Shown: positions 1-54,765 of the stretch, piece after piece
Layout of the letters: every line of letters begins with the position of its first letter
How positions within the stretch are numbered: position 1 is the first letter of the stretch
From: an alpha proteobacterium HIMB59
GTDB lineage: Bacteria; Pseudomonadota; Alphaproteobacteria; HIMB59
NCBI GenBank assembly: GCA_004321805.1
Contig: SGZV01000008.1
Location: 1 to 54,765, forward strand
DNA: 54,765 nucleotides
Direction: 5' to 3'
Notes under the pieces: model-generated
What the model was told of the DNA's origin: nothing
Databases searched by the model: none
Seen by the model: only the letters and a program-made list of their open reading frames with translations
Translations under genes and position numbers: made by a program

Positions 1-11
1 CCTTATAAAAG

Positions 12-89
12 TGGCGGGAGCGACGGGACTCGAACCCGCGACCTCCTGCGTGACAGGCAGGCGTTCTAACCAAACTGAACTACACCCCC
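12..89 (-). tRNA. tRNA-Asp (GTC)
   Basis: The reverse complement folds as a cloverleaf: acceptor GGGGGTG pairs with CGCTCCC, the anticodon stem CCTGC/GCAGG encloses a loop with anticodon GTC, the T-arm carries GGTTCGAGTCC, and CCA is encoded at positions 12-14. The D-loop is one base longer than usual. It lies beside tRNA-Val downstream of the HU gene on the same strand. The 5' end could be off by one base. Confidence 0.95.
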
Positions 90-102
90 GATTAATATCG
101 AA

Positions 103-178
103 TGGTGGGCGATGACGGACTCGAACCGCCGACCCTCTCGGTGTAAACGAGATGCTCTACCAACTGAGCTAATCGCCC
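103..178 (-). tRNA. tRNA-Val (TAC)
   Basis: The reverse complement begins GGGCGATTAGCTCAG and ends CATCGCCCACCA, giving a seven-pair acceptor stem with encoded CCA. The anticodon stem CTCGT/ACGAG-type arm presents TAC, which reads valine GUN codons. It lies 17 bases beyond the HU stop codon and 13 bases before tRNA-Asp, so read-through from the HU transcript is plausible. Confidence 0.95.
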
Positions 179-195
179 TATCTAATTAACTAAAA

Positions 196-477
196 TTAGA
201 CTGTGGACTTTATTAGTTCTTTTAACTGTTTTCCAGCAAGAAATTTTGGCTTTTTTGATGCAGGTATTTGAATTGACTCACCAGTTCTAGGATTTCTTCC
301 AGTTTTTGCTTTTGTATCAGCAACCTTAAAAGTTCCAAAACCAGCGATCTTCACATCTCCACCAGCCTTCAATGTTGAAGTGATAATATCAAATAAACTT
401 TCTACAGCCTTTGTTGCATCCGATTTACCCACATTGTTTTTAGTACTATATTCAGCAATGAGTTCATTTTTGTTCAT
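196..477 (-). CDS. hupB: DNA-binding protein HU
   Basis: This 93-residue protein is a small histone-like DNA-binding protein of the HU/IHF family, which dimerises and bends nucleoid DNA. The N-terminus MNKNELIAEYS, the KAGGDVKIAGFGTFKV core and the beta-arm segment GRNPRTGESIQIPASKKPKF are HU hallmarks. HU, not IHF, is favoured by the alphaproteobacterial order clpX-lon-hupB. A strong Shine-Dalgarno (AAGGAGGT, minus strand, 483-490) lies just upstream of the ATG at 477. It follows lon by about 70 bases and precedes tRNA-Val. Confidence 0.96.
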   Translation of the reverse strand: MNKNELIAEYSTKNNVGKSDATKAVESLFDIITSTLKAGGDVKIAGFGTFKVADTKAKTGRNPRTGESIQIPASKKPKFLAGKQLKELIKSTV

Positions 478-547
478 TCCGAACCTCCTTAGTGATTCTA
501 TTACTTAATTGTAGTAAGAAAAAGGTAGGAAAATCAACAACAATATA

Positions 548-2965
548 CTAGTTTACAAATGATTTTTCTTGATTTTGCTGGTTTTTTTGCTTCATAGACT
601 CAGAAACAATGTGTCTCCAGTCTAATTTTTTGTTGATTTTGCTTATTTTTCCAACAAGTGCGATTTCTAAAACCTCTCTTGCAAACTCAACTTTTTTAAT
701 TGTAAGTTTGTTTTGAATATCTTTTTGGATTTCAATTAAATCTTTTTCATTCTCCTTTGGAATAATAACGGTTTTAATACCATATCTGATAGCAGCTAAA
801 AGTTTTTCTTTCAGACCACCAATGGGAAGGACTCTTCCTTTTAAAGTTATTTCACCAGTCATAGCAACATCACGTTTAATTTTAATCTCTGTAAGAGATG
901 AAATTAAGGATGTAAAAATGGTAATTCCTGCACTAGGACCATCTTTGGGTATTGCTCCCTCCGGCACATGAAGATGGATATCTATTTTATCAAAAACCTT
1001 AGGGTTAACTCCAAATTCTACAGAATTTGATTTTATATATCCAAGTGCCGCTGTAATAGACTCTTTCATAACTTCGCCCAACTTACCAGTTGCATGGATC
1101 ATGCCCTTACCAGAAGAAAGATTTACTTCGATATTTAAAATATCTCCACCGACTTGTGTCCAAGCTAATCCATTGGTAATACCTACTAAATTTTTCTTTT
1201 CTAAAACACTATCTTTAAATTTTTCAGGACCCAAGAAACTTTTGATTGCCTTATCATCAAAGATAAAAGGTTTCTTTGAACGTGATTTATTTTTTTCAAG
1301 TTGAAATACTAGTTTTCTAAATAATTTATCAAAAACTTTTTCTAAGCCTCTTACTCCTGACTCCCTAGTATAATGTCGAACAACTTTAGTGACAGCGGCT
1401 TTATCTAATTTAAATTCACTATTCTTTAAAATATTTTTGTTCATTTTTCTTGGAATTAAATATTTTTTTGCAATTTCAATTTTTTCTTTTTCTGTATAGC
1501 CGGATACCTCAATAACCTCTAATCTATCAAGAAGAGGTCCAGGAATATTATATGTATTACCCGTACAAATAAACATTACATTGGATAAGTCGTAGTCAAC
1601 TTCAAGGTAATGATCATTAAACTGATTGTTTTGCTCTGGATCAAGGACCTCTAATAACGCTGATGAGGGGTCTCCACGCCAATCATTACCTAATTTATCT
1701 ATTTCATCTAATAGTATTATTGGATTAGACGTTTTAGTTTTCTTCATAGCTTGAATAAATCTACCTGGCATTGACCCTATATAAGTTCTACGATGCCCTC
1801 TTATTTCCGCCTCATCTCTTATTCCACCAAGAGAAATTTTAGCAAATTCCCTCCCAGTTGCCCTTGCAATGGACTTACCCAGTGATGTCTTTCCAACACC
1901 TGGAGGGCCTACAAAACATAAAATAGTACCTGTTGCTTTTTTGGATCTTTTTTTCACAGCTAAAAACTCCAAAATTCTCTCTTTAACTTTTTCAAGACCA
2001 TAATGATCTTGATTTAAAATCTTTTCAGCAGAGGCAATATCAATAACTTCTTTTGAGAAGTTTTCCCATGGAATATCTAAAAGCCACTCTAAATAATTTC
2101 TTATTACTGAGGCTTCAGCAGACATAGGACTCATTGATTTCAATTTTTTAAACTCGTTAAGGGCTTTATCTTTAGCCTCTTTTGATAATTTAACTTCGTT
2201 AATCTTTTTTTCAATTTCAGAGTATTCATTGGAGCCGTCTTCTCCATCTCCTAATTCTTTTTGGATAGCTTTCATTTGCTCATTGAGATAGTACTCCCTT
2301 TGAGTTTTTTCCATTTGTCTTTTTACTCTATTTTTAATTTTTTTCTCAAGAGCTGAAAAATTTAATTCTTTAGAGAAAAAGTTTAAAAGATTTTGAATTT
2401 TTTTATTGATATCTAAAATTTCAAGATTTTTTTGCTTATCTTCAATACTCACATTTAAGTTGTAATAAACATTATCAATAAATTGATATGGATCATCAAT
2501 ATTTAGAAGTCCCTCTAAAATGTCGTTATTATTTCCAATATTTTGAATATAATTTTGAAACTCATTCTTCAAAACTCTCAGAGAAGCCTTTAGTTCAACA
2601 GAATTCTTTTTATTAACAGTGACAGGCTCTATTTTGGCAGTTAAGAAGTTATTTGATGCTTTTACAGCAGATTTAATTTTGACAATTTCTAAGCCCTCTG
2701 TAAGTACTTTATATGTATTGTCTGGTAATTTTAAGAATTGGATAATTTTAGATTTAACACCATAGGAAAAGACATCATTTACTTGAGGATCATCTGTTGT
2801 AGGTTCTTTTTGGGTGAAAAGATAAATAATCTTTTCATTACTGTTCATAGCATAGTTAATAGCATCAATAGATTTAGCCCTTCCTACGAAAAGTGGCGAT
2901 GTTATTGAAGGATAAACTACTAAATCTCTAAGAGGTAAAATAGGTCCGACGATTTGATTTTCCAT
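548..2965 (-). CDS. lon: ATP-dependent Lon protease
   Basis: Lon degrades misfolded and short-lived regulatory proteins in the cytosol. The 805-residue protein is close to the usual 780-810. It has an N-terminal LON substrate-binding domain (PLRDLVVYP near residue 12), an AAA+ module with Walker A GPPGVGKT near residue 352 and Walker B LLDEIDK, then the Lon protease domain. The catalytic Ser is in PKDGPSAG (about residue 678) and the catalytic Lys in GGLKEKLLAA (about 721). The 23-base gap to clpX suggests co-transcription. The C-terminus ends in a short Gln/Asn/Lys-rich tail. No clear ribosome site precedes the ATG, but the N-terminus matches the family. Confidence 0.98.
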   Translation of the reverse strand: MENQIVGPILPLRDLVVYPSITSPLFVGRAKSIDAINYAMNSNEKIIYLFTQKEPTTDDPQVNDVFSYGVKSKIIQFLKLPDNTYKVLTEGLEIVKIKSAVKASNNFLTAKIEPVTVNKKNSVELKASLRVLKNEFQNYIQNIGNNNDILEGLLNIDDPYQFIDNVYYNLNVSIEDKQKNLEILDINKKIQNLLNFFSKELNFSALEKKIKNRVKRQMEKTQREYYLNEQMKAIQKELGDGEDGSNEYSEIEKKINEVKLSKEAKDKALNEFKKLKSMSPMSAEASVIRNYLEWLLDIPWENFSKEVIDIASAEKILNQDHYGLEKVKERILEFLAVKKRSKKATGTILCFVGPPGVGKTSLGKSIARATGREFAKISLGGIRDEAEIRGHRRTYIGSMPGRFIQAMKKTKTSNPIILLDEIDKLGNDWRGDPSSALLEVLDPEQNNQFNDHYLEVDYDLSNVMFICTGNTYNIPGPLLDRLEVIEVSGYTEKEKIEIAKKYLIPRKMNKNILKNSEFKLDKAAVTKVVRHYTRESGVRGLEKVFDKLFRKLVFQLEKNKSRSKKPFIFDDKAIKSFLGPEKFKDSVLEKKNLVGITNGLAWTQVGGDILNIEVNLSSGKGMIHATGKLGEVMKESITAALGYIKSNSVEFGVNPKVFDKIDIHLHVPEGAIPKDGPSAGITIFTSLISSLTEIKIKRDVAMTGEITLKGRVLPIGGLKEKLLAAIRYGIKTVIIPKENEKDLIEIQKDIQNKLTIKKVEFAREVLEIALVGKISKINKKLDWRHIVSESMKQKNQQNQEKSFVN

Positions 2966-2988
2966 ACTATAAAGATAGTGAGGAATTT

Positions 2989-4242
2989 CTAATTTTCACC
3001 TACTTTTTTTTTTATTTTTTCTTTTTCTTTGTAGACAATAATTGGCATATTTGCTACAACGCCATCTTTGTTGAGTACCACTTTATCCACAGAATCACGA
3101 TCAGGGATATCATACATACACTCTAATAGAAGTTTTTCCATAATAGAGCGAAGACCTCTGGCGCCAATTTTTTTATCAACTGCCAATTGAGCAATTTGTT
3201 CTCTACCATCTTCAGTAATTTCGAACTCTACACCCTCAAATGAAAATAATGCTTTATATTGCTTAGAAATAGCATTTTTAGGTTTAGTTAATATTTCTTT
3301 GAGATCATCTAAAGTCAATTCTTCTAAGCTTGCGCTTACTGGCAGTCTACCTACTAGTTCAGGTATAAGACCAAATTTAATTAAATCATCATTTTCTAAT
3401 TGTGAAGCTATGGGAGTATCTTGATTGATAGATTTATTAAAACCAATAGATTTTTTATTAATTCTATTCTTAATTATTTTATCAATCCCCTCAAAGGCAC
3501 CGCCACATACAAATAAAATATTTTTCGTGTCAACTTGCAGAAATTCTTGTTGAGGGTGTTTTCTTCCCCCTTGAGGTGGTACGCTTGCTGTTGTACCTTC
3601 GATTATTTTTAAAAGAGCTTGTTGCACACCCTCACCAGATACATCTCGAGTTATTGATGGATTTTCACTTTTTCTTCCAACTTTGTCTATTTCATCAATA
3701 TATACAATTCCTTTTTGTGCCAATGATACATCATAATCGCATTGCTGAAGTAATCTTAGAATTATATTTTCGACATCTTCGCCTACATAGCCTGCTTCAG
3801 TAAGTGTAGTAGCATCTGCAATAGTAAAAGGAACATTTAAAAACTTTGCTAAAGTTTGTGCTAATAAAGTCTTACCACATCCTGTAGGACCAATAAGTAA
3901 GATATTTGATTTTGATATTTCTATATCTTTAGAGGGGTTTTGAACTCTTTTATAATGATTGTATACAGATACAGATAAGATTTTTTTTGCCTGATCTTGA
4001 CCTATAATATGATCATCAAGATAATTAAAAATCTCGCTTGGCTTTGGAATTTCAAATTTTTTCTTAGTATCAATTTTATCATCCTCTACTAAGATGTCCT
4101 TACATAAAACAACACACTCATTACAAATGTAAACATTAGGTCCGGCAATAAGTTTTTTTACTTCTTCTTGACTCTTACCACAAAAAGAACAAGAGATTTT
4201 TTTATCTGAAGTACTTGCAGAGGTTATTTTATCATCAGCCAT
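2989..4242 (-). CDS. clpX: ATP-dependent Clp protease ATP-binding subunit ClpX
   Basis: ClpX is the AAA+ unfoldase that feeds substrates into the ClpP chamber. The 417-residue protein opens with a zinc-binding domain (CSFCGKSQ, then CNEC), followed by Walker A GPTGCGKT, Walker B VYIDEIDK, and the conserved [10 protein letters not shown] and [10 protein letters not shown] segments. Length is typical. It lies 5 bases downstream of clpP and 23 bases upstream of lon, the standard alphaproteobacterial clpP-clpX-lon order, so it is almost certainly co-transcribed with them. Confidence 0.98.
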
Positions 4243-4247
4243 TAATT

Positions 4248-4838
4248 TTATTTCTCTTCTCTATTAGAGATGACTTTATCAATGAGGCCAAATTTTAAAG
4301 CCTCTTCAGGATCAAAAAATCTATCTCTTTCCATTGCCTTTTCGATTTCACCTATACTTATACTAGTGTGTTTTTGATAAATTTCATTTAGTCTTTTTTT
4401 TGTCTTTAAAATTTCTTCTGCATGAATTTTAATATCAGTTGCTTGCCCAGAAAAGCCACCAGATGGTTGGTGAATCATTATTTTTGCATGTGGAAGTGCA
4501 AAACGATTACCAGGCTTTCCAGAAGCAAGAATTAAAGAGCCTGCAGATGAGGCCTGACCTATACAAACAGTATGAACAGGACATTTAATATATTGGATAG
4601 TGTCATACATAGCCAATCCTGCGGTTACCAATCCCCCTGGAGAATTAATATAAAGACTAATGGGCTCTTCTGGATTTTCTGACTCTAAAAATAATAATTG
4701 TGCACAAATTAAAGATGCAACTTGATCATCAATAGGACCTGTTAAAAAAATAATTCTTTCTCTAAGTAAACGAGAAAAAATATCAAAAGATCTTTCTCCG
4801 TTACCAGATTGTTCAATTACTATTGGTACTAGGTTCAT
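4248..4838 (-). CDS. clpP: ATP-dependent Clp protease proteolytic subunit ClpP
   Basis: ClpP forms the tetradecameric serine-protease chamber used with ClpX. The 196-residue protein has the nucleophile region [11 protein letters not shown] (the serine preceding Ala-Gly is the likely catalytic one), the histidine in [10 protein letters not shown] and the C-terminal [12 protein letters not shown] helix. The usual context is GQAASMGA, so GQASSAGS is a mild variant. The start overlaps the 3' end of the trigger factor gene by 26 bases, implying translational coupling. The start [25 protein letters not shown] matches the mature family N-terminus, so there is essentially no propeptide. Confidence 0.97.
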
Positions 4839-6039
4839 TATTGTGAGATCCTTTTTTCATCATATCTTCTAAGCTTAGCTTAGTTTCTTTAATTTTGAAA
4901 GTTTTCATAGACTGATCAGCTATTTTATTTCTCAAAAGTGTTCCATATGCAGTTTCAGCAGTTCTTTGATCAATCTTCTCTCCATAATATTTTTGAATAT
5001 GTTCTTGGAGTTCTTTTTGATCTACTTTGGCATCTAAATATTTTACCAATTCTGAAAAAATAAAATCCTTTTGAATATTGTCACTGGTAAGTTTTTTTAG
5101 ATTATCAATTCTGTCTTTATGTTCATCTTTCAATGTAGATAAGTCAATTTGATATTTTCTTTTTAACTCTAAATCTACAACTTCTGAGTGTACATTGATT
5201 TTCTTTTTTTCTGAGAGAACTTTTAATAAATCCTCAATAAAAAATTCTTTTTGTAGGTAGTTAACATCCTCATTTAATTTATCAGATATTTTAGTATTAA
5301 GATCATCAACAGAGTCAAGTTTGAGTATCTTGATTAGCTCCTCATCATTATTAGGAAAAATTTTTTTATGTATATCTTTAATCTTACCTTCGATTGGTGT
5401 GCCTTTTGTTGACATGTTAAAGTTTGATTTATTTTTAGCCTTAGATAATGCTTTTTTTAAATCAAGAAATGTTTCTTCTTCTGTTTTGGTATTAAAGTCA
5501 ATACGAACTTCCTTTTGAGAAAAAATTTTTTTTTGGTCATCGCCAAAATTTACTATTTCAAAATCAATAATTGATTTGTCATCTGCTACTTCAATACTTT
5601 CTAAAGAATAATATTCTTTTCTTACTTTATCTCTAAAATCATCGATATCTTTTTTTGTAACATCAGCAGAAATTTTTTCTATTTCGCTTGTTTTTAGTTC
5701 TTCTAATTTCATTTCAGGCTTTAAAAAAAAAGATAAAGAAAAATTATAACTATCTTTGAATTGAACGTCTGGTTGAATAAGTGATTCAATTTTTTCTTTT
5801 TCAGAAATTTCACTAATATTTTTAGAAATCTCATCATTTAAAACCTCATTTTCAACTTGGGGGCCTATTTTTGATTTAATAATATTTATTGGAACTTTAC
5901 CCTTTCTGAAACCTGCAATTTCAAAGGTAGGTTGTTTTTCAGTAATCTTTTGATCAATTATTTTTGTTATAGACTCCTGATCCAAAGATACCTCAAATGA
6001 GGATTTGTAATCTTTTTTTTCTATATTTTTATAATTCAT
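4813..6039 (-). CDS. tig: Trigger factor, ribosome-associated peptidyl-prolyl isomerase
   Basis: Trigger factor binds the ribosome exit tunnel and shields nascent chains. The 408-residue protein carries the ribosome-binding signature [16 protein letters not shown] in its N-terminal domain (about residues 43-58), then a divergent central FKBP-like domain and a helical C-terminal chaperone domain. It is somewhat shorter than E. coli Tig (432) and very Lys/Glu-rich, as is common in low-GC marine Alphaproteobacteria. Its position first in tig-clpP-clpX-lon supports the call. The 3' end overlaps clpP by 26 bases. Confidence 0.95.
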
Positions 6040-6055
6040 TTTCTCAATCTATTAT

Positions 6056-6137
6056 TGGTGCGCCAGGAGGGACTCGAACCCCCACGGTTGCCCACTGGTT
6101 CCTAAGACCAGCGCGTCTACCATTCCGCCACTGGCGC
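6056..6137 (-). tRNA. tRNA-Leu (TAG)
   Basis: The reverse complement starts GCGCCAGTGGCGGAATGG and ends TCCTGGCGCACCA, a perfect acceptor stem with encoded CCA. The anticodon stem CTGGT/ACCAG encloses CTTAGGA, giving anticodon TAG for CUN leucine. A variable arm and the D-arm GTGGCGGAATGGTAGACGC are class II features typical of tRNA-Leu. It lies 16 bases upstream of the trigger factor start. Confidence 0.95.
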
Positions 6138-6143
6138 ACATTA

Positions 6144-6221
6144 TGGGGCGAGTAAGGGGACTTGAACCCCCGACCTCCGGTACCACAAACCGGCGCTCTA
6201 ACCAACTGAGCTACACCCGCC
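6144..6221 (-). tRNA. tRNA-His (GTG)
   Basis: The reverse complement starts GGCGGGTGTAGCTCAG and ends ACTCGCCCCA. The extra 5' G (position -1) opposite C73, the special feature of tRNA-His, is present. The anticodon arm CCGGT-TTGTGGT-ACCGG gives GTG. CCA is encoded at 6144-6146. It stands 6 bases upstream of tRNA-Leu and the two are probably processed from one transcript that continues into tig. Confidence 0.95.
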
Positions 6222-6248
6222 AAAAATTAGCATTAATTTATAGTATAG

Positions 6249-6626
<378 letters not shown>

Positions 6627-6670
6627 TTTTACTGATCACGCTACCAATAAATTTTTAGGAGTATTTCATT

Positions 6671-8086
6671 ATGGATAAAAAATCATTACAAAAACTTATT
6701 GATGAAAAAGGAATCCAATATATCGACTTTCGATTTACGGACCCACTAGGGACATGGCATCATTTTTCTCATCACATTAACACTTTCGAAATGGATGTCT
6801 TTGAAGAAGGCATCGGCTTTGATGGCTCATCAATTAGATGCTTTCAGTCAATTGAGGCATCAGATATGATATTAATTCCAGATATCGAAACTGCATTTGT
6901 GGATCCTTTCTTTACTGATCCTACTGTTGTTTTAATCTGTGATATTCAAGATCCAATTACAGGACAAAAGTATGACAAAGACCCTAGATATGTTGCAAAA
7001 AAAGCTGAAGCATTTGTTAAAAGCTCAGGTATCGGTGATAGTATTTTTTTTGGTGCAGAGGCAGAATTTTTTCTTTTTAATGATGTAAGAATATCAACAG
7101 ATCCAAGTAATTCCTTTTTTTCAGTAGACTCTGGAGAAGCAATTTGGAATAAAGGCTCCGATGAAAGACCTAACCTAGGCTACCATGTAAGAAATAAAGG
7201 TGGATACTTCCCTTGTCCTCCACATGACACCATGCAAGATGTTAGATCAGAAATGGTCAATCATATGGTCTCTATTGGGATGAATGTTGAAGCTCAGCAT
7301 CACGAAGTAGCAACTGCTGGTCAGCAAGAGATTGATTTACGTTTTGACACTCTTCTTTCTCACGCAGATGATTTACAAAAATATAAATATGTAGTTAGAA
7401 ATACTGCAAAGAGTAATGGCCTAAGCGCTACTTTTATGCCAAAACCCTTATCTAACGATAATGGTTCAGGTATGCATTGCCACCAAAGTATTTGGTCAAA
7501 CGGCAAGCCAATTTTCTATGCAGATAGTGGATATGCTAATTTAAGTGATGAGGCTAAATTTTATATCGGTGGTTTATTAAAACACGCGCCATCTCTTCTT
7601 GCTTTTACAAACCCAACAATTAATTCATTTAAAAGATTAGTTCCTGGTTATGAGGCACCAGTAAAGTTGGCATACTCAAATAGAAACAGAAGTGCTATTT
7701 GTCGTATACCAGCCTACTCTCCTTCACCAAAAGCAAAACGAGTAGAATTTAGATGTCCAGATGCAACTGCAAACCCTTATTTAGCATTCGCAGCTATGGT
7801 AATGGCCGGATTAGATGGAATCAAAAACAGAATTGATCCAGGTGAGCCAATGGATAAGAACCTTTATGATTTACCTGCGGAAGAACAAGCAAAAGTCAAA
7901 GAAGTTCCAGCTACTTTAGAAGAAGCTATTAATAACCTTGAATCTAATCATGAATATCTACTTGATGGTAACGTATTCACTAAAGACCTAATTGAGTCTT
8001 ATATCGAGTACAAAAGAGAAGAGGAAATTGAACCAAACAAGCTAGCCGTAACTCCTAAAGAGTACGATCTGTATTACGACTACTAA
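6671..8086 (+). CDS. glnA: Glutamine synthetase type I (ammonia-assimilating)
   Basis: It catalyses ATP-dependent formation of glutamine from glutamate and ammonia. The 471-residue length is that of dodecameric GSI-beta. Active-site segments are intact: FFGAEAEFFLF, HHEVATAGQQEIDLRF, GSGMHCHQS, NRSAICRIP and VEFRCPDATANPYLAF. The adenylylation site is present as NLYDLPAEE with Tyr399, matching a nearby glnE. A good Shine-Dalgarno (TTAGGAG) precedes the ATG. This is the only one of the four glutamine synthetase homologues in the window that looks like the canonical housekeeping enzyme. It ends tail-to-tail with glnE, overlapping by four bases. Confidence 0.98.
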   Translation: MDKKSLQKLIDEKGIQYIDFRFTDPLGTWHHFSHHINTFEMDVFEEGIGFDGSSIRCFQSIEASDMILIPDIETAFVDPFFTDPTVVLICDIQDPITGQKYDKDPRYVAKKAEAFVKSSGIGDSIFFGAEAEFFLFNDVRISTDPSNSFFSVDSGEAIWNKGSDERPNLGYHVRNKGGYFPCPPHDTMQDVRSEMVNHMVSIGMNVEAQHHEVATAGQQEIDLRFDTLLSHADDLQKYKYVVRNTAKSNGLSATFMPKPLSNDNGSGMHCHQSIWSNGKPIFYADSGYANLSDEAKFYIGGLLKHAPSLLAFTNPTINSFKRLVPGYEAPVKLAYSNRNRSAICRIPAYSPSPKAKRVEFRCPDATANPYLAFAAMVMAGLDGIKNRIDPGEPMDKNLYDLPAEEQAKVKEVPATLEEAINNLESNHEYLLDGNVFTKDLIESYIEYKREEEIEPNKLAVTPKEYDLYYDY

Positions 8087-10395
8087 AATAAATCCTTTAG
8101 TAGCTCATCCAAATATAATTTTTTATTAATTTTGGATGGGCTACTAGTAAGATCTCCAGAAATCAAACTTTCTCTTATATCCTCTAATCTTTTGGTTTGT
8201 TTAAACTTGTGATTATTTATTGCAGTTATTTCAAAACAAATTTTATAAATTTGAAACAAATCTTTGATATCTTCCAAAGGTTTCTTGATAGCGATCATTT
8301 TTTTCAAATAATCTGTATCCGGTTTTATATGTTGAGAAATTACATTTTTTTTATTTTTATAAAATATTTTTGTCAATTGTAAGCTTGGAGATAAAATTTG
8401 GATTTTTTGAAAAGAGAGTATATGAAATATTTCATTCGTATTCTTATAAAAATTAAAAAAATTCTTTAAACTAATTACTTGGTCTGAGGTTTTATCAAAA
8501 GGTTTATTTCTATCATCAATAGAGATAAAGTTTCTATCAATATATTGGTTAAAAATATTATAAAATCTTCTTACTATCTTGATATTATCAATATGATTAT
8601 TTTTAGTATTAGAATAAATAAAAAATATATCAGCATCAGACGATGAAATAGCTTGTTTTGTTGCCAAGCTTCCAAAAAGAATTGGTGTTAAATCGGAATA
8701 AATACCAGGCTTGTTGTTTAGATAGTCAATTTTGACAAATTGAAATAAGTTGAATAGAAATTTAGAAATATCCCTATTTCGTCTTTTTAAATAAATTTTG
8801 ATAGAAATTTTTTTTGATATATATAAATAATCTAATAAGAAAATTGACTCATAAATATCTTGTATGATTTTTTTTAAATCTAAATCAAAATTTTCAGTCG
8901 GTTCTCTTAAACAAAAATTTGGCAAACCATAATTAAAGAAATAAACTAAAGACTCTATCAAAAAATTATTTTTTTGAAGTAAATTAGTTAATTTAGGTGA
9001 TTGATCAAAAATGAATATTATTTCTTTAAATAAATGCTGATTATATTTATATAAAGAAGTTAAGTGTACGCCTGATTTATAATAGTTAATTAAATAATCA
9101 AATTTTATTAATAATTCATCTTTATTTTTATTTTGTGATAAAAGATCGATTAAATGGTATATGGATTTAAGGTAATTATCTTTTACAGAGTTAGAACTAT
9201 TGATATTCTTTGCTCTCTCGATAAGCTTAATAATAATTTCATTACTTTTCTTATTAAATTCCTCAAGTTTAATGTCTTTAGTAGTTGTTTGATTATCAAA
9301 TAATTTTTTAAAAATATTTTGTATATCAATACTTTTCTCAAGAAGCTGATCATAATAATTTGGATCTATAATGCTTAAAAAATCATCATTTTTAGAAACA
9401 TTATTTTGAAATGTATTTTGTTTAATATGTAAGTAATTTTCTATTTTTCTATAAAAATAATAAGCGTCTTTAATGGTTGTGAGATCTGCTTTCGATAAAA
9501 AATTATAGTTAGAAAGGATTTTGAAAATTTTATGAATATTGTTTTCTCTTAAGTCTACAAATTTTCCTGACCATAGTAGTTGATTAAATTGAATTATATT
9601 TTCACAAGATCTTATATACCCAAATGAATTTTTAATATCTAAGGAAGTGTTTGTGAGGCTTTGAGAAAAAAGATTTTTAATTTCATCTATTGCATAATAA
9701 TCAAAAGAACGGCGAAAAAGAAAGCTACGTATTGAGGATATAAAATCATTATATAAAAGAATATTGCCACCCATAAATTGAGATCTGTGAAAGGCCAATC
9801 TTTCCCAATTTCTTCCTACAGAAGAATAATATTCTATAGCATTTTCAATATCAGTGATTATGTATGAATTTCCAAGGTCTGGTCGAAGTCTTAAATCAAT
9901 TTTATGAAAAAAATTTAAAGATATATTTGAAAGATCAGAAATAAGTTTTTTAACAGATTGATTAAAATCATGAATTTTATAAGAGCTATTCTTAGAGTCA
10001 AAAAAAATAATTATATCAATATCTGATGTAAAGTTTAAATCCTTTACACCAATTTTTCCCATACCCACAATGAAAATATATTTTTTATATAAAGGATATT
10101 CGTTAATTAAATTTTGCTCAAAAATTTTTAAAAATAAATTTTTACAAATTAAAGACCAAATTCTTGAGGCATTTATTTGGGAAATATTATTATTATGGAA
10201 ACAAACAAAAATTAAAAAAATAATTTCATTTTTTAAATTCTCAGCTCTTATTTTTTTATTATAAAGTAATTGAATACCCTTTTTATAGTGAAGTAGAATA
10301 GTTGAAATATCAATATTGGAAAAATTATAAGATTGATCCAAATATTTATATTTCTTTAGAAAAGAAGATAGCTCAATTAGACGATTCAATTCCAA
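8083..10395 (-). CDS. glnE: Glutamine synthetase adenylyltransferase/deadenylase (reduced-size GlnE)
   Basis: GlnE adds or removes AMP on the glutamine synthetase tyrosine under PII control. Two nucleotidyltransferase cores are visible: GKIGVKDLNFTSDIDIIIFFDS in the N-terminal half (about residues 113-134, deadenylase) and FGSLATKQAISSSDADIFFIYS in the C-terminal half (adenylylase). Both metal-binding D-x-D motifs are intact. At 770 residues it is far shorter than the E. coli enzyme (about 946), and is extremely Asn/Lys/Ile-rich, so linkers and the extreme C-terminus are trimmed. It is convergent with glnA and overlaps the downstream end of dusA by 10 bases. Confidence 0.93.
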   Translation of the reverse strand: MELNRLIELSSFLKKYKYLDQSYNFSNIDISTILLHYKKGIQLLYNKKIRAENLKNEIIFLIFVCFHNNNISQINASRIWSLICKNLFLKIFEQNLINEYPLYKKYIFIVGMGKIGVKDLNFTSDIDIIIFFDSKNSSYKIHDFNQSVKKLISDLSNISLNFFHKIDLRLRPDLGNSYIITDIENAIEYYSSVGRNWERLAFHRSQFMGGNILLYNDFISSIRSFLFRRSFDYYAIDEIKNLFSQSLTNTSLDIKNSFGYIRSCENIIQFNQLLWSGKFVDLRENNIHKIFKILSNYNFLSKADLTTIKDAYYFYRKIENYLHIKQNTFQNNVSKNDDFLSIIDPNYYDQLLEKSIDIQNIFKKLFDNQTTTKDIKLEEFNKKSNEIIIKLIERAKNINSSNSVKDNYLKSIYHLIDLLSQNKNKDELLIKFDYLINYYKSGVHLTSLYKYNQHLFKEIIFIFDQSPKLTNLLQKNNFLIESLVYFFNYGLPNFCLREPTENFDLDLKKIIQDIYESIFLLDYLYISKKISIKIYLKRRNRDISKFLFNLFQFVKIDYLNNKPGIYSDLTPILFGSLATKQAISSSDADIFFIYSNTKNNHIDNIKIVRRFYNIFNQYIDRNFISIDDRNKPFDKTSDQVISLKNFFNFYKNTNEIFHILSFQKIQILSPSLQLTKIFYKNKKNVISQHIKPDTDYLKKMIAIKKPLEDIKDLFQIYKICFEITAINNHKFKQTKRLEDIRESLISGDLTSSPSKINKKLYLDELLKDLF

Positions 10396-11351
10396 ATTTT
10401 AGAGTCCACAAAATATTCTTCAAGACTATCAATATCTTGAAATTTTGAAATATTATTTCTTACATTTTTTGCATTTGGAATATTTGTTAAAATTGTAAAT
10501 AAACTTTTTTTAATTAAATTTAAATTTAAAAATTTGAAATCTTTAATTTCATTAAAAAATTTACCAATTGATATTTGCTTATCTTTAATTTTATATATGG
10601 ATAATTTTTCTAAAAAAGTTAAGTCTTTAGCAAATTGTCTTCCGATCATAAAATCAGAAACATCATTTTCAATTAAAAGATCAAATGTTTCTTTATTATC
10701 AATCTCACCGTTAGGAATGAGCTTTAATTTTGGGAAGTTTTTCTTACATTCTAAAAATAAATTGTAATTTATTTTTGGTATCGTTCTATTTTTTTTTGTA
10801 TCTAAATTTAGAACCCCATTTCGACAGTGAACAAACACTTCTTTAATACCAAGATTTGAAAATAAATTGAGATAGCTAAATATATAATTTTTATCCTCCC
10901 CTAGACCTAGGCCTAAACGGCATTTAACTGAAATATCTCCTTTAAACTCCATTATTTTTTCTAGACATTTTTTTACTAAGTCTTGATTTTGTGTAAGAGC
11001 TAGACCTAACATATTTTCTTGTACTCTAGAGCTGGGACAGCCAAGATTAAAATTAACGTGTTGAATTAATTCAATTTTATTTATTATATTGATGGCTTGG
11101 GTAATCTCTTGAGGATCTGAACCAGCGATTTGAATTGCACTTTTATTGTTTTTTAAAAAATGTTTTTGAATAATATTAATTTCATTATGAATGATAGCTT
11201 TATCCACTATCATCTCAGAAAAAGTTTGAATGCTATCTCCATACAATTTTTCAGCTAAATTTCTGAGATAACAGTCAGTATATCCCATCATTGGTGCTAG
11301 ATAGTATTTCATATTTGAATTAATTGTTTTATTCATTGAAAAATACTTCAA
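10386..11351 (-). CDS. dusA: tRNA-dihydrouridine synthase, DusA-like
   Basis: Dus enzymes are FMN proteins that reduce uridine to dihydrouridine in tRNA D-loops with NADPH. Family motifs are YLAPMMGYTDCYLRNL at the N-terminus, NLGCPSSRVQENMLG with the catalytic Cys (DusA has GCPSDRVQ), VKCRLGLG and FVHCRNGVL. The 321-residue length fits. The start is uncertain: the family begins near MKYYLAPMMG, so translation may start about 14 codons later than 11351. It is upstream of glnE and overlaps it by 10 bases. The DusA subclass is inferred from the SxRVQ motif; DusB or DusC is less likely. Confidence 0.88.
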   Translation of the reverse strand: MKYFSMNKTINSNMKYYLAPMMGYTDCYLRNLAEKLYGDSIQTFSEMIVDKAIIHNEINIIQKHFLKNNKSAIQIAGSDPQEITQAINIINKIELIQHVNFNLGCPSSRVQENMLGLALTQNQDLVKKCLEKIMEFKGDISVKCRLGLGLGEDKNYIFSYLNLFSNLGIKEVFVHCRNGVLNLDTKKNRTIPKINYNLFLECKKNFPKLKLIPNGEIDNKETFDLLIENDVSDFMIGRQFAKDLTFLEKLSIYKIKDKQISIGKFFNEIKDFKFLNLNLIKKSLFTILTNIPNAKNVRNNISKFQDIDSLEEYFVDSKIWN

Positions 11352-11381
11352 TAATAGTAAAAATCATTAAAAATCAATCCT

Positions 11382-11717
11382 GTGGAAAATATTAAATTAA
11401 ATCAACTTATATTTAATGACGATGGTCTCATACCAACCGTTGTTCAAGAAAAAATTTCAAATGAAATTTTAATGGTCGCATACTCAAATAAACAATCATT
11501 AGAGCTTTCGCTTAATTCTAATAAGGCCCATTTTTGGAGTAGAAGTAGAAATAAAATTTGGCTCAAAGGTGAAACATCAGGAAATACTCTTAAATTATTT
11601 GATATTTACACTGACTGTGATACCGATACTTTAATATTTAAGGTTGAATTAGAAGGTTCAGGAGCTTGTCACACAGGTTCCAAAAGCTGCTTTTTTAAAA
11701 AATTAGAAAATGAGTGA
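11382..11717 (+). CDS. hisI: Phosphoribosyl-AMP cyclohydrolase
   Basis: HisI opens the purine ring of phosphoribosyl-AMP in the third step of histidine synthesis and binds zinc and magnesium. The 111-residue single-domain protein has all signature blocks: MVAYSNKQSLELSL, HFWSRSRNKIWLKGETSGN, DIYTDCDTDTL (metal ligands) and GACHTGSKSCFF (zinc cysteines). There is no fused HisE domain. The start is a GTG at 11382; no strong ribosome site is seen. It overlaps thrS by 8 bases. It stands alone, away from other his genes. Confidence 0.96.
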   Translation: MENIKLNQLIFNDDGLIPTVVQEKISNEILMVAYSNKQSLELSLNSNKAHFWSRSRNKIWLKGETSGNTLKLFDIYTDCDTDTLIFKVELEGSGACHTGSKSCFFKKLENE

Positions 11718-13494
11718 TATAATTGCATATAAAGATCAAAGCAATGAATACTTTGATTTTGAAGTAGATAATAGCACACCTGTAAAAGCAAAATCAGACG
11801 ATGCCCTTAATATAATGAGGCATGATATGGCTCATGTGTTGGCTGAAGCGGTAACAACAATTTTTCCTAATGCTAAACCTACAATTGGCCCTTTTATCAA
11901 AAATGGTTTTTATTACGATTTTGATATGGAGAATACTCTATCAGACAGTGATCTAAATAACATTGAATCAAAAATTACAGATATTTTAAAAGAGGGTAGA
12001 AATTTTACAAAAAAAACAGTGTCAAAAGATCAGGCCTTAGAACTTTTTAAAGATAATGAATACAAAATCGAATTAATCAAAAATTTAGATAACTCCTCTG
12101 AAATAAATTTATATGAACAAGAAAATTTTACTGATCTTTGCAAAGGACCTCATCATAAAAGTACAAAAGAATATGATGCTCATGTTAAGATTACCAGTGT
12201 ATCTGGTGCTTACTGGAGAGGCATCAGTACAAATAAAATGCTTCAAAGAATTTATGCGACTGCATTTTATAGTGAAAAAGATCTTAATAAATATCTAAAA
12301 AACTTAGAAGAAGCCAAAGAGAGAAATCATAGAAGAATTGGAACAGACATGGGACTTTTCCTTTTAACAGACCTGTCTGCTGGAAATGTTTTTTGGAAAG
12401 AAAAAGGACTATCTCTCTATCAAAATATTGAAAAGTATATTAGAAGCGAACAACAAAAATTGAATTACAAAGAGGTTAAAACTCCAGAATTGGTATCAAA
12501 TGAACTTTGGATCAAGTCTGGACACTGGGATAATTTTAAAGAAAACATGTTTACTTCTGAAACTGATAATAAAACTTTTGCTTTAAAACCAATGAATTGC
12601 CCATGTCATATAGTTTTATTCAACTCACAACTCATAACTTATAAAGATTTACCTCTAAGATACTCAGAATTTGGTAAATGTCATCGCTATGAACCCTCAG
12701 GTGCCTTAAATGGTCTATTTCGAGTAAGGGGATTCACACAAGACGATGCACATATATTTTGTACAGAGGAACAGATTTATGATGTTTGCAATGAAACAAC
12801 TCTTCTAATCGAAAGAGTTTATAAAAAATTTGGTTTTGAAAAAATAAAATACAACATTTCAACCAGACCTAAAAAGAGCATTGGAACTCAAGAAAGTTGG
12901 GATAACGCTGAAAGTCAACTGAAGAAAGTTCTGACCGATAATGGAAAAGATTTTAATATTCTTGATGGTGAGGGTGCGTTTTATGGTCCAAAAATTGAAT
13001 TTACACTTGAAGACTCACTTGGAAGAGAATGGCAGTGCGGAACCATACAAATAGACTTTAATTTACCTGAAAGATTGGGTGCTAAGTACAAGGACAAGGA
13101 TGACAAAAATCAGACACCTATCATGATACATAGGGCTGTTGTTGGTTCGCTTGAAAGGTTTATTGCTATAATTTTAGAAAATACTAATGGATGGCTTCCT
13201 TTATTCATCACACCTGTCCAACTTGCAATTTTACCAGTTTCTGAGAAATTTGTTGAACATTGTAATAAATTAAATCAACAACTCTTAGAACTTGGCATTC
13301 GGACTACAATTGATAGTTCCGACAATAAACTTGGATATAAAATTCGAAACTCTATATCAAAAAAAATACCTTATTCTCTTGTTATTGGAGAGAAAGAAAT
13401 AGAGTCTGGATCATATAGCATTAGAAGTAAAAAAGGTGATAACATTTCTTGCTCGTCAATTGCAGACTTACAGGACTTTTTTGATAATAATTAA
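11710..13494 (+). CDS. thrS: Threonyl-tRNA synthetase lacking the TGS domain
   Basis: It charges tRNA-Thr and edits Ser-tRNA-Thr. Of 594 residues, the first 33 or so are unrelated to the roughly 60-residue TGS domain of standard ThrS. The editing domain starts at MRHDMAHVLAEAV with the zinc-type HxxxH, and continues with DLCKGPHHKST. The class II catalytic core follows: motif 1 region, KPMNCPCHIVLFN with the zinc Cys, motif 2 FGKCHRYEPSGALNGLFRVRGF, motif 3 HRAVVGSLERFIAI, then the anticodon-binding domain. No missing TGS coding can be hidden upstream, because hisI overlaps the start by 8 bases. Confidence 0.96.
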   Translation: MSDIIAYKDQSNEYFDFEVDNSTPVKAKSDDALNIMRHDMAHVLAEAVTTIFPNAKPTIGPFIKNGFYYDFDMENTLSDSDLNNIESKITDILKEGRNFTKKTVSKDQALELFKDNEYKIELIKNLDNSSEINLYEQENFTDLCKGPHHKSTKEYDAHVKITSVSGAYWRGISTNKMLQRIYATAFYSEKDLNKYLKNLEEAKERNHRRIGTDMGLFLLTDLSAGNVFWKEKGLSLYQNIEKYIRSEQQKLNYKEVKTPELVSNELWIKSGHWDNFKENMFTSETDNKTFALKPMNCPCHIVLFNSQLITYKDLPLRYSEFGKCHRYEPSGALNGLFRVRGFTQDDAHIFCTEEQIYDVCNETTLLIERVYKKFGFEKIKYNISTRPKKSIGTQESWDNAESQLKKVLTDNGKDFNILDGEGAFYGPKIEFTLEDSLGREWQCGTIQIDFNLPERLGAKYKDKDDKNQTPIMIHRAVVGSLERFIAIILENTNGWLPLFITPVQLAILPVSEKFVEHCNKLNQQLLELGIRTTIDSSDNKLGYKIRNSISKKIPYSLVIGEKEIESGSYSIRSKKGDNISCSSIADLQDFFDNN

Positions 13495-13533
13495 TATATC
13501 TTTCATTATTTTTTCAATTAATTTTAAACAAAC

Positions 13534-14430
13534 ATGAGCGATCATTCAAAAGCAATAATTATTGTCATTTTAAGTGGATTAATTTGGAGCTTTGGTCCAT
13601 TAGTTGTCAAAAATATGACTGAACCTCAAATTTACCAACTCCCCTATTTAGTAATAAGAGGGTTAACAGTAGCTATAATTATTAGCTGCTATCTTTTAAT
13701 TAATGAGGGTATTTCTTTTTTAGAAAAAATTTTAAAAATTGATAAAACAACTATGATTGGATCTCTGAGTTTAACAACTGCATTTTTAGGTTTTATATAC
13801 TCTATTAGTTTTACCACAGCTGCAGTTACTTTATTCATGTTAGCTTTAATGCCCTTTTTGGCATCTATAATAGCTTTTATATTTTTGACTGAAAAAATAT
13901 CGTTACAGAATTTTATCAGTATGGTCGTAGCACTTATCGGAACTGTCATAATGATTTATGCTAGTTCTTTTAGTGGATCTATATTTGGTCTAATCATGGG
14001 TTTTATTTCAAGTTTGGGATTTGCAGCATTTTCAGTCACATTACGAAGTAAAAGCGACTTTAAAAAATTTTATATACTGGTTTATGGGGGTATTTTTTGT
14101 GCTTTAATATCATCCACAATAATGATTGTTCAAGATCAGAGTTTTTTCATTCCATCAAAGAATATATTTTTAAGTATTTTTCATGGGGCTATAGTAGCAT
14201 CAGGTTTGATTTTATTTAGCATCGGTTCAAAACAATTATTATCAGGTGAATTAACTATGCTTTCATTATTAGAGGTTGTAGGTGGTATTTTCTGGACATG
14301 GCTGCCGCTATTTGGCGTAAATGAAGTTCCAAGTATAAACACTATTATTGGAGGAATAGTTATTTGTTTAGCTATAGCTATGAATTCTTATCGATTTGAT
14401 AAGAATAGATTGCAAAATCTAACTAGATAG
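13534..14430 (+). CDS. EamA/DMT-family transporter
   Basis: This 298-residue integral membrane protein has about ten hydrophobic helices arranged as two EamA repeats, the drug/metabolite transporter fold. The N-terminal segment SGLIWSFGPLVVKNM and the helix TTAAVTLFMLALMPFLASIIAFIFL are typical. The substrate cannot be read from the sequence; family members export amino acids, metabolites or drugs. It lies 39 bases after thrS on the same strand and ends tail-to-tail with a second EamA gene, overlapping it by 8 bases. Confidence 0.88.
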   Translation: MSDHSKAIIIVILSGLIWSFGPLVVKNMTEPQIYQLPYLVIRGLTVAIIISCYLLINEGISFLEKILKIDKTTMIGSLSLTTAFLGFIYSISFTTAAVTLFMLALMPFLASIIAFIFLTEKISLQNFISMVVALIGTVIMIYASSFSGSIFGLIMGFISSLGFAAFSVTLRSKSDFKKFYILVYGGIFCALISSTIMIVQDQSFFIPSKNIFLSIFHGAIVASGLILFSIGSKQLLSGELTMLSLLEVVGGIFWTWLPLFGVNEVPSINTIIGGIVICLAIAMNSYRFDKNRLQNLTR

Positions 14431-15277
14431 TTAGTCCTATTACTCCAAGGAAAGTTAAAAAAATACCAGACCCTTGTATTTTAGAAATTTTTTCTTTCAA
14501 AATTAATCGAGCAAGAACAACTGTCACCAATCCAAAACCTGAGGAAATTACAACAGCAATACTGACTTTATCAAAAGCGTAAGCAGAAACTAAACAAAAG
14601 TACCCTGTTGTTTCTAAAATGCCTTGGAAAAATAAGATTGGCATAGCTTTTTTTGTGATAAAGATTTTCGATTTGGAAAATAATAATATTGAGGCTATAC
14701 CTATTAAACTAAAGAACCTTATATAAATTACAGTCTCTAAAGGCTCTAATGTATTAGTAGCCTCTTGTGAAAAAATCAAACCTAGCGCAAGCGTTACACT
14801 TGCTATAAAAGATGTAAATACAGATTCTTTAATTTGTTGTTTATTTAAACCTAAGCTCTCCTGATGACTATCTGCACTTACTGAAACCAAAATAGCTCCA
14901 GAAATAACTACTATAGTTGCCATCCACTGTAATAGTGTGGGTTCACTACCAAGTGCATACCTTATAAGAAATACAAATAATGGGTTTATCGCAGCAATAG
15001 GAGCCACTATCGATACTGGTCCCATTTGAAGACCTCTGTATAAACATAAAAGTCCAAACATGATTAAAATACCTGATAAAAAACTATTGCTTAATCCAAT
15101 TGAATTAGGATTTAGGCCACTACCAAAAATAGAAAATAAAATAATATAAAATATTGCACCAACTATAAGCATCCAAAAAAGTGAATTTTTAAACCCAACC
15201 TCTTGAGATGAGAATCTTGCTAAAAAATCACCAATACCAAAACTAAATGCAGAGAGAATTCCTAATAACACAACCAT
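14423..15277 (-). CDS. EamA/DMT-family transporter
   Basis: This 284-residue protein also has two EamA repeats and about ten transmembrane helices, with conserved LYRGLQMGPVSIVAPIAAINPLFVFL in the first repeat and VSAYAFDKVSIAVVISSGFGLVTVVLARLILKEKIS in the second. The sequence differs strongly from the neighbouring EamA protein, so the pair is not a recent duplication. The substrate is unknown. It sits 13 bases upstream of the sufA-like gene's stop codon side, on the strand of the suf operon, and could be its last gene. Confidence 0.87.
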   Translation of the reverse strand: MVVLLGILSAFSFGIGDFLARFSSQEVGFKNSLFWMLIVGAIFYIILFSIFGSGLNPNSIGLSNSFLSGILIMFGLLCLYRGLQMGPVSIVAPIAAINPLFVFLIRYALGSEPTLLQWMATIVVISGAILVSVSADSHQESLGLNKQQIKESVFTSFIASVTLALGLIFSQEATNTLEPLETVIYIRFFSLIGIASILLFSKSKIFITKKAMPILFFQGILETTGYFCLVSAYAFDKVSIAVVISSGFGLVTVVLARLILKEKISKIQGSGIFLTFLGVIGLTI

Positions 15278-15290
15278 TTAAAAAAATTAC

Positions 15291-15626
15291 CTAGACGTGA
15301 AAACTTTCACCACAACCGCATTCACTTGTTTGATTGGGGTTATTAAAGGTAAAACGCTCACCAAATTCTTCTTTTACATAATCCATCTCAGTTCCGATGA
15401 CATACATGATGGCTTTATTATCAATATAAAGTGGGAAATCATATCCATTAACTAACTCATAGCCCTCAATATTATCATTATTTGCATAATCCATTGTATA
15501 GCTCAGACCTGCACATCCTTTGGTATTAAGTCCTATTTTTAAACCAATTGAATTTTTTTGTTTGGATAAAAGTTCAACTATTTGTTTTTGTGCATTTTCA
15601 GATAGTGTAAATAAAGGTGCTGTCAT
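15291..15626 (-). CDS. sufA: Iron-sulfur cluster carrier, SufA/ErpA type
   Basis: A-type carriers receive Fe-S clusters from the SufBCD scaffold and pass them to target proteins. The 111-residue protein has the three conserved cysteines: one in TKGCAGLSY and two in the C-terminal SECGCGESF. It is the last suf gene, 17 bases downstream of sufT. SufA, ErpA and IscA cannot be separated by motif alone; the SufA name follows operon position. Confidence 0.93.
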   Translation of the reverse strand: MTAPLFTLSENAQKQIVELLSKQKNSIGLKIGLNTKGCAGLSYTMDYANNDNIEGYELVNGYDFPLYIDNKAIMYVIGTEMDYVKEEFGERFTFNNPNQTSECGCGESFHV

Positions 15627-15643
15627 ATTTTTTTTATTATTAT

Positions 15644-16033
15644 TTAATATCCTAAAGCTAGCTTAGCATCTTCGCTCATCATATCTTTATTCCATGGTGG
15701 ATCAAATGTAAGTTTGACAGCGACTTGCCCCATACCATCAATTTCATTAGTTTTTTTGGCGACCTCTAATGGAAAACTATCTGCCACGGGACAATTAACA
15801 GTGGTAAGAGTCATAAGGATTTTAACATTATTGAATTCATCTATTTTAACATCATAGATTAATCCTAAATCATATATGTTGATACCCAATTCAGGATCTT
15901 TTATCTGAATTAATTTTTCTACTATTAAATCTTTATCTATTTTTATTGCTGGTGATGATGAAATATCGCCATAGGTCATCTCCCCCTCAGTGTTGGCTTT
16001 GGGCATAAAATCAGATAAATTTTTACTATCCAT
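15644..16033 (-). CDS. sufT: SufT, MIP18/DUF59-family iron-sulfur assembly factor
   Basis: This 129-residue protein is of the MIP18 (DUF59) family that helps mature Fe-S proteins. The motifs IKDPELGINIYDLGLIYDV, MTLTTVNCPVADSFP (conserved Cys) and LTFDPPWNKDMMSEDAKLALG are all present. The first 25 residues form a low-complexity extension found in alphaproteobacterial SufT proteins. Its start codon overlaps the sufS stop by one base, so it is co-translated with the Suf system. Confidence 0.94.
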   Translation of the reverse strand: MDSKNLSDFMPKANTEGEMTYGDISSSPAIKIDKDLIVEKLIQIKDPELGINIYDLGLIYDVKIDEFNNVKILMTLTTVNCPVADSFPLEVAKKTNEIDGMGQVAVKLTFDPPWNKDMMSEDAKLALGY

Positions 16034-17238
16034 TATTGAAGTAATTTAATAGTTTTTTTCAGAGAGTCGATAAAGATGTCAACGTCATCAGTATCATTAT
16101 AAATTCCAAAAGAAGCCCTACAAGAACCAGGAATATCTAACTTTTTCATGAAAGGTTGGCAGCAATGATGGCCACCCCTGATCATAATTCCATATTGATC
16201 TAAAAAAGTGGCTATATCATTATAATTGTGACCAATTAAATTAAATGAAACTATTGAACTTGCGTTTAAAGAAGAGTCAGATCCATAAATTTCAACATTA
16301 GAGGTATCCTTTAAAGCGTCGATTAGATCGGATCTTAATTTTTTTTCCTTTGCAAAAAAACTTTTGAAATCGACTGATTTTACGTAATCAATTGCAGCAC
16401 TAAATCCAACTACAGCTTCAATTGGCGGAGTGCCAGCTTCAAATTTATTAGGAAGCATTGCATAAGAAAAATCGTGGGAATTTACTTGATTTATCATTCC
16501 ACCTCCTACGTTTGAAGGTTCAAGATCATTTAATAAACTTTCCTTACCATATAAAACCCCAACACCAGATGGTCCATAAATTTTATGAGAAGAGAAAGAA
16601 AAGAAGTCACAATTCATTTTTTGAACATCAATATCACAATGTGCTATTGACTGACATCCGTCAACTGCTATCAGCGTATCGGCAGAAATATTTTTTTTTA
16701 TAAAGTTTAAATCTATGATTTGTCCAGTTGTGTTTGACATATGTGTAATTGCTAAAACTTTGGTATCAGCATTACAATTTTCAATAATTTTTTTTTCATC
16801 AATAGCTCCGTTTTCATCAATTGGGACAATTTTTAATTTTAAGTTTGATTTATCACAAATTTTTAACCATGGTAAATAATTGGAATGATGCTCTAACTCA
16901 CTAACGACAATCTCTCCCCCATCTTTAAATTTATTTGCTAAAGCATTAGCCAAAATGTTTATTGAGTCAGTTGCACCACTAGTGAATATTATCTCATTAA
17001 AACTTTTGGCATTGATAAACTCCCTTAAATTCTCCCTTGCCCTTTCAAAATGGTCTGTTGCACTAATGCTTAAAGAATTCATACCTCGATGAACATTTTC
17101 ATAAGAGTTTTCATAAAAGTTTTTAATTGCCTCTATAACAATTTTAGGCTTTTGAGTACTTGCCGCGGAGTCCAAATAAGTAATAGGATTATTTCTTATT
17201 TGATTTTTAAAAATTGGGAAATCGTCTCTTATACTCAT
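16033..17238 (-). CDS. sufS: Cysteine desulfurase SufS
   Basis: SufS is a PLP enzyme that removes sulfur from L-cysteine for Fe-S assembly. The 401-residue protein has the N-terminal YLDSAASTQKP, the PLP-lysine segment FSSHKIYGPSGVGVLYG (about Lys219), and the active-site loop RGGHHCCQPFM with the persulfide Cys near 359. Group II desulfurases normally have HHCAQP, so the second Cys is a small variation. It overlaps sufD by one base and sufT by one base. No sufE or sufU gene, which usually accepts the sulfur, is in the window. Confidence 0.97.
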   Translation of the reverse strand: MSIRDDFPIFKNQIRNNPITYLDSAASTQKPKIVIEAIKNFYENSYENVHRGMNSLSISATDHFERARENLREFINAKSFNEIIFTSGATDSINILANALANKFKDGGEIVVSELEHHSNYLPWLKICDKSNLKLKIVPIDENGAIDEKKIIENCNADTKVLAITHMSNTTGQIIDLNFIKKNISADTLIAVDGCQSIAHCDIDVQKMNCDFFSFSSHKIYGPSGVGVLYGKESLLNDLEPSNVGGGMINQVNSHDFSYAMLPNKFEAGTPPIEAVVGFSAAIDYVKSVDFKSFFAKEKKLRSDLIDALKDTSNVEIYGSDSSLNASSIVSFNLIGHNYNDIATFLDQYGIMIRGGHHCCQPFMKKLDIPGSCRASFGIYNDTDDVDIFIDSLKKTIKLLQ

Positions 17239-18305
17239 CAGATCAGATTATCCAATAATTTCTTAGAAAAGTCTTTTATTTCTTTGTTTTGTAATGACTC
17301 GATAATTTCAACTAGAAAGGCTTTTTGAAGAATATTTTTTGCAGTTTGTTCATCAATACCTCGTGTTTTAAAATAGTAAATTTGATTTTGACTTAATTTA
17401 GCTACAGTAGATCCGTGACTACATTTTACATCATCAGCATAAATTTCTAACTCAGGTTTATTGTTTGCTTTTGATTTACTATCTAATAGCAGTGATCTAC
17501 TCATTTGATACCCGTCAGTTTTTTGGGCAATAGGATCAACATATATCTTTCCCTGAAAATTTGTAATAGCTCCATTATCAACAATGGATTTAAAAATTTC
17601 ATTACTAGCTGTTGATGGTTTTGAATGCTGAATGTATGAAAAATTATCATTTATAAAATTATTCTTAAAATTTAAACCTAAAAGATTAAGCTCACATTTT
17701 TCACCTAATGAGGCATAATATTCATTGCGAATATGGTTGTTATTAGATTGGAATGTTATGAAATTCATTTTTGAAAAATCAGACTGATTTATTTCAAAAT
17801 AAATAAAAGATTTATTATTCGACAAAGCTAATTGTAAAATTTCAAGATTAGAATTTTCAGCTAAATCAAAAAAAATTGATCTAGGCTTTGGATTAGAAAT
17901 ATTTGATGTAATTAATATTAAAGTCTGATTTTTACTACTATTTTTTGTGAATGATATATTCTCACTAAAATGATTAACATCTACAAGTAAAACTTCCTGA
18001 CTGAAATTATCTAAATTAAGAGTAAGTGACGATCTGTTTGATAAAGATGAAACACGGAAATAACTATCTATACTATTAAAGTTCCATTTATCTACTTTAG
18101 AACTTAAATCAGTTTCTTCAAAATCAGTTTTTTGTAAATTATGAGATATTTTTAATAATTCATTATAATCATAAGAGGAGTCTGAAAAATTTTCTGATGT
18201 ATGATCTTTATGTAATTGAGCATATTTATAGTTTTCAAGTTTAAAATTTTTAAAAGGATTAAAATCATTTAAGATTTTATTTCCATGTGATGATAAATTA
18301 TTCAT
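17238..18305 (-). CDS. sufD: SufD, Fe-S scaffold subunit
   Basis: SufD pairs with SufB and SufC2 in the SufBC2D scaffold and is needed for iron acquisition. The 355-residue protein is shorter than E. coli SufD (423) and has an Asn/Ser-rich, poorly conserved N-terminal half. The C-terminal signatures DGYQMSRSLLLDSKSKANNKPELEIYADDVKCSHGSTV and YYFKTRGIDEQTAKNILQKAFL are clear; DDVKCSHG is the SufB/SufD family motif. It lies between sufC and sufS. Confidence 0.95.
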   Translation of the reverse strand: MNNLSSHGNKILNDFNPFKNFKLENYKYAQLHKDHTSENFSDSSYDYNELLKISHNLQKTDFEETDLSSKVDKWNFNSIDSYFRVSSLSNRSSLTLNLDNFSQEVLLVDVNHFSENISFTKNSSKNQTLILITSNISNPKPRSIFFDLAENSNLEILQLALSNNKSFIYFEINQSDFSKMNFITFQSNNNHIRNEYYASLGEKCELNLLGLNFKNNFINDNFSYIQHSKPSTASNEIFKSIVDNGAITNFQGKIYVDPIAQKTDGYQMSRSLLLDSKSKANNKPELEIYADDVKCSHGSTVAKLSQNQIYYFKTRGIDEQTAKNILQKAFLVEIIESLQNKEIKDFSKKLLDNLI

Positions 18306-18336
18306 AATTTAGGCTTTACAAATAAAATAAAGATCA

Positions 18337-19083
18337 TTAAGCAGTCTTTGAAATTTCCTCATATCCTTTTTCTTCGAGCTCTAAAGCTAATGAAAAATTT
18401 CCAGATTTAACTATTTTGCCATCAGCTATGATGTGTACAAAATCAGGTTTGATATAATTCAAAAGTCTTTGATAGTGAGTTATTACTAGGAAAGAATTAT
18501 TTTCATTTCTTAATTTATTAACACCTTCTGAAACTATTTTAAGTGCGTCAATATCTAATCCAGAGTCAGTTTCATCTAAAATTGCCATTTCTGGATTTAA
18601 AAGAGACATTTGTAATATTTCTTGTTTCTTTTTTTCACCACCGGAGTAATTCACATTGAGATCTCTTTTAAGCATATCAGGAGAAATACTTAATTCCTCA
18701 GCTTTTGATTTAACTAGTTTAGCAAATTCTAAGGCATCTATTTCTTCTAAACCTTGATATTTTCTTTTAGCATTTATAGCTGTCTTTAGAAAAAAAGATG
18801 TTTGTACACCTGGAATCTCCATGGGATATTGAAAAGCTAAGAAAAGGCCTTCGTTTGATCTTTCATCAACATCAAGCTCTAATAAATTTTTACCTTTGAA
18901 ATCAACACTACCACTATCTATTTCATAACCTTCTTTACCTGATAAAACATAAGATAACGTACTCTTACCTGAACCATTAGGTCCCATTAGGGCATGTACC
19001 TCACCCTTATTTATTGATAGATCCAATCCTTTTATAATTTGTTTGTCTTCAATTGATGCTTTTAAATCTTTGATATTTAACAT
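18337..19083 (-). CDS. sufC: SufC, ABC-type ATPase of the Suf scaffold
   Basis: SufC is a cytosolic ABC ATPase that drives conformational change in the SufBCD complex. The 248-residue protein carries Walker A GPNGSGKST (about residues 35-43), the Q-loop FQYPMEIPG, signature NYSGGEKKKQEI, Walker B MAILDETDSGLD and the H-loop histidine in VITHYQRLL. It overlaps sufB by one base and is 31 bases upstream of sufD. Confidence 0.97.
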   Translation of the reverse strand: MLNIKDLKASIEDKQIIKGLDLSINKGEVHALMGPNGSGKSTLSYVLSGKEGYEIDSGSVDFKGKNLLELDVDERSNEGLFLAFQYPMEIPGVQTSFFLKTAINAKRKYQGLEEIDALEFAKLVKSKAEELSISPDMLKRDLNVNYSGGEKKKQEILQMSLLNPEMAILDETDSGLDIDALKIVSEGVNKLRNENNSFLVITHYQRLLNYIKPDFVHIIADGKIVKSGNFSLALELEEKGYEEISKTA

Positions 19084-20540
19084 TAACCAACACTTCCTTC
19101 TAAACTAATTGCTACTAATTTTTGAGCTTCAACTGCAAATTCCATAGGAAGATGTTGAAGTACCTCTTTACAAAATCCATTTACAATCAAACCTACAGCA
19201 TCTTCACTATTAAGCCCCCTTTGCATACAATAGAAAAGTTGGTCTTCATTAATCTTTGATGTTGTTGCTTCGTGTTCTATCATTGAGTCAGAATTACTAG
19301 ATTCAATATAAGGGACAGTATGTGCACCACATTTATTTCCAATTAACAGTGAGTCACATTGAGTAAAGTTTCTTGATTTTGAGGCTTTTGAATGAATATT
19401 AACTAATCCTCTATAGGTATTATTCGCATATCCAGCAGAAATACCCTTTGAAATAATTTTTGATGATGTGTTTTTACCTATATGTATCATTTTTGTACCA
19501 GTATCTGCTTGTTGTCTATTATTAGTAATAGCAACAGAATAAAATTCACCCTTGGAATTATCACCTTGTAAGATACAACTTGGATATTTCCAAGTTATGG
19601 CAGATCCTGTTTCAACTTGAGTCCAAGATATTTTAGAATTATTTCCTCTACAAGCTCCCCTTTTAGTAACAAAATTATATATTCCACCTTTACCTTCGCT
19701 ATCGCCAGGATACCAATTCTGAACAGTTGAATATTTTATTTCAGCATTTTCTAGAGCAATCAATTCAACATTAGCTGCATGCAGTTGATTTTCATCACGC
19801 ATTGGTGCAGTACAGCCCTCTAAATAACTAACATAGCTATCTTTATCAGCGACAATAAGTGTTCTTTCAAATTGACCAGTATTGATAGCATTAATTCTAA
19901 AATACGTAGAAAGCTCAACAGGACATCTAACGCCCTCTGGAATATAAACAAAAGAACCATCGGTAAAGACTGCAGAGTTTAAAGCAGCAAATGAGTGATC
20001 AGATACAGGTATTACACTTCCAAGATATTTTTTAATTAAATCAGGATAAGTTTTGATAGCTTCAGAAATAGAACAAAAGATAATTCCCAAATCACTTAAT
20101 TGTTTTTTGTAGGTAGTTGCAACTGAGACAGAGTCAAAAACAGCATCAACAGCTACACCTGAGAGAAGTTTTTGCTCTTGGAGAGGAATGCCTAGTTTTT
20201 CATAAGTCTTTAAAATATCAGGATCAATCTCATCCAGCGATTTTGGCTTGTCTTTAAGACTTTTTGGTGAAGAGTAATAGTAATAATCTTGAAAGTTTAT
20301 CTTAGGGATATTGAGCTTAGCCCAATTTGGCTCAGGCAATTTATTAAAAACTTTAAAAGCATTTAATCTCCATTCTAACATCCACTCTGGTTCATTTTTT
20401 TGGGCTGATATAAATTTTACAGTATCTTCATTTAAACCTTTAGGTGATTTAATATCATCGATCTCAGTTGAAAAACCATATTTATAGTCATTGCTTCCAA
20501 GATTATTAACCTGTTTAATAGTTTGTTCTGTTGCTGCCAT
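19083..20540 (-). CDS. sufB: SufB, Fe-S scaffold subunit
   Basis: SufB is the cluster-building scaffold. The 485-residue length is normal. Conserved blocks include [82 protein letters not shown] and the C-terminal [20 protein letters not shown], which holds cluster-ligand residues. It is the first suf gene; 63 bases separate it from mnmA. No iscR-like regulator precedes the operon. Confidence 0.97.
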
Positions 20541-20603
20541 AAGAGATCTCGATATATAAAATAATTAAAGAAATTTACAAGAAAATACGAATAAATAAGG
20601 ACT

Positions 20604-21704
20604 TTAGTTCAATTTTTGCTTGATTATGCCACCACCTAATACTCTATCGTGATCATATAACACACATGCCTGGCCTTTTGTAATAGCTTCGGCCGGCTCA
20701 TCGAATTGAAAGGAAAATTTATTTAAATTTTTATAAAGAGTGCCTTTTTTAGGCTCTGAAAGAGATCTGATTTTAGCACTACAAGAAATCTCAATATCAT
20801 CCTGACTAAGGTCAAAATCAGGCATAATAAAGTTCAAATCACCTAAAAGAAGTGATTTACCCAATAAATCTTTTTTGCTGCCAATTACAATTTGATTAGA
20901 TTCTTTTAATATATCAACTACATAAAGTGGCTCTTCACTTGAAATTCCTAGACCTCTTCTTTGACCAATCGTATAATTCTGAATTCCCTCGTGATGGGAT
21001 AAAATATTTCCATTTAAATCAATAATCTCTCCAACTTTTTTTTGAGATTTAATAAATTTTTTATAATCTCCGTCTGGAATAAAGCATATATCTTGACTAT
21101 CTTTTTTATTAAAAACTACTAGACCAATCTCTTCTGCAATTTTTCTTGTCTTCTCTTTTGGTATATCTCCTAAAGGAAAACGTAGGTAGTCAAGCTGTTC
21201 TTGGGTTGTGGAAAATAAGAAATAGCTTTGGTCTTTAGATTTATCCTCAGCCCTATACATATGGGCATTTTTTGTATTACCTTTCCTTTTAATATAGTGA
21301 CCAGTAGCCATACAATCTGCTTCTAATTTTTTTGCAAAATTCATCAAGTCCCTAAATTTAACTGTTTCATTACATTTAACACAAGGTATGGGTGTTTCGC
21401 CATTTTCATATGCATTGATGAAGTAATCAATTACATCCTCTTTAAAAGTTTTTTCATAATTAAAAACATAATGTGGAATATCTAATTTTTGTGCAACTCT
21501 TCTAGCATCATAGATATCAATACCTGAACAACATGAACCCTTTTTTGCTGAAGTATTAGATGAATATAGCTGTAATGTTATACCAATTACATTATAGCCT
21601 TCCTGTTTAAGTAATCCTGCAACTACAGAGCTATCAACTCCACCTGACATGGCAACTACAACGGTGGTCTCTGATGGTTCTTTATTAAATCCAAGTGTGT
21701 TCAT
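20604..21704 (-). CDS. mnmA: tRNA-specific 2-thiouridylase MnmA
   Basis: MnmA adds sulfur to U34 of Lys, Glu and Gln tRNAs, using persulfide sulfur. The 366-residue protein has the PP-loop AMSGGVDSSVVAGLL near residue 18, the first catalytic Cys in IPCVKCNETVKF, the second in DSQDICFIPDGDY, and the C-terminal KGQACVLYDHDRVLGGG. It lies upstream of the suf operon on the same strand, which fits its need for desulfurase-derived sulfur. It is divergent from the alpha/beta hydrolase gene, with 49 bases between the two starts. Confidence 0.97.
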   Translation of the reverse strand: MNTLGFNKEPSETTVVVAMSGGVDSSVVAGLLKQEGYNVIGITLQLYSSNTSAKKGSCCSGIDIYDARRVAQKLDIPHYVFNYEKTFKEDVIDYFINAYENGETPIPCVKCNETVKFRDLMNFAKKLEADCMATGHYIKRKGNTKNAHMYRAEDKSKDQSYFLFSTTQEQLDYLRFPLGDIPKEKTRKIAEEIGLVVFNKKDSQDICFIPDGDYKKFIKSQKKVGEIIDLNGNILSHHEGIQNYTIGQRRGLGISSEEPLYVVDILKESNQIVIGSKKDLLGKSLLLGDLNFIMPDFDLSQDDIEISCSAKIRSLSEPKKGTLYKNLNKFSFQFDEPAEAITKGQACVLYDHDRVLGGGIIKQKLN

Positions 21705-21753
21705 TATTACCTTGCTTTTATCATTAAAAATAATTTATGATCCTAGCTCAATT

Positions 21754-22392
21754 ATGCCAGAAGTATTTATACAAGGTGGAGAAGGTAAACTTCAAGCAAA
21801 ATACTCACCAAGTGAGCAAGATAAGCCAAATATTGCTATAGTCCTTCATCCAAATCCCAAACACGGCGGCACAATGGATACCAAAGTAAATTATGCAGCC
21901 TTTAAAGTCATGAAAGATGCAGGTTTTTCTACACTTAGAATTAATTTCCGAGGAGTAGGAAAAAGTGATGGCGCCTTCACTGAAGGTGAGGGAGAATTAA
22001 ATGATGCAAGTGTATCTTTAGATTGGCTGCAAAAAAAAAATGAAGATTTTAGATCTTGCTGGATTGTTGGATTCTCATTTGGTGCGTGGATTGGTTTTCA
22101 AACTTTAATGCGAAGACCAGAAGTTGATGGACTTATATTAATTGCCCCTCCAGTTAACTTATATGATTTTAATTTCCTTTCACCCTGTCCTATTAAAACA
22201 CTTATTATTCGTGCAGAACAGGATGAAATAGTTAAAAAAGATAGCCTTAAAGAATTTTTTGAAACTTTTAAAAAACAAAAAAACGCAGATGTTTCTATGG
22301 AAACAATTTCAAAATCTAATCATTTATTCGAAGGAAAATTAGACCCTCTAATGAATACGATGACAAAGTATATTGAAAAAAATAAAAGTTAA
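21754..22392 (+). CDS. Alpha/beta hydrolase of unknown substrate
   Basis: The 212-residue protein has the alpha/beta hydrolase fold: an oxyanion-type segment VLHPNPKHGGTM, FRGVGKSDG, nucleophile elbow GFSFGAW (Ser), LIIRAEQDEIV (Asp) and a late His in SKSNHLF. This arrangement matches the small COG2945-like hydrolases. An open frame extends upstream to 21649 but overlaps mnmA and encodes unrelated sequence, so the ATG at 21754 (MPEVFIQGGEG) is chosen as the start. It ends four bases into anmK on the other strand. Substrate unknown. Confidence 0.87.
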   Translation: MPEVFIQGGEGKLQAKYSPSEQDKPNIAIVLHPNPKHGGTMDTKVNYAAFKVMKDAGFSTLRINFRGVGKSDGAFTEGEGELNDASVSLDWLQKKNEDFRSCWIVGFSFGAWIGFQTLMRRPEVDGLILIAPPVNLYDFNFLSPCPIKTLIIRAEQDEIVKKDSLKEFFETFKKQKNADVSMETISKSNHLFEGKLDPLMNTMTKYIEKNKS

Positions 22393-23438
22393 CACTGTTC
22401 TCCTAGATAAATATTTTTTTTAAGACCGGTTGTATTTTTAAAAGTAGATGGAATTTTTTTTAAATATCGCACAGCAAGTAATCCCATTCCCTGAGACTCA
22501 ATAAAATCTCCATCTAGTTTAAAATCATCAATTAAAGAAACATTATCAAAAACATTTTTAAATAGTTTAACTAAAGTCAGATTTTTTCTACCACCACCAG
22601 ATAAAATGATATGAAATTCTTTATTTTTAGGAATAAGACTATTAATGCTATCAGGGATTATAGACAATAATGTAAAAATTATATCTTTAGACTCAAAATT
22701 TTTAGGTAAATTATTTAAATAATGATGAAAATAATTCCGATCTAATGACTTTGGTAATTTTTTATTAAAAAATAAATCGCATTTAATTTTATTTAATAAC
22801 GAGTCAATTCTTTTTCCATTTCTTGATATCTCACCATTCAAGTCAAAATCATAATTATTATAATTTTTTAAATAATCATTTATTATTGCATTACCAAATG
22901 AGGAGTCTCCAGCAACAATGCTACTTTCATTAATAATTGTAATATTTGAAACTCCACCAATATTAACAAAAACACAATTTTCAATTTTATATTGTTGAGA
23001 AATTATTTGGTGATATATGGGAATTATAGGCGCTCCTGATCCGCCGTTAAGAATGTCATTTTTTCTAAAATTACAAATAATAGGAGCCTGTGTTTCATAT
23101 AAATTACGTTTGTCGTATAATTGGATAGAAATTCCTAAAGATGGTTCATGAAGTACTGTTTGGCCATGAATTCCAATAACATCAATTTTATCATTAAACT
23201 CATTAATTATATTATTTATTGCATTCTTATATTCATTACTAAGGCTTTTTAATAAATTGGGATCTTGTAAGTACTTTTGATCTAATACATCAATCAAACG
23301 ACCTTTTAGATTGTCAGAGTAAGGAGTAAATTCATTTAAAATCTCTGTTACGTAAGTAGTGCCATCTGTCTTGACAAGACTGCAATCAATACCATCCAGA
23401 GAAGTTCCTGTCATGCAACCTAAAGCGATATAATCCAT
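22389..23438 (-). CDS. anmK: Anhydro-N-acetylmuramic acid kinase
   Basis: AnmK phosphorylates 1,6-anhydro-MurNAc to MurNAc-6-phosphate during cell-wall recycling. The 349-residue protein has the N-terminal ALGCMTGTSLDGIDCSLV ATP-binding segment, IGIHGQTVLHEP, NIGGVSNITII, GDSSFGNAIIND and the late LSGGGRKN loop. The length is close to the usual 360-370. It is divergent from tyrS with a 33-base gap, so any promoter is very compact. Confidence 0.94.
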   Translation of the reverse strand: MDYIALGCMTGTSLDGIDCSLVKTDGTTYVTEILNEFTPYSDNLKGRLIDVLDQKYLQDPNLLKSLSNEYKNAINNIINEFNDKIDVIGIHGQTVLHEPSLGISIQLYDKRNLYETQAPIICNFRKNDILNGGSGAPIIPIYHQIISQQYKIENCVFVNIGGVSNITIINESSIVAGDSSFGNAIINDYLKNYNNYDFDLNGEISRNGKRIDSLLNKIKCDLFFNKKLPKSLDRNYFHHYLNNLPKNFESKDIIFTLLSIIPDSINSLIPKNKEFHIILSGGGRKNLTLVKLFKNVFDNVSLIDDFKLDGDFIESQGMGLLAVRYLKKIPSTFKNTTGLKKNIYLGEQC

Positions 23439-23471
23439 TTGATATCTTAAAATTTATGCTAATTATAATAT

Positions 23472-24674
23472 ATGTTTGATTATATACAGTTATTCAAAGA
23501 TAGGCATCTTTTCAATCAATGTACTAATGAAGAAAAATTAAATAGCCTACTTAATGAGAAAAAAATAACTTTTTATATTGGATTTGATGCTACTGCTGAT
23601 GCCCTTCATGCGGGAAGTTTAGTTCAACTGCGCGCCATCAAAACCCTGATTAAACATGGACATAAAGCTATTGTATTATTGGGCGGTGGTACCACTAAAA
23701 TTGGCGATCCCTCAGGAAAAGATACAGCTAGAAAAATCTTATCATATGATGCCATTCAAGAAAATATTGTAAATTTTAAGAGAATATTTGAGCACTATTT
23801 CAGAGATTTTAAAGATAACATAGAATTTATAAATAATGATGAGTGGTTAGGTAAATTAAATTATATCGAACTTTTACGTGATGTTGGTAGTCATGTCTCA
23901 ATAAATAGAATGCTTACTTTTGAAAGTGTAAAGGAGAGACTTAAAAGAGAACAATCATTATCTTTTTTGGAATTTAATTACATGATTCTACAAAGTTATG
24001 ATTTTCTTTATTTAAATAAAAATAATAAATGTGTATTGCAAATTGGTGGATCTGATCAATGGGGAAATATAGTTTTAGGTATGGAGATAATATCTAAAAT
24101 TAATCAAAAAGATGCTTTTGGATTAACAACCCCGCTCTTAACAACATCAACTGGAAAAAAGATGGGTAAGACTGAACAAGGTGCAGTTTGGATAGATCAA
24201 AAAAAATTCAACTCATATGATTTCTATCAGTATTGGAGAAATGTTGATGATAGTGATGTTGAAAAATTATTTCTTATTTTTAGCGACATGGATAAAGATG
24301 ATATTTCACAGATAATCAATGAAAATATTAATGAAGCCAAAAAGAAATTAGCATTTTTAGTAACAACTGACTGTCACTCTGAAGAATTAGCTAAAGAGGC
24401 TGAAAAAAAAGCTGTCTCCATATTTGAACAAAATTCGTATGATAATTTAGATGAAATAATTTTCCAGAAAAGTGATGAAATTAATATATTAGATGCGTTG
24501 ATACAAAAAAATTTAGTGGCTTCAAAATCTGAGGGAAAACGACTTATCGATGGTGGTGGAGTAAAAATTAATGACTTACAAATAAAAGAATACAATTATA
24601 ATTTAAATCATTCCAATAATGATCAAGTTTTGAAAATAGGAAAGAAAAAATTATTTAAGATAAAATTTAATTAA
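23472..24674 (+). CDS. tyrS: Tyrosyl-tRNA synthetase
   Basis: It charges tRNA-Tyr. The 400-residue protein has the N-terminal FYIGFDATADALHAGSL, where HAGS takes the place of the class I HIGH motif, then LGGGTTKIGDPSGK, the tyrosine-binding NYMILQSYDF and GGSDQWGNIVLG, and GKKMGKTEQGAVW in the KMSKS position. A C-terminal S4 domain (ASKSEGKRLIDGGGVKIND) binds tRNA. It is convergent with the next gene, overlapping by four bases. Confidence 0.97.
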   Translation: MFDYIQLFKDRHLFNQCTNEEKLNSLLNEKKITFYIGFDATADALHAGSLVQLRAIKTLIKHGHKAIVLLGGGTTKIGDPSGKDTARKILSYDAIQENIVNFKRIFEHYFRDFKDNIEFINNDEWLGKLNYIELLRDVGSHVSINRMLTFESVKERLKREQSLSFLEFNYMILQSYDFLYLNKNNKCVLQIGGSDQWGNIVLGMEIISKINQKDAFGLTTPLLTTSTGKKMGKTEQGAVWIDQKKFNSYDFYQYWRNVDDSDVEKLFLIFSDMDKDDISQIINENINEAKKKLAFLVTTDCHSEELAKEAEKKAVSIFEQNSYDNLDEIIFQKSDEINILDALIQKNLVASKSEGKRLIDGGGVKINDLQIKEYNYNLNHSNNDQVLKIGKKKLFKIKFN

Positions 24675-25684
24675 CTTATTAAATCTGCAATTGCTCTATT
24701 AATAAAATCTAAATCTTCCTTAGACTTACCTGCACCAGCATAATGACCATAGCTTGATGGAATAACTCTGAGCTCACCGTTAGAAATATCATTTAATTCA
24801 ATCTCATTATCCTCAGGAGGAAAATACAAATCATTTTTTCCAGGCATTAAAATTGTTTTAGCAGATATTGATTGTAAAGATTTAGAAAAGTCATTTTGAA
24901 ATAAATCATTTTTACTAATATCATGCTCTTGCCACGTTCTAATCATCGCTAATAAATCATTAGCATCACGATGATAATAAATTTTATTCCATAATTTATC
25001 CAAGAGTTCATCAGCATTTTTATAACCATCTTCTATATATTTTTTTTCTCTAAACCAATCTTGTCCATGTGCCCATCCAGCCCAAACTCTTGCCATTGTT
25101 GTTTTTCCATTATTGGGCTGTTCTTCATAGTTCCCTTTATTCCATTGAGGATCAGAAGTTAAAGCTGCATAAACACCCTCCAAAAAAACATAAGTATGAT
25201 CAGTTGTTTTGGCATGACCACACATAGAAATCATATTTTCTACACAATTTGAATAGTATGAAGCCCACTGCATAGCTTGTTGACCACCCATTGACCATCC
25301 AATAACTAATTTCAAGGACTCTATTTCAAAAACTTTTTTAAGTAATGTTTTTTGTGCACGAACATTATCTAGTATTGTTATAAGCGGAAAATTAGGTCCT
25401 TGAATATTTTTTGGAGAATTACTTGGCGAAGATGAAACTCCGTTACAAAACATATTCGGTATTATTATAAAAAAATCCTTAGGGTTGATCGGATATTTAT
25501 CATTTATAAGATACCCTTGTTCTAAATGTGTACCTGCATATCTAGTTGGGTAAAGAATAACATTAGATTTGTCTTTATTAAGATTCCCAAATGCCAAATA
25601 AGATAAATTTAAACTTACAACTTTTCCTGACTTTAGTTTAAAGTTTTCAAGCTTATAGCTTTTAAGTTCTAAATTTTGCAACAA
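24671..25684 (-). CDS. MetX-like alpha/beta-hydrolase (homoserine acyltransferase family)
   Basis: The 337-residue protein resembles the homoserine O-acetyltransferase branch of alpha/beta hydrolases: LSYLAFGNLN near the start, FFIIIPNMFCNGVSSSPSN, the nucleophile elbow VIGWSMGGQQAMQWAS with catalytic Ser, MPGKNDLYFPPEDN with Asp, and SYGHYAGAG with His. True MetX enzymes are usually about 370 residues and have DGG(T/N) and QQHFGTN-type motifs that are not seen here, so a methionine role is doubtful. It starts immediately after the stop of the glutamine synthetase-like gene, with no intervening base, and is probably co-translated. It may hydrolyse or transfer an amide or ester related to that enzyme's substrate. 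Confidence 0.8.
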   Translation of the reverse strand: MLQNLELKSYKLENFKLKSGKVVSLNLSYLAFGNLNKDKSNVILYPTRYAGTHLEQGYLINDKYPINPKDFFIIIPNMFCNGVSSSPSNSPKNIQGPNFPLITILDNVRAQKTLLKKVFEIESLKLVIGWSMGGQQAMQWASYYSNCVENMISMCGHAKTTDHTYVFLEGVYAALTSDPQWNKGNYEEQPNNGKTTMARVWAGWAHGQDWFREKKYIEDGYKNADELLDKLWNKIYYHRDANDLLAMIRTWQEHDISKNDLFQNDFSKSLQSISAKTILMPGKNDLYFPPEDNEIELNDISNGELRVIPSSYGHYAGAGKSKEDLDFINRAIADLIS

Positions 25685-27082
25685 TTAAAATAACTTAAGA
25701 TATTCTTTAATTTCCCAATCTGTGGTAGTTGTGTGATATCTAGACCATTCGTCATATTTGTAACCAACAAAATTATTTATCATAGCTTCAGAAAAAACTT
25801 CCTTTGTTAAAGGGTCTGCTGCAAAAGCGTCAACAGCTTCTAAAAGATTTCGTGGTAAGCTAGTTACTTGTTTCTTTTCTTTTTCCGAGAGATCATACAA
25901 ACTTTTATTTGTTGGTTTTGGAGGCTTAAGATCATTATCAATGCCTTCAGTGGCAGCAGCAGCTAATAATGAAAAAGTTAAATATGGATTTTGTGTTAGA
26001 TCTGATGCTCTATTTTCAATGCAATACCTATTTTGAGGAAGTCTAATCATTGCTGATCTATTATTACTTCCATAGGTCATATGTGTGGGAGCCCAAGTAT
26101 GTCGTCCACCATCGAGTCCCTCAACTGTTGGAACAAAGCCATTATACGAGTTTACCGTAGGACATGCTAAAGCGGTTATAGCTGCGCCATGCTTTAATAT
26201 TCCTGCTACTGCATTATATGCCTTGGAAGAAAAACCATTTTTATCTTTATAAATATTATTATTTTTCTTTTTAATTGAGGCTACACTATGATTAATGTGC
26301 GCTCCAGATCTCCAATCGCTTATTGTGGTTTTAGGCATAAAAGAGACAAAATAGCCATATTTCTTGGCAATTTCTTTCAAGAGCACTCTTAAAAAAACAA
26401 ACCTATCAGCCATACCTAAAATATCAGTATAACCAAAATCTAATTCGTATTGTCCATAAGCTCCTTCAGCAACAACATCATGCAAATCCCACTTTAAATC
26501 ATTATTAAGAATATCTATGATTTCTTTTAAAAAATGCATTCCATCAATTGAATATTCAGCATCGTATCCAAATGCTTGTCTTCTTAAAGGTATTGGGTCT
26601 CTATCAATTGCCTTAACAGGTTTATCTCCCTCCCATTTCATTAAAAAAAATTCTGGCTCAATACCTACAAAGAATTTTAAATCAGACTTAGCAGATTTTT
26701 GAATTTGTTTTTTTAAGGTTAATCTAGGACAAACATCGTAAGGTCTATCATTCCAATAAAGATCAGCAAAAACCCAAGCACAGGTTTTATCCCAAGGACA
26801 GATCACTAAACTATCTAAATCAGGAACAGGAATTTGATCATTATCAGCTGGGGTTAATTCGGGAACAAAAGAGACTGAGTGAACAGCAAACTGAGGACCT
26901 TTACCAGCACATAAATCTTCAAAATCTGATATTGGCATTGGTTTAGTTTTAGGACTACCTAAAAAATCTATCCAATTAGAATAGATATATTTAACACCCT
27001 TAGCTTCTAAATCTTTTTTAATTTTTTTAACTCTTTTAGGATCAGGTAGTGCGTCTTTAATATGTCCTTGAAATGTTCCCAC
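25685..27082 (-). CDS. Glutamine synthetase-like gamma-glutamyl ligase, substrate unknown
   Basis: The 465-residue protein has the GS fold: IEPEFFLM with two metal-binding Glu, VAEGAYGQYELDF, SGAHINHS with the ammonia-site His region, NNRSAMIRLPQ and IENRASDLTQNPYL. It also retains a SLYDLSEKEK segment with Tyr396 that resembles the GlnE adenylylation site. It differs from glnA across the glutamate and amine pockets (ISDWRSGAH where GlnA has NGSGMH). It is therefore likely a ligase joining glutamate to an amine other than ammonia, but no substrate can be named. It is paired with the MetX-like hydrolase (adjacent, no gap) and near a class I amidotransferase. Confidence 0.85.
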   Translation of the reverse strand: MGTFQGHIKDALPDPKRVKKIKKDLEAKGVKYIYSNWIDFLGSPKTKPMPISDFEDLCAGKGPQFAVHSVSFVPELTPADNDQIPVPDLDSLVICPWDKTCAWVFADLYWNDRPYDVCPRLTLKKQIQKSAKSDLKFFVGIEPEFFLMKWEGDKPVKAIDRDPIPLRRQAFGYDAEYSIDGMHFLKEIIDILNNDLKWDLHDVVAEGAYGQYELDFGYTDILGMADRFVFLRVLLKEIAKKYGYFVSFMPKTTISDWRSGAHINHSVASIKKKNNNIYKDKNGFSSKAYNAVAGILKHGAAITALACPTVNSYNGFVPTVEGLDGGRHTWAPTHMTYGSNNRSAMIRLPQNRYCIENRASDLTQNPYLTFSLLAAAATEGIDNDLKPPKPTNKSLYDLSEKEKKQVTSLPRNLLEAVDAFAADPLTKEVFSEAMINNFVGYKYDEWSRYHTTTTDWEIKEYLKLF

Positions 27083-27151
27083 TTAATTCTCCAATATTTT
27101 TATTAATAGCTTTTTGATTATATTTTCATAAAATAAAAATACTATAAGAAT

Positions 27152-27406
27152 ATGAATATCAGTTATTTAAAAAATTCTTGGATCCGTTTTTACAAAAGAG
27201 GATTTATGACAGGTCTTTTGATCATGTCTTTTATATTGGTTGTTGATCAATTTTTAGCAAATCCTTTATTTTTTAGTAAAATAACAAGCTTTGATATTTT
27301 TTTATTTATTCTTTCAACAATATTTTTTGGTTCAGTGTTTTGTGGGTTACTATCATTAGTGTTTTTATTGGTAGTTGTTATTGCAACAAAAGACAACAAT
27401 AGTTAA
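27152..27406 (+). CDS. Small hydrophobic membrane protein, unknown
   Basis: This 84-residue protein has two predicted transmembrane helices, roughly residues 16-36 (GFMTGLLIMSFILVVDQF) and 48-76 (IFLFILSTIFFGSVFCGLL onward), with a basic N-terminus and a short KDNNS tail. I do not recognise a family. It is divergent from the glutamine synthetase-like gene with 69 bases between starts, and overlaps the stop of the amidotransferase gene on the other strand by four bases. No clear ribosome site is present, so the call is modest. Confidence 0.6.
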   Translation: MNISYLKNSWIRFYKRGFMTGLLIMSFILVVDQFLANPLFFSKITSFDIFLFILSTIFFGSVFCGLLSLVFLLVVVIATKDNNS

Positions 27407-28137
27407 TTTGTATTCAGCCAAGCTCGAAATTCTTTTTTTCTCACGTACATATCATTTTCTTCTAGTAAATAAAGTTTTTTAATAATTTTATTAAATTCAT
27501 CATTGCTCATTATTTCCAAATAATTTTTTTTCCAATGAGTCATTAATTTACTTATGAAAATATAAGGTAGTTCGGGATGATATTGAGTACAAAATATATT
27601 CATAGACTTATGGCTAATGGATTGTATCGAAATCTCATTTTGAGTAATAATCTCAAAATCTGAATTTATATTTTCTAAATGATCATAATGATGGCCAGGT
27701 GCCGTAAATAAATCCTCTTTATCATCATAAATATGATGATTTTTAATAATTTTTATATTATCTGAAAAACCAAACTCTGGTTTTTTAGCTTTAACAATCT
27801 TATCACCGTAACATGTGGCAATAACTTGAAGCCCCCAACAACTACCCCATAAAGGCTTATTCAAAGATAAAATTCTTTCACAAACATATAGTTGATTTCT
27901 ATTATGAATATTTGGTAAGTATATATTTCCAAGACCACCTGTCCAAATAAAGACATCATAATTTTGATAAGGAAATAACTTTAAATTTTCTTTATAGGTT
28001 TTTAAAATATCTATTGAGGCTCTTTGGTCTTCTTTAAGGATTATTTCATTAAAGAATGTGTATTGATAAGGACATCCAGCGTTATCATGTTCTCGGTCAT
28101 GAGATTCATCCATGCCACTTACGATTAGATATTTCAA
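27403..28137 (-). CDS. Class I glutamine amidotransferase-like hydrolase
   Basis: The 244-residue protein has a class I glutamine amidotransferase fold of the GMP-synthase GATase type: FIWTGGLGNIYLP, the nucleophile Cys in WGSCWGLQVIATC, and the catalytic His/Glu pair in FCTQYHPELPY. No synthetase domain is fused. Stand-alone proteins of this kind near glutamine synthetase homologues often hydrolyse gamma-glutamyl amides (as PuuD does). That role is an inference from context. It is the last gene of the amtB transcript unit, three bases after the 56-residue membrane ORF. Confidence 0.85.
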   Translation of the reverse strand: MKYLIVSGMDESHDREHDNAGCPYQYTFFNEIILKEDQRASIDILKTYKENLKLFPYQNYDVFIWTGGLGNIYLPNIHNRNQLYVCERILSLNKPLWGSCWGLQVIATCYGDKIVKAKKPEFGFSDNIKIIKNHHIYDDKEDLFTAPGHHYDHLENINSDFEIITQNEISIQSISHKSMNIFCTQYHPELPYIFISKLMTHWKKNYLEIMSNDEFNKIIKKLYLLEENDMYVRKKEFRAWLNTN

Positions 28138-28140
28138 ATC

Positions 28141-28311
28141 TTATTTAGTATTTTTAGTAAATTTTTTAAGGATAAAATCGTTATCTTTTTTTGCAATTTT
28201 TTTTAAAATAAAATACATAAACACAATCCATAATAATCCAGCGATAATTCTATTCTCTAAAACAAAACTAACTGCACTTTGGAAGAGATAATTTGTTGTG
28301 TTGTAATCCAT
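28141..28311 (-). CDS. Small single-helix membrane protein (56 residues)
   Basis: This short frame begins at the ATG read from 28311 and encodes 56 residues: a polar start MDYNTTNYLFQSAVSF, one hydrophobic helix (RIIAGLLWIVFMYFILKK), and a Lys-rich cytosolic tail. It starts 8 bases after a strong hairpin and ends three bases before the amidotransferase start. No Shine-Dalgarno is seen, so its translation may depend on the upstream gene. Family unknown. Support comes from tight operon packing and a membrane-protein-like pattern. Confidence 0.55.
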   Translation of the reverse strand: MDYNTTNYLFQSAVSFVLENRIIAGLLWIVFMYFILKKIAKKDNDFILKKFTKNTK

Positions 28312-28319
28312 AAATGTTT

Positions 28320-28344
28320 GCTGACGGGGTAGTACCCCGTCAGC
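28320..28344 (-). terminator. GC-rich perfect hairpin between two small membrane-protein genes
   Basis: A perfect 10-base-pair inverted repeat, GCTGACGGGG and CCCCGTCAGC with a five-base loop, stands out in AT-rich DNA. It follows the 57-residue ORF by nine bases and stops 8 bases before the next start. There is no T-run on the minus strand (the next bases are AAACATTTATGG), so it may act as an RNA 3'-end stabiliser or processing site, and not as a classical intrinsic terminator. Confidence 0.6.
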
Positions 28345-28353
28345 TATATTAAT

Positions 28354-28527
28354 TTATTTGGTGTTCTTCGCTGTATCTGACTCGTGACGTGCTGCTAAAG
28401 CTGTAACAAGCACAAGCAAGGCAATACATAGAAGTGTCCAGAAAATTAAAGTACCTTCGCTGTTAGCAGATGTAAAATAAGCATCCACACCTTCCCAGCT
28501 ATTTTCAGGTCCTGGCCATGAATTCAT
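28354..28527 (-). CDS. Small membrane protein next to the ammonium transporter (57 residues)
   Basis: This frame, starting at the ATG read from 28527, encodes 57 residues: a Trp/Pro-containing N-terminus (MNSWPGPENSWEGVDAYF), one strong transmembrane helix (GTLIFWTLLCIALLVLVTAL), and a charged tail RHESDTAKNTK. A good Shine-Dalgarno (AAAGGAAC) sits before the start, which is 20 bases after the amtB stop, so both are on one transcript. It could be an accessory subunit of the transporter. I do not recognise a named family. Confidence 0.72.
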   Translation of the reverse strand: MNSWPGPENSWEGVDAYFTSANSEGTLIFWTLLCIALLVLVTALAARHESDTAKNTK

Positions 28528-28547
28528 GTTTAAGTTCCTTTCTTATA

Positions 28548-29828
28548 CTATTGAGCTGTCGCTCTAAGTCCTAATTCAGCACTGTCAATTCCAGCTTGTT
28601 GAACTGCATCTGGTACGCGCAACCAACCCATCATCTTCATGACGAATGATATACCATAACCAGGTACAAAGCCCACTAAGAACATGACAATACAACCAAC
28701 GATTTGTCCACCTAAGCTTGTAGGCGGAATATCACCTGCAGCTGGGTAGCCAGAAGCAAATAATCCCATTGCGATGACACCCCAAATACCGGCAACACCG
28801 TGAACAGAGATAGCTCCTACTGGATCATCAATTTTGAAGACGCTATGTAACCAATTATTCGCAGGAATAATAATTACACCGCCAACAAAACCGAGAACAA
28901 AAGCTAATCCTGGATACCAAACATCAAGACCTGAGGCACATGAGAATATACCTGCAAGACCACCTGACATCATCCAGAATGGATTACCTTTACTCATCCA
29001 GAAAGCGCCAATCATACCACCGGCAAGTCCCATTAAAGTGTTAAATGCAAAAGATGACAATGTTGCTGGGGCACCATAAATGTTTATCCATCCACCATAG
29101 TCAGCACCTGCCCAAATTAAACAACCACCAAGGAAACCGAAGAAACCAACGATAATCATTAGTAAGCCAATAAATGAGAATCTTAAGTCGTGACCCTCAA
29201 TCTCATTAGCTGATCCATCAGCATTATATTTGCCAACTCTAGGGCCAAGATTTAGAACAACACCGAATGCAAACCAACCAGCAATCATGTGTACTACACC
29301 CGCTGCTCCAACATCGTGATATCCGAAACCAGTTACTAACCATCCATCTGGATGCCAGCCCCATGCAGCTCCTAATATCCAAGCTACAGAGCCCAGAATA
29401 ACTGCTAAAAATACGAATGCACTTATTCTAATTCTTTCAAGAACAGCCCCTGAAAAAACAGATGCAGTGGTACAAGCAAATAAAGTAAAGGCTGCCCAGA
29501 AAACACCAGTTGCCTGGTCACTAAGCATAGGTCCCATAGAAACGTTCCATGGAGTTCCATAACCTTCTAAGTCAATAGGTGAAAAACCACCTGGGAATGC
29601 TAAATAAATGTACCAACCAAATAACCAAAAAGTTGGTATCATAAAAGCAAACGCTAAAAGGTTTTTAACGGCAGAAGAAACAGCATTTTTGTACCTTGAT
29701 GCTCCTACTTCATACATTAAGAAACCTACGTGAATTGCAATCATTAACGCAGTACACCACCAGTAGTATGCTTCCATAGCTACGTTGGCTTGCGTCGTCA
29801 CAAACACTTCAAGTTCTTCAAGTGTCAT
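28548..29828 (-). CDS. amtB: Ammonium/methylammonium transporter (Amt family)
   Basis: Amt proteins are trimeric inner-membrane channels for ammonium, and often methylammonium. The 426-residue protein has about eleven transmembrane helices, and both pore histidines in their motifs: YHDVGAAGVVHMIAGW and ISVHGVAGIWGVIAMG. The family start region VGFLMYEVGASRYKNAV and phenylalanine gate region are present. Its Shine-Dalgarno (AAGGAGGT, minus strand 29836-29843) is among the strongest in the window. It is divergent from gmaS over 208 bases and heads a small minus-strand unit with two small membrane proteins and an amidotransferase. The glutamylmethylamide context makes methylamine uptake plausible. 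Confidence 0.95.
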   Translation of the reverse strand: MTLEELEVFVTTQANVAMEAYYWWCTALMIAIHVGFLMYEVGASRYKNAVSSAVKNLLAFAFMIPTFWLFGWYIYLAFPGGFSPIDLEGYGTPWNVSMGPMLSDQATGVFWAAFTLFACTTASVFSGAVLERIRISAFVFLAVILGSVAWILGAAWGWHPDGWLVTGFGYHDVGAAGVVHMIAGWFAFGVVLNLGPRVGKYNADGSANEIEGHDLRFSFIGLLMIIVGFFGFLGGCLIWAGADYGGWINIYGAPATLSSFAFNTLMGLAGGMIGAFWMSKGNPFWMMSGGLAGIFSCASGLDVWYPGLAFVLGFVGGVIIIPANNWLHSVFKIDDPVGAISVHGVAGIWGVIAMGLFASGYPAAGDIPPTSLGGQIVGCIVMFLVGFVPGYGISFVMKMMGWLRVPDAVQQAGIDSAELGLRATAQ

Positions 29829-29846
29829 AATAATGACCTCCTTACA

Positions 29847-29891
29847 TTTTTATTTTTATAAAAATAAAAAGATTAAGAATCGCTCTTAATC
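29847..29891 (-). promoter_or_regulatory. Terminator-like hairpin in the amtB leader
   Basis: Read on the minus strand, an 8-base stem GATTAAGA/TCTTAATC with a five-base loop (29871-29891) is followed directly by a T-rich run. This in turn forms a perfect 24-base A/T palindrome at 29847-29870, ending three bases before the amtB Shine-Dalgarno. The layout resembles a weak intrinsic terminator in the 5' leader and would fit attenuation of amtB. It could also be a protein operator. Confidence 0.45.
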
Positions 29892-29953
29892 CTCTTAAAC
29901 CATTTTACTTTTTTATGATGAGAATATAAGATATTAAAACAATAAAAATAGAG

Positions 29954-29980
29954 AAAAATACCAATAAAATCAGTATTTTT
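29954..29980. repeat. A/T inverted repeat in the amtB-gmaS intergenic region
   Basis: AAAAATAC at 29954-29961 and GTATTTTT at 29973-29980 form an 8-base inverted repeat with an 11-base spacer. It lies about 57 bases before the gmaS start, inside the divergent promoter region. It may be an operator or only a by-product of AT-rich composition. The remaining bases of this 208-base spacer show no confident promoter boxes, and no sigma-54 element was found. Confidence 0.3.
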
Positions 29981-30036
29981 TCGTTGATTAAATGAAATAA
30001 TTGTTAATAAAATTATAAGAATAGGAGATTAAATAT

Positions 30037-31344
30037 ATGGCAACCAACCTTCACCAATTTGCAAAAAAAAATGGTGTTAAATACTTTTTTGTAAGCTTTG
30101 TTGATCTATTTGGGGTACTGAGATCAAAACTAGTTCCCGCTACGGCAATTGATGAAATACAATCTGAAGGAGCTGGTTTTGCGGGTTTTGCAACATGGCT
30201 TGATATGTCTCCCGCTGACTCTGATATGTTTGGTATCCCTGATGGAGACAGTGTCATTCAATTACCTTGGAACAAAGAAATCGCATGGGTAGCTTCAGAT
30301 TTATATATGGATGACAAACCTGTAGAAGCATCTCCTAGAATAGCCTTAAAAAGACAAATTGAAAAAGCTTCAAAAAAAGGGCTTTATATGAAGTCCGGAG
30401 TAGAATGTGAATTTTTCCTTGTAAATGAAGATGGAACAGCTTTATCTGATGACAGAGATACACAATCAAAACCTTGTTATGACTCCTCAGCTTTAATGAG
30501 AAGGTATGATGTAATTACAGAAATTTGTGACTCCATGATTTCATTAGGATGGGCTCCTTATCAAAATGATCACGAGGATGCTAATGGTCAATTTGAAATG
30601 AATTGGGATTTTTCTGATTGTTTAGTAACAGCCGATAGACATGCTTTTTTTAAGTTTATGGTAAAATCAATTGCTGAAAAACACTCCTTACGTGCAACTT
30701 TTATGCCAAAGCCCTTCACCAACCTAACAGGAAATGGATGTCATTGTCATGTATCTGTTTGGGATAAAAATGGAAAAAAGAATATGTTTTTAGATAAAAA
30801 AGATGAACTTGGTTTATCTAAAACTGGTTATAATTTCTTAGGTGGGATTATAGAAAGCGCTGATAAGATGGCAGCGATTTTTAATCCAACAATTAATTCA
30901 TATAAAAGAATTAATGGAAGTGTAACAACATCAGGTGCAACATGGGCGCCTAGTTCAATTACCTGGGCAGGGAACAATAGAACACATATGGTAAGAGTAC
31001 CTGGTGCAGGAAGATTTGAATTAAGACTAATGGATGGAGCTACTAACCCCTACCTTCTTCAAGCTGCAATTATCCTTTTAGGTATGGATGGTGTGTCAAA
31101 TAAAAGAGATCCTGGTAAAAGGCTTGATATTAATATGTACACAGAAGGTCATAAAGCAGGAAAAGTTAAAAAACTTCCTCTTAATTTATTAGATGCCATT
31201 AGAGACTTTGATAAGTCAAAAATTATCAGAGAGGGTTTTGGTGATGAGTTAGTGGATAGTTATGTCAAACTCAAGAACCAAGATTGGAATACCTTCAATA
31301 AACATCTTTCCTCGTGGGAAAGAGAAACTACATTAGACTGTTAA
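30037..31344 (+). CDS. gmaS: Gamma-glutamylmethylamide synthetase (GlnA type III homologue)
   Basis: GmaS joins methylamine to the gamma-carboxyl of glutamate with ATP, the first step of the N-methylglutamate pathway. The 435-residue protein matches the GmaS/GlnT branch: FVSFVDLFGVLRSKLVPA, GFAGFATWLDMSPADSDMFG, SGVECEFFLV, NDHEDANGQFEMNWDF, GNGCHCHVS, NNRTHMVRVP and FELRLMDGATNPYL. The adenylylation-site Tyr context of GlnA is absent (INMYTEGHKAG). A Shine-Dalgarno AGGAG is 10 bases before the ATG. The presence of N-methylglutamate synthase and dehydrogenase genes 9-18 kb away supports GmaS. The alternative is a GlnT glutamine synthetase. I favour GmaS from context. Confidence 0.85.
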   Translation: MATNLHQFAKKNGVKYFFVSFVDLFGVLRSKLVPATAIDEIQSEGAGFAGFATWLDMSPADSDMFGIPDGDSVIQLPWNKEIAWVASDLYMDDKPVEASPRIALKRQIEKASKKGLYMKSGVECEFFLVNEDGTALSDDRDTQSKPCYDSSALMRRYDVITEICDSMISLGWAPYQNDHEDANGQFEMNWDFSDCLVTADRHAFFKFMVKSIAEKHSLRATFMPKPFTNLTGNGCHCHVSVWDKNGKKNMFLDKKDELGLSKTGYNFLGGIIESADKMAAIFNPTINSYKRINGSVTTSGATWAPSSITWAGNNRTHMVRVPGAGRFELRLMDGATNPYLLQAAIILLGMDGVSNKRDPGKRLDINMYTEGHKAGKVKKLPLNLLDAIRDFDKSKIIREGFGDELVDSYVKLKNQDWNTFNKHLSSWERETTLDC

Positions 31345-31347
31345 ACC

Positions 31348-31908
31348 TTGGATTTATCACCTGAAATATTAAGAGAAAAATTTTTTGATTGGCAATGCCA
31401 GTCAAGAATGGATGCTTTTCGTACCAAAGGAGGTAGGCCTAATAATTCTATGACACCTCATCTTTTAGACGACAAGGGTGAAGAGTACAGTCGTATTATT
31501 GTTACTCTTGTAGAAAATGATCCTGTAGAAACTACAAAAATGTTTGAATATAATTTTAAGCGTACCTACGATCCTGCTGAGAGATATGATAAAATTAATA
31601 AATTTTTATCTTCTGAATTTTTCATTGATAGGCATAAGTTTAGCGATGCTCTCTTTGCAACATTTCCTGTTAAAAATAAATTTATCGATAAAATCTGCAA
31701 AAAAGGAAAATGCATATTAGACTTTATACATCTATCAACTAATTACAGACTTGAATGCAGTCCATTTCGATTAGACAAAGATGAGCCCGCTTGGGAGAAT
31801 GTTTTTTGGCATAACTTTAATTTCAATCCAGGTTTAAATAAAGAAATCGATGTTATTAAATTTATACCTAACTGGAAAAAATCAAAACTAATTAGGATTT
31901 TAGAATAA
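31348..31908 (+). CDS. Hypothetical protein downstream of gmaS
   Basis: The frame encodes up to 186 residues and begins with a TTG at 31348, two codons after the gmaS TAA and in the same reading frame. No ribosome site is visible, so it may be translated by re-initiation or start at an internal ATG (MDAFRTKGG, near residue 17). The protein is charged and soluble, with no transmembrane helix; it contains two Cys near KKGKCILDF and LECSPF and a Trp-rich stretch WENVFWHNFNFN. I do not recognise a domain. It is followed by a bidirectional terminator. Confidence 0.7.
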   Translation: MDLSPEILREKFFDWQCQSRMDAFRTKGGRPNNSMTPHLLDDKGEEYSRIIVTLVENDPVETTKMFEYNFKRTYDPAERYDKINKFLSSEFFIDRHKFSDALFATFPVKNKFIDKICKKGKCILDFIHLSTNYRLECSPFRLDKDEPAWENVFWHNFNFNPGLNKEIDVIKFIPNWKKSKLIRILE

Positions 31909-31945
31909 AAAAAAGGCGATTTAAAAAAACCGCCTTTTTTTATTT
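31907..31945. terminator. Bidirectional intrinsic terminator
   Basis: A-rich AAAAAAAAGGCG and CGCCTTTTTTTT flank a 12-base A/T loop, so on either strand a GC-containing stem is followed by a T-run. It separates the + strand gmaS unit from the end of the long minus-strand run. Its position exactly between two convergent genes supports the call. Confidence 0.88.
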
Positions 31946-31958
31946 TATAAAAATTTAT

Positions 31959-32441
31959 TTACTCTTTGAGTTTAAAGTTATCGCCCTTGACATAAGTTTT
32001 CTTCAAAGCGACTAATGGGTGATTAGAAGACATTTGAAACTTAATTAAAAGTTCTCTTGCCAACATGTCTCTCTCTTGCTGTCCCTTAGGAAGTTTCATT
32101 TTAGCAGGAACGGTGATCCAACCATTAGCATTTCTATCGAATACTGCTGGTTTATCAGCCTCATAACCCATGTGAACATCCTCAAGCCAATTAAGATCAT
32201 CCCAACCCATAGTCTCAATATATGTTTTCAGGAAAGGAGTTAATTTTTTATAGTCAGGTATTAAATTAACATCATATCTGTAACCAATGTGTTGACCAAT
32301 GGACTTTTCTCTATCTGATTTGATATCTTTATCTTTGAGCTTAGCTCCACCAACTGCTTTGTAGCCACCACCTTTAACATTAAGAGAAAATGACTTAGTC
32401 GCCTTTTTAGTTTTTTTTGTCGTTTTTTTTGCTTTCGGCAT
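31959..32441 (-). CDS. Lys-rich protein of unknown function, last gene of the glx unit
   Basis: The 160-residue protein opens with a lysine/threonine-rich, probably disordered tail (PKAKKTTKKTKKATKSF) and then a compact acidic/aromatic domain (GYRYDVNLIPDYKKLTPFL, MGWDDLNWLEDVHMGYEA, NGWITVPAKMKLPKGQQER). I do not recognise a family. It follows the GlxD gene by 11 bases, so it is likely part of that operon. The basic tail could bind nucleic acid or an acidic partner; that is speculation. It ends at the bidirectional terminator. Confidence 0.75.
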   Translation of the reverse strand: MPKAKKTTKKTKKATKSFSLNVKGGGYKAVGGAKLKDKDIKSDREKSIGQHIGYRYDVNLIPDYKKLTPFLKTYIETMGWDDLNWLEDVHMGYEADKPAVFDRNANGWITVPAKMKLPKGQQERDMLARELLIKFQMSSNHPLVALKKTYVKGDNFKLKE

Positions 32442-32452
32442 TATTTTCTCCT

Positions 32453-33787
32453 TTATATTGAATGGTAATTCTTTACACCAACGGTCATGTCTGTTCCAGC
32501 TAAAGGAACTTTAGCCATGGCTGATGCTTCCATTGTTAATGCAGCTAAATCTTCTGGCTCTAAAGAGTGAAGGTTTGTTTTACCACAAGCTCTTGCCATT
32601 AGCTGAGCCTCAAGAGTCATTGTGTTAAGCATATTATAAACTCTTTCAGCTGCTTCAGTTGGGTCTAATCTACTTCTAAGAACAGGGTCTTGAGTAGCAA
32701 CACCAACTGGACATCTACCAGTATGACAGTGGTAACAGTAACCAGCCTCAACTCCCATTTCTTTTTCAAAGTCTGCTTCAGGAATATCTTTATTACAATT
32801 TAATGCAATAAGTCCCGCTGTACCAATAGCAATTGCGTCAGCACCAAGTGCCAGAGCTTTAGCCATATCTACACCGTCTCTTATTCCACCAGCATAAACT
32901 AAAGTGATATCGCCAGATTTTCCAACATCATCAAGTGCCCTTCTAGCCTCTCTAACTGCTCCAATACCAGGAATACCAGTATTAGCGGCTGCAACGTGAG
33001 GCCCTGCACCAGTTGAACCTTCCATTGAGTCTAGGAAAATTGAGTCAGGATCACATTTTGCTGCCATTCTAACATCATCATAAACTCTTGAAGCACCAAG
33101 TTTTAATTGTATTGGAACTTGATTGTCAGTTAACTCTCTCAATTCAGCAACTTTTAAAGCCAAATCGTCTGGACCCATCCAATCAGGATGTCTTGCAGGC
33201 GATCTTTGATCAATTCCTGCAGGTAAAGATCTCATCTCAGCTACCTGATCAGTAACTTTTTGACCCATAAGGTGTCCACCCATGCCAACTTTTTGTCCTT
33301 GACCGATAAATACCTCAATCGCATCAGCTAATTGTGCGTGGTGAGGATTAAAGCCATATCGTGATTGAATACACTGATAATACCATTTGTTAGAATATCT
33401 TCTCTCATCAGGTATCATACCACCTTCACCAGAACAGGTTGCACTTCCGGCCATCGTTGCTCCTCTAGCAAGAGCAGTTTTAGCTTCATAAGAAAGAGCA
33501 CCAAAGCTCATACTTGTTATGTAAACAGGTATATCTAACTTAATTGGGTTTTTAGCCCTTGGTCCAATGACTGTTTCAGTTAAACATTTCTCACGATAAC
33601 CCTCAATAACAAAACGAGTGAGTGTTCCAGGGAGAAATGTTAAATCATCCCAATGAGGAATTTTTTTCATGAGGGCCATACCCCTCATTCTGTATCTTCC
33701 TAACTGCGCCTTAATATGGATATCATCCATGACGTCAGGAGTGAAGATTGCGTTTTTACCTAAAAGCGTTGTATTTCTTTTTGCCAT
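32453..33787 (-). CDS. glxD: Glutamate synthase-like FMN domain protein (GlxD), iron-sulfur motif retained
   Basis: The 444-residue protein corresponds to the FMN-binding synthase domain of glutamate synthase large subunit as a stand-alone chain. Visible blocks are PVYITSMSFGALSYEAKTALA, GMIPDERRY, FGFNPHHAQ-type substrate segment, VPIQLKLGASRVY, GGIRDGVDMAKALALGADA and the motif CYHCHTGRCPVGVATQDP with Cys351, Cys354 and Cys359, probable 3Fe-4S ligands. It follows GlxC by 8 bases. It is a paralogue of the protein at 40625-41947, which lacks those cysteines. The set likely transfers nitrogen or an amine onto 2-oxoglutarate, substrate unknown. Confidence 0.88.
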   Translation of the reverse strand: MAKRNTTLLGKNAIFTPDVMDDIHIKAQLGRYRMRGMALMKKIPHWDDLTFLPGTLTRFVIEGYREKCLTETVIGPRAKNPIKLDIPVYITSMSFGALSYEAKTALARGATMAGSATCSGEGGMIPDERRYSNKWYYQCIQSRYGFNPHHAQLADAIEVFIGQGQKVGMGGHLMGQKVTDQVAEMRSLPAGIDQRSPARHPDWMGPDDLALKVAELRELTDNQVPIQLKLGASRVYDDVRMAAKCDPDSIFLDSMEGSTGAGPHVAAANTGIPGIGAVREARRALDDVGKSGDITLVYAGGIRDGVDMAKALALGADAIAIGTAGLIALNCNKDIPEADFEKEMGVEAGYCYHCHTGRCPVGVATQDPVLRSRLDPTEAAERVYNMLNTMTLEAQLMARACGKTNLHSLEPEDLAALTMEASAMAKVPLAGTDMTVGVKNYHSI

Positions 33788-33795
33788 AATATCTC

Positions 33796-34635
33796 CTAAC
33801 CTAATATTCCTTTTCTTTCACTTGGTTCTAGATTGTCATAGTTCCAAAGTTTTTTTCCGGATACAAATTTCTTGAATTTGCTAACTGGTGTTTTTGAGCT
33901 AATTTCTGCGTTATTAAGTTTTTGTTCGAGCCATCTAATTTCATACTCGTTCATTTCACCTTCTACACAGTCACTACCTAATGACTTAACATCACCGCCA
34001 ACAAATATCATTCCATCATACATTGAGTCACCCATGTTTGCGCTAACATCTCCACAAACAATAATTCTTCCTCTTTGCATCATAAAACCAGTAAAGGCTC
34101 CGGCGTTACCACCAATTAAGATAGTTCCACCTTTCATATCAATACCAGTTCTAGCACCAGCATTACCTTTAACTATTAAGTCCCCACCTCGAAGCGCTGC
34201 TCCAAAACATGAGCCAGCATTATTTTCAACAAGAACTTTTCCAGCCATCATATTTTCTGCACAAGACCATCCAACTCTTCCTTTAATTCTGACTGTTGGT
34301 CCATCAATACAACCAACACCAAAATAACCAAGGCTACCTTCAAAAATCACATTTAATTTATTTAAGATACCCACACCAAGTGAGTGTTTCGCACCAGGGT
34401 TTTTAATAACAACAGTGCCGTAGCCCTTGTTCATCGCATCTCTTATTTTTTGATTAAGCTCTCTTGCTTCTAAGTCGGTGCAATCAATTGATGTTCTCTT
34501 GTTAAAATCGACATCAACATTTCCGTAATAAGTATAATTTTCTTCTTCTGTTGCGCTAAAGTATAATTTTTGCGTTCTTCCCGTTAAGTTCTCATCAGAA
34601 AAAGCTGTATTTTCTCTTTTAGCTATACCTGCCAT
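33796..34635 (-). CDS. glxC: Glutamate synthase-like GXGXG domain protein (GlxC)
   Basis: The 279-residue protein is the stand-alone beta-helix (GXGXG) domain of the glutamate synthase large subunit. Repeated turns such as GWSCAENMMAGKVLVENNAG, ALRGGDLIVKGNAGARTGID, MKGGTILIGGNAGAFTGF and GDSMYDGMIFVGGDVKSLG show the repeat. About 50 extra N-terminal residues distinguish it from the second copy (227 residues). The gene overlaps the GlxB gene by 13 bases and precedes GlxD by 8, so the subunits are translated together. Confidence 0.88.
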   Translation of the reverse strand: MAGIAKRENTAFSDENLTGRTQKLYFSATEEENYTYYGNVDVDFNKRTSIDCTDLEARELNQKIRDAMNKGYGTVVIKNPGAKHSLGVGILNKLNVIFEGSLGYFGVGCIDGPTVRIKGRVGWSCAENMMAGKVLVENNAGSCFGAALRGGDLIVKGNAGARTGIDMKGGTILIGGNAGAFTGFMMQRGRIIVCGDVSANMGDSMYDGMIFVGGDVKSLGSDCVEGEMNEYEIRWLEQKLNNAEISSKTPVSKFKKFVSGKKLWNYDNLEPSERKGILG

Positions 34636-35564
34636 ACTTTTACCTCCGCTTCATATGGGTCATAAGTTTTAATTTCATGAGGGAAGATATTTCTAATAGC
34701 TACCTCCTCAGACGCACAAGCAACGATATCTTTGCTCTCATAAATAACCATTGGTTTTGCAGCCATGTAATCTTTAGCCATACCCAACTGGTCTTTAGTA
34801 GCTACGACGTAAGTGAAAACTCCATCTAGCTCATCTAAGCTATCATGCATTGCTTTTTCCAATTCAATTCCATTAGCCATTTTATCAGCAATATAAACTG
34901 CGATAATTTCTGAGTCACAATTGGAATTAAATCTATAACCTTTTCTCTCCAAAACTCTTCTGTTACCCCAATAGTTAGTTAACTGTCCATTATGAACAAC
35001 TGAAACATCTTCAAATGGGAACGCCCAATATGGATGTGCTGATTTAATATCAACATCTGACTCTGTGGCCATGCGAGTATGACCAATTCCATGGGTTCCC
35101 ATGAACTTACCTAAGCCATATTGATCAGCAACAGTAGTAGCGTCTCCAAGATCTTTGATTAACTCTAAGCCTTTGCCTATTGATAAGATTTCAGCTTTCT
35201 CAACAGTTTCAACTTCAGTGGCTAAATCTGTAAGGTCGCCCTTAAAATCAAATTCATATCTAAAAGCATATGGTGTGCTGGAGCTTTGTTTGGTTATTTT
35301 AGCGCCATGTTTTTTCATGATTGCATCTACTTGACTTTTTCTGTCTTTCAATTGCTCAGGTGAATCAACAACAGCATTTACCTTTTCAGCTTCATTCTCA
35401 GAAATTTTAAATCTCATAACGAAGCCTTTTTTCTTAGGTGTACCATACATAGCATAACCAGTTGAATCCGGTCCCCTATGCTTTAAACCCTGTAACATAA
35501 GACGCATTTGTTCGCCGACATTCACAGTTTTCTTTCTATTTATTACTCCAGCTATTCCACACAT
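34623..35564 (-). CDS. glxB: Class II glutamine amidotransferase subunit (GlxB)
   Basis: The 313-residue protein is the Ntn-type glutaminase domain on its own chain. The nucleophile Cys follows the start Met (MCGIAGVIN), and further active-site blocks are LKHRGPDSTGYAMYG, GIGHTRMATESDVDIKSAHPYW and VVHNGQLTNYWGNRR. It would release ammonia or an amine from a gamma-glutamyl amide. The start of this protein lies 20 bases downstream of the glutamine synthetase homologue. It is longer than the second copy at 42630-43511 (293 residues). Sequence divergence between the copies suggests different substrates. Confidence 0.88.
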   Translation of the reverse strand: MCGIAGVINRKKTVNVGEQMRLMLQGLKHRGPDSTGYAMYGTPKKKGFVMRFKISENEAEKVNAVVDSPEQLKDRKSQVDAIMKKHGAKITKQSSSTPYAFRYEFDFKGDLTDLATEVETVEKAEILSIGKGLELIKDLGDATTVADQYGLGKFMGTHGIGHTRMATESDVDIKSAHPYWAFPFEDVSVVHNGQLTNYWGNRRVLERKGYRFNSNCDSEIIAVYIADKMANGIELEKAMHDSLDELDGVFTYVVATKDQLGMAKDYMAAKPMVIYESKDIVACASEEVAIRNIFPHEIKTYDPYEAEVKVWQV

Positions 35565-35584
35565 ACTTTTCTCCTTATTTTATT

Positions 35585-37051
35585 TTATGGTAAGCAATCC
35601 AAATATTTATCAAGATCCCACTGAGTTGGAGTTGCTAGGAATTCTTCCCACTCATCTCTTTTGTACTCAGTGAATACTCTTAACATGTCGCCTGGAAGTG
35701 CGCCTTGAATAAGTTCATCTTTGTCTAACTTATCAAGAGCTTCACCCAAGGTCATAGGTAATTTTTCTTTACCAGCATTGGCTTCATACATATTTGCCTG
35801 TTCTGGTTTACCTGGGTCCATTTTTTCTTCAATTCCATGACCAAATGCAGCTAATAAACCTGAACCCATAAGGTAAGGATTATGAGCAGAGTCAACGGAA
35901 CGATATTCAAATCTGCCAGGAGCTGATACACGAAGACCACAAGTTCTATTTTGATATCCCCAATCTGCATATACTGGAGCCCAAAAACCTGCATCCCATA
36001 GTCTTCTATATGAATTAACTGTTGAGGAACCCAAAGCAGTAAGAGCAGGTAAATGTTCCATCACACCGCCGATAGCCCAAAGCCCGATTTGACCCGGTAT
36101 TTTTCTATCATCTGTATCAGGCATGAATACGTTATCACCACCTCTTCTATGGTGATAAACCTGTTCCATTCCTGGTAAGGCTTTTTTATCATTACCACAT
36201 GGAATAAGTTGATCCTCTCCCTCTCTCCATAATGAAATGTTAGTATGACAACCTGAAGCTGATACGCCAACAAATGGCTTAGACAAGAAACAAGCTATTA
36301 AATTAAATTCTCTTGCTACTTGAGCGCAGATTTGTCTGTAAGTAGATAATCTATCTGCATTTCTTAAGACATCGTCAAAGTTAAAGTTTAATTCTAATTG
36401 ACCTGGTGCATCTTCATGATCGCCCTGAATAATATCAAGACCCATAAATCTAGAGTACTCGATTACCTTCATGTATACAGGTCTTAGAGATTCAAATTGA
36501 TCGATGTGGTAACAGTAAGGCTTAGAGAAGCCAGAACCCGTTGGAGTTCCATCTTCATTTTTTGTAAGCCACATCATTTCTGGTTCTGTTCCAGCTCTAA
36601 GCTCTAGGCCATGTTTTTCCTTAAATTCTTTATGAGCTCTTTTTAAATTTCCACGACAATCAGAAGTTAAAAATCCACCTGGGTCATTTTCTTCTTCTCT
36701 ATTTCTAAAACAAGTACAGAAAACTCTTGCAATTCTTTTATCCCATGGAAGTTGAACAAATGTTTCAGGATCAGGAATACCAACTAACTCATGGGCCTCA
36801 GGTCCATAACCAATGTAATCACCATTCCTGTTCGTAAATAAATTTGCTGTTGATCCATAGACCAATTGGAAGCCTTTTTGAGCAACAGTCTCCCAGTGAT
36901 CAGCTGGATAACCCTTACCTACAATTCTTCCAGTAACAGAAATAAATTGAAAATAGATATATTCAATACCTAACTCATCAATTTTACTTCTTACCTTTTT
37001 AACGTTTTCATTTCTTTCTTTATCTGCAACGTACGTTTCTAATGCTGTCAT
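35585..37051 (-). CDS. Glutamine synthetase-like ligase of the second glx module, substrate unknown
   Basis: The 488-residue GS homologue has GTEPEMMWLT with metal-binding Glu residues, QGDHEDAPGQLELNFNFDD, SASGCHTNIS, QNRTCGLRVS and FEYRSVDSAHNPYL. The GlnA adenylylation motif is not present (NMYEANAGKEKLP). It lies between an FAD oxidoreductase (18-base gap) and GlxB (20-base gap). The chain GS-GlxB-GlxC-GlxD mirrors GmaS-MgsABC. I infer it makes a gamma-glutamyl amide of an amine that is not methylamine. The protein is more distant from GmaS than GmaS is from GlnT relatives. Confidence 0.85.
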   Translation of the reverse strand: MTALETYVADKERNENVKKVRSKIDELGIEYIYFQFISVTGRIVGKGYPADHWETVAQKGFQLVYGSTANLFTNRNGDYIGYGPEAHELVGIPDPETFVQLPWDKRIARVFCTCFRNREEENDPGGFLTSDCRGNLKRAHKEFKEKHGLELRAGTEPEMMWLTKNEDGTPTGSGFSKPYCYHIDQFESLRPVYMKVIEYSRFMGLDIIQGDHEDAPGQLELNFNFDDVLRNADRLSTYRQICAQVAREFNLIACFLSKPFVGVSASGCHTNISLWREGEDQLIPCGNDKKALPGMEQVYHHRRGGDNVFMPDTDDRKIPGQIGLWAIGGVMEHLPALTALGSSTVNSYRRLWDAGFWAPVYADWGYQNRTCGLRVSAPGRFEYRSVDSAHNPYLMGSGLLAAFGHGIEEKMDPGKPEQANMYEANAGKEKLPMTLGEALDKLDKDELIQGALPGDMLRVFTEYKRDEWEEFLATPTQWDLDKYLDCLP

Positions 37052-37069
37052 TTTATTCCTCCTTTTACA

Positions 37070-38416
37070 TCAACTCCAAGGGAACGGACTATTAGAGACC
37101 GGATGTAATTTCCCTTCTGCATATCGAGAAAATCTGAAAGGTTCTAGAATTTCAGACTTACTCCCTAGTACTTCGTCAGACACCAAATCGCCAACACCGG
37201 CCATTTTGTATCCATGATTAGCGTCTGCTATAATATAGACATTTTCCCTGTATTGGTCGAATACTGGGAATCGATCAGGTGTCACACAGCCAATACCGCC
37301 AGCTTTTTGCTTTTTGTATTTGGCATGACATCCATTAAACTGTTTTTGACAAAAAGCCATTGCAGATGTGAATTTATCCTCAAATGCTGCTCGAGGCTGA
37401 AACTCATCTGACTTATGACCATATGGATCAATGTTAACTTCATTAGAAGGTTTTATTACATCATATGGAGAAGAACCACCTTGAATACCATTTCTATAAA
37501 CATCTGGTTTATAATAAAAACCCCACATCTCGTTTTCATGAATAACTTCTCCAGTTTTATTTGAAACAAGAGTTGATTCAGTGTCAACATGAATAACTGG
37601 GTATTCATTTCCTTGTGCTGTTCGATAACTATGAGGATCTACTTCAAGTTCTCCTTCTTCAAGAGCCATGTAAGACCACATAGGAATATCATCAGTAAAT
37701 GAACCATCTGGTTGTTTAATCTTTACTGAGTTAGGTAGCTCTAAAATCTCCCAAAATTTTCTAACCCAAGGACCTGCAGCAACGACAAGTTGAGTGCATT
37801 CAACTTTTCCATGATTAGTTTCAACAGCAGTTACAGCTCCGCTACCATTAGAAGAGATTAAATTTGTCACTTCAACACCTTCTAAAATTTTTGCTCCAGC
37901 TGACTCTGCTAGTTTCTTAAAACCTAGGTTAGCGCCTAGGTTAGCGCCATAGCCAGAATTTTTTTCATGAAGAACAGAAGTTATGCCTTGAGCCTGCCAA
38001 TCAGGAAGCATCTCTTTCATGTACTTATCACAGTCAGCAGCACCTTCAATAAAAGTTGAGTCATAACCAATTTCTTTTTGTTGATGGTAAACCTCTGACA
38101 TTCCCTCATGCATTAATTGAGAATTAATTTGCATATAGCCAACTTTTCTAAAAGTTAAAGCTTCTGCATTTTCATTCCATACATTAACTGAATGAGCCAT
38201 TAATCTTCTCATTGCAGGTTGATAATAATTATTTCTTACAATACCGCAGGCAACGCTGGTTGCACCTTCACCTACTTTTGTTTTTTCAAGAACAACAACA
38301 GAATTTTCTTTTAATTGACCTTTACTGGATAATTTTTTACATAAATGCCAAGCTGTGCTTAGGCCATGAATACCTCCTCCTATAATTAAGTATTCACAAT
38401 TAGATGGTAAGCTCAT
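37070..38416 (-). CDS. FAD-dependent amine oxidoreductase (DAO/SoxB-like)
   Basis: The 448-residue protein has the FAD-binding start YLIIGGGIHGLSTAWHL (about residues 10-26), the conserved GEGATSVACGIVRNNYYQPAMRRL segment, and a C-terminal GIGCVTPDRFPVFDQ and ADANHGYKMAGVGDLV, typical of the D-amino acid oxidase/sarcosine oxidase beta fold. It lacks the companion SoxD/SoxA/SoxG subunits, so it is probably a stand-alone oxidase or dehydrogenase. It is the first gene of the second glx module, with a palindromic operator 62 bases before its start. It probably oxidises the N-alkyl amino acid formed by GlxBCD. Confidence 0.87.
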   Translation of the reverse strand: MSLPSNCEYLIIGGGIHGLSTAWHLCKKLSSKGQLKENSVVVLEKTKVGEGATSVACGIVRNNYYQPAMRRLMAHSVNVWNENAEALTFRKVGYMQINSQLMHEGMSEVYHQQKEIGYDSTFIEGAADCDKYMKEMLPDWQAQGITSVLHEKNSGYGANLGANLGFKKLAESAGAKILEGVEVTNLISSNGSGAVTAVETNHGKVECTQLVVAAGPWVRKFWEILELPNSVKIKQPDGSFTDDIPMWSYMALEEGELEVDPHSYRTAQGNEYPVIHVDTESTLVSNKTGEVIHENEMWGFYYKPDVYRNGIQGGSSPYDVIKPSNEVNIDPYGHKSDEFQPRAAFEDKFTSAMAFCQKQFNGCHAKYKKQKAGGIGCVTPDRFPVFDQYRENVYIIADANHGYKMAGVGDLVSDEVLGSKSEILEPFRFSRYAEGKLHPVSNSPFPWS

Positions 38417-38477
38417 TATATTAACCTCCGGTTTAGTGATGTCATTTTGATCTTGCTTTAGAGAAAAAACACTTAGT

Positions 38478-38494
38478 GTTTCAAATTATGGAAC
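38478..38494. promoter_or_regulatory. Putative IclR operator before the FAD oxidoreductase gene
   Basis: GTTTCA at 38478-38483, AATTA, and TGGAAC at 38489-38494 form a near-perfect inverted repeat (five of six pairs match). It lies 62 bases before the oxidoreductase start. A second palindrome, AACACT-T-AGTGTT at 38468-38480, overlaps its left edge by three bases. It matches the pattern seen near the IclR gene and in the tmm/mgd region. Confidence 0.6.
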
Positions 38495-38514
38495 AAAATT
38501 TTTGTAAAAAAGCC

Positions 38515-39285
38515 TTAATTATCAACAATTAACTTGGAAATCTTTATTGACGCACTTTGAAGTAAGGTTACATAATCTATCATAATCTTCGGATTCATCA
38601 TATTCCTACTTCCAGATAGAGAGATTCCTGCAAAAGATCTTTTTTCATGATCTAAAATAGCCACACCAATGCCATAAACATTATCGAATGCCTCCCCATG
38701 ATTTAAAGCGTATCCTTGGGATCTGATTTTTGACAATTCTTTTTTAAGGTCTTGAGTATTAACTATAGTATTATTTGTATGGGGGTAAAAATTATAACTC
38801 TTATATATAGAGGAAATTTCATTTTCCGGCCTATAAGCCAGCATTACTTTTCCGAGAGCACAGCAGTGAGCATCTAATCTCATTCTAAATGTTCGATGAG
38901 TAACATCGCTATTATTGCTAGATATTTTATCAGAATGTACAACTTGAGAGCCTTCTAACATCGCCAAATATGTGATTAAATTTGTTTGATTTGAAATTTC
39001 TTCAAGAATTTCTTTTGAGGTTTCTGATATTGATTGCAAATAATCTGAAGTTTCTCCAAATTGAAAGGCTTTATGGCCAACAATATAAGTATTTGTTTTT
39101 GGATTTTTATGTATGTAGCCAAGTTGACATAAAACTGAAAGTAATCGAAAAGTGGTTGTACGAGAAATAACGGCTTTTCTTGATATATTAGCAGCTTTTA
39201 GAGGAAAAATTGATTTAGAAAGAATTTCTAAAATCTTAAAAGACTTTTCTAAAGATTTATTAATATATTTTAAGTCGTCTTTCAT
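38515..39285 (-). CDS. IclR-family transcriptional regulator
   Basis: The 256-residue protein has an N-terminal winged helix-turn-helix (SLEKSFKILEILSK, then SRKAVISRTTTFRLLSVLCQLGYI) and a C-terminal IclR effector domain with RLDAHCCALGKVMLAYRPE and the ligand-pocket segment GEAFDNVYGIGVAILD. IclR proteins are ligand-responsive repressors or activators. It lies between two amine modules on the same strand. Its own start overlaps a palindromic site at 39289-39305, suggesting autoregulation. Confidence 0.92.
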   Translation of the reverse strand: MKDDLKYINKSLEKSFKILEILSKSIFPLKAANISRKAVISRTTTFRLLSVLCQLGYIHKNPKTNTYIVGHKAFQFGETSDYLQSISETSKEILEEISNQTNLITYLAMLEGSQVVHSDKISSNNSDVTHRTFRMRLDAHCCALGKVMLAYRPENEISSIYKSYNFYPHTNNTIVNTQDLKKELSKIRSQGYALNHGEAFDNVYGIGVAILDHEKRSFAGISLSGSRNMMNPKIMIDYVTLLQSASIKISKLIVDN

Positions 39286-39288
39286 TTT

Positions 39289-39305
39289 GTTCCATAATGT
39301 GGAAA
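39289..39305. promoter_or_regulatory. Putative IclR operator at the IclR gene start
   Basis: GTTCCA at 39289-39294, TAATG, and TGGAAA at 39300-39305 form an inverted repeat with five of six matching pairs. It abuts the IclR start codon (39283-39285) and covers the ribosome-binding region, where GGAACAAA precedes the ATG on the minus strand. The site fits negative autoregulation. Confidence 0.6.
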
Positions 39306-39335
39306 AAGATCATACACTTTTTTTTAAAAAAAATG

Positions 39336-40622
39336 CTAAAAAAATTTATTTTCTATCTCTTCTTTTTTTCGATAATAAATTCCTAAAACAGGAAGAAGAA
39401 AAGAAATAATTTTCTTAAAATAATTTTTTTTACTATTTATTTTTGTAATAATTATCGGCGAATTAGTTTTTTTAGTGATAAGAGATATAGACTTATACCC
39501 AAGGTATGGCATTAACGCTACTCCACTCCCATTACATCCAAAAACATAAAGCTTATTTTTTTCATTTTTTACGTGAGGTAGAGTATTAAATGTAACGCCC
39601 ACTTTACCTCCCCAAATGTAATTTATTTTGAAGTTATTTAATGATGGAAGTATGCGTGAGATATTTTTATAAAAAAAACTCTCTACAAATCTGCTGCTCT
39701 CTTTTTGGTAGGCCCACACAGGAAAAGCCCCAAATAAAAGCCTTTTATGGTCTGGAGTTGGTCTGAAATAAAATAAATCATTTTTAGTATCAGAGTACAT
39801 TCTAAGTTTTGGCATAACTTTACTAATAGCCTCAGTACCAATTTCATTGGTAACCGCAATATATGAGGGGACACCAATGATATTATAATTTTCTTTTCCT
39901 ATTTCCTTTTCACTATAACCATTTGTGGCGAATAGGAGGAATTTAGTCTTAACAATTCCCTCAGTGGTATTTACTATGTGATAATTTTCTATTTTTTTGT
40001 GTGATAGTAATTTACAGGGAGAAAAAATATCTAATTTACAGTTTAAGGCTTTATCTAATAAAAATTTATAAAATAAACTCGGATGAATACTTGCTGCATC
40101 ATGAACTAGCATACCTCCTTTGTAGTAATCATTTGAAATTTCATGATCTATGTTCTTTAAAAAATCTAATTTAAGATTTGTTAATCTGTTTAATAAATCT
40201 ATTTTTTTCCTAAGAGCTTCTAATTTTTTTTTACTATGAGCTAAAACTAGTCTACCTGTCTTTTGAAATTTTACCTCTGAGTGATAGCCATTAACGCGAT
40301 CCTCTAAAAATCTATAGGAGTCGATTGACTCTTTAATAAAATCAACAGCCATTTGATCACCATATTCTTTGAATAGATCAACTTTCTTTCCAAAATTTAA
40401 ACCTCCTGATACCATTCCAGCACTTCGAGTACTAGCTCCTTCCCCTAATGCATTTTGATCGATTAATAAAGTTTTAAGATTTTTAGATACTGACTCTTGA
40501 GCTGCACATATTCCAGTATATCCTGCACCAATAATTACAAGATCATAAGTTTGATTATTAATTGAACAATTTTGGAAATGGTATGGTTTATAATCTTCCC
40601 ACCAATAAGGGTAAAATTTCAA
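39336..40622 (-). CDS. FAD-dependent oxidoreductase, PuuB-like (gamma-glutamyl amine type)
   Basis: The 428-residue protein opens with a PuuB-like leader (YPYWWEDYKPYHFQN) and FAD motif IIGAGYTGICAAQE, followed by GEGASTRSAGMVSGGLNFGKK and FRPTPDHKRLLFGA, the pattern of gamma-glutamylputrescine oxidoreductase and related amine oxidases. It is two bases downstream of the MgsC-like gene and so is likely the last gene of the mgd-mgs unit. The C-terminus is very Lys-rich. Its substrate cannot be fixed; a gamma-glutamyl amine or an N-methyl amino acid is plausible. Confidence 0.85.
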   Translation of the reverse strand: MKFYPYWWEDYKPYHFQNCSINNQTYDLVIIGAGYTGICAAQESVSKNLKTLLIDQNALGEGASTRSAGMVSGGLNFGKKVDLFKEYGDQMAVDFIKESIDSYRFLEDRVNGYHSEVKFQKTGRLVLAHSKKKLEALRKKIDLLNRLTNLKLDFLKNIDHEISNDYYKGGMLVHDAASIHPSLFYKFLLDKALNCKLDIFSPCKLLSHKKIENYHIVNTTEGIVKTKFLLFATNGYSEKEIGKENYNIIGVPSYIAVTNEIGTEAISKVMPKLRMYSDTKNDLFYFRPTPDHKRLLFGAFPVWAYQKESSRFVESFFYKNISRILPSLNNFKINYIWGGKVGVTFNTLPHVKNEKNKLYVFGCNGSGVALMPYLGYKSISLITKKTNSPIIITKINSKKNYFKKIISFLLPVLGIYYRKKEEIENKFF

Positions 40623-40624
40623 AT

Positions 40625-41947
40625 TTAAATTTTAGTACCAGGTATCCAACTAGTACCAGCTAGAGGAACTCTTGCCATTGCAGCTGCTTCAACAGTTATT
40701 GCACATAAATCCTCAGGCTCTAAGTTGTGTAAATCGTTTTTTCCGCAAGCTCTTGCAATAGTTTGGGCCTCTAAAGTCATCACTTTGAGATAATTTGATA
40801 AGCGTTTTCCACCTTTAATTGGATCTAATCTTTTCATTAGCTCAGGGTCTTGAGTGTTTATTCCTGAAGGGTCTTTCCCCTCATGCCAATCGTCAAAAGC
40901 ACCTGCAGTTGTACCTAATTTTTTATAATCTTTTTCCCATTTAGGATCATTGTCACCCAAAGCTATTAATGCCGAAGAGCCAATAGAAACAGCATCTGCA
41001 CCTAAGGCCATGGCCTTAGCTACATCAGCTCCATTTCTTATTCCACCTGAAATAATTAATTGAACTTTTCTATGCATATCTAAATCCAACAAGGCATCTA
41101 CTGCCGGCCTAATACAAGCTAAAGTAGGTTGACCAACATTCTCAATAAATACCTCTTGAGTAGCTGCGGTTCCACCTTGCATACCATCTAAGACAACTAC
41201 GTCCGCTCCAGCCTTAACAGCTAAGGCGGTATCATAATATGGTCTAGCACCAGCTATCTTCACAAATATAGGAACTTTCCATCCAGTAATTTCTCTCAAT
41301 TCTAAAATTTTTATTTCAAGATCATCGGGGCCAGTCCAATCTGGATGTCGACAGGCAGACCTTTGATCAATTCCTTTGGGTAAAGTTCTCATCTCAGCAA
41401 CTCTATCGCTAATCTTTTGTCCCAGTAGCATTCCTCCACCGCCAGGTTTTGCTCCTTGACCTATAACAACTTCTATAGCATCAGCTTTCCTTAAATCTTC
41501 AGGGTTCATTCCATATCTAGATGGTAATAATTGATAAACTAAATGTTTTGATTGTCCTCTTTCTTCTGGAGTCATACCACCATCACCAGTTGTAGTTGAA
41601 GTACCAGCAATGCTCGCACCTCTTCCTAGAGCTTCTTTAGCAGGTCCTGACAATGCACCAAAACTCATTCCTGCTATAGTTATAGGAATGTCTAATTGGA
41701 GTGGGTTTTTGGCATATCTTGTTCCAAGTGTAACGTTTGTAGAACATTTCTCTCTATAACCTTCCAAAGGATATCTCGACATAGAAGCACCAAGAAAAAG
41801 TAAATCATCAAAATGAGGTAATCTTTTTTTTGATCCACCACCTCTAATATCATAAATGCCTGTCTCGGCTGCTCTTCTTATTTCAGAATTAGTGTAATCA
41901 TCAAATGTCCATGACTTTCTTGGAACTGTTTTGTACTGATCACTCAT
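40625..41947 (-). CDS. mgsC: N-methylglutamate synthase FMN subunit (MgsC/GlxD type), no iron-sulfur cysteines
   Basis: The 440-residue protein aligns with the FMN domain of glutamate synthase: IPITIAGMSFGALSGPAKEALG, GDGGMTPEERGQ, VPIFVKIAGARPYYD, GGIRNGADVAKAMALGADAV and the tail LEAQTIARACGKNDLHNLEPEDL. Where the paralogue at 32453-33787 has Cys351, Cys354 and Cys359, this protein has Phe351, Trp354 and Asp359 in AGAFDDWHEGKDPSGINTQD, so the cluster is lost. It is the third subunit of the set directly after mgdABCD, which supports a role in N-methylglutamate synthesis. Its start overlaps the MgsB stop by one base. Confidence 0.85.
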   Translation of the reverse strand: MSDQYKTVPRKSWTFDDYTNSEIRRAAETGIYDIRGGGSKKRLPHFDDLLFLGASMSRYPLEGYREKCSTNVTLGTRYAKNPLQLDIPITIAGMSFGALSGPAKEALGRGASIAGTSTTTGDGGMTPEERGQSKHLVYQLLPSRYGMNPEDLRKADAIEVVIGQGAKPGGGGMLLGQKISDRVAEMRTLPKGIDQRSACRHPDWTGPDDLEIKILELREITGWKVPIFVKIAGARPYYDTALAVKAGADVVVLDGMQGGTAATQEVFIENVGQPTLACIRPAVDALLDLDMHRKVQLIISGGIRNGADVAKAMALGADAVSIGSSALIALGDNDPKWEKDYKKLGTTAGAFDDWHEGKDPSGINTQDPELMKRLDPIKGGKRLSNYLKVMTLEAQTIARACGKNDLHNLEPEDLCAITVEAAAMARVPLAGTSWIPGTKI

Positions 41948-42630
41948 TAGTATTCTGATACATTATCTATATTAAAATTATAGAGTTTTCTTGCTGATCC
42001 ATACATTTTAAAATTATTAATATCTTTGTCATTTAATCCGGATTTATCGAGAAGAGATTTTAAAATTTTTTTATCCTTTTCTGTGATTTTTTTTTCCTCA
42101 CAATCAGCTCCTAAAGATTTTACTTTGCCGCTAATAAAAATTTTAGCTTCATATATACTATCACCTAGCGCATCTCCAGCATCTCCACAAATAACCAAAT
42201 TTCCTGATTGAGCCATAAAAGCTGACATATGACCAACAGAACCTTTAACAATTATATCTATGCCTTTCATTGATATTCCACATCGAGAACTTGTATCTCC
42301 ATCAACAATTAGAGTTCCACCGTGGGCTGTAGCCCCTGCTGATTGGGAAGCATTGCCTTTTACATGGACAGTACCAGACATCATATTCTCTGCTACTCCT
42401 GTTCCAACATTTCCATTTATTGTTATTTGGGCATTCATATTCATTCCTGCACAATAATATCCTGCATGACCATCGACTGTGACTTCAATTTCATCTTTTA
42501 AGCCGGCACATATTGAATGATTGCCATCGGGATTATTTATCACAAACGAACGATTATTCGATTTTTTATCAATATTTTGAAGATGATCATTTACATCTCT
42601 AAGAGAGTCTTTTTTTAGATTGAATTTCAT
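41947..42630 (-). CDS. mgsB: N-methylglutamate synthase GXGXG subunit (MgsB/GlxC type)
   Basis: The 227-residue protein is the GXGXG beta-helix domain: GHAGYYCAGMNMNAQITINGNVG, GVAENMMSGTVHVKGNASQ, HGGTLIVDGDTSSRCGISMKG and DALGDSIYEAKIFISGKVKSLGADC. It is about 50 residues shorter than the paralogue at 33796-34635, mainly at the N-terminus. Overlap of one base with each neighbour indicates tight translational coupling in the MgsABC set. Confidence 0.86.
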   Translation of the reverse strand: MKFNLKKDSLRDVNDHLQNIDKKSNNRSFVINNPDGNHSICAGLKDEIEVTVDGHAGYYCAGMNMNAQITINGNVGTGVAENMMSGTVHVKGNASQSAGATAHGGTLIVDGDTSSRCGISMKGIDIIVKGSVGHMSAFMAQSGNLVICGDAGDALGDSIYEAKIFISGKVKSLGADCEEKKITEKDKKILKSLLDKSGLNDKDINNFKMYGSARKLYNFNIDNVSEY

Positions 42631-43511
42631 TATTTACCCCAGCTATACACTAGCCCCGGATCAGGTTCGAATATTTTTGCCTTATTAACATTTGGTAAAT
42701 GAGCCATAGCTTGAAACTCTGAGGCAATTGCAACATAGTCTTTAGTCTCTGCAACTACTGCGGGCTTACAAGCTATTTCATCTCTTACTATTGCCATGCC
42801 ACTCTTAGTTCCAGAGATAAATGTATAAAAGCCATCAAGATCTTTTAATCCATCTATTAACGTTTCTTTTAAAGATTTTTTATTAAGCAATCCACTAGAG
42901 ATGTATCCTGCAGCTACTTCCGTATCATTTTGAGATCTTATCTCAATACCTCTTTTTTTAAGTGTTCTTCTTAGATTGTTATGATTAGACAGAGATCCAT
43001 TATGCACTAAACATTCATCTTTACCGGTAGAGTAAGGATGAGATCCATCTGTGGTAATAGCGCTTTCAGTTGCCATTCTAGTATGACCAATTGCATGAGT
43101 ACCAGAAAACTTTTCCAAGTTGAAATTTTTAACAACATCTTTTGGATTTCCTACTTGCTTAAATATCTCAATAGAATTTCCATATCCAACAAGACTTAAG
43201 TTTTTAAATTTCTTTATTATGTCCAAAACCTTAGCAGGTGCTAAAGTGGTCTCAATGATCAAATGATCAGCTATAACTTTTATTTTAGCATCTTTAATTT
43301 TTTTAATTATCTGACTTTTAATTTCCTTTGCGCTCGTTTCACTAAAGCAAACAGAGTATTTATATCTATTTTTTTTTTCAGGGGAATAAATGGCAAAACC
43401 AGCACTATCTGGTCCCCTAGTAGCCATATTATTCATCATTCCCGTGAGAAGTTTCCCAAGGTCTTTATTTAGTTTTTTATTTTTAAGATAAATTCCTACA
43501 ATACCGCACAT
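42630..43511 (-). CDS. mgsA: N-methylglutamate synthase class II amidotransferase subunit (MgsA/GlxB type)
   Basis: The 293-residue Ntn amidotransferase domain has the nucleophile Cys after Met1 (MCGIVGIYLKN), MATRGPDSAGFAIY, AIGHTRMATESAITTDGSHPY and CLVHNGSLSNHNNLRR. It would release methylamine from gamma-glutamylmethylamide and pass it to the synthase domain. The start follows mgdD by 6 bases, placing MgsABC in the same transcript as the N-methylglutamate dehydrogenase. That adjacency is the main reason I assign the mgs names to this copy and not to the one at 32453-35564. Confidence 0.86.
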   Translation of the reverse strand: MCGIVGIYLKNKKLNKDLGKLLTGMMNNMATRGPDSAGFAIYSPEKKNRYKYSVCFSETSAKEIKSQIIKKIKDAKIKVIADHLIIETTLAPAKVLDIIKKFKNLSLVGYGNSIEIFKQVGNPKDVVKNFNLEKFSGTHAIGHTRMATESAITTDGSHPYSTGKDECLVHNGSLSNHNNLRRTLKKRGIEIRSQNDTEVAAGYISSGLLNKKSLKETLIDGLKDLDGFYTFISGTKSGMAIVRDEIACKPAVVAETKDYVAIASEFQAMAHLPNVNKAKIFEPDPGLVYSWGK

Positions 43512-43517
43512 TTAGAG

Positions 43518-44105
43518 TTAAATTCCTTCATATCCATACTCTAAGGCAGAGTCGGTAATACTATGGTAGAAGGAACCACCAAAGCTTCTAAGTGAATAAA
43601 TATTCAATGTTTTTGGTTCTAAGCTGATGAAATCAATCAAGATGTTTATTCCGTTATAAGTAGTATTTGCTGAGCTATTAACTGAGAATTGATCTTCATT
43701 GAAATTTACTGGCGATCCTTTTTTAAGAACATCTATTGCATTATCGCCTTGAATTTGAATTGCTGCTCTAGAGTGAGATAGATCTGTAATGCCAAAATCA
43801 ATATCATTAAAAGAGGAAGTGATCTTTTCTTTTAATGGGTTCTCGGAGATAAAAGTCCAAGTATCGGGGCCTGTCCATAAAATCCTAATATCACTATTAT
43901 GTGAAACTAAAGGATTAGACAAAGGAAGTGAAACATCATCAATTTTGATTTGACTAATATCAACTGAACTTTTCTTAAATTTTGCTACTTGAAAAATATT
44001 CAAATCTTTAATTTCTTTGATTTTTAAAAGATTATTTTTACCCTCATGGTCTCCAAATAATCCTTTATGGTGATCAAAGTGTAATGCAGAAACTTTTTCA
44101 ATCAT
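43518..44105 (-). CDS. mgdD: N-methylglutamate dehydrogenase/sarcosine oxidase gamma subunit
   Basis: The 195-residue protein corresponds to the SoxG/MgdD subunit, which has a shortened aminomethyltransferase-like fold. Segments DLSHSRAAIQIQGDNAIDVLKKGSPVNF and SFGGSFYHSITDSALEYG are characteristic. It ends 6 bases before mgsA and begins two bases after the large subunit. Sarcosine oxidase and N-methylglutamate dehydrogenase gamma subunits are alike, so the name rests on neighbours. Confidence 0.85.
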   Translation of the reverse strand: MIEKVSALHFDHHKGLFGDHEGKNNLLKIKEIKDLNIFQVAKFKKSSVDISQIKIDDVSLPLSNPLVSHNSDIRILWTGPDTWTFISENPLKEKITSSFNDIDFGITDLSHSRAAIQIQGDNAIDVLKKGSPVNFNEDQFSVNSSANTTYNGINILIDFISLEPKTLNIYSLRSFGGSFYHSITDSALEYGYEGI

Positions 44106-44107
44106 AT

Positions 44108-47107
44108 CTATGACCTCACTCTTTCGCCCTTAGGATCAACGTAATGTGAAGAGACTACCTCAACTGGGATTGAAATATCTTTTAAAGGAGATACCGCAAA
44201 CAAAGTTTTACCAATTTGTTTTTTTCCATCTTTCATTATAGCAATTGAAAAAGGATTATTGTATTCAACACTCCAACAAGATGATGATACATGCCCAAGT
44301 TTTGGGTTAGGGGTTGGCGCCTTATCATTCTCAACTATATGAGATCCCTCAGGAATTTTGCTTTTTTTATCAACTGGAACTAAGCCAACAATTGTTTGTC
44401 TATCTTCAGCTACGAAAGCCTCTTTGGATAAAGATCTTTTTCCAATAAAATCTTTTTTCTGACTTACCATGCCATTTAAACCCACGTCAAAAGGAATTGT
44501 TCTACCATCCAACTCTGGGCCCGCCACGTGTCCCATTTCTATTCTCAAGGTAGAAAGAGCTTCAGTTCCATATGGTTGAACACCAAAATCTGATCCTGCT
44601 TCCATAATTTTTTTCCATAAATGCAAACCATAATCTGACTCAACATTGACCTCATATGCCAGTTCACCAGAGAATGAAATTCTATAAATTCTTGCAGGAA
44701 TATCACCTAACTTGGTATCAATTAGGCCCATAAATGGCAGACCCTCATTTGATAAATCAATTGATGGAAACATTTTAGTTAAAAGCTCTCGAGACTTTGG
44801 TCCAGCCACAGCAACGCCCGCGAACTGTTCAGTAGTTGATAAAACATTCACATCTAATTCTGGCCATACCACTTGGAGATAATACTCAAGATGGGATAAA
44901 ACATTAGCAGCTTGTGCTGTAGTAGTAGTCATATGAAAATGATTTTCTGATATTCTGGAAGTGGTTCCATCATCCATGACCATTCCGTCTTCTCTCAACA
45001 TCACACCGTATCTCGCCTTCCCAACAGGCAGCTTCAACCATGCATTAGTATAAATTCTGTTTAGAAACTCAGGAGCATCAGGACCCTTAATATCAATTTT
45101 TCCTAATGTAGTAACATCACAAATTCCAACATTTTTTCTTACATTTGCAGCTTCGCGATTAACAGCATCATTCATAGTTTCATTTCCTCTTGGATAATAT
45201 CTTGGTCTAACCCATAGGCCGGCTGCTACAAACACTGCGTTATTTTCCTCGTGCCATTTATGAATAGGTGATTTACGTGTAGGAAGATAGTGATTGCCTA
45301 CTTCCCTTCCAACAATAGTTCCAATAGTTACTGGAGTATAAGGGGGTCTGAAAGTTGTGTGTCCAACCTCAGGTACAATCTTTTTTTCTATTTTTGATAC
45401 ATATTGAAGACCGTTCAAATTACTTGTTTTACCTTGATCACCGGCCATACCGAGCGTTGTGTATCGTTTAACGTGTTCAATAGATCTAAAACCCTCTCGA
45501 AGAGCTAACTCTACATCTGATACAGCGACATCATTTTGAAAATCGATAAATCTTTTTGGTTTTTTACCATTTGGTAAAGGCATACACCAAAGTTTTTCAT
45601 GACTCTCCTGAGAGGGCTCTTTTGACATAGGTGTATCTGTCTTAGAATTATTAGAAGTAAATTTATTAGATAGTTCAAAACCAACTTGAAAACCCTCAGC
45701 TAAAGATTGATCTAATGTGTATGATCCATTCGCTGCACCAACAGCTGTCTCTTTTTGTCTTTTTTGATCTGGTACATAAGCATCTATTTCTTCTTTGAAT
45801 TTTAATTTGTTACCTGCCTGAGAGGAAAGATGAACTGTTGGGGTCCATCCACCTGACATACAAATACAATCACATTCTACTTCTTCATACGAGATGAAAT
45901 TTTCCTTATCGCTATCAAGCTTACCAATAGTTGCAGATTTAATTTTAAGATGACCTTTGGTATTTGCAATACCAGAGTTAAATCTTATTTGAATACCTTG
46001 ATTTTGAACTTCCTTCACTAGTTCTCCATCAGAATTATCACGAGTATCTAAAATAATTGGTGTAATATCATTTTTTAGAAATTCTAGTGCAGTTGAATAC
46101 GCTGTATCATTGTTAGTAAAAATTATTGGTTTTTTACCTACAAGAGTTTCGTACACCTTCATATACTCTCTCGCTGCAGATGCTAATAAAATTCCAGGTC
46201 TGTCATTATTTCCAAAAGATATTGGTCTTTCTATTGAGCCAGTAGAAACTATAACTTCTCCTGCTCTTATATAATGAAGTCTTTGACGAGGTGTATACTG
46301 ACTAGGCTTTTCAATATGATCACTTACTCTTTCAAACATAACAGTCATGTTATGATCATAGTAACCAAAAACTTGAGATCTATTTTTTACAACCACGTTT
46401 GGTAGATTTTTGAGCTGAGAAATAACATCACTTGCCCATTCTCTTCCAGACATGTTACCAATAGTGACATCATCGTTAAGAAGTGAGCCGCCAAAGTGAG
46501 CTTTATCTTCAGCTAATATAACCCTGGCTCCATTTTTTGCGGCTGCAAGGGCGCTAGCTAAACCTGAAGGACCAGAGCCTACAACTAAAACATCACAGTG
46601 CTCATAATTATGTTCATAACGATCAGGATCAGGGTTTAATGGTGCAATACCCATACCAGCAGCTTTTCTTATAACAGGCTCATAAATTTTATACCAAAAA
46701 CTTTTTGGCCACATAAATGTTTTGTAATAAAAACCAGCAGGGAAAAAGCGGTTTAATAGATTATTTATTTCTCCAATATCAAATTTTACAGAAGGCCAAC
46801 AATTTTGGCTATTAGCAACAAGACCTTCAACGAGCTCAACCTCTGTTGCCATAATGTTTGGTTCTGAACGATCACCCTCATGTAGTTGAACCATTGCATT
46901 AGGTTCCTCAACACCCACTCCTAAAAATCCTCGCGGTCTATGATATTTAAAACTTCTACCTACAAGATGAACACCGTTCGCTATGAGAGCTGATGCAAGA
47001 GTATCACCTTCATAGCCCTGGAAAGTCTGACCATTAAAAGTAAAGTTTAAAATTTTATTTTTATTAATTAAACCATTAGAGTTTGTTGTTCGAAATTGAT
47101 TACTCAT
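44108..47107 (-). CDS. mgdC: N-methylglutamate dehydrogenase/sarcosine oxidase alpha subunit
   Basis: The roughly 1,000-residue protein has an N-terminal 2Fe-2S-like domain region (LNFTFNGQTFQGYEGDTLASAL), an NAD/FAD-binding domain (CDVLVVGSGPSGLASALAAAK, near residue 175), a second nucleotide segment, and a C-terminal folate-binding aminomethyltransferase domain (GVMLREDGMVMDDGTTSR; MGHVAGPELDGRTIPFDVGL). The folate domain would capture the methyl group as methylene-THF. A longer start at 47119 is possible, but the ATG at 47107 has a GAGG site eight bases upstream and overlaps the SoxD stop by eight bases, so it is preferred. Confidence 0.9.
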   Translation of the reverse strand: MSNQFRTTNSNGLINKNKILNFTFNGQTFQGYEGDTLASALIANGVHLVGRSFKYHRPRGFLGVGVEEPNAMVQLHEGDRSEPNIMATEVELVEGLVANSQNCWPSVKFDIGEINNLLNRFFPAGFYYKTFMWPKSFWYKIYEPVIRKAAGMGIAPLNPDPDRYEHNYEHCDVLVVGSGPSGLASALAAAKNGARVILAEDKAHFGGSLLNDDVTIGNMSGREWASDVISQLKNLPNVVVKNRSQVFGYYDHNMTVMFERVSDHIEKPSQYTPRQRLHYIRAGEVIVSTGSIERPISFGNNDRPGILLASAAREYMKVYETLVGKKPIIFTNNDTAYSTALEFLKNDITPIILDTRDNSDGELVKEVQNQGIQIRFNSGIANTKGHLKIKSATIGKLDSDKENFISYEEVECDCICMSGGWTPTVHLSSQAGNKLKFKEEIDAYVPDQKRQKETAVGAANGSYTLDQSLAEGFQVGFELSNKFTSNNSKTDTPMSKEPSQESHEKLWCMPLPNGKKPKRFIDFQNDVAVSDVELALREGFRSIEHVKRYTTLGMAGDQGKTSNLNGLQYVSKIEKKIVPEVGHTTFRPPYTPVTIGTIVGREVGNHYLPTRKSPIHKWHEENNAVFVAAGLWVRPRYYPRGNETMNDAVNREAANVRKNVGICDVTTLGKIDIKGPDAPEFLNRIYTNAWLKLPVGKARYGVMLREDGMVMDDGTTSRISENHFHMTTTTAQAANVLSHLEYYLQVVWPELDVNVLSTTEQFAGVAVAGPKSRELLTKMFPSIDLSNEGLPFMGLIDTKLGDIPARIYRISFSGELAYEVNVESDYGLHLWKKIMEAGSDFGVQPYGTEALSTLRIEMGHVAGPELDGRTIPFDVGLNGMVSQKKDFIGKRSLSKEAFVAEDRQTIVGLVPVDKKSKIPEGSHIVENDKAPTPNPKLGHVSSSCWSVEYNNPFSIAIMKDGKKQIGKTLFAVSPLKDISIPVEVVSSHYVDPKGERVRS

Positions 47108-47372
47108 TGAAATCCTCATTCATTTTACAAGTTGCAAATATCTCATGGGTGGCAGTATCTCTTGAAGCTTTAAACCACTGTCTACATCCTGAGGTGTGGT
47201 GCCATAATTCTGTATGCTTACCTCTTGGATTATCCCTAAAGTAAACAAAGTCATCCCAATCTTTTGTATTTATTTCTTCACCAAGAGTGGGTCTTTTAAT
47301 ATTACCATCTCCACCATAAGAAAATTCATTTTGTGATCTCTTACCACAGTAAGGGCATCTAATTTCTAACAT
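47100..47372 (-). CDS. mgdB: N-methylglutamate dehydrogenase/sarcosine oxidase delta subunit
   Basis: The 90-residue protein is the small SoxD-type zinc subunit. The ligands are visible: CPYCGKRSQNEFSYGG at the N-terminus and LWHHTSGCRQWFKASRDT further on. Length is typical (about 90-100). It starts three bases after the beta subunit stop and overlaps the alpha subunit start by 8 bases, so the complex is produced with coupled translation. Confidence 0.92.
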   Translation of the reverse strand: MLEIRCPYCGKRSQNEFSYGGDGNIKRPTLGEEINTKDWDDFVYFRDNPRGKHTELWHHTSGCRQWFKASRDTATHEIFATCKMNEDFNE

Positions 47373-47375
47373 TTA

Positions 47376-48632
47376 TTAACCGATCCAGGGTTTAGGACCG
47401 ACGCCCTTTTCATCAATAATTTTTCCTGAATGAAATCTTTCTAAGTTAAAGTCTGCATTTAATTCATGGACTTCATTTTTAGCTATAGTATGTGCAAATA
47501 CCCAACCAGAACATGGAGTAGCTTTGAAGCCACCGTAGCACCATCCGCAGTTAAGGTAAACTCCATCAATATGTGTTTTGTCAATGATGGGAGAACCATC
47601 CATGGACATATCCATAATACCTCCCCAGGTGCGAAGCATTTTTAATCTACTAAAGTTGGGAAAAACAGCCAATCCACCAGTTAATACATGTTGGATCATA
47701 GGCATATTTCCTCTTTGGGCATAACTGTTATATCCATCAAGATCTCCACCCATAACCATTTCGCCTTTATCAGATTGACTACAATAAAAGTGACCTGCAC
47801 CAAATGTAACTACATGATCGAGTAAAGGCTTCACGGGCTCGGAAACACAAGCCTGTAAAACGTGTGCTTCTATTGGGAGTCTCATATTAAGCATATCTGC
47901 TAAAAGTGTTGTACTTCCTGCAACACATAAACCTACTTTTTTTGTTTTAATACTGCCTCTTGAAGTTTGAACACCAGAGACTTTTCCATCAGTCACATCA
48001 AATCCGGTAACTTCACAATTTTGAATTATATCAACTCCCATTGAGTCTGCTTGTCTAGCATAACCCCAAGCAACAGCATCGTGTCTAGCTGTTCCACCAC
48101 GAGGTTGCATTAATCCACCATGAATAGGGAAACGACAAGTATCTGAAAAATCAGCAAATGGAATCATTTTTTTTAATTCATCTCTTCCTAAAAGAACAGC
48201 ATCAATTCCATTAAGTCTCATTGAATTACCTCTTCTTGCGTAAGCATTCATTTGAGCATCAGAGTGTGCTAAGTTTATAATTCCTCTTGGAGAGTACATA
48301 ACATTATAGTTTAATTCTTGACTGAGGGTCTCCCATTGCTTCATACCGAATTCATAAAAATGAGAGTTTGAGTCAAACATATAATTAGATCTTAAAATTG
48401 TGGTATTTCTTCCGACGTTTCCACCACCTATCCAACCTTTTTCTAAAATAGCTACATTGGTAATTCCATGTTCTTTAGCTAGGTAATACGCAGTAGCTAA
48501 ACCGTGGCCACCACCACCAACAATAACAACATCATATTCTTTTTTTGGTTCAGGATCTTTCCAAGCTACTTCCCAATCTTTATGATTGCTGAGAGCATTT
48601 TTAACTAGACTGAATATTGAATATTTTTGCAT
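47376..48632 (-). CDS. mgdA: N-methylglutamate dehydrogenase/sarcosine oxidase beta subunit
   Basis: The 418-residue protein has the FAD motif VVIVGGGGHGLATAYYLA (about residues 35-52), GGGNVGRNTTILRSNY near the flavin, PRGGTARHDAVAWGYAR and the C-terminal GSPIIDKTHIDGVYLNCGWCYGGFK, all typical of SoxB. It heads the mgdABCD-mgsABC run. The Shine-Dalgarno GAGAGG lies about 10 bases upstream. N-methylglutamate rather than sarcosine is favoured because MgsABC follows in the same transcript and tmm, tdm and gmaS are close. A sarcosine role is possible, since the two enzyme families are homologous. Confidence 0.88.
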   Translation of the reverse strand: MQKYSIFSLVKNALSNHKDWEVAWKDPEPKKEYDVVIVGGGGHGLATAYYLAKEHGITNVAILEKGWIGGGNVGRNTTILRSNYMFDSNSHFYEFGMKQWETLSQELNYNVMYSPRGIINLAHSDAQMNAYARRGNSMRLNGIDAVLLGRDELKKMIPFADFSDTCRFPIHGGLMQPRGGTARHDAVAWGYARQADSMGVDIIQNCEVTGFDVTDGKVSGVQTSRGSIKTKKVGLCVAGSTTLLADMLNMRLPIEAHVLQACVSEPVKPLLDHVVTFGAGHFYCSQSDKGEMVMGGDLDGYNSYAQRGNMPMIQHVLTGGLAVFPNFSRLKMLRTWGGIMDMSMDGSPIIDKTHIDGVYLNCGWCYGGFKATPCSGWVFAHTIAKNEVHELNADFNLERFHSGKIIDEKGVGPKPWIG

Positions 48633-48688
48633 GAATCAATTTACCTCTCAGAAAATATATATCTCAAAATTATCAGTGTAACAATACT

Positions 48689-48705
48689 GTTTCATAATAT
48701 GAAAC
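48689..48705. promoter_or_regulatory. Putative IclR operator between tmm and mgdA
   Basis: GTTTCA at 48689-48694, TAATA, and TGAAAC at 48700-48705 form a perfect palindrome. It lies in the 177-base divergent spacer, 57 bases before the mgdA start and 105 bases before the tmm start, so one protein could control both directions. The same half-sites and five-base spacer occur at 38478-38494 and 39289-39305. Confidence 0.65.
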
Positions 48706-48809
48706 AACATTTACATACATAGTTATTTTGTTGCACCCCATAAATTGAATAAAAATCGATTTGAAATCAATAAATTTGTATCTATTATTAGGATTTTAGG
48801 AGGAATTTT

Positions 48810-50144
48810 ATGACAAAAATAGCTTTAATTGGAACAGGTCCTTGTGGCTTATCTTTTTTAAGATCACTTCATCAAGCAGAAAAAAATGGTGAATCTATAC
48901 CTGAAGTAGTTGCTTTTGAAAAGCAAGCCGATTGGGGCGGATTATGGAATTATAGTTGGAGAACTGGTTCAGACCAATATGGAGATCCAATACATAATAG
49001 CATGTACAGATATTTGTGGTCCAATGGCCCAAAGGAATGTTTAGAATTTGCTGACTATTCATTTGACGAACACTTCCAAAAACCCATTCCTTCCTTTCCT
49101 CCTCGTGAAGTTTTACAAAATTATATTCTTGGTAGAGCTGAAAAATCAGATGCTAGAAAATATGTAAAATTTAATACAACCGTAAGTGGTGTAGTTGATA
49201 ATGGTAATGGTTTTGACATTACTTATACAAATAAAATTGACAACAAAGTAAGCACAGAAAGCTTTGATAAACTAATTGTTGCAACAGGCCACTTCTCTGT
49301 TCCATATATACCTGAATATGAGGGCATGAATAGTTTTCCTGGAAGAATTATGCATTCGCATGATTTCAGAGATGCTGAAGAGTTTAGAAATAAAAATGTT
49401 GTTGTACTTGGAAGTAGTTACTCAGCAGAAGATGTAGCTTTACAATGTTACAAATATGGAGCTAAGACAGTAACGATTGGATATAGAAATAATCCGATGG
49501 GATTTAATTGGCCCGAGGGCATGAAAGAAGTTCATTACATGGATAAAATTGATGGCAACAAAGCTATCTTTAAGGATGGTACTGTCCAAGAAATGGATGC
49601 TTTAATTCTTTGTACAGGATATTTACATCATTTTCCGTTTTTATCTGAAGATTTAAAACTTAAGACTCACAATAGGCTCTACCCACCTATGCTTTATAAA
49701 GGTGTTGTTTGGCAAAATAATCACAATCTATTCTATTTAGGAATGCAGGATCAATTTCATACTTTTAATATGTTTGATGCTCAAGCGTGGTATGTCAGAG
49801 ATATTATTATGAATAAAATTAAAATTCCTAGTGAAGATGAAGTATCAAAAGACATTGATACTTGGGTAAAGAAAGAAGAAGCATTAGAAGATGCCTATCA
49901 GATGATTGATTTCCAAACAGATTACTGTGTAGATCTATGTTCAGCTGTTGATTATCCAAATATTGACTTCGAACTTATTAAAAAACACTTTTATGATTGG
50001 GAACATGATAAAGAAGCTAATATTCTTACATACAGAGATAAATCTTTTTCATCTCCTGTTACTGGTACAACCGGACCAGCTCATCATACCACATGGTTAG
50101 AAGCTATGGATGACTCTATGGCTACTTACTTAAATACAAAGTAA
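48810..50144 (+). CDS. tmm: Trimethylamine monooxygenase, flavin-containing
   Basis: Tmm oxidises trimethylamine to trimethylamine N-oxide with NADPH and oxygen. The 444-residue protein has the FAD motif IGTGPCG (residues 7-13), WGGLWNYSW, the FMO fingerprint FPGRIMHSHDF near 176, the NADPH motif GSSYSAED near 201, and a CTGY motif at 268-271. The N-terminus and YRYLWSNGPKECLEF match bacterial marine Tmm proteins. A strong Shine-Dalgarno (AGGAGG) lies upstream. It is divergent from mgdA, sharing the palindromic region, and is followed by two small genes. Confidence 0.95.
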   Translation: MTKIALIGTGPCGLSFLRSLHQAEKNGESIPEVVAFEKQADWGGLWNYSWRTGSDQYGDPIHNSMYRYLWSNGPKECLEFADYSFDEHFQKPIPSFPPREVLQNYILGRAEKSDARKYVKFNTTVSGVVDNGNGFDITYTNKIDNKVSTESFDKLIVATGHFSVPYIPEYEGMNSFPGRIMHSHDFRDAEEFRNKNVVVLGSSYSAEDVALQCYKYGAKTVTIGYRNNPMGFNWPEGMKEVHYMDKIDGNKAIFKDGTVQEMDALILCTGYLHHFPFLSEDLKLKTHNRLYPPMLYKGVVWQNNHNLFYLGMQDQFHTFNMFDAQAWYVRDIIMNKIKIPSEDEVSKDIDTWVKKEEALEDAYQMIDFQTDYCVDLCSAVDYPNIDFELIKKHFYDWEHDKEANILTYRDKSFSSPVTGTTGPAHHTTWLEAMDDSMATYLNTK

Positions 50145-50153
50145 ATTAAATTA

Positions 50154-50321
50154 ATGAAAAATAATCATATCAATCTTTTGGGTTGGATCTTATTTATCAT
50201 ATCAGCAGTAGGATTTATTATTTCTAGCATTGGAAGCTTTTGGGCTATGTTTGGGAGTATTTTTTTCTTTGTAGCCTGCTTTGTTTTCTTAATTCCCTTT
50301 TTTAGAAAAGAAAAAGAATAG
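50154..50321 (+). CDS. Small double-helix membrane protein (55 residues)
   Basis: The frame starting at the ATG at 50154 encodes 55 residues with two hydrophobic helices (GWILFIISAVGFIISSI and FGSIFFFVACFVFLIPFF) separated by a short turn, and a basic end RKEKE. It lies 9 bases after tmm and 4 bases before the VOC gene, so it is probably on the tmm transcript. I do not recognise a family. Confidence 0.65.
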   Translation: MKNNHINLLGWILFIISAVGFIISSIGSFWAMFGSIFFFVACFVFLIPFFRKEKE

Positions 50322-50325
50322 TATA

Positions 50326-50703
50326 ATGTTTTATTCAGGTATTTGTTTTGGAACAAATGACCTGGATAAAGCTGGTGAATTTTATGATTTAGTATTCAAA
50401 ACTATTAATGTTGTCAGATGTCAAACAACTGATAATGAAATTGGTTATGGATCCTCTATAGAGGAAGAGTGTTTTTGGGTTATCAAACCTTTTAATAAAG
50501 AACAAGCAACTAGAGGTAATGGATCTCAAATGATCATTACGGCCAATTCAAAAGATCAAGTTGATCTTTTTCATAAAACAGCTTTACAAGAAGGAGGCCA
50601 GTGTGATGGGCCACCTGGATTGAGAGATCATACTCCCAATTACTATGGGGCTTATATCAAAGACCTTGATGGAAACAAAATTCATATTTACAAAATACTT
50701 TAA
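50326..50703 (+). CDS. VOC/glyoxalase-family protein
   Basis: The 125-residue protein is a small vicinal-oxygen-chelate domain protein: start FYSGICFGTNDLDKAGEFYD, middle GSQMIITANSKDQVDLFHKTAL, and C-terminal GAYIKDLDGNKIHIYKIL with the usual metal-ligand glutamate replaced by His/Lys context. It is four bases downstream of the 55-residue gene in the tmm unit. The reaction cannot be read from the sequence. It ends tail-to-tail with the aminomethyltransferase-like gene, 12 bases apart. Confidence 0.8.
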   Translation: MFYSGICFGTNDLDKAGEFYDLVFKTINVVRCQTTDNEIGYGSSIEEECFWVIKPFNKEQATRGNGSQMIITANSKDQVDLFHKTALQEGGQCDGPPGLRDHTPNYYGAYIKDLDGNKIHIYKIL

Positions 50704-50715
50704 GCTTAATTTATT

Positions 50716-51909
50716 TTAAGGAATTGTAGTAACTTTACCTCTAGGGATAAGTTTATCTTTATCGTAAAATGGCAATTCCACTACTTCGCAATCTATAAAA
50801 CCATCATCTAAACTTTCTGCTCTTACTTTAAAATCAGTCCACTTACTTGAATAATTAAATCTTACATAACCAATATATTTTTTTAGGGTTGGGGACCAAG
50901 TTGATGCAGGAAGATATCCAATAACTTCATCATTTGATAAATAAACATTAGATTTATATTTAAAAGCTTTTTCAGAAATTATACCAAATAATCTCTTTCC
51001 TGATTTTTTACTTAGTTCCACTAATGCTTTTTTTCCAATAAAATCATCTTTTGTTAAATCAACTAGTTTGTCTAGTCCAGCTTCAAATGGATTCATAGAA
51101 GAGTCAAAATCAGTATTACTGTCTAATATACCTCCCTCTATTCTTCTCATTTCCATTGATAAAATTCCATCAAAATGAAGTCCCAAAGGCTCTCCTACTT
51201 CAAGAATTGTATTCCAAAGTTTTTTATAATTGGTATCTCTACCTAAGCTATAAATTTCATAACCAAGCTCTGCTGTCCAGCCTGTGCGCGAAATATAAAC
51301 TTTTTGACCCGCTATATCAAAAAATCCAGAGTGGTAATATTTAAAATTTTCATCTAAGGATCCATTTGTAAGTTTTGATAATATTTCTTGTGATTTTGGT
51401 CCTTGTATTTGAATAGACCTTGATGAGGGATCTGAAATTTTTACATTATAATTTGATTTGTGAGCTTTAAGCCAAGTCTCCAGTGGCCCATCTGGCTGTA
51501 CATACCAATACTTATTTTCTTCTAATCGAAAAAAGACTCCGTCTATGAAAATTCCACCATCTTCATAACATGCTATGGCATACCTTCCCCTTCCCACATA
51601 CATTGTAGAAATTTTTCTGCTAAAAACTTTGTCTAAAAACTCTCCTGCTTGAGGGCCTTCAATTTGAATAGGTTTTTCTGGAGTATCGTACATGACAGCT
51701 TTTCTTCTCAGATTCCAATACATTTCCTCCGTATCATTACCTAGGGAAATTGGATAAAAACGTTCAGCATAAACGCCATATAAATTATCTTCCTTATGAT
51801 AAAAATCAAAATATGGCCCTTTATCAAATCTTTTCATGCCAACTGGTAATGTTGTTGACTTACTAACGAAAGTGGCTTCTTTTCCCACAAACTCCTTTTT
51901 TTTATTCAT
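50716..51909 (-). CDS. Aminomethyltransferase (GcvT/DmdA)-like protein, substrate unknown
   Basis: The 397-residue protein has a stand-alone folate-binding GcvT fold: PIQIEGPQAGEFLDKVFSRK, ACYEDGGIFIDGVFFRLEE, IQIQGPKSQEILSKL, SRTGWTAELGYEIYSLG, MEMRRIEGGILD and NPFEAGLDKLV. The RIEGG and NPxExGLDK segments resemble DmdA, the DMSP demethylase. It is not the glycine-cleavage T protein by context. It starts 5 bases after tdm on the same strand. It may accept a methyl group or formaldehyde-derived carbon onto tetrahydrofolate from an N- or S-methylated compound. Confidence 0.82.
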   Translation of the reverse strand: MNKKKEFVGKEATFVSKSTTLPVGMKRFDKGPYFDFYHKEDNLYGVYAERFYPISLGNDTEEMYWNLRRKAVMYDTPEKPIQIEGPQAGEFLDKVFSRKISTMYVGRGRYAIACYEDGGIFIDGVFFRLEENKYWYVQPDGPLETWLKAHKSNYNVKISDPSSRSIQIQGPKSQEILSKLTNGSLDENFKYYHSGFFDIAGQKVYISRTGWTAELGYEIYSLGRDTNYKKLWNTILEVGEPLGLHFDGILSMEMRRIEGGILDSNTDFDSSMNPFEAGLDKLVDLTKDDFIGKKALVELSKKSGKRLFGIISEKAFKYKSNVYLSNDEVIGYLPASTWSPTLKKYIGYVRFNYSSKWTDFKVRAESLDDGFIDCEVVELPFYDKDKLIPRGKVTTIP

Positions 51910-51914
51910 TTAAT

Positions 51915-54266
51915 TTATGCCCTAACCCTTGATTTAGTTGGATCGTAAAAAGGGAATGGGACCACTTTTGCTTTAATACGTTTTTGATGACCATCAAGTT
52001 TTCCAATTTCTACTTCTGTATCTAATTCACAATAATTAATATTCATTTTACAAAAAGCAATATTTTTATTAAGAACGGGTGATTTCATTCCACTGGTAAT
52101 AATTCCAATTTGCTCTCGTCCATTATTTGATGGATGAACACAATCGCCATGACCGCAAACTTCATTGCCTTCAATTTCAAGCCCAACTAGTTTTCTTTGT
52201 GGATTGGCTTTTCTTTCAATTAAATTATCTTTTCCGATAAAGTCATCTTCTTTTGATTTTAAAGGAACCGTAAATCCAATTCCTGCTTCGAAAGGATCTG
52301 TTTGATCATCAAATTCATAATTAGCAAAAATTAGTCCAGCTTCAATTCTCACTAGATCAAGTGCATCAAGGCCCATCGGGGCTATATCAAACTCTTTACC
52401 AGCTTCCATTACTGCATCCCAAATTTCTGCAGCCTTGCTTGGATGACAAAAAATTTCATAACCTAATTCACCTGTGTAGCCTGTTCTCGATACCATGATC
52501 GGAGTTCCATCAAGAGTGTGAAGACGACCGACAGTAAATCTAAACCATTCTAAATCCTCTAAAGTAGTTTGATGAGGCGGAGTCCAAACAATCTTTTTTA
52601 AAATTTCTCTACTCTTAGGACCTTGGACAGAAACGTTATGGAGATTGTCTGTAGATGATTTAATCCAAACTTTTAAACCCATTTCTTTTGCTTTATTTCT
52701 TAACCACTCTCCACAATACTCATCACCACAAATCCATCTAAAATTATCATGAGTCATTTTAAAGACTGTGCCATCATCTAACATACCACCATGGTCATAA
52801 CACATCGCGGTATAAACAACTTGTCCTATGGAGAGTTTTCTTATGTTTCGAGTACACGCTCTTTGAAGTAATTCTTCGGCATCTGGTCCTCTTACTTCAA
52901 ATTTTCTAAGTGCTGATAAATCCATGATTATTGCTCTTTCACGACAAGCTTCATATTCTTGTAAGGCGCCATAATTATTAAAGTTAGAGGCGAGCCAATA
53001 ACCTTTATACTCAACTATGTTTTCAGTTAATGCAGCTACCCTCGGGTGAAACCCAGTCTCTTTGGTTAATTTTGGTTCTGAATCTGCTTTCATTCTGTAC
53101 GCTACTCCTTTACTAAAAGGCTTATTGGGCCTGTAAACTCTAACAAATATGTCTGTTGGATTCCATCCATTTGCAGCATCCACATCATCTGGGCAAGCTG
53201 AAGAAACACAAACAAGATTTTTTAAAGCTTTAAACATAATGTAATCACCAGGTCTGGACCAAGGTTCATCAAAAATTAGTGAATTGTTTGCATCTATAGC
53301 TGTATTGTAGAAAAGATTAATAGCATTCCAGCCTAATCTTTTTCTCATGGTAAATTTATTTAGAGCATAGTTGAAATTATCTGAGCAATTAGGATGACCA
53401 AAATAACCTAAATCATCATAAAATTTTGAAGTACACGCTGTACCAAAAGTATCATGTCTTCCCACTGTGTCTCTATAAACTTCAATCATTGGGTATTGGT
53501 TCTCATCATAATATTTAGAATGAAGCCCAGGCATGGGGAACGCCGACCCCATCAAATATCTGCTATTAGTTGTATCTATGCCAAGTTCTTGGCCGTTGTG
53601 AAGTTTATCGGCATCAAAAGCCATGAAATCAGAACACTGTCGTCCATAAATATCTATTACTTGAATAAAGTCACCCTCTTGAACTTCATAAGCCATCGCT
53701 GTGTATCTTTTAACAAATATCTCTTCAACAGGATCCATAAGAGGATCTGGTAATAAAAATTCACCTTCCTCTCTTTTTCTCAATCTTTGAACAATTACCC
53801 TTAATTCAGAAGCCGGTATATTTTCATGAGTAATTTCAAATTCACCTGGAGCTGAGATAATACAAATAGAGGAGTCATTTGATGAAAACTCTTCTATGCT
53901 ATTTGCCTCAGCTTCTTTAGAAAAAACAAGAACCGATTGGTTTATTGAATTAACATCATGCCCTAACCTTTTTAATTTTGAGTAAGCAATTTGTGCTGAC
54001 TCTTCATTACTTGTTAAAATTTTTTTTGTTAGCTCACCTTTGTGTTCACTTTTCAAACTTAGTGGTGACAAGCTACACTCACCTTTAGAATTAAATGTAA
54101 CAAGCTCAGCTTGCTGTAGGCCTTCTAAATTAATAATTTTGAATTTATCACCTGGTTCTAATTTAAGAGTGACTGAACCACCAGCAGTTACTAAATAATT
54201 TTCTAAATCATCGCCTAACGCTGGTAATCCTGGTTCGTATGGCTTTGTTATTCTAGGTATGATCAT
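51915..54266 (-). CDS. tdm: Trimethylamine N-oxide demethylase (Tdm)
   Basis: Tdm converts TMAO to dimethylamine and formaldehyde. The 783-residue protein has the known two-part layout: an N-terminal DUF1989-type domain (about residues 1-390, with GRQCSDFMAFDADKL and GTACTSKFYDDLGYFGHPNC, including Cys residues suited to zinc binding) and a C-terminal tetrahydrofolate-binding GcvT domain (about 410-783, with LSALRKFEVRGPDAEELLQRAC and GLIFANYEFDDQTDPFEAGIG). The folate domain would trap formaldehyde as methylene-THF. It is 2 bases after the SMR gene and followed by the GcvT-like gene, all minus strand, in an operon with a TMAO permease. Confidence 0.92.
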   Translation of the reverse strand: MIIPRITKPYEPGLPALGDDLENYLVTAGGSVTLKLEPGDKFKIINLEGLQQAELVTFNSKGECSLSPLSLKSEHKGELTKKILTSNEESAQIAYSKLKRLGHDVNSINQSVLVFSKEAEANSIEEFSSNDSSICIISAPGEFEITHENIPASELRVIVQRLRKREEGEFLLPDPLMDPVEEIFVKRYTAMAYEVQEGDFIQVIDIYGRQCSDFMAFDADKLHNGQELGIDTTNSRYLMGSAFPMPGLHSKYYDENQYPMIEVYRDTVGRHDTFGTACTSKFYDDLGYFGHPNCSDNFNYALNKFTMRKRLGWNAINLFYNTAIDANNSLIFDEPWSRPGDYIMFKALKNLVCVSSACPDDVDAANGWNPTDIFVRVYRPNKPFSKGVAYRMKADSEPKLTKETGFHPRVAALTENIVEYKGYWLASNFNNYGALQEYEACRERAIIMDLSALRKFEVRGPDAEELLQRACTRNIRKLSIGQVVYTAMCYDHGGMLDDGTVFKMTHDNFRWICGDEYCGEWLRNKAKEMGLKVWIKSSTDNLHNVSVQGPKSREILKKIVWTPPHQTTLEDLEWFRFTVGRLHTLDGTPIMVSRTGYTGELGYEIFCHPSKAAEIWDAVMEAGKEFDIAPMGLDALDLVRIEAGLIFANYEFDDQTDPFEAGIGFTVPLKSKEDDFIGKDNLIERKANPQRKLVGLEIEGNEVCGHGDCVHPSNNGREQIGIITSGMKSPVLNKNIAFCKMNINYCELDTEVEIGKLDGHQKRIKAKVVPFPFYDPTKSRVRA

Positions 54267-54268
54267 GA

Positions 54269-54601
54269 TTAATGTGACATTTTTGAAAATAAGTTTAATA
54301 CCACTGCGCCTGTTACTATTAATGATATTCCAATAATTCCTGCTAAATCAACTACGTTCTTAAAAAATACTACGCCTAATAAAGTAATTAAAACTATACC
54401 TAGTCCTGCCCAAATTGCATAAACATATCCAATAGAGGCAAATTCATTCAAGCACTTTGATAAAAAATAAAAGCAAATTATATAAGAAATAGCCATACTA
54501 ACTGTAGGGATGATTTGGGTATAGCCTTTTGATAATGTTAGAGAAATAGTTCCAACTACTTCAAATATTATTGCAAGAGACAAATAAAAAAATTTAAGCA
54601 T
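54269..54601 (-). CDS. Small multidrug resistance (SMR/EmrE-type) transporter
   Basis: The 110-residue protein has four transmembrane helices and the essential Glu14 in LAIIFEVVGTISLTLSKG, as in EmrE. The segment YVYAIWAGLGIVLITLLGVVFF matches the third helix, and the fourth (IIGISLIVTGAVVLNLFSK) is typical. SMR proteins exchange protons for quaternary ammonium or guanidinium-type cations. Its start codon overlaps the ABC permease stop by one base and it ends 2 bases before tdm, so it belongs to the TMAO operon. It could move methylated amines; that is an inference. Confidence 0.88.
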   Translation of the reverse strand: MLKFFYLSLAIIFEVVGTISLTLSKGYTQIIPTVSMAISYIICFYFLSKCLNEFASIGYVYAIWAGLGIVLITLLGVVFFKNVVDLAGIIGISLIVTGAVVLNLFSKMSH

Positions 54602-54765
54602 TAATTTAAACCTAATGCTTTTTTTCTATCCTCTGCCCATTTCCTAACTATGACATCAACGGATATTGCAATCAGAGCTACAAATATTCCTAAAGTTATC
54701 GCCACACCCGGACCATCTTTTGGTCTGGATAATGCTCCAAAGATAAGTTGGCCTAAATCCTCAGT
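54601..54765 (-). CDS. tmoV: ABC transporter permease, C-terminal part (TmoV/ProW type)
   Basis: The last 54 codons of a membrane protein reach the right edge of the window; the rest lies outside. The translated end runs from TEDLGQLIFGALSRPKDG through GVAITLGIFVALIAISVDVI to VRKWAEDRKKALGLN. This is typical of the last helix and tail of glycine betaine/TMAO-family permeases. The exact subunit name is inferred from the tdm neighbour. Its stop overlaps the SMR start by one base. Confidence 0.7.
   Translation of the reverse strand, partial: TEDLGQLIFGALSRPKDGPGVAITLGIFVALIAISVDVIVRKWAEDRKKALGLN

Follow-up and report, generated by a model that had tools for sequence, protein, structure and literature searches.

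SAR11 bacteria are the most abundant bacteria of the ocean and make up ~30% of the bacterial cells in its surface waters (PMC8918994). Their genomes encode Tmm, Tdm, and GmaS, whereas a dimethylamine (DMA) monooxygenase is lacking (PMC5520151). The missing Dmm has been read as a metabolic bottleneck, with DMA, a precursor of aerosols, accumulating in seawater as a result (PMC5520151). HTCC1062 grows on trimethylamine N-oxide (TMAO) as the sole nitrogen source without dmmDABC (PMC8918994; PMC5520151); an unknown DMA enzyme was postulated by the HTCC1062 authors (PMC8918994), and a 'general amine oxidase' expressed by HTCC1062 is mentioned as a candidate by Lidbury et al. (PMC5520151). Such growth may lend indirect support to DMA consumption, with no enzyme or growth data on DMA at hand. 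GmaS has a Km of 27 µM for methylamine and also takes ethylamine (Km 58 µM); with DMA, it forms the product with a kcat of 2.6 per s and a Km of 16 mM (PMC7948447). From these values, we conclude that a DMA ligase is feasible but that GmaS is not that ligase.

The locus described here occupies positions 31959-38416 (-) of a 54,765-nucleotide stretch of DNA from an alphaproteobacterium of the HIMB59 lineage (contig SGZV01000008.1), referred to below as the window. The preliminary description, made from the sequence alone, had claimed a six-gene string of divergent paralogues of GmaS-MgsABC-Mgd containing a monomeric oxidoreductase. The first claim held, as all six open reading frames, their order, and their families were confirmed, and the second is fair. 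All six genes lie on the (-) strand. The first in reading order, FAD2 (37070..38416; DAO, PF01266, 122 bits), encodes a monomeric sarcosine-oxidase/DAO-type flavoprotein, the proposed dehydrogenase of N,N-dimethylglutamate and N-methylglutamate. It is followed by GS2 (35585..37051; Gln-synt_C, PF00120, 263 bits), a divergent GmaS-like ligase and putative gamma-glutamyl-dimethylamide synthetase, and by GlxB2 (34623..35564), with a class II glutamine amidotransferase domain (PF13522/PF13537) and a proposed role in freeing the amine bound in the gamma-glutamyl amide. The string is completed by the GXGXG-domain subunit GlxC2 (33796..34635; PF01493), GlxD2 with its FMN glutamate-synthase-type domain (32453..33787; Glu_synthase, PF01645, 286 bits), and Lys160 (31959..32441), a small conserved protein of 160 amino acids that has no family and no known function. 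As the successive intergenic gaps are only 18, 20, -13, 8, and 11 bases, the six genes form one operon. The same gene string is kept across many alphaproteobacterial families, so that the module is not a product of chance.

The window also holds a methylamine (MMA) route. The gamma-glutamylmethylamide synthetase GmaS (30037..31344 (+); TIGR03105, 649 bits (648.6)) has the Rhodovulum GmaS 7cql as its best PDB match (608 bits). The N-methylglutamate synthase genes mgsC, mgsB, and mgsA (40625..43511 (-)) show Glu_synthase, GXGXG, and GATase signatures, and a SoxA/SoxB-type Mgd is present as well. The trimethylamine monooxygenase Tmm (48810..50144 (+); NF058570, 724 bits) and the TMAO demethylase Tdm (51915..54266 (-); NF053776, 1151.5 bits), the presumed source of DMA, both score above their cutoffs. 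A glutamine synthetase, GlnA (6671-8086), is already encoded in the same genome. Between GmaS and the module lies orf186 (31348..31908 (+)), a gene of unknown function convergent with the module. Its product matched no Pfam family, and homologues 30-40% identical to it stand beside the module in several orders.

GS2 scores below the NCBIfam type III cutoff (TIGR03105, the GmaS family; 291.7 vs 469.6 bits). The amine-activating GmaS residues Lys30', Tyr147, Gln175, Asp177, Glu179, Glu186, and Asn188, together with Arg312 and Arg317, are nonetheless kept in 84/84 GS2 orthologues, which additionally share the family-specific residues Ile174, Gly176, Pro182, Leu185, and Leu187. The amine pocket formed by Asp177 and Gln175 is present in GS2 and missing from the GlnA of the window. 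The retention of these active-site residues is shown; that GS2 uses the amine-activating residues of GmaS within an altered, invariant pocket, and with it any substrate preference, is inferred from sequence alone. In HTCC1062, which we take to be the genome whose operon adjoins tdm, SAR11_1305 and SAR11_1304 are the positional orthologues of GS2 and FAD2, respectively.

FAD2 is a single chain of 448 amino acids without a folate-binding (GcvT) domain, and the solved structures closest to it are those of SoxB, monomeric sarcosine oxidase, and dimethylglycine dehydrogenase (DMGDH). Its residues Arg61 and Lys404 align with an Arg and a Lys of SoxB. In sarcosine oxidases, this pair binds the carboxylate of N-methyl amino acids, and its retention therefore indicates an N-methyl amino acid as the substrate of FAD2. 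The protein is conserved in SAR11 and in most genomes with the module, although in some families it is separated from the GS2-GlxBCD2-Lys160 core, which still adjoins tdm. The AlphaFold models of FAD2 (moderate, pLDDT 63.6; DAO fold only) and Lys160 (poor, pLDDT 54.9) were not used to draw any function.

GlxB2 begins with MCGIAG and thus has the nucleophile Cys2. The GlxD2 residues Cys331, Cys354, and Cys359, which correspond in the alignment to the GltB 3Fe-4S ligands, are found in 70/70 orthologues and are absent from 17/19 MgsC proteins. Lys160 matched no Pfam or NCBIfam profile; it combines a variable Lys-rich N-terminus with a nearly invariant core and is conserved 3' of GlxD2 across orders. 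It serves as a marker gene of the module. None of the six proteins matched PF11927, the HODM heme-dependent alpha subunit of DmmABC.

The check suggested in the preliminary description, co-occurrence in genomes lacking tmm/tdm, gave the opposite of independence, as the module proved strongly tied to tdm. Among 386 alphaproteobacteria, GS2 was found in 38 and Tdm in 35, with both in 27 (expected ~3.4). Among 148 genomes of the SAR11 family, 50 had both, 94 had neither, and 4 had only one; about one third of the SAR11 genomes examined carry the operon. The four mismatches (G830, G849, G921, and G929), like the same-genus genome G028, have contig ends beside tdm or FAD2 and are likely artefacts of these ends. 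In SAR11, the operon lies directly 3' of tdm, with FAD2 as the first gene after tdm, and a gene for an ammonium transporter comes after the operon.

Nine genomes carry the module without Tdm, and only two of them, from one genus, have an adjacent DMA producer. In these related species (G403 and G133), which have neither Tdm nor Dmm, the module neighbours a gene for the large subunit of N,N-dimethylformamidase (PF20254; 326 and 318 bits), and the G403 gene matches the dimethylformamidase 6lvb with 564 bits. The following 146-amino-acid open reading frame did not match the solved small subunit of this enzyme. N,N-dimethylformamidase releases DMA, as does Tdm. The genomic coupling of the module to DMA-producing enzymes, Tdm and dimethylformamidase, is shown; DMA consumption itself is inferred. 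Divergent GS2 relatives (52-64% identical) occur in G306, G408, and G752 and as second copies elsewhere. GlxBCD2 was not found beside them in the neighbourhoods read (G306, G408, the second copy of G213, and a Ruegeria plasmid, where a P450 and an ABC transporter accompany the relative), and they were set aside as another subfamily.

The distribution of the module was compared with that of the DMA monooxygenase. Of 58 Tdm genomes, 27 had the module without Dmm, 29 had a Dmm-type gene without the module, and 2 had neither. No strong match to Dmm-alpha (PF11927) was found in any of the 27 Tdm-positive module genomes. It was matched in 6/8 Tdm-positive genomes without the module and in 23/23 further Tdm-positive genomes, only one of which has a distant (52%) GS2 relative. 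One of the two genomes with neither system is explained by a contig break; the other is G372. By family, 13 had the module, 11 had Dmm, and none had both (p 2.7e-6); apart from this family-level test, the Fisher tests ignore phylogeny. It should be noted that PF11927 is broader than Dmm; 20/29 hits share a contig with tdm and are no more than 23 kb away from it, and the G080 hit is weak. Weak, partial matches in the genus of the window (51-59 bits) were rejected as Dmm and regarded as distant relatives. In the genomes examined, the module and Dmm are mutually exclusive, the module taking the place of the Dmm-type gene.

These comparative data make it likely that the operon is a monooxygenase-free DMA pathway standing in for DmmABC in TMA/TMAO degraders, although its chemistry is inferred, without data on enzymes, mutants, or metabolites for any of these genes. 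The preliminary description had proposed a second gamma-glutamyl-amide route for a different amine and had left the substrate unknown. The former is supported as the best reading, and for the latter we now propose DMA from the genome comparison. In this pathway, GS2 would couple DMA to glutamate at the expense of ATP, giving gamma-glutamyl-dimethylamide. Within the GlxBCD2 complex, GlxB2 would then liberate DMA, which the FMN subunit GlxD2 would add reductively to 2-oxoglutarate to yield N,N-dimethylglutamate. Oxidative demethylation by FAD2 would give N-methylglutamate and formaldehyde, and N-methylglutamate would be converted to glutamate by Mgd or again by FAD2. If so, the nitrogen remains bound to glutamate throughout, with no need for free methylamine as an intermediate. 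The substrate and all reactions are inferred; DMA as the substrate is probable and firmer than the exact intermediates, which we favour by a modest margin only. Neither N,N-dimethylglutamate nor gamma-glutamyl-dimethylamide was named in this context in the literature searched.

A bolder reading, which is no more than possible, is that of a self-contained, redox-balanced DMA route bypassing free methylamine. Electrons that FAD2 removes from N,N-dimethylglutamate would pass back via the retained 3Fe-4S site to the FMN in GlxD2, and GlxD2 would make the next N,N-dimethylglutamate. This electron loop is only an idea that the data do not exclude. If true, much of SAR11 would use the bolder route, and the recognised gap separating TMAO demethylation from nitrogen assimilation would be closed.

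The rival that survives best is a second, partly redundant MMA route, in which GS2 would make gamma-glutamylmethylamide, GlxBCD2 would make N-methylglutamate, and FAD2 would oxidise it. In its favour, GS2 keeps all catalytic residues of GmaS, the operon is often near GmaS, and a true MgsC is missing from many SAR11 and other module genomes, where GlxBCD2 may be the sole N-methylglutamate synthase. Many module-bearing SAR11 genomes keep GmaS without MgsC, and GlxBCD2 may therefore also, or mainly, serve methylamine there. Against it, 12 Tdm-positive module genomes have a true MgsC, so that the MMA route is complete and the DMA step otherwise missing; a spare MMA route gives no reason for the exclusion of Dmm; and GS2 stands beside GmaS instead of replacing it, with a different, invariant pocket. 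The coexistence with a true MgsC and the exclusion of Dmm led us to reject this as the main reading. A redundant methylamine copy, which the preliminary description had named as its own refutation, is judged unlikely from the genome comparison.

Alternatively, FAD2 alone could be the missing enzyme converting free DMA to MMA, which GS2 and GlxBCD2 would then process. This would fit the 'general amine oxidase' candidate and the position of FAD2 directly after tdm in SAR11, and would explain the replacement of Dmm equally well. It is nevertheless doubtful. The carboxylate-binding Arg and Lys suggest that the substrate is an N-methyl amino acid, and one genome with Dmm but no GS2 (G208) also has a FAD2 orthologue. 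In some families, FAD2 is separated from the tdm-linked core, and genomes already equipped with GmaS and MgsABC would have no need of a dedicated GS2 and GlxBCD2.

Given the versatility of GS-like ligases, seen in the use of ethylamine by GmaS, and the nine module genomes without Tdm, the module could conceivably handle a different amine (ethylamine, ethanolamine, taurine, a polyamine, etc.), but this is very improbable, as the tie to Tdm, the exclusion of Dmm, and the dimethylformamidase neighbour would all remain unexplained. That the genes are simply a second GS/GOGAT set for assimilating ammonium, as suggested by the GOGAT-type cluster cysteines of GlxD2 and the ammonium transporter gene in SAR11, can practically be ruled out, since GlnA is already present and lacks the GmaS-type pocket found in GS2, this reading gives no explanation for the tie to Tdm, and Amt-type transporters commonly accompany methylamine genes.

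If the operon is indeed the missing DMA system, counts of dmm genes have indicated a bottleneck that for the most part does not exist, and DMA use in ocean metagenomes should be traced with GS2 (SAR11_1305-type) as the marker gene. The operon would then also represent a new biochemical way of demethylating a secondary amine without a monooxygenase step.

Of the known systems, DmmDABC of Ruegeria pomeroyi and Methylocella silvestris has the same proposed job, that of taking DMA onward after Tdm, but is an oxygenase that yields free methylamine and formaldehyde and has no sequence relation to the module. With GS/GOGAT, the module shares the superfamilies of its ligase and transferase, GlxB2, GlxC2, and GlxD2 corresponding to three domains of GltB; it differs in its split subunits, the lack of a GltD partner in the operon, and the GmaS-like amine pocket of GS2. 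FAD2 resembles the dimethylglycine dehydrogenase/sarcosine oxidase family in its DAO fold and in its carboxylate-binding Arg and Lys; the chemistry of this family is to demethylate N,N-dimethyl amino acids step by step. FAD2 differs in its divergent C-terminal half, the absence of a folate domain, and N,N-dimethylglutamate as its proposed substrate. Also similar is the indirect methylamine (N-methylglutamate) pathway GmaS-MgsABC-MgdABCD, the full set of which often accompanies the module. The logic is the same and the enzyme types are homologous: a GS-like ligase, a three-part glutamate-synthase-like transferase (GlxBCD2 meets the MgsABC pattern of PF13522, PF01493, and PF01645 in order), and a sarcosine-oxidase-like flavoprotein. 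The two sets are, however, distant paralogues (GS2 is ~32% identical to GmaS, GlxD2 52% to MgsC). The module has the extra gene Lys160, a different amine pocket, the GltB-type 3Fe-4S cysteines lost from most MgsC proteins examined, and a single-chain DAO protein in place of the four subunits of MgdABCD with their SoxA-type and GcvT/folate domains.

Family searches confirmed the gene module of the preliminary description: all six genes of the claimed string were present at 31959-38416 and read, on the minus strand, FAD2 (an FAD oxidoreductase), GS2 (a glutamine synthetase homologue), GlxB2, GlxC2, GlxD2 and Lys160 (a 160-aa protein). The intergenic gaps from FAD2 to Lys160 are 18, 20, -13, 8 and 11 bases. 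The core of Lys160 is almost invariant, and family searches matched it to no known family. The window also encodes a complete methylamine (MMA) set, namely gamma-glutamylmethylamide synthetase (GmaS), N-methylglutamate synthase (MgsABC), a SoxA/SoxB-type N-methylglutamate dehydrogenase (Mgd), trimethylamine monooxygenase (Tmm) and the TMAO demethylase Tdm, which a free-standing GcvT/DmdA-like protein (50716-51909) adjoins. GS2 is about 32% identical to GmaS and GlxD2 is 52% identical to MgsC; the module and the methylamine set are distant paralogues. A pipecolate-oxidase-like FAD protein (39336-40622) lies 2 bases from MgsC, and its gene was not at the corresponding place in near relatives (loci L058-L075).

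The module is conserved. GS2 orthologues (64-75% identical) were found in 38 of the 386 sampled alphaproteobacterial genomes, across many families, and the gene string is conserved as a whole. The sample consisted partly of drafts, and thresholds were set by E-value. The usual order on SAR11 contigs is Tdm, FAD2, GS2, GlxB2, GlxC2, GlxD2, Lys160, an ammonium transporter, with or without MgsABC, and then GmaS; in non-SAR11 families the core adjoins Tmm and Tdm, or SoxA/SoxB genes. The gene orf186 (31348-31908, plus strand), for which no known family was matched, often accompanies the core outside SAR11; in several alphaproteobacterial families its homologues, 30-40% identical, lie convergent to the module.

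Several related genes were also seen. Several alphaproteobacteria carry a further GlxBCD-type family, whose identity to MgsC is ~40% (L145:1-1826 in G131, G403:C96, G211:C9 and G329:C84). A divergent GS2 relative (51-64% identical) lies beside a degenerate GS at L155-L157 and at L231, positions 4819-14456 (Ruegeria plasmid NZ_CP065360.1), where the cluster adds a P450, an ABC transporter, a class I amidotransferase and a 2Fe-2S ferredoxin and appears to be another amine-degradation cluster.

As Tdm converts TMAO to dimethylamine (DMA), the operon tracks a gene that creates DMA. Within the 386 genomes, 35 had Tdm and 38 had GS2; the two coincided in 27, versus about 3.4 expected by chance; among 148 SAR11-family genomes, 50 had both, 94 neither and 4 one alone. 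These four mismatches (G849, G921, G929 and G830, the last judged from coordinates) lie at contig ends, with tdm or FAD2 as the last gene before the break. The preliminary description had suggested looking for the six genes in genomes lacking tmm/tdm: GS2 proved tied to Tdm, and nine genomes carried the module without it. In two of these, G403 and G133, an N,N-dimethylformamidase large-subunit gene adjoins Lys160 (one gene further in G133), matching PF20254 with 326 and 318 bits, respectively; the G403 gene scored 564 bits against the solved dimethylformamidase 6lvb. Dimethylformamidase releases formate and DMA from dimethylformamide. The neighbourhood points independently to DMA as the substrate, although the genes are convergent with the module and share no operon with it, and the two species weigh as one observation because they belong to one genus.

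The known next enzyme after Tdm is DMA monooxygenase (Dmm), whose alpha subunit we take to be the HODM_asu-like family PF11927. A strong PF11927 match was absent from all 27 Tdm-positive module genomes and present in 6/8 Tdm-positive genomes without the module. In G028, which has neither, the contig ends inside tdm; G372, which has Tdm and MgsC and likewise neither, is an exception without explanation, and it may use a third DMA route or its Tdm homologue may have another function. A second sample of the phylum yielded 23 further Tdm-positive genomes, of which 23/23 had PF11927 and only one had even a distant GS2 relative (52% identical). Counted per family, to lessen the effect of shared ancestry, the module occurred in 13, Dmm in 11 and both in none (p 2.7e-6). 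The PF11927 matches are credible Dmm candidates, since 20/29 lie within 23 kb of tdm and the one in G140 is followed by a ferredoxin-reductase-type gene; the weak match in G080 could be some other protein. In gene content, the module takes the place of Dmm in the Tdm-positive genomes that carry it.

Rhodovulum GmaS acts on DMA at 2.6 per second with a Km of 16 mM (PMC7948447). A GS-type ligase can therefore use DMA; with that Km, against 27 uM for methylamine, GmaS itself is unfit at seawater DMA levels, and a tuned relative could serve. The GmaS residues that bind and deprotonate the amine (Lys30', Tyr147, Gln175, Asp177, Glu179, Glu186 and Asn188) were kept in 84/84 GS2 orthologues, with fixed differences around them: Ile174, Gly176, Pro182, Leu185 and Leu187 replace Tyr, Asn, Asn, Phe and Met of GmaS. 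The GmaS-type acidic base was absent from the GlnA of the window and from a third GS homologue (25685-27082), which has Val at position 177. As it lacks this Asp, the latter may act in a different gamma-glutamyl route; nearby, within 24671-28137, are genes for a class I glutamine amidotransferase (27403-28137) and a 337-aa ORF.

FAD2 Arg61 and Lys404 align with the Arg and Lys of SoxB, which hold the substrate carboxylate in sarcosine oxidases. Their retention argues, without enzyme data, that FAD2 would act on an N-methylated amino acid rather than on DMA directly. Three GlxD2 cysteines aligning with the 3Fe-4S ligands of GltB were present in 70/70 orthologues and missing in 17/19 MgsC; the two MgsC retaining them (L103:18683-19987 and L139:6222-7550) are conceivable intermediates between GlxD2 and cysteine-free MgsC. 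N-methylglutamate synthase exchanges the glutamate amine without outside electrons, so the cysteines retained in GlxD2 hint at, without proving, a partner that supplies GlxBCD2 with electrons.

The comparison establishes the conservation of the operon, its coupling to DMA sources, its replacement of Dmm-type genes and the kept residues; the substrate and all reactions of the pathway remain inferred. GS2 would join DMA to glutamate with ATP, giving gamma-glutamyl-dimethylamide; GlxBCD2 would free the amine and join it to 2-oxoglutarate, giving N,N-dimethylglutamate, from which FAD2 would remove one methyl as formaldehyde. The resulting N-methylglutamate would be demethylated by Mgd or FAD2, and the GcvT-like protein beside tdm could transfer the formaldehyde to folate, a role that has been suggested for DmmD.

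SAR11 lacks dmmDABC despite having tmm, tdm and gmaS, which was termed a bottleneck by Lidbury et al. 2017 (PMC5520151); a 2022 study, which found that TMAO supports growth of HTCC1062 as its sole nitrogen source, proposed an unknown isoenzyme (PMC8918994). In this strain, SAR11_1304, a 'monomeric sarcosine oxidase', follows the aminomethyltransferase SAR11_1303 (PMC3160333), and SAR11_1305 is annotated as glnT (PMC5069961). The closed genome G807 carries Tdm, FAD2, GS2, GlxB2, GlxC2, GlxD2, Lys160, Amt and MgsABC in exactly the corresponding position, and we infer that SAR11_1304 to SAR11_1309 would be the module operon. Under sulfur limitation (PMC5069961), SAR11_1305 falls to 0.19 together with SAR11_1302 (0.22; labelled opuAC), which we take to be the TMAO-binding protein TmoX; shared control would fit. 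Several module genomes, including complete SAR11 genomes such as G252 (L138) and G834 (L214), have GmaS and no true MgsC genome-wide. There GlxBCD2 may also process gamma-glutamylmethylamide, perhaps as the only N-methylglutamate synthase, and the DMA and MMA routes may therefore share this step.

The operon makes this standing SAR11 question directly testable. The second gamma-glutamyl-amide route proposed in the preliminary description, with its substrate unknown, was supported and sharpened to DMA. As far as the literature was searched, with most subscription journals outside it, the operon is likely a new version of the gamma-glutamyl-amide pathway, with DMA as the most likely substrate.
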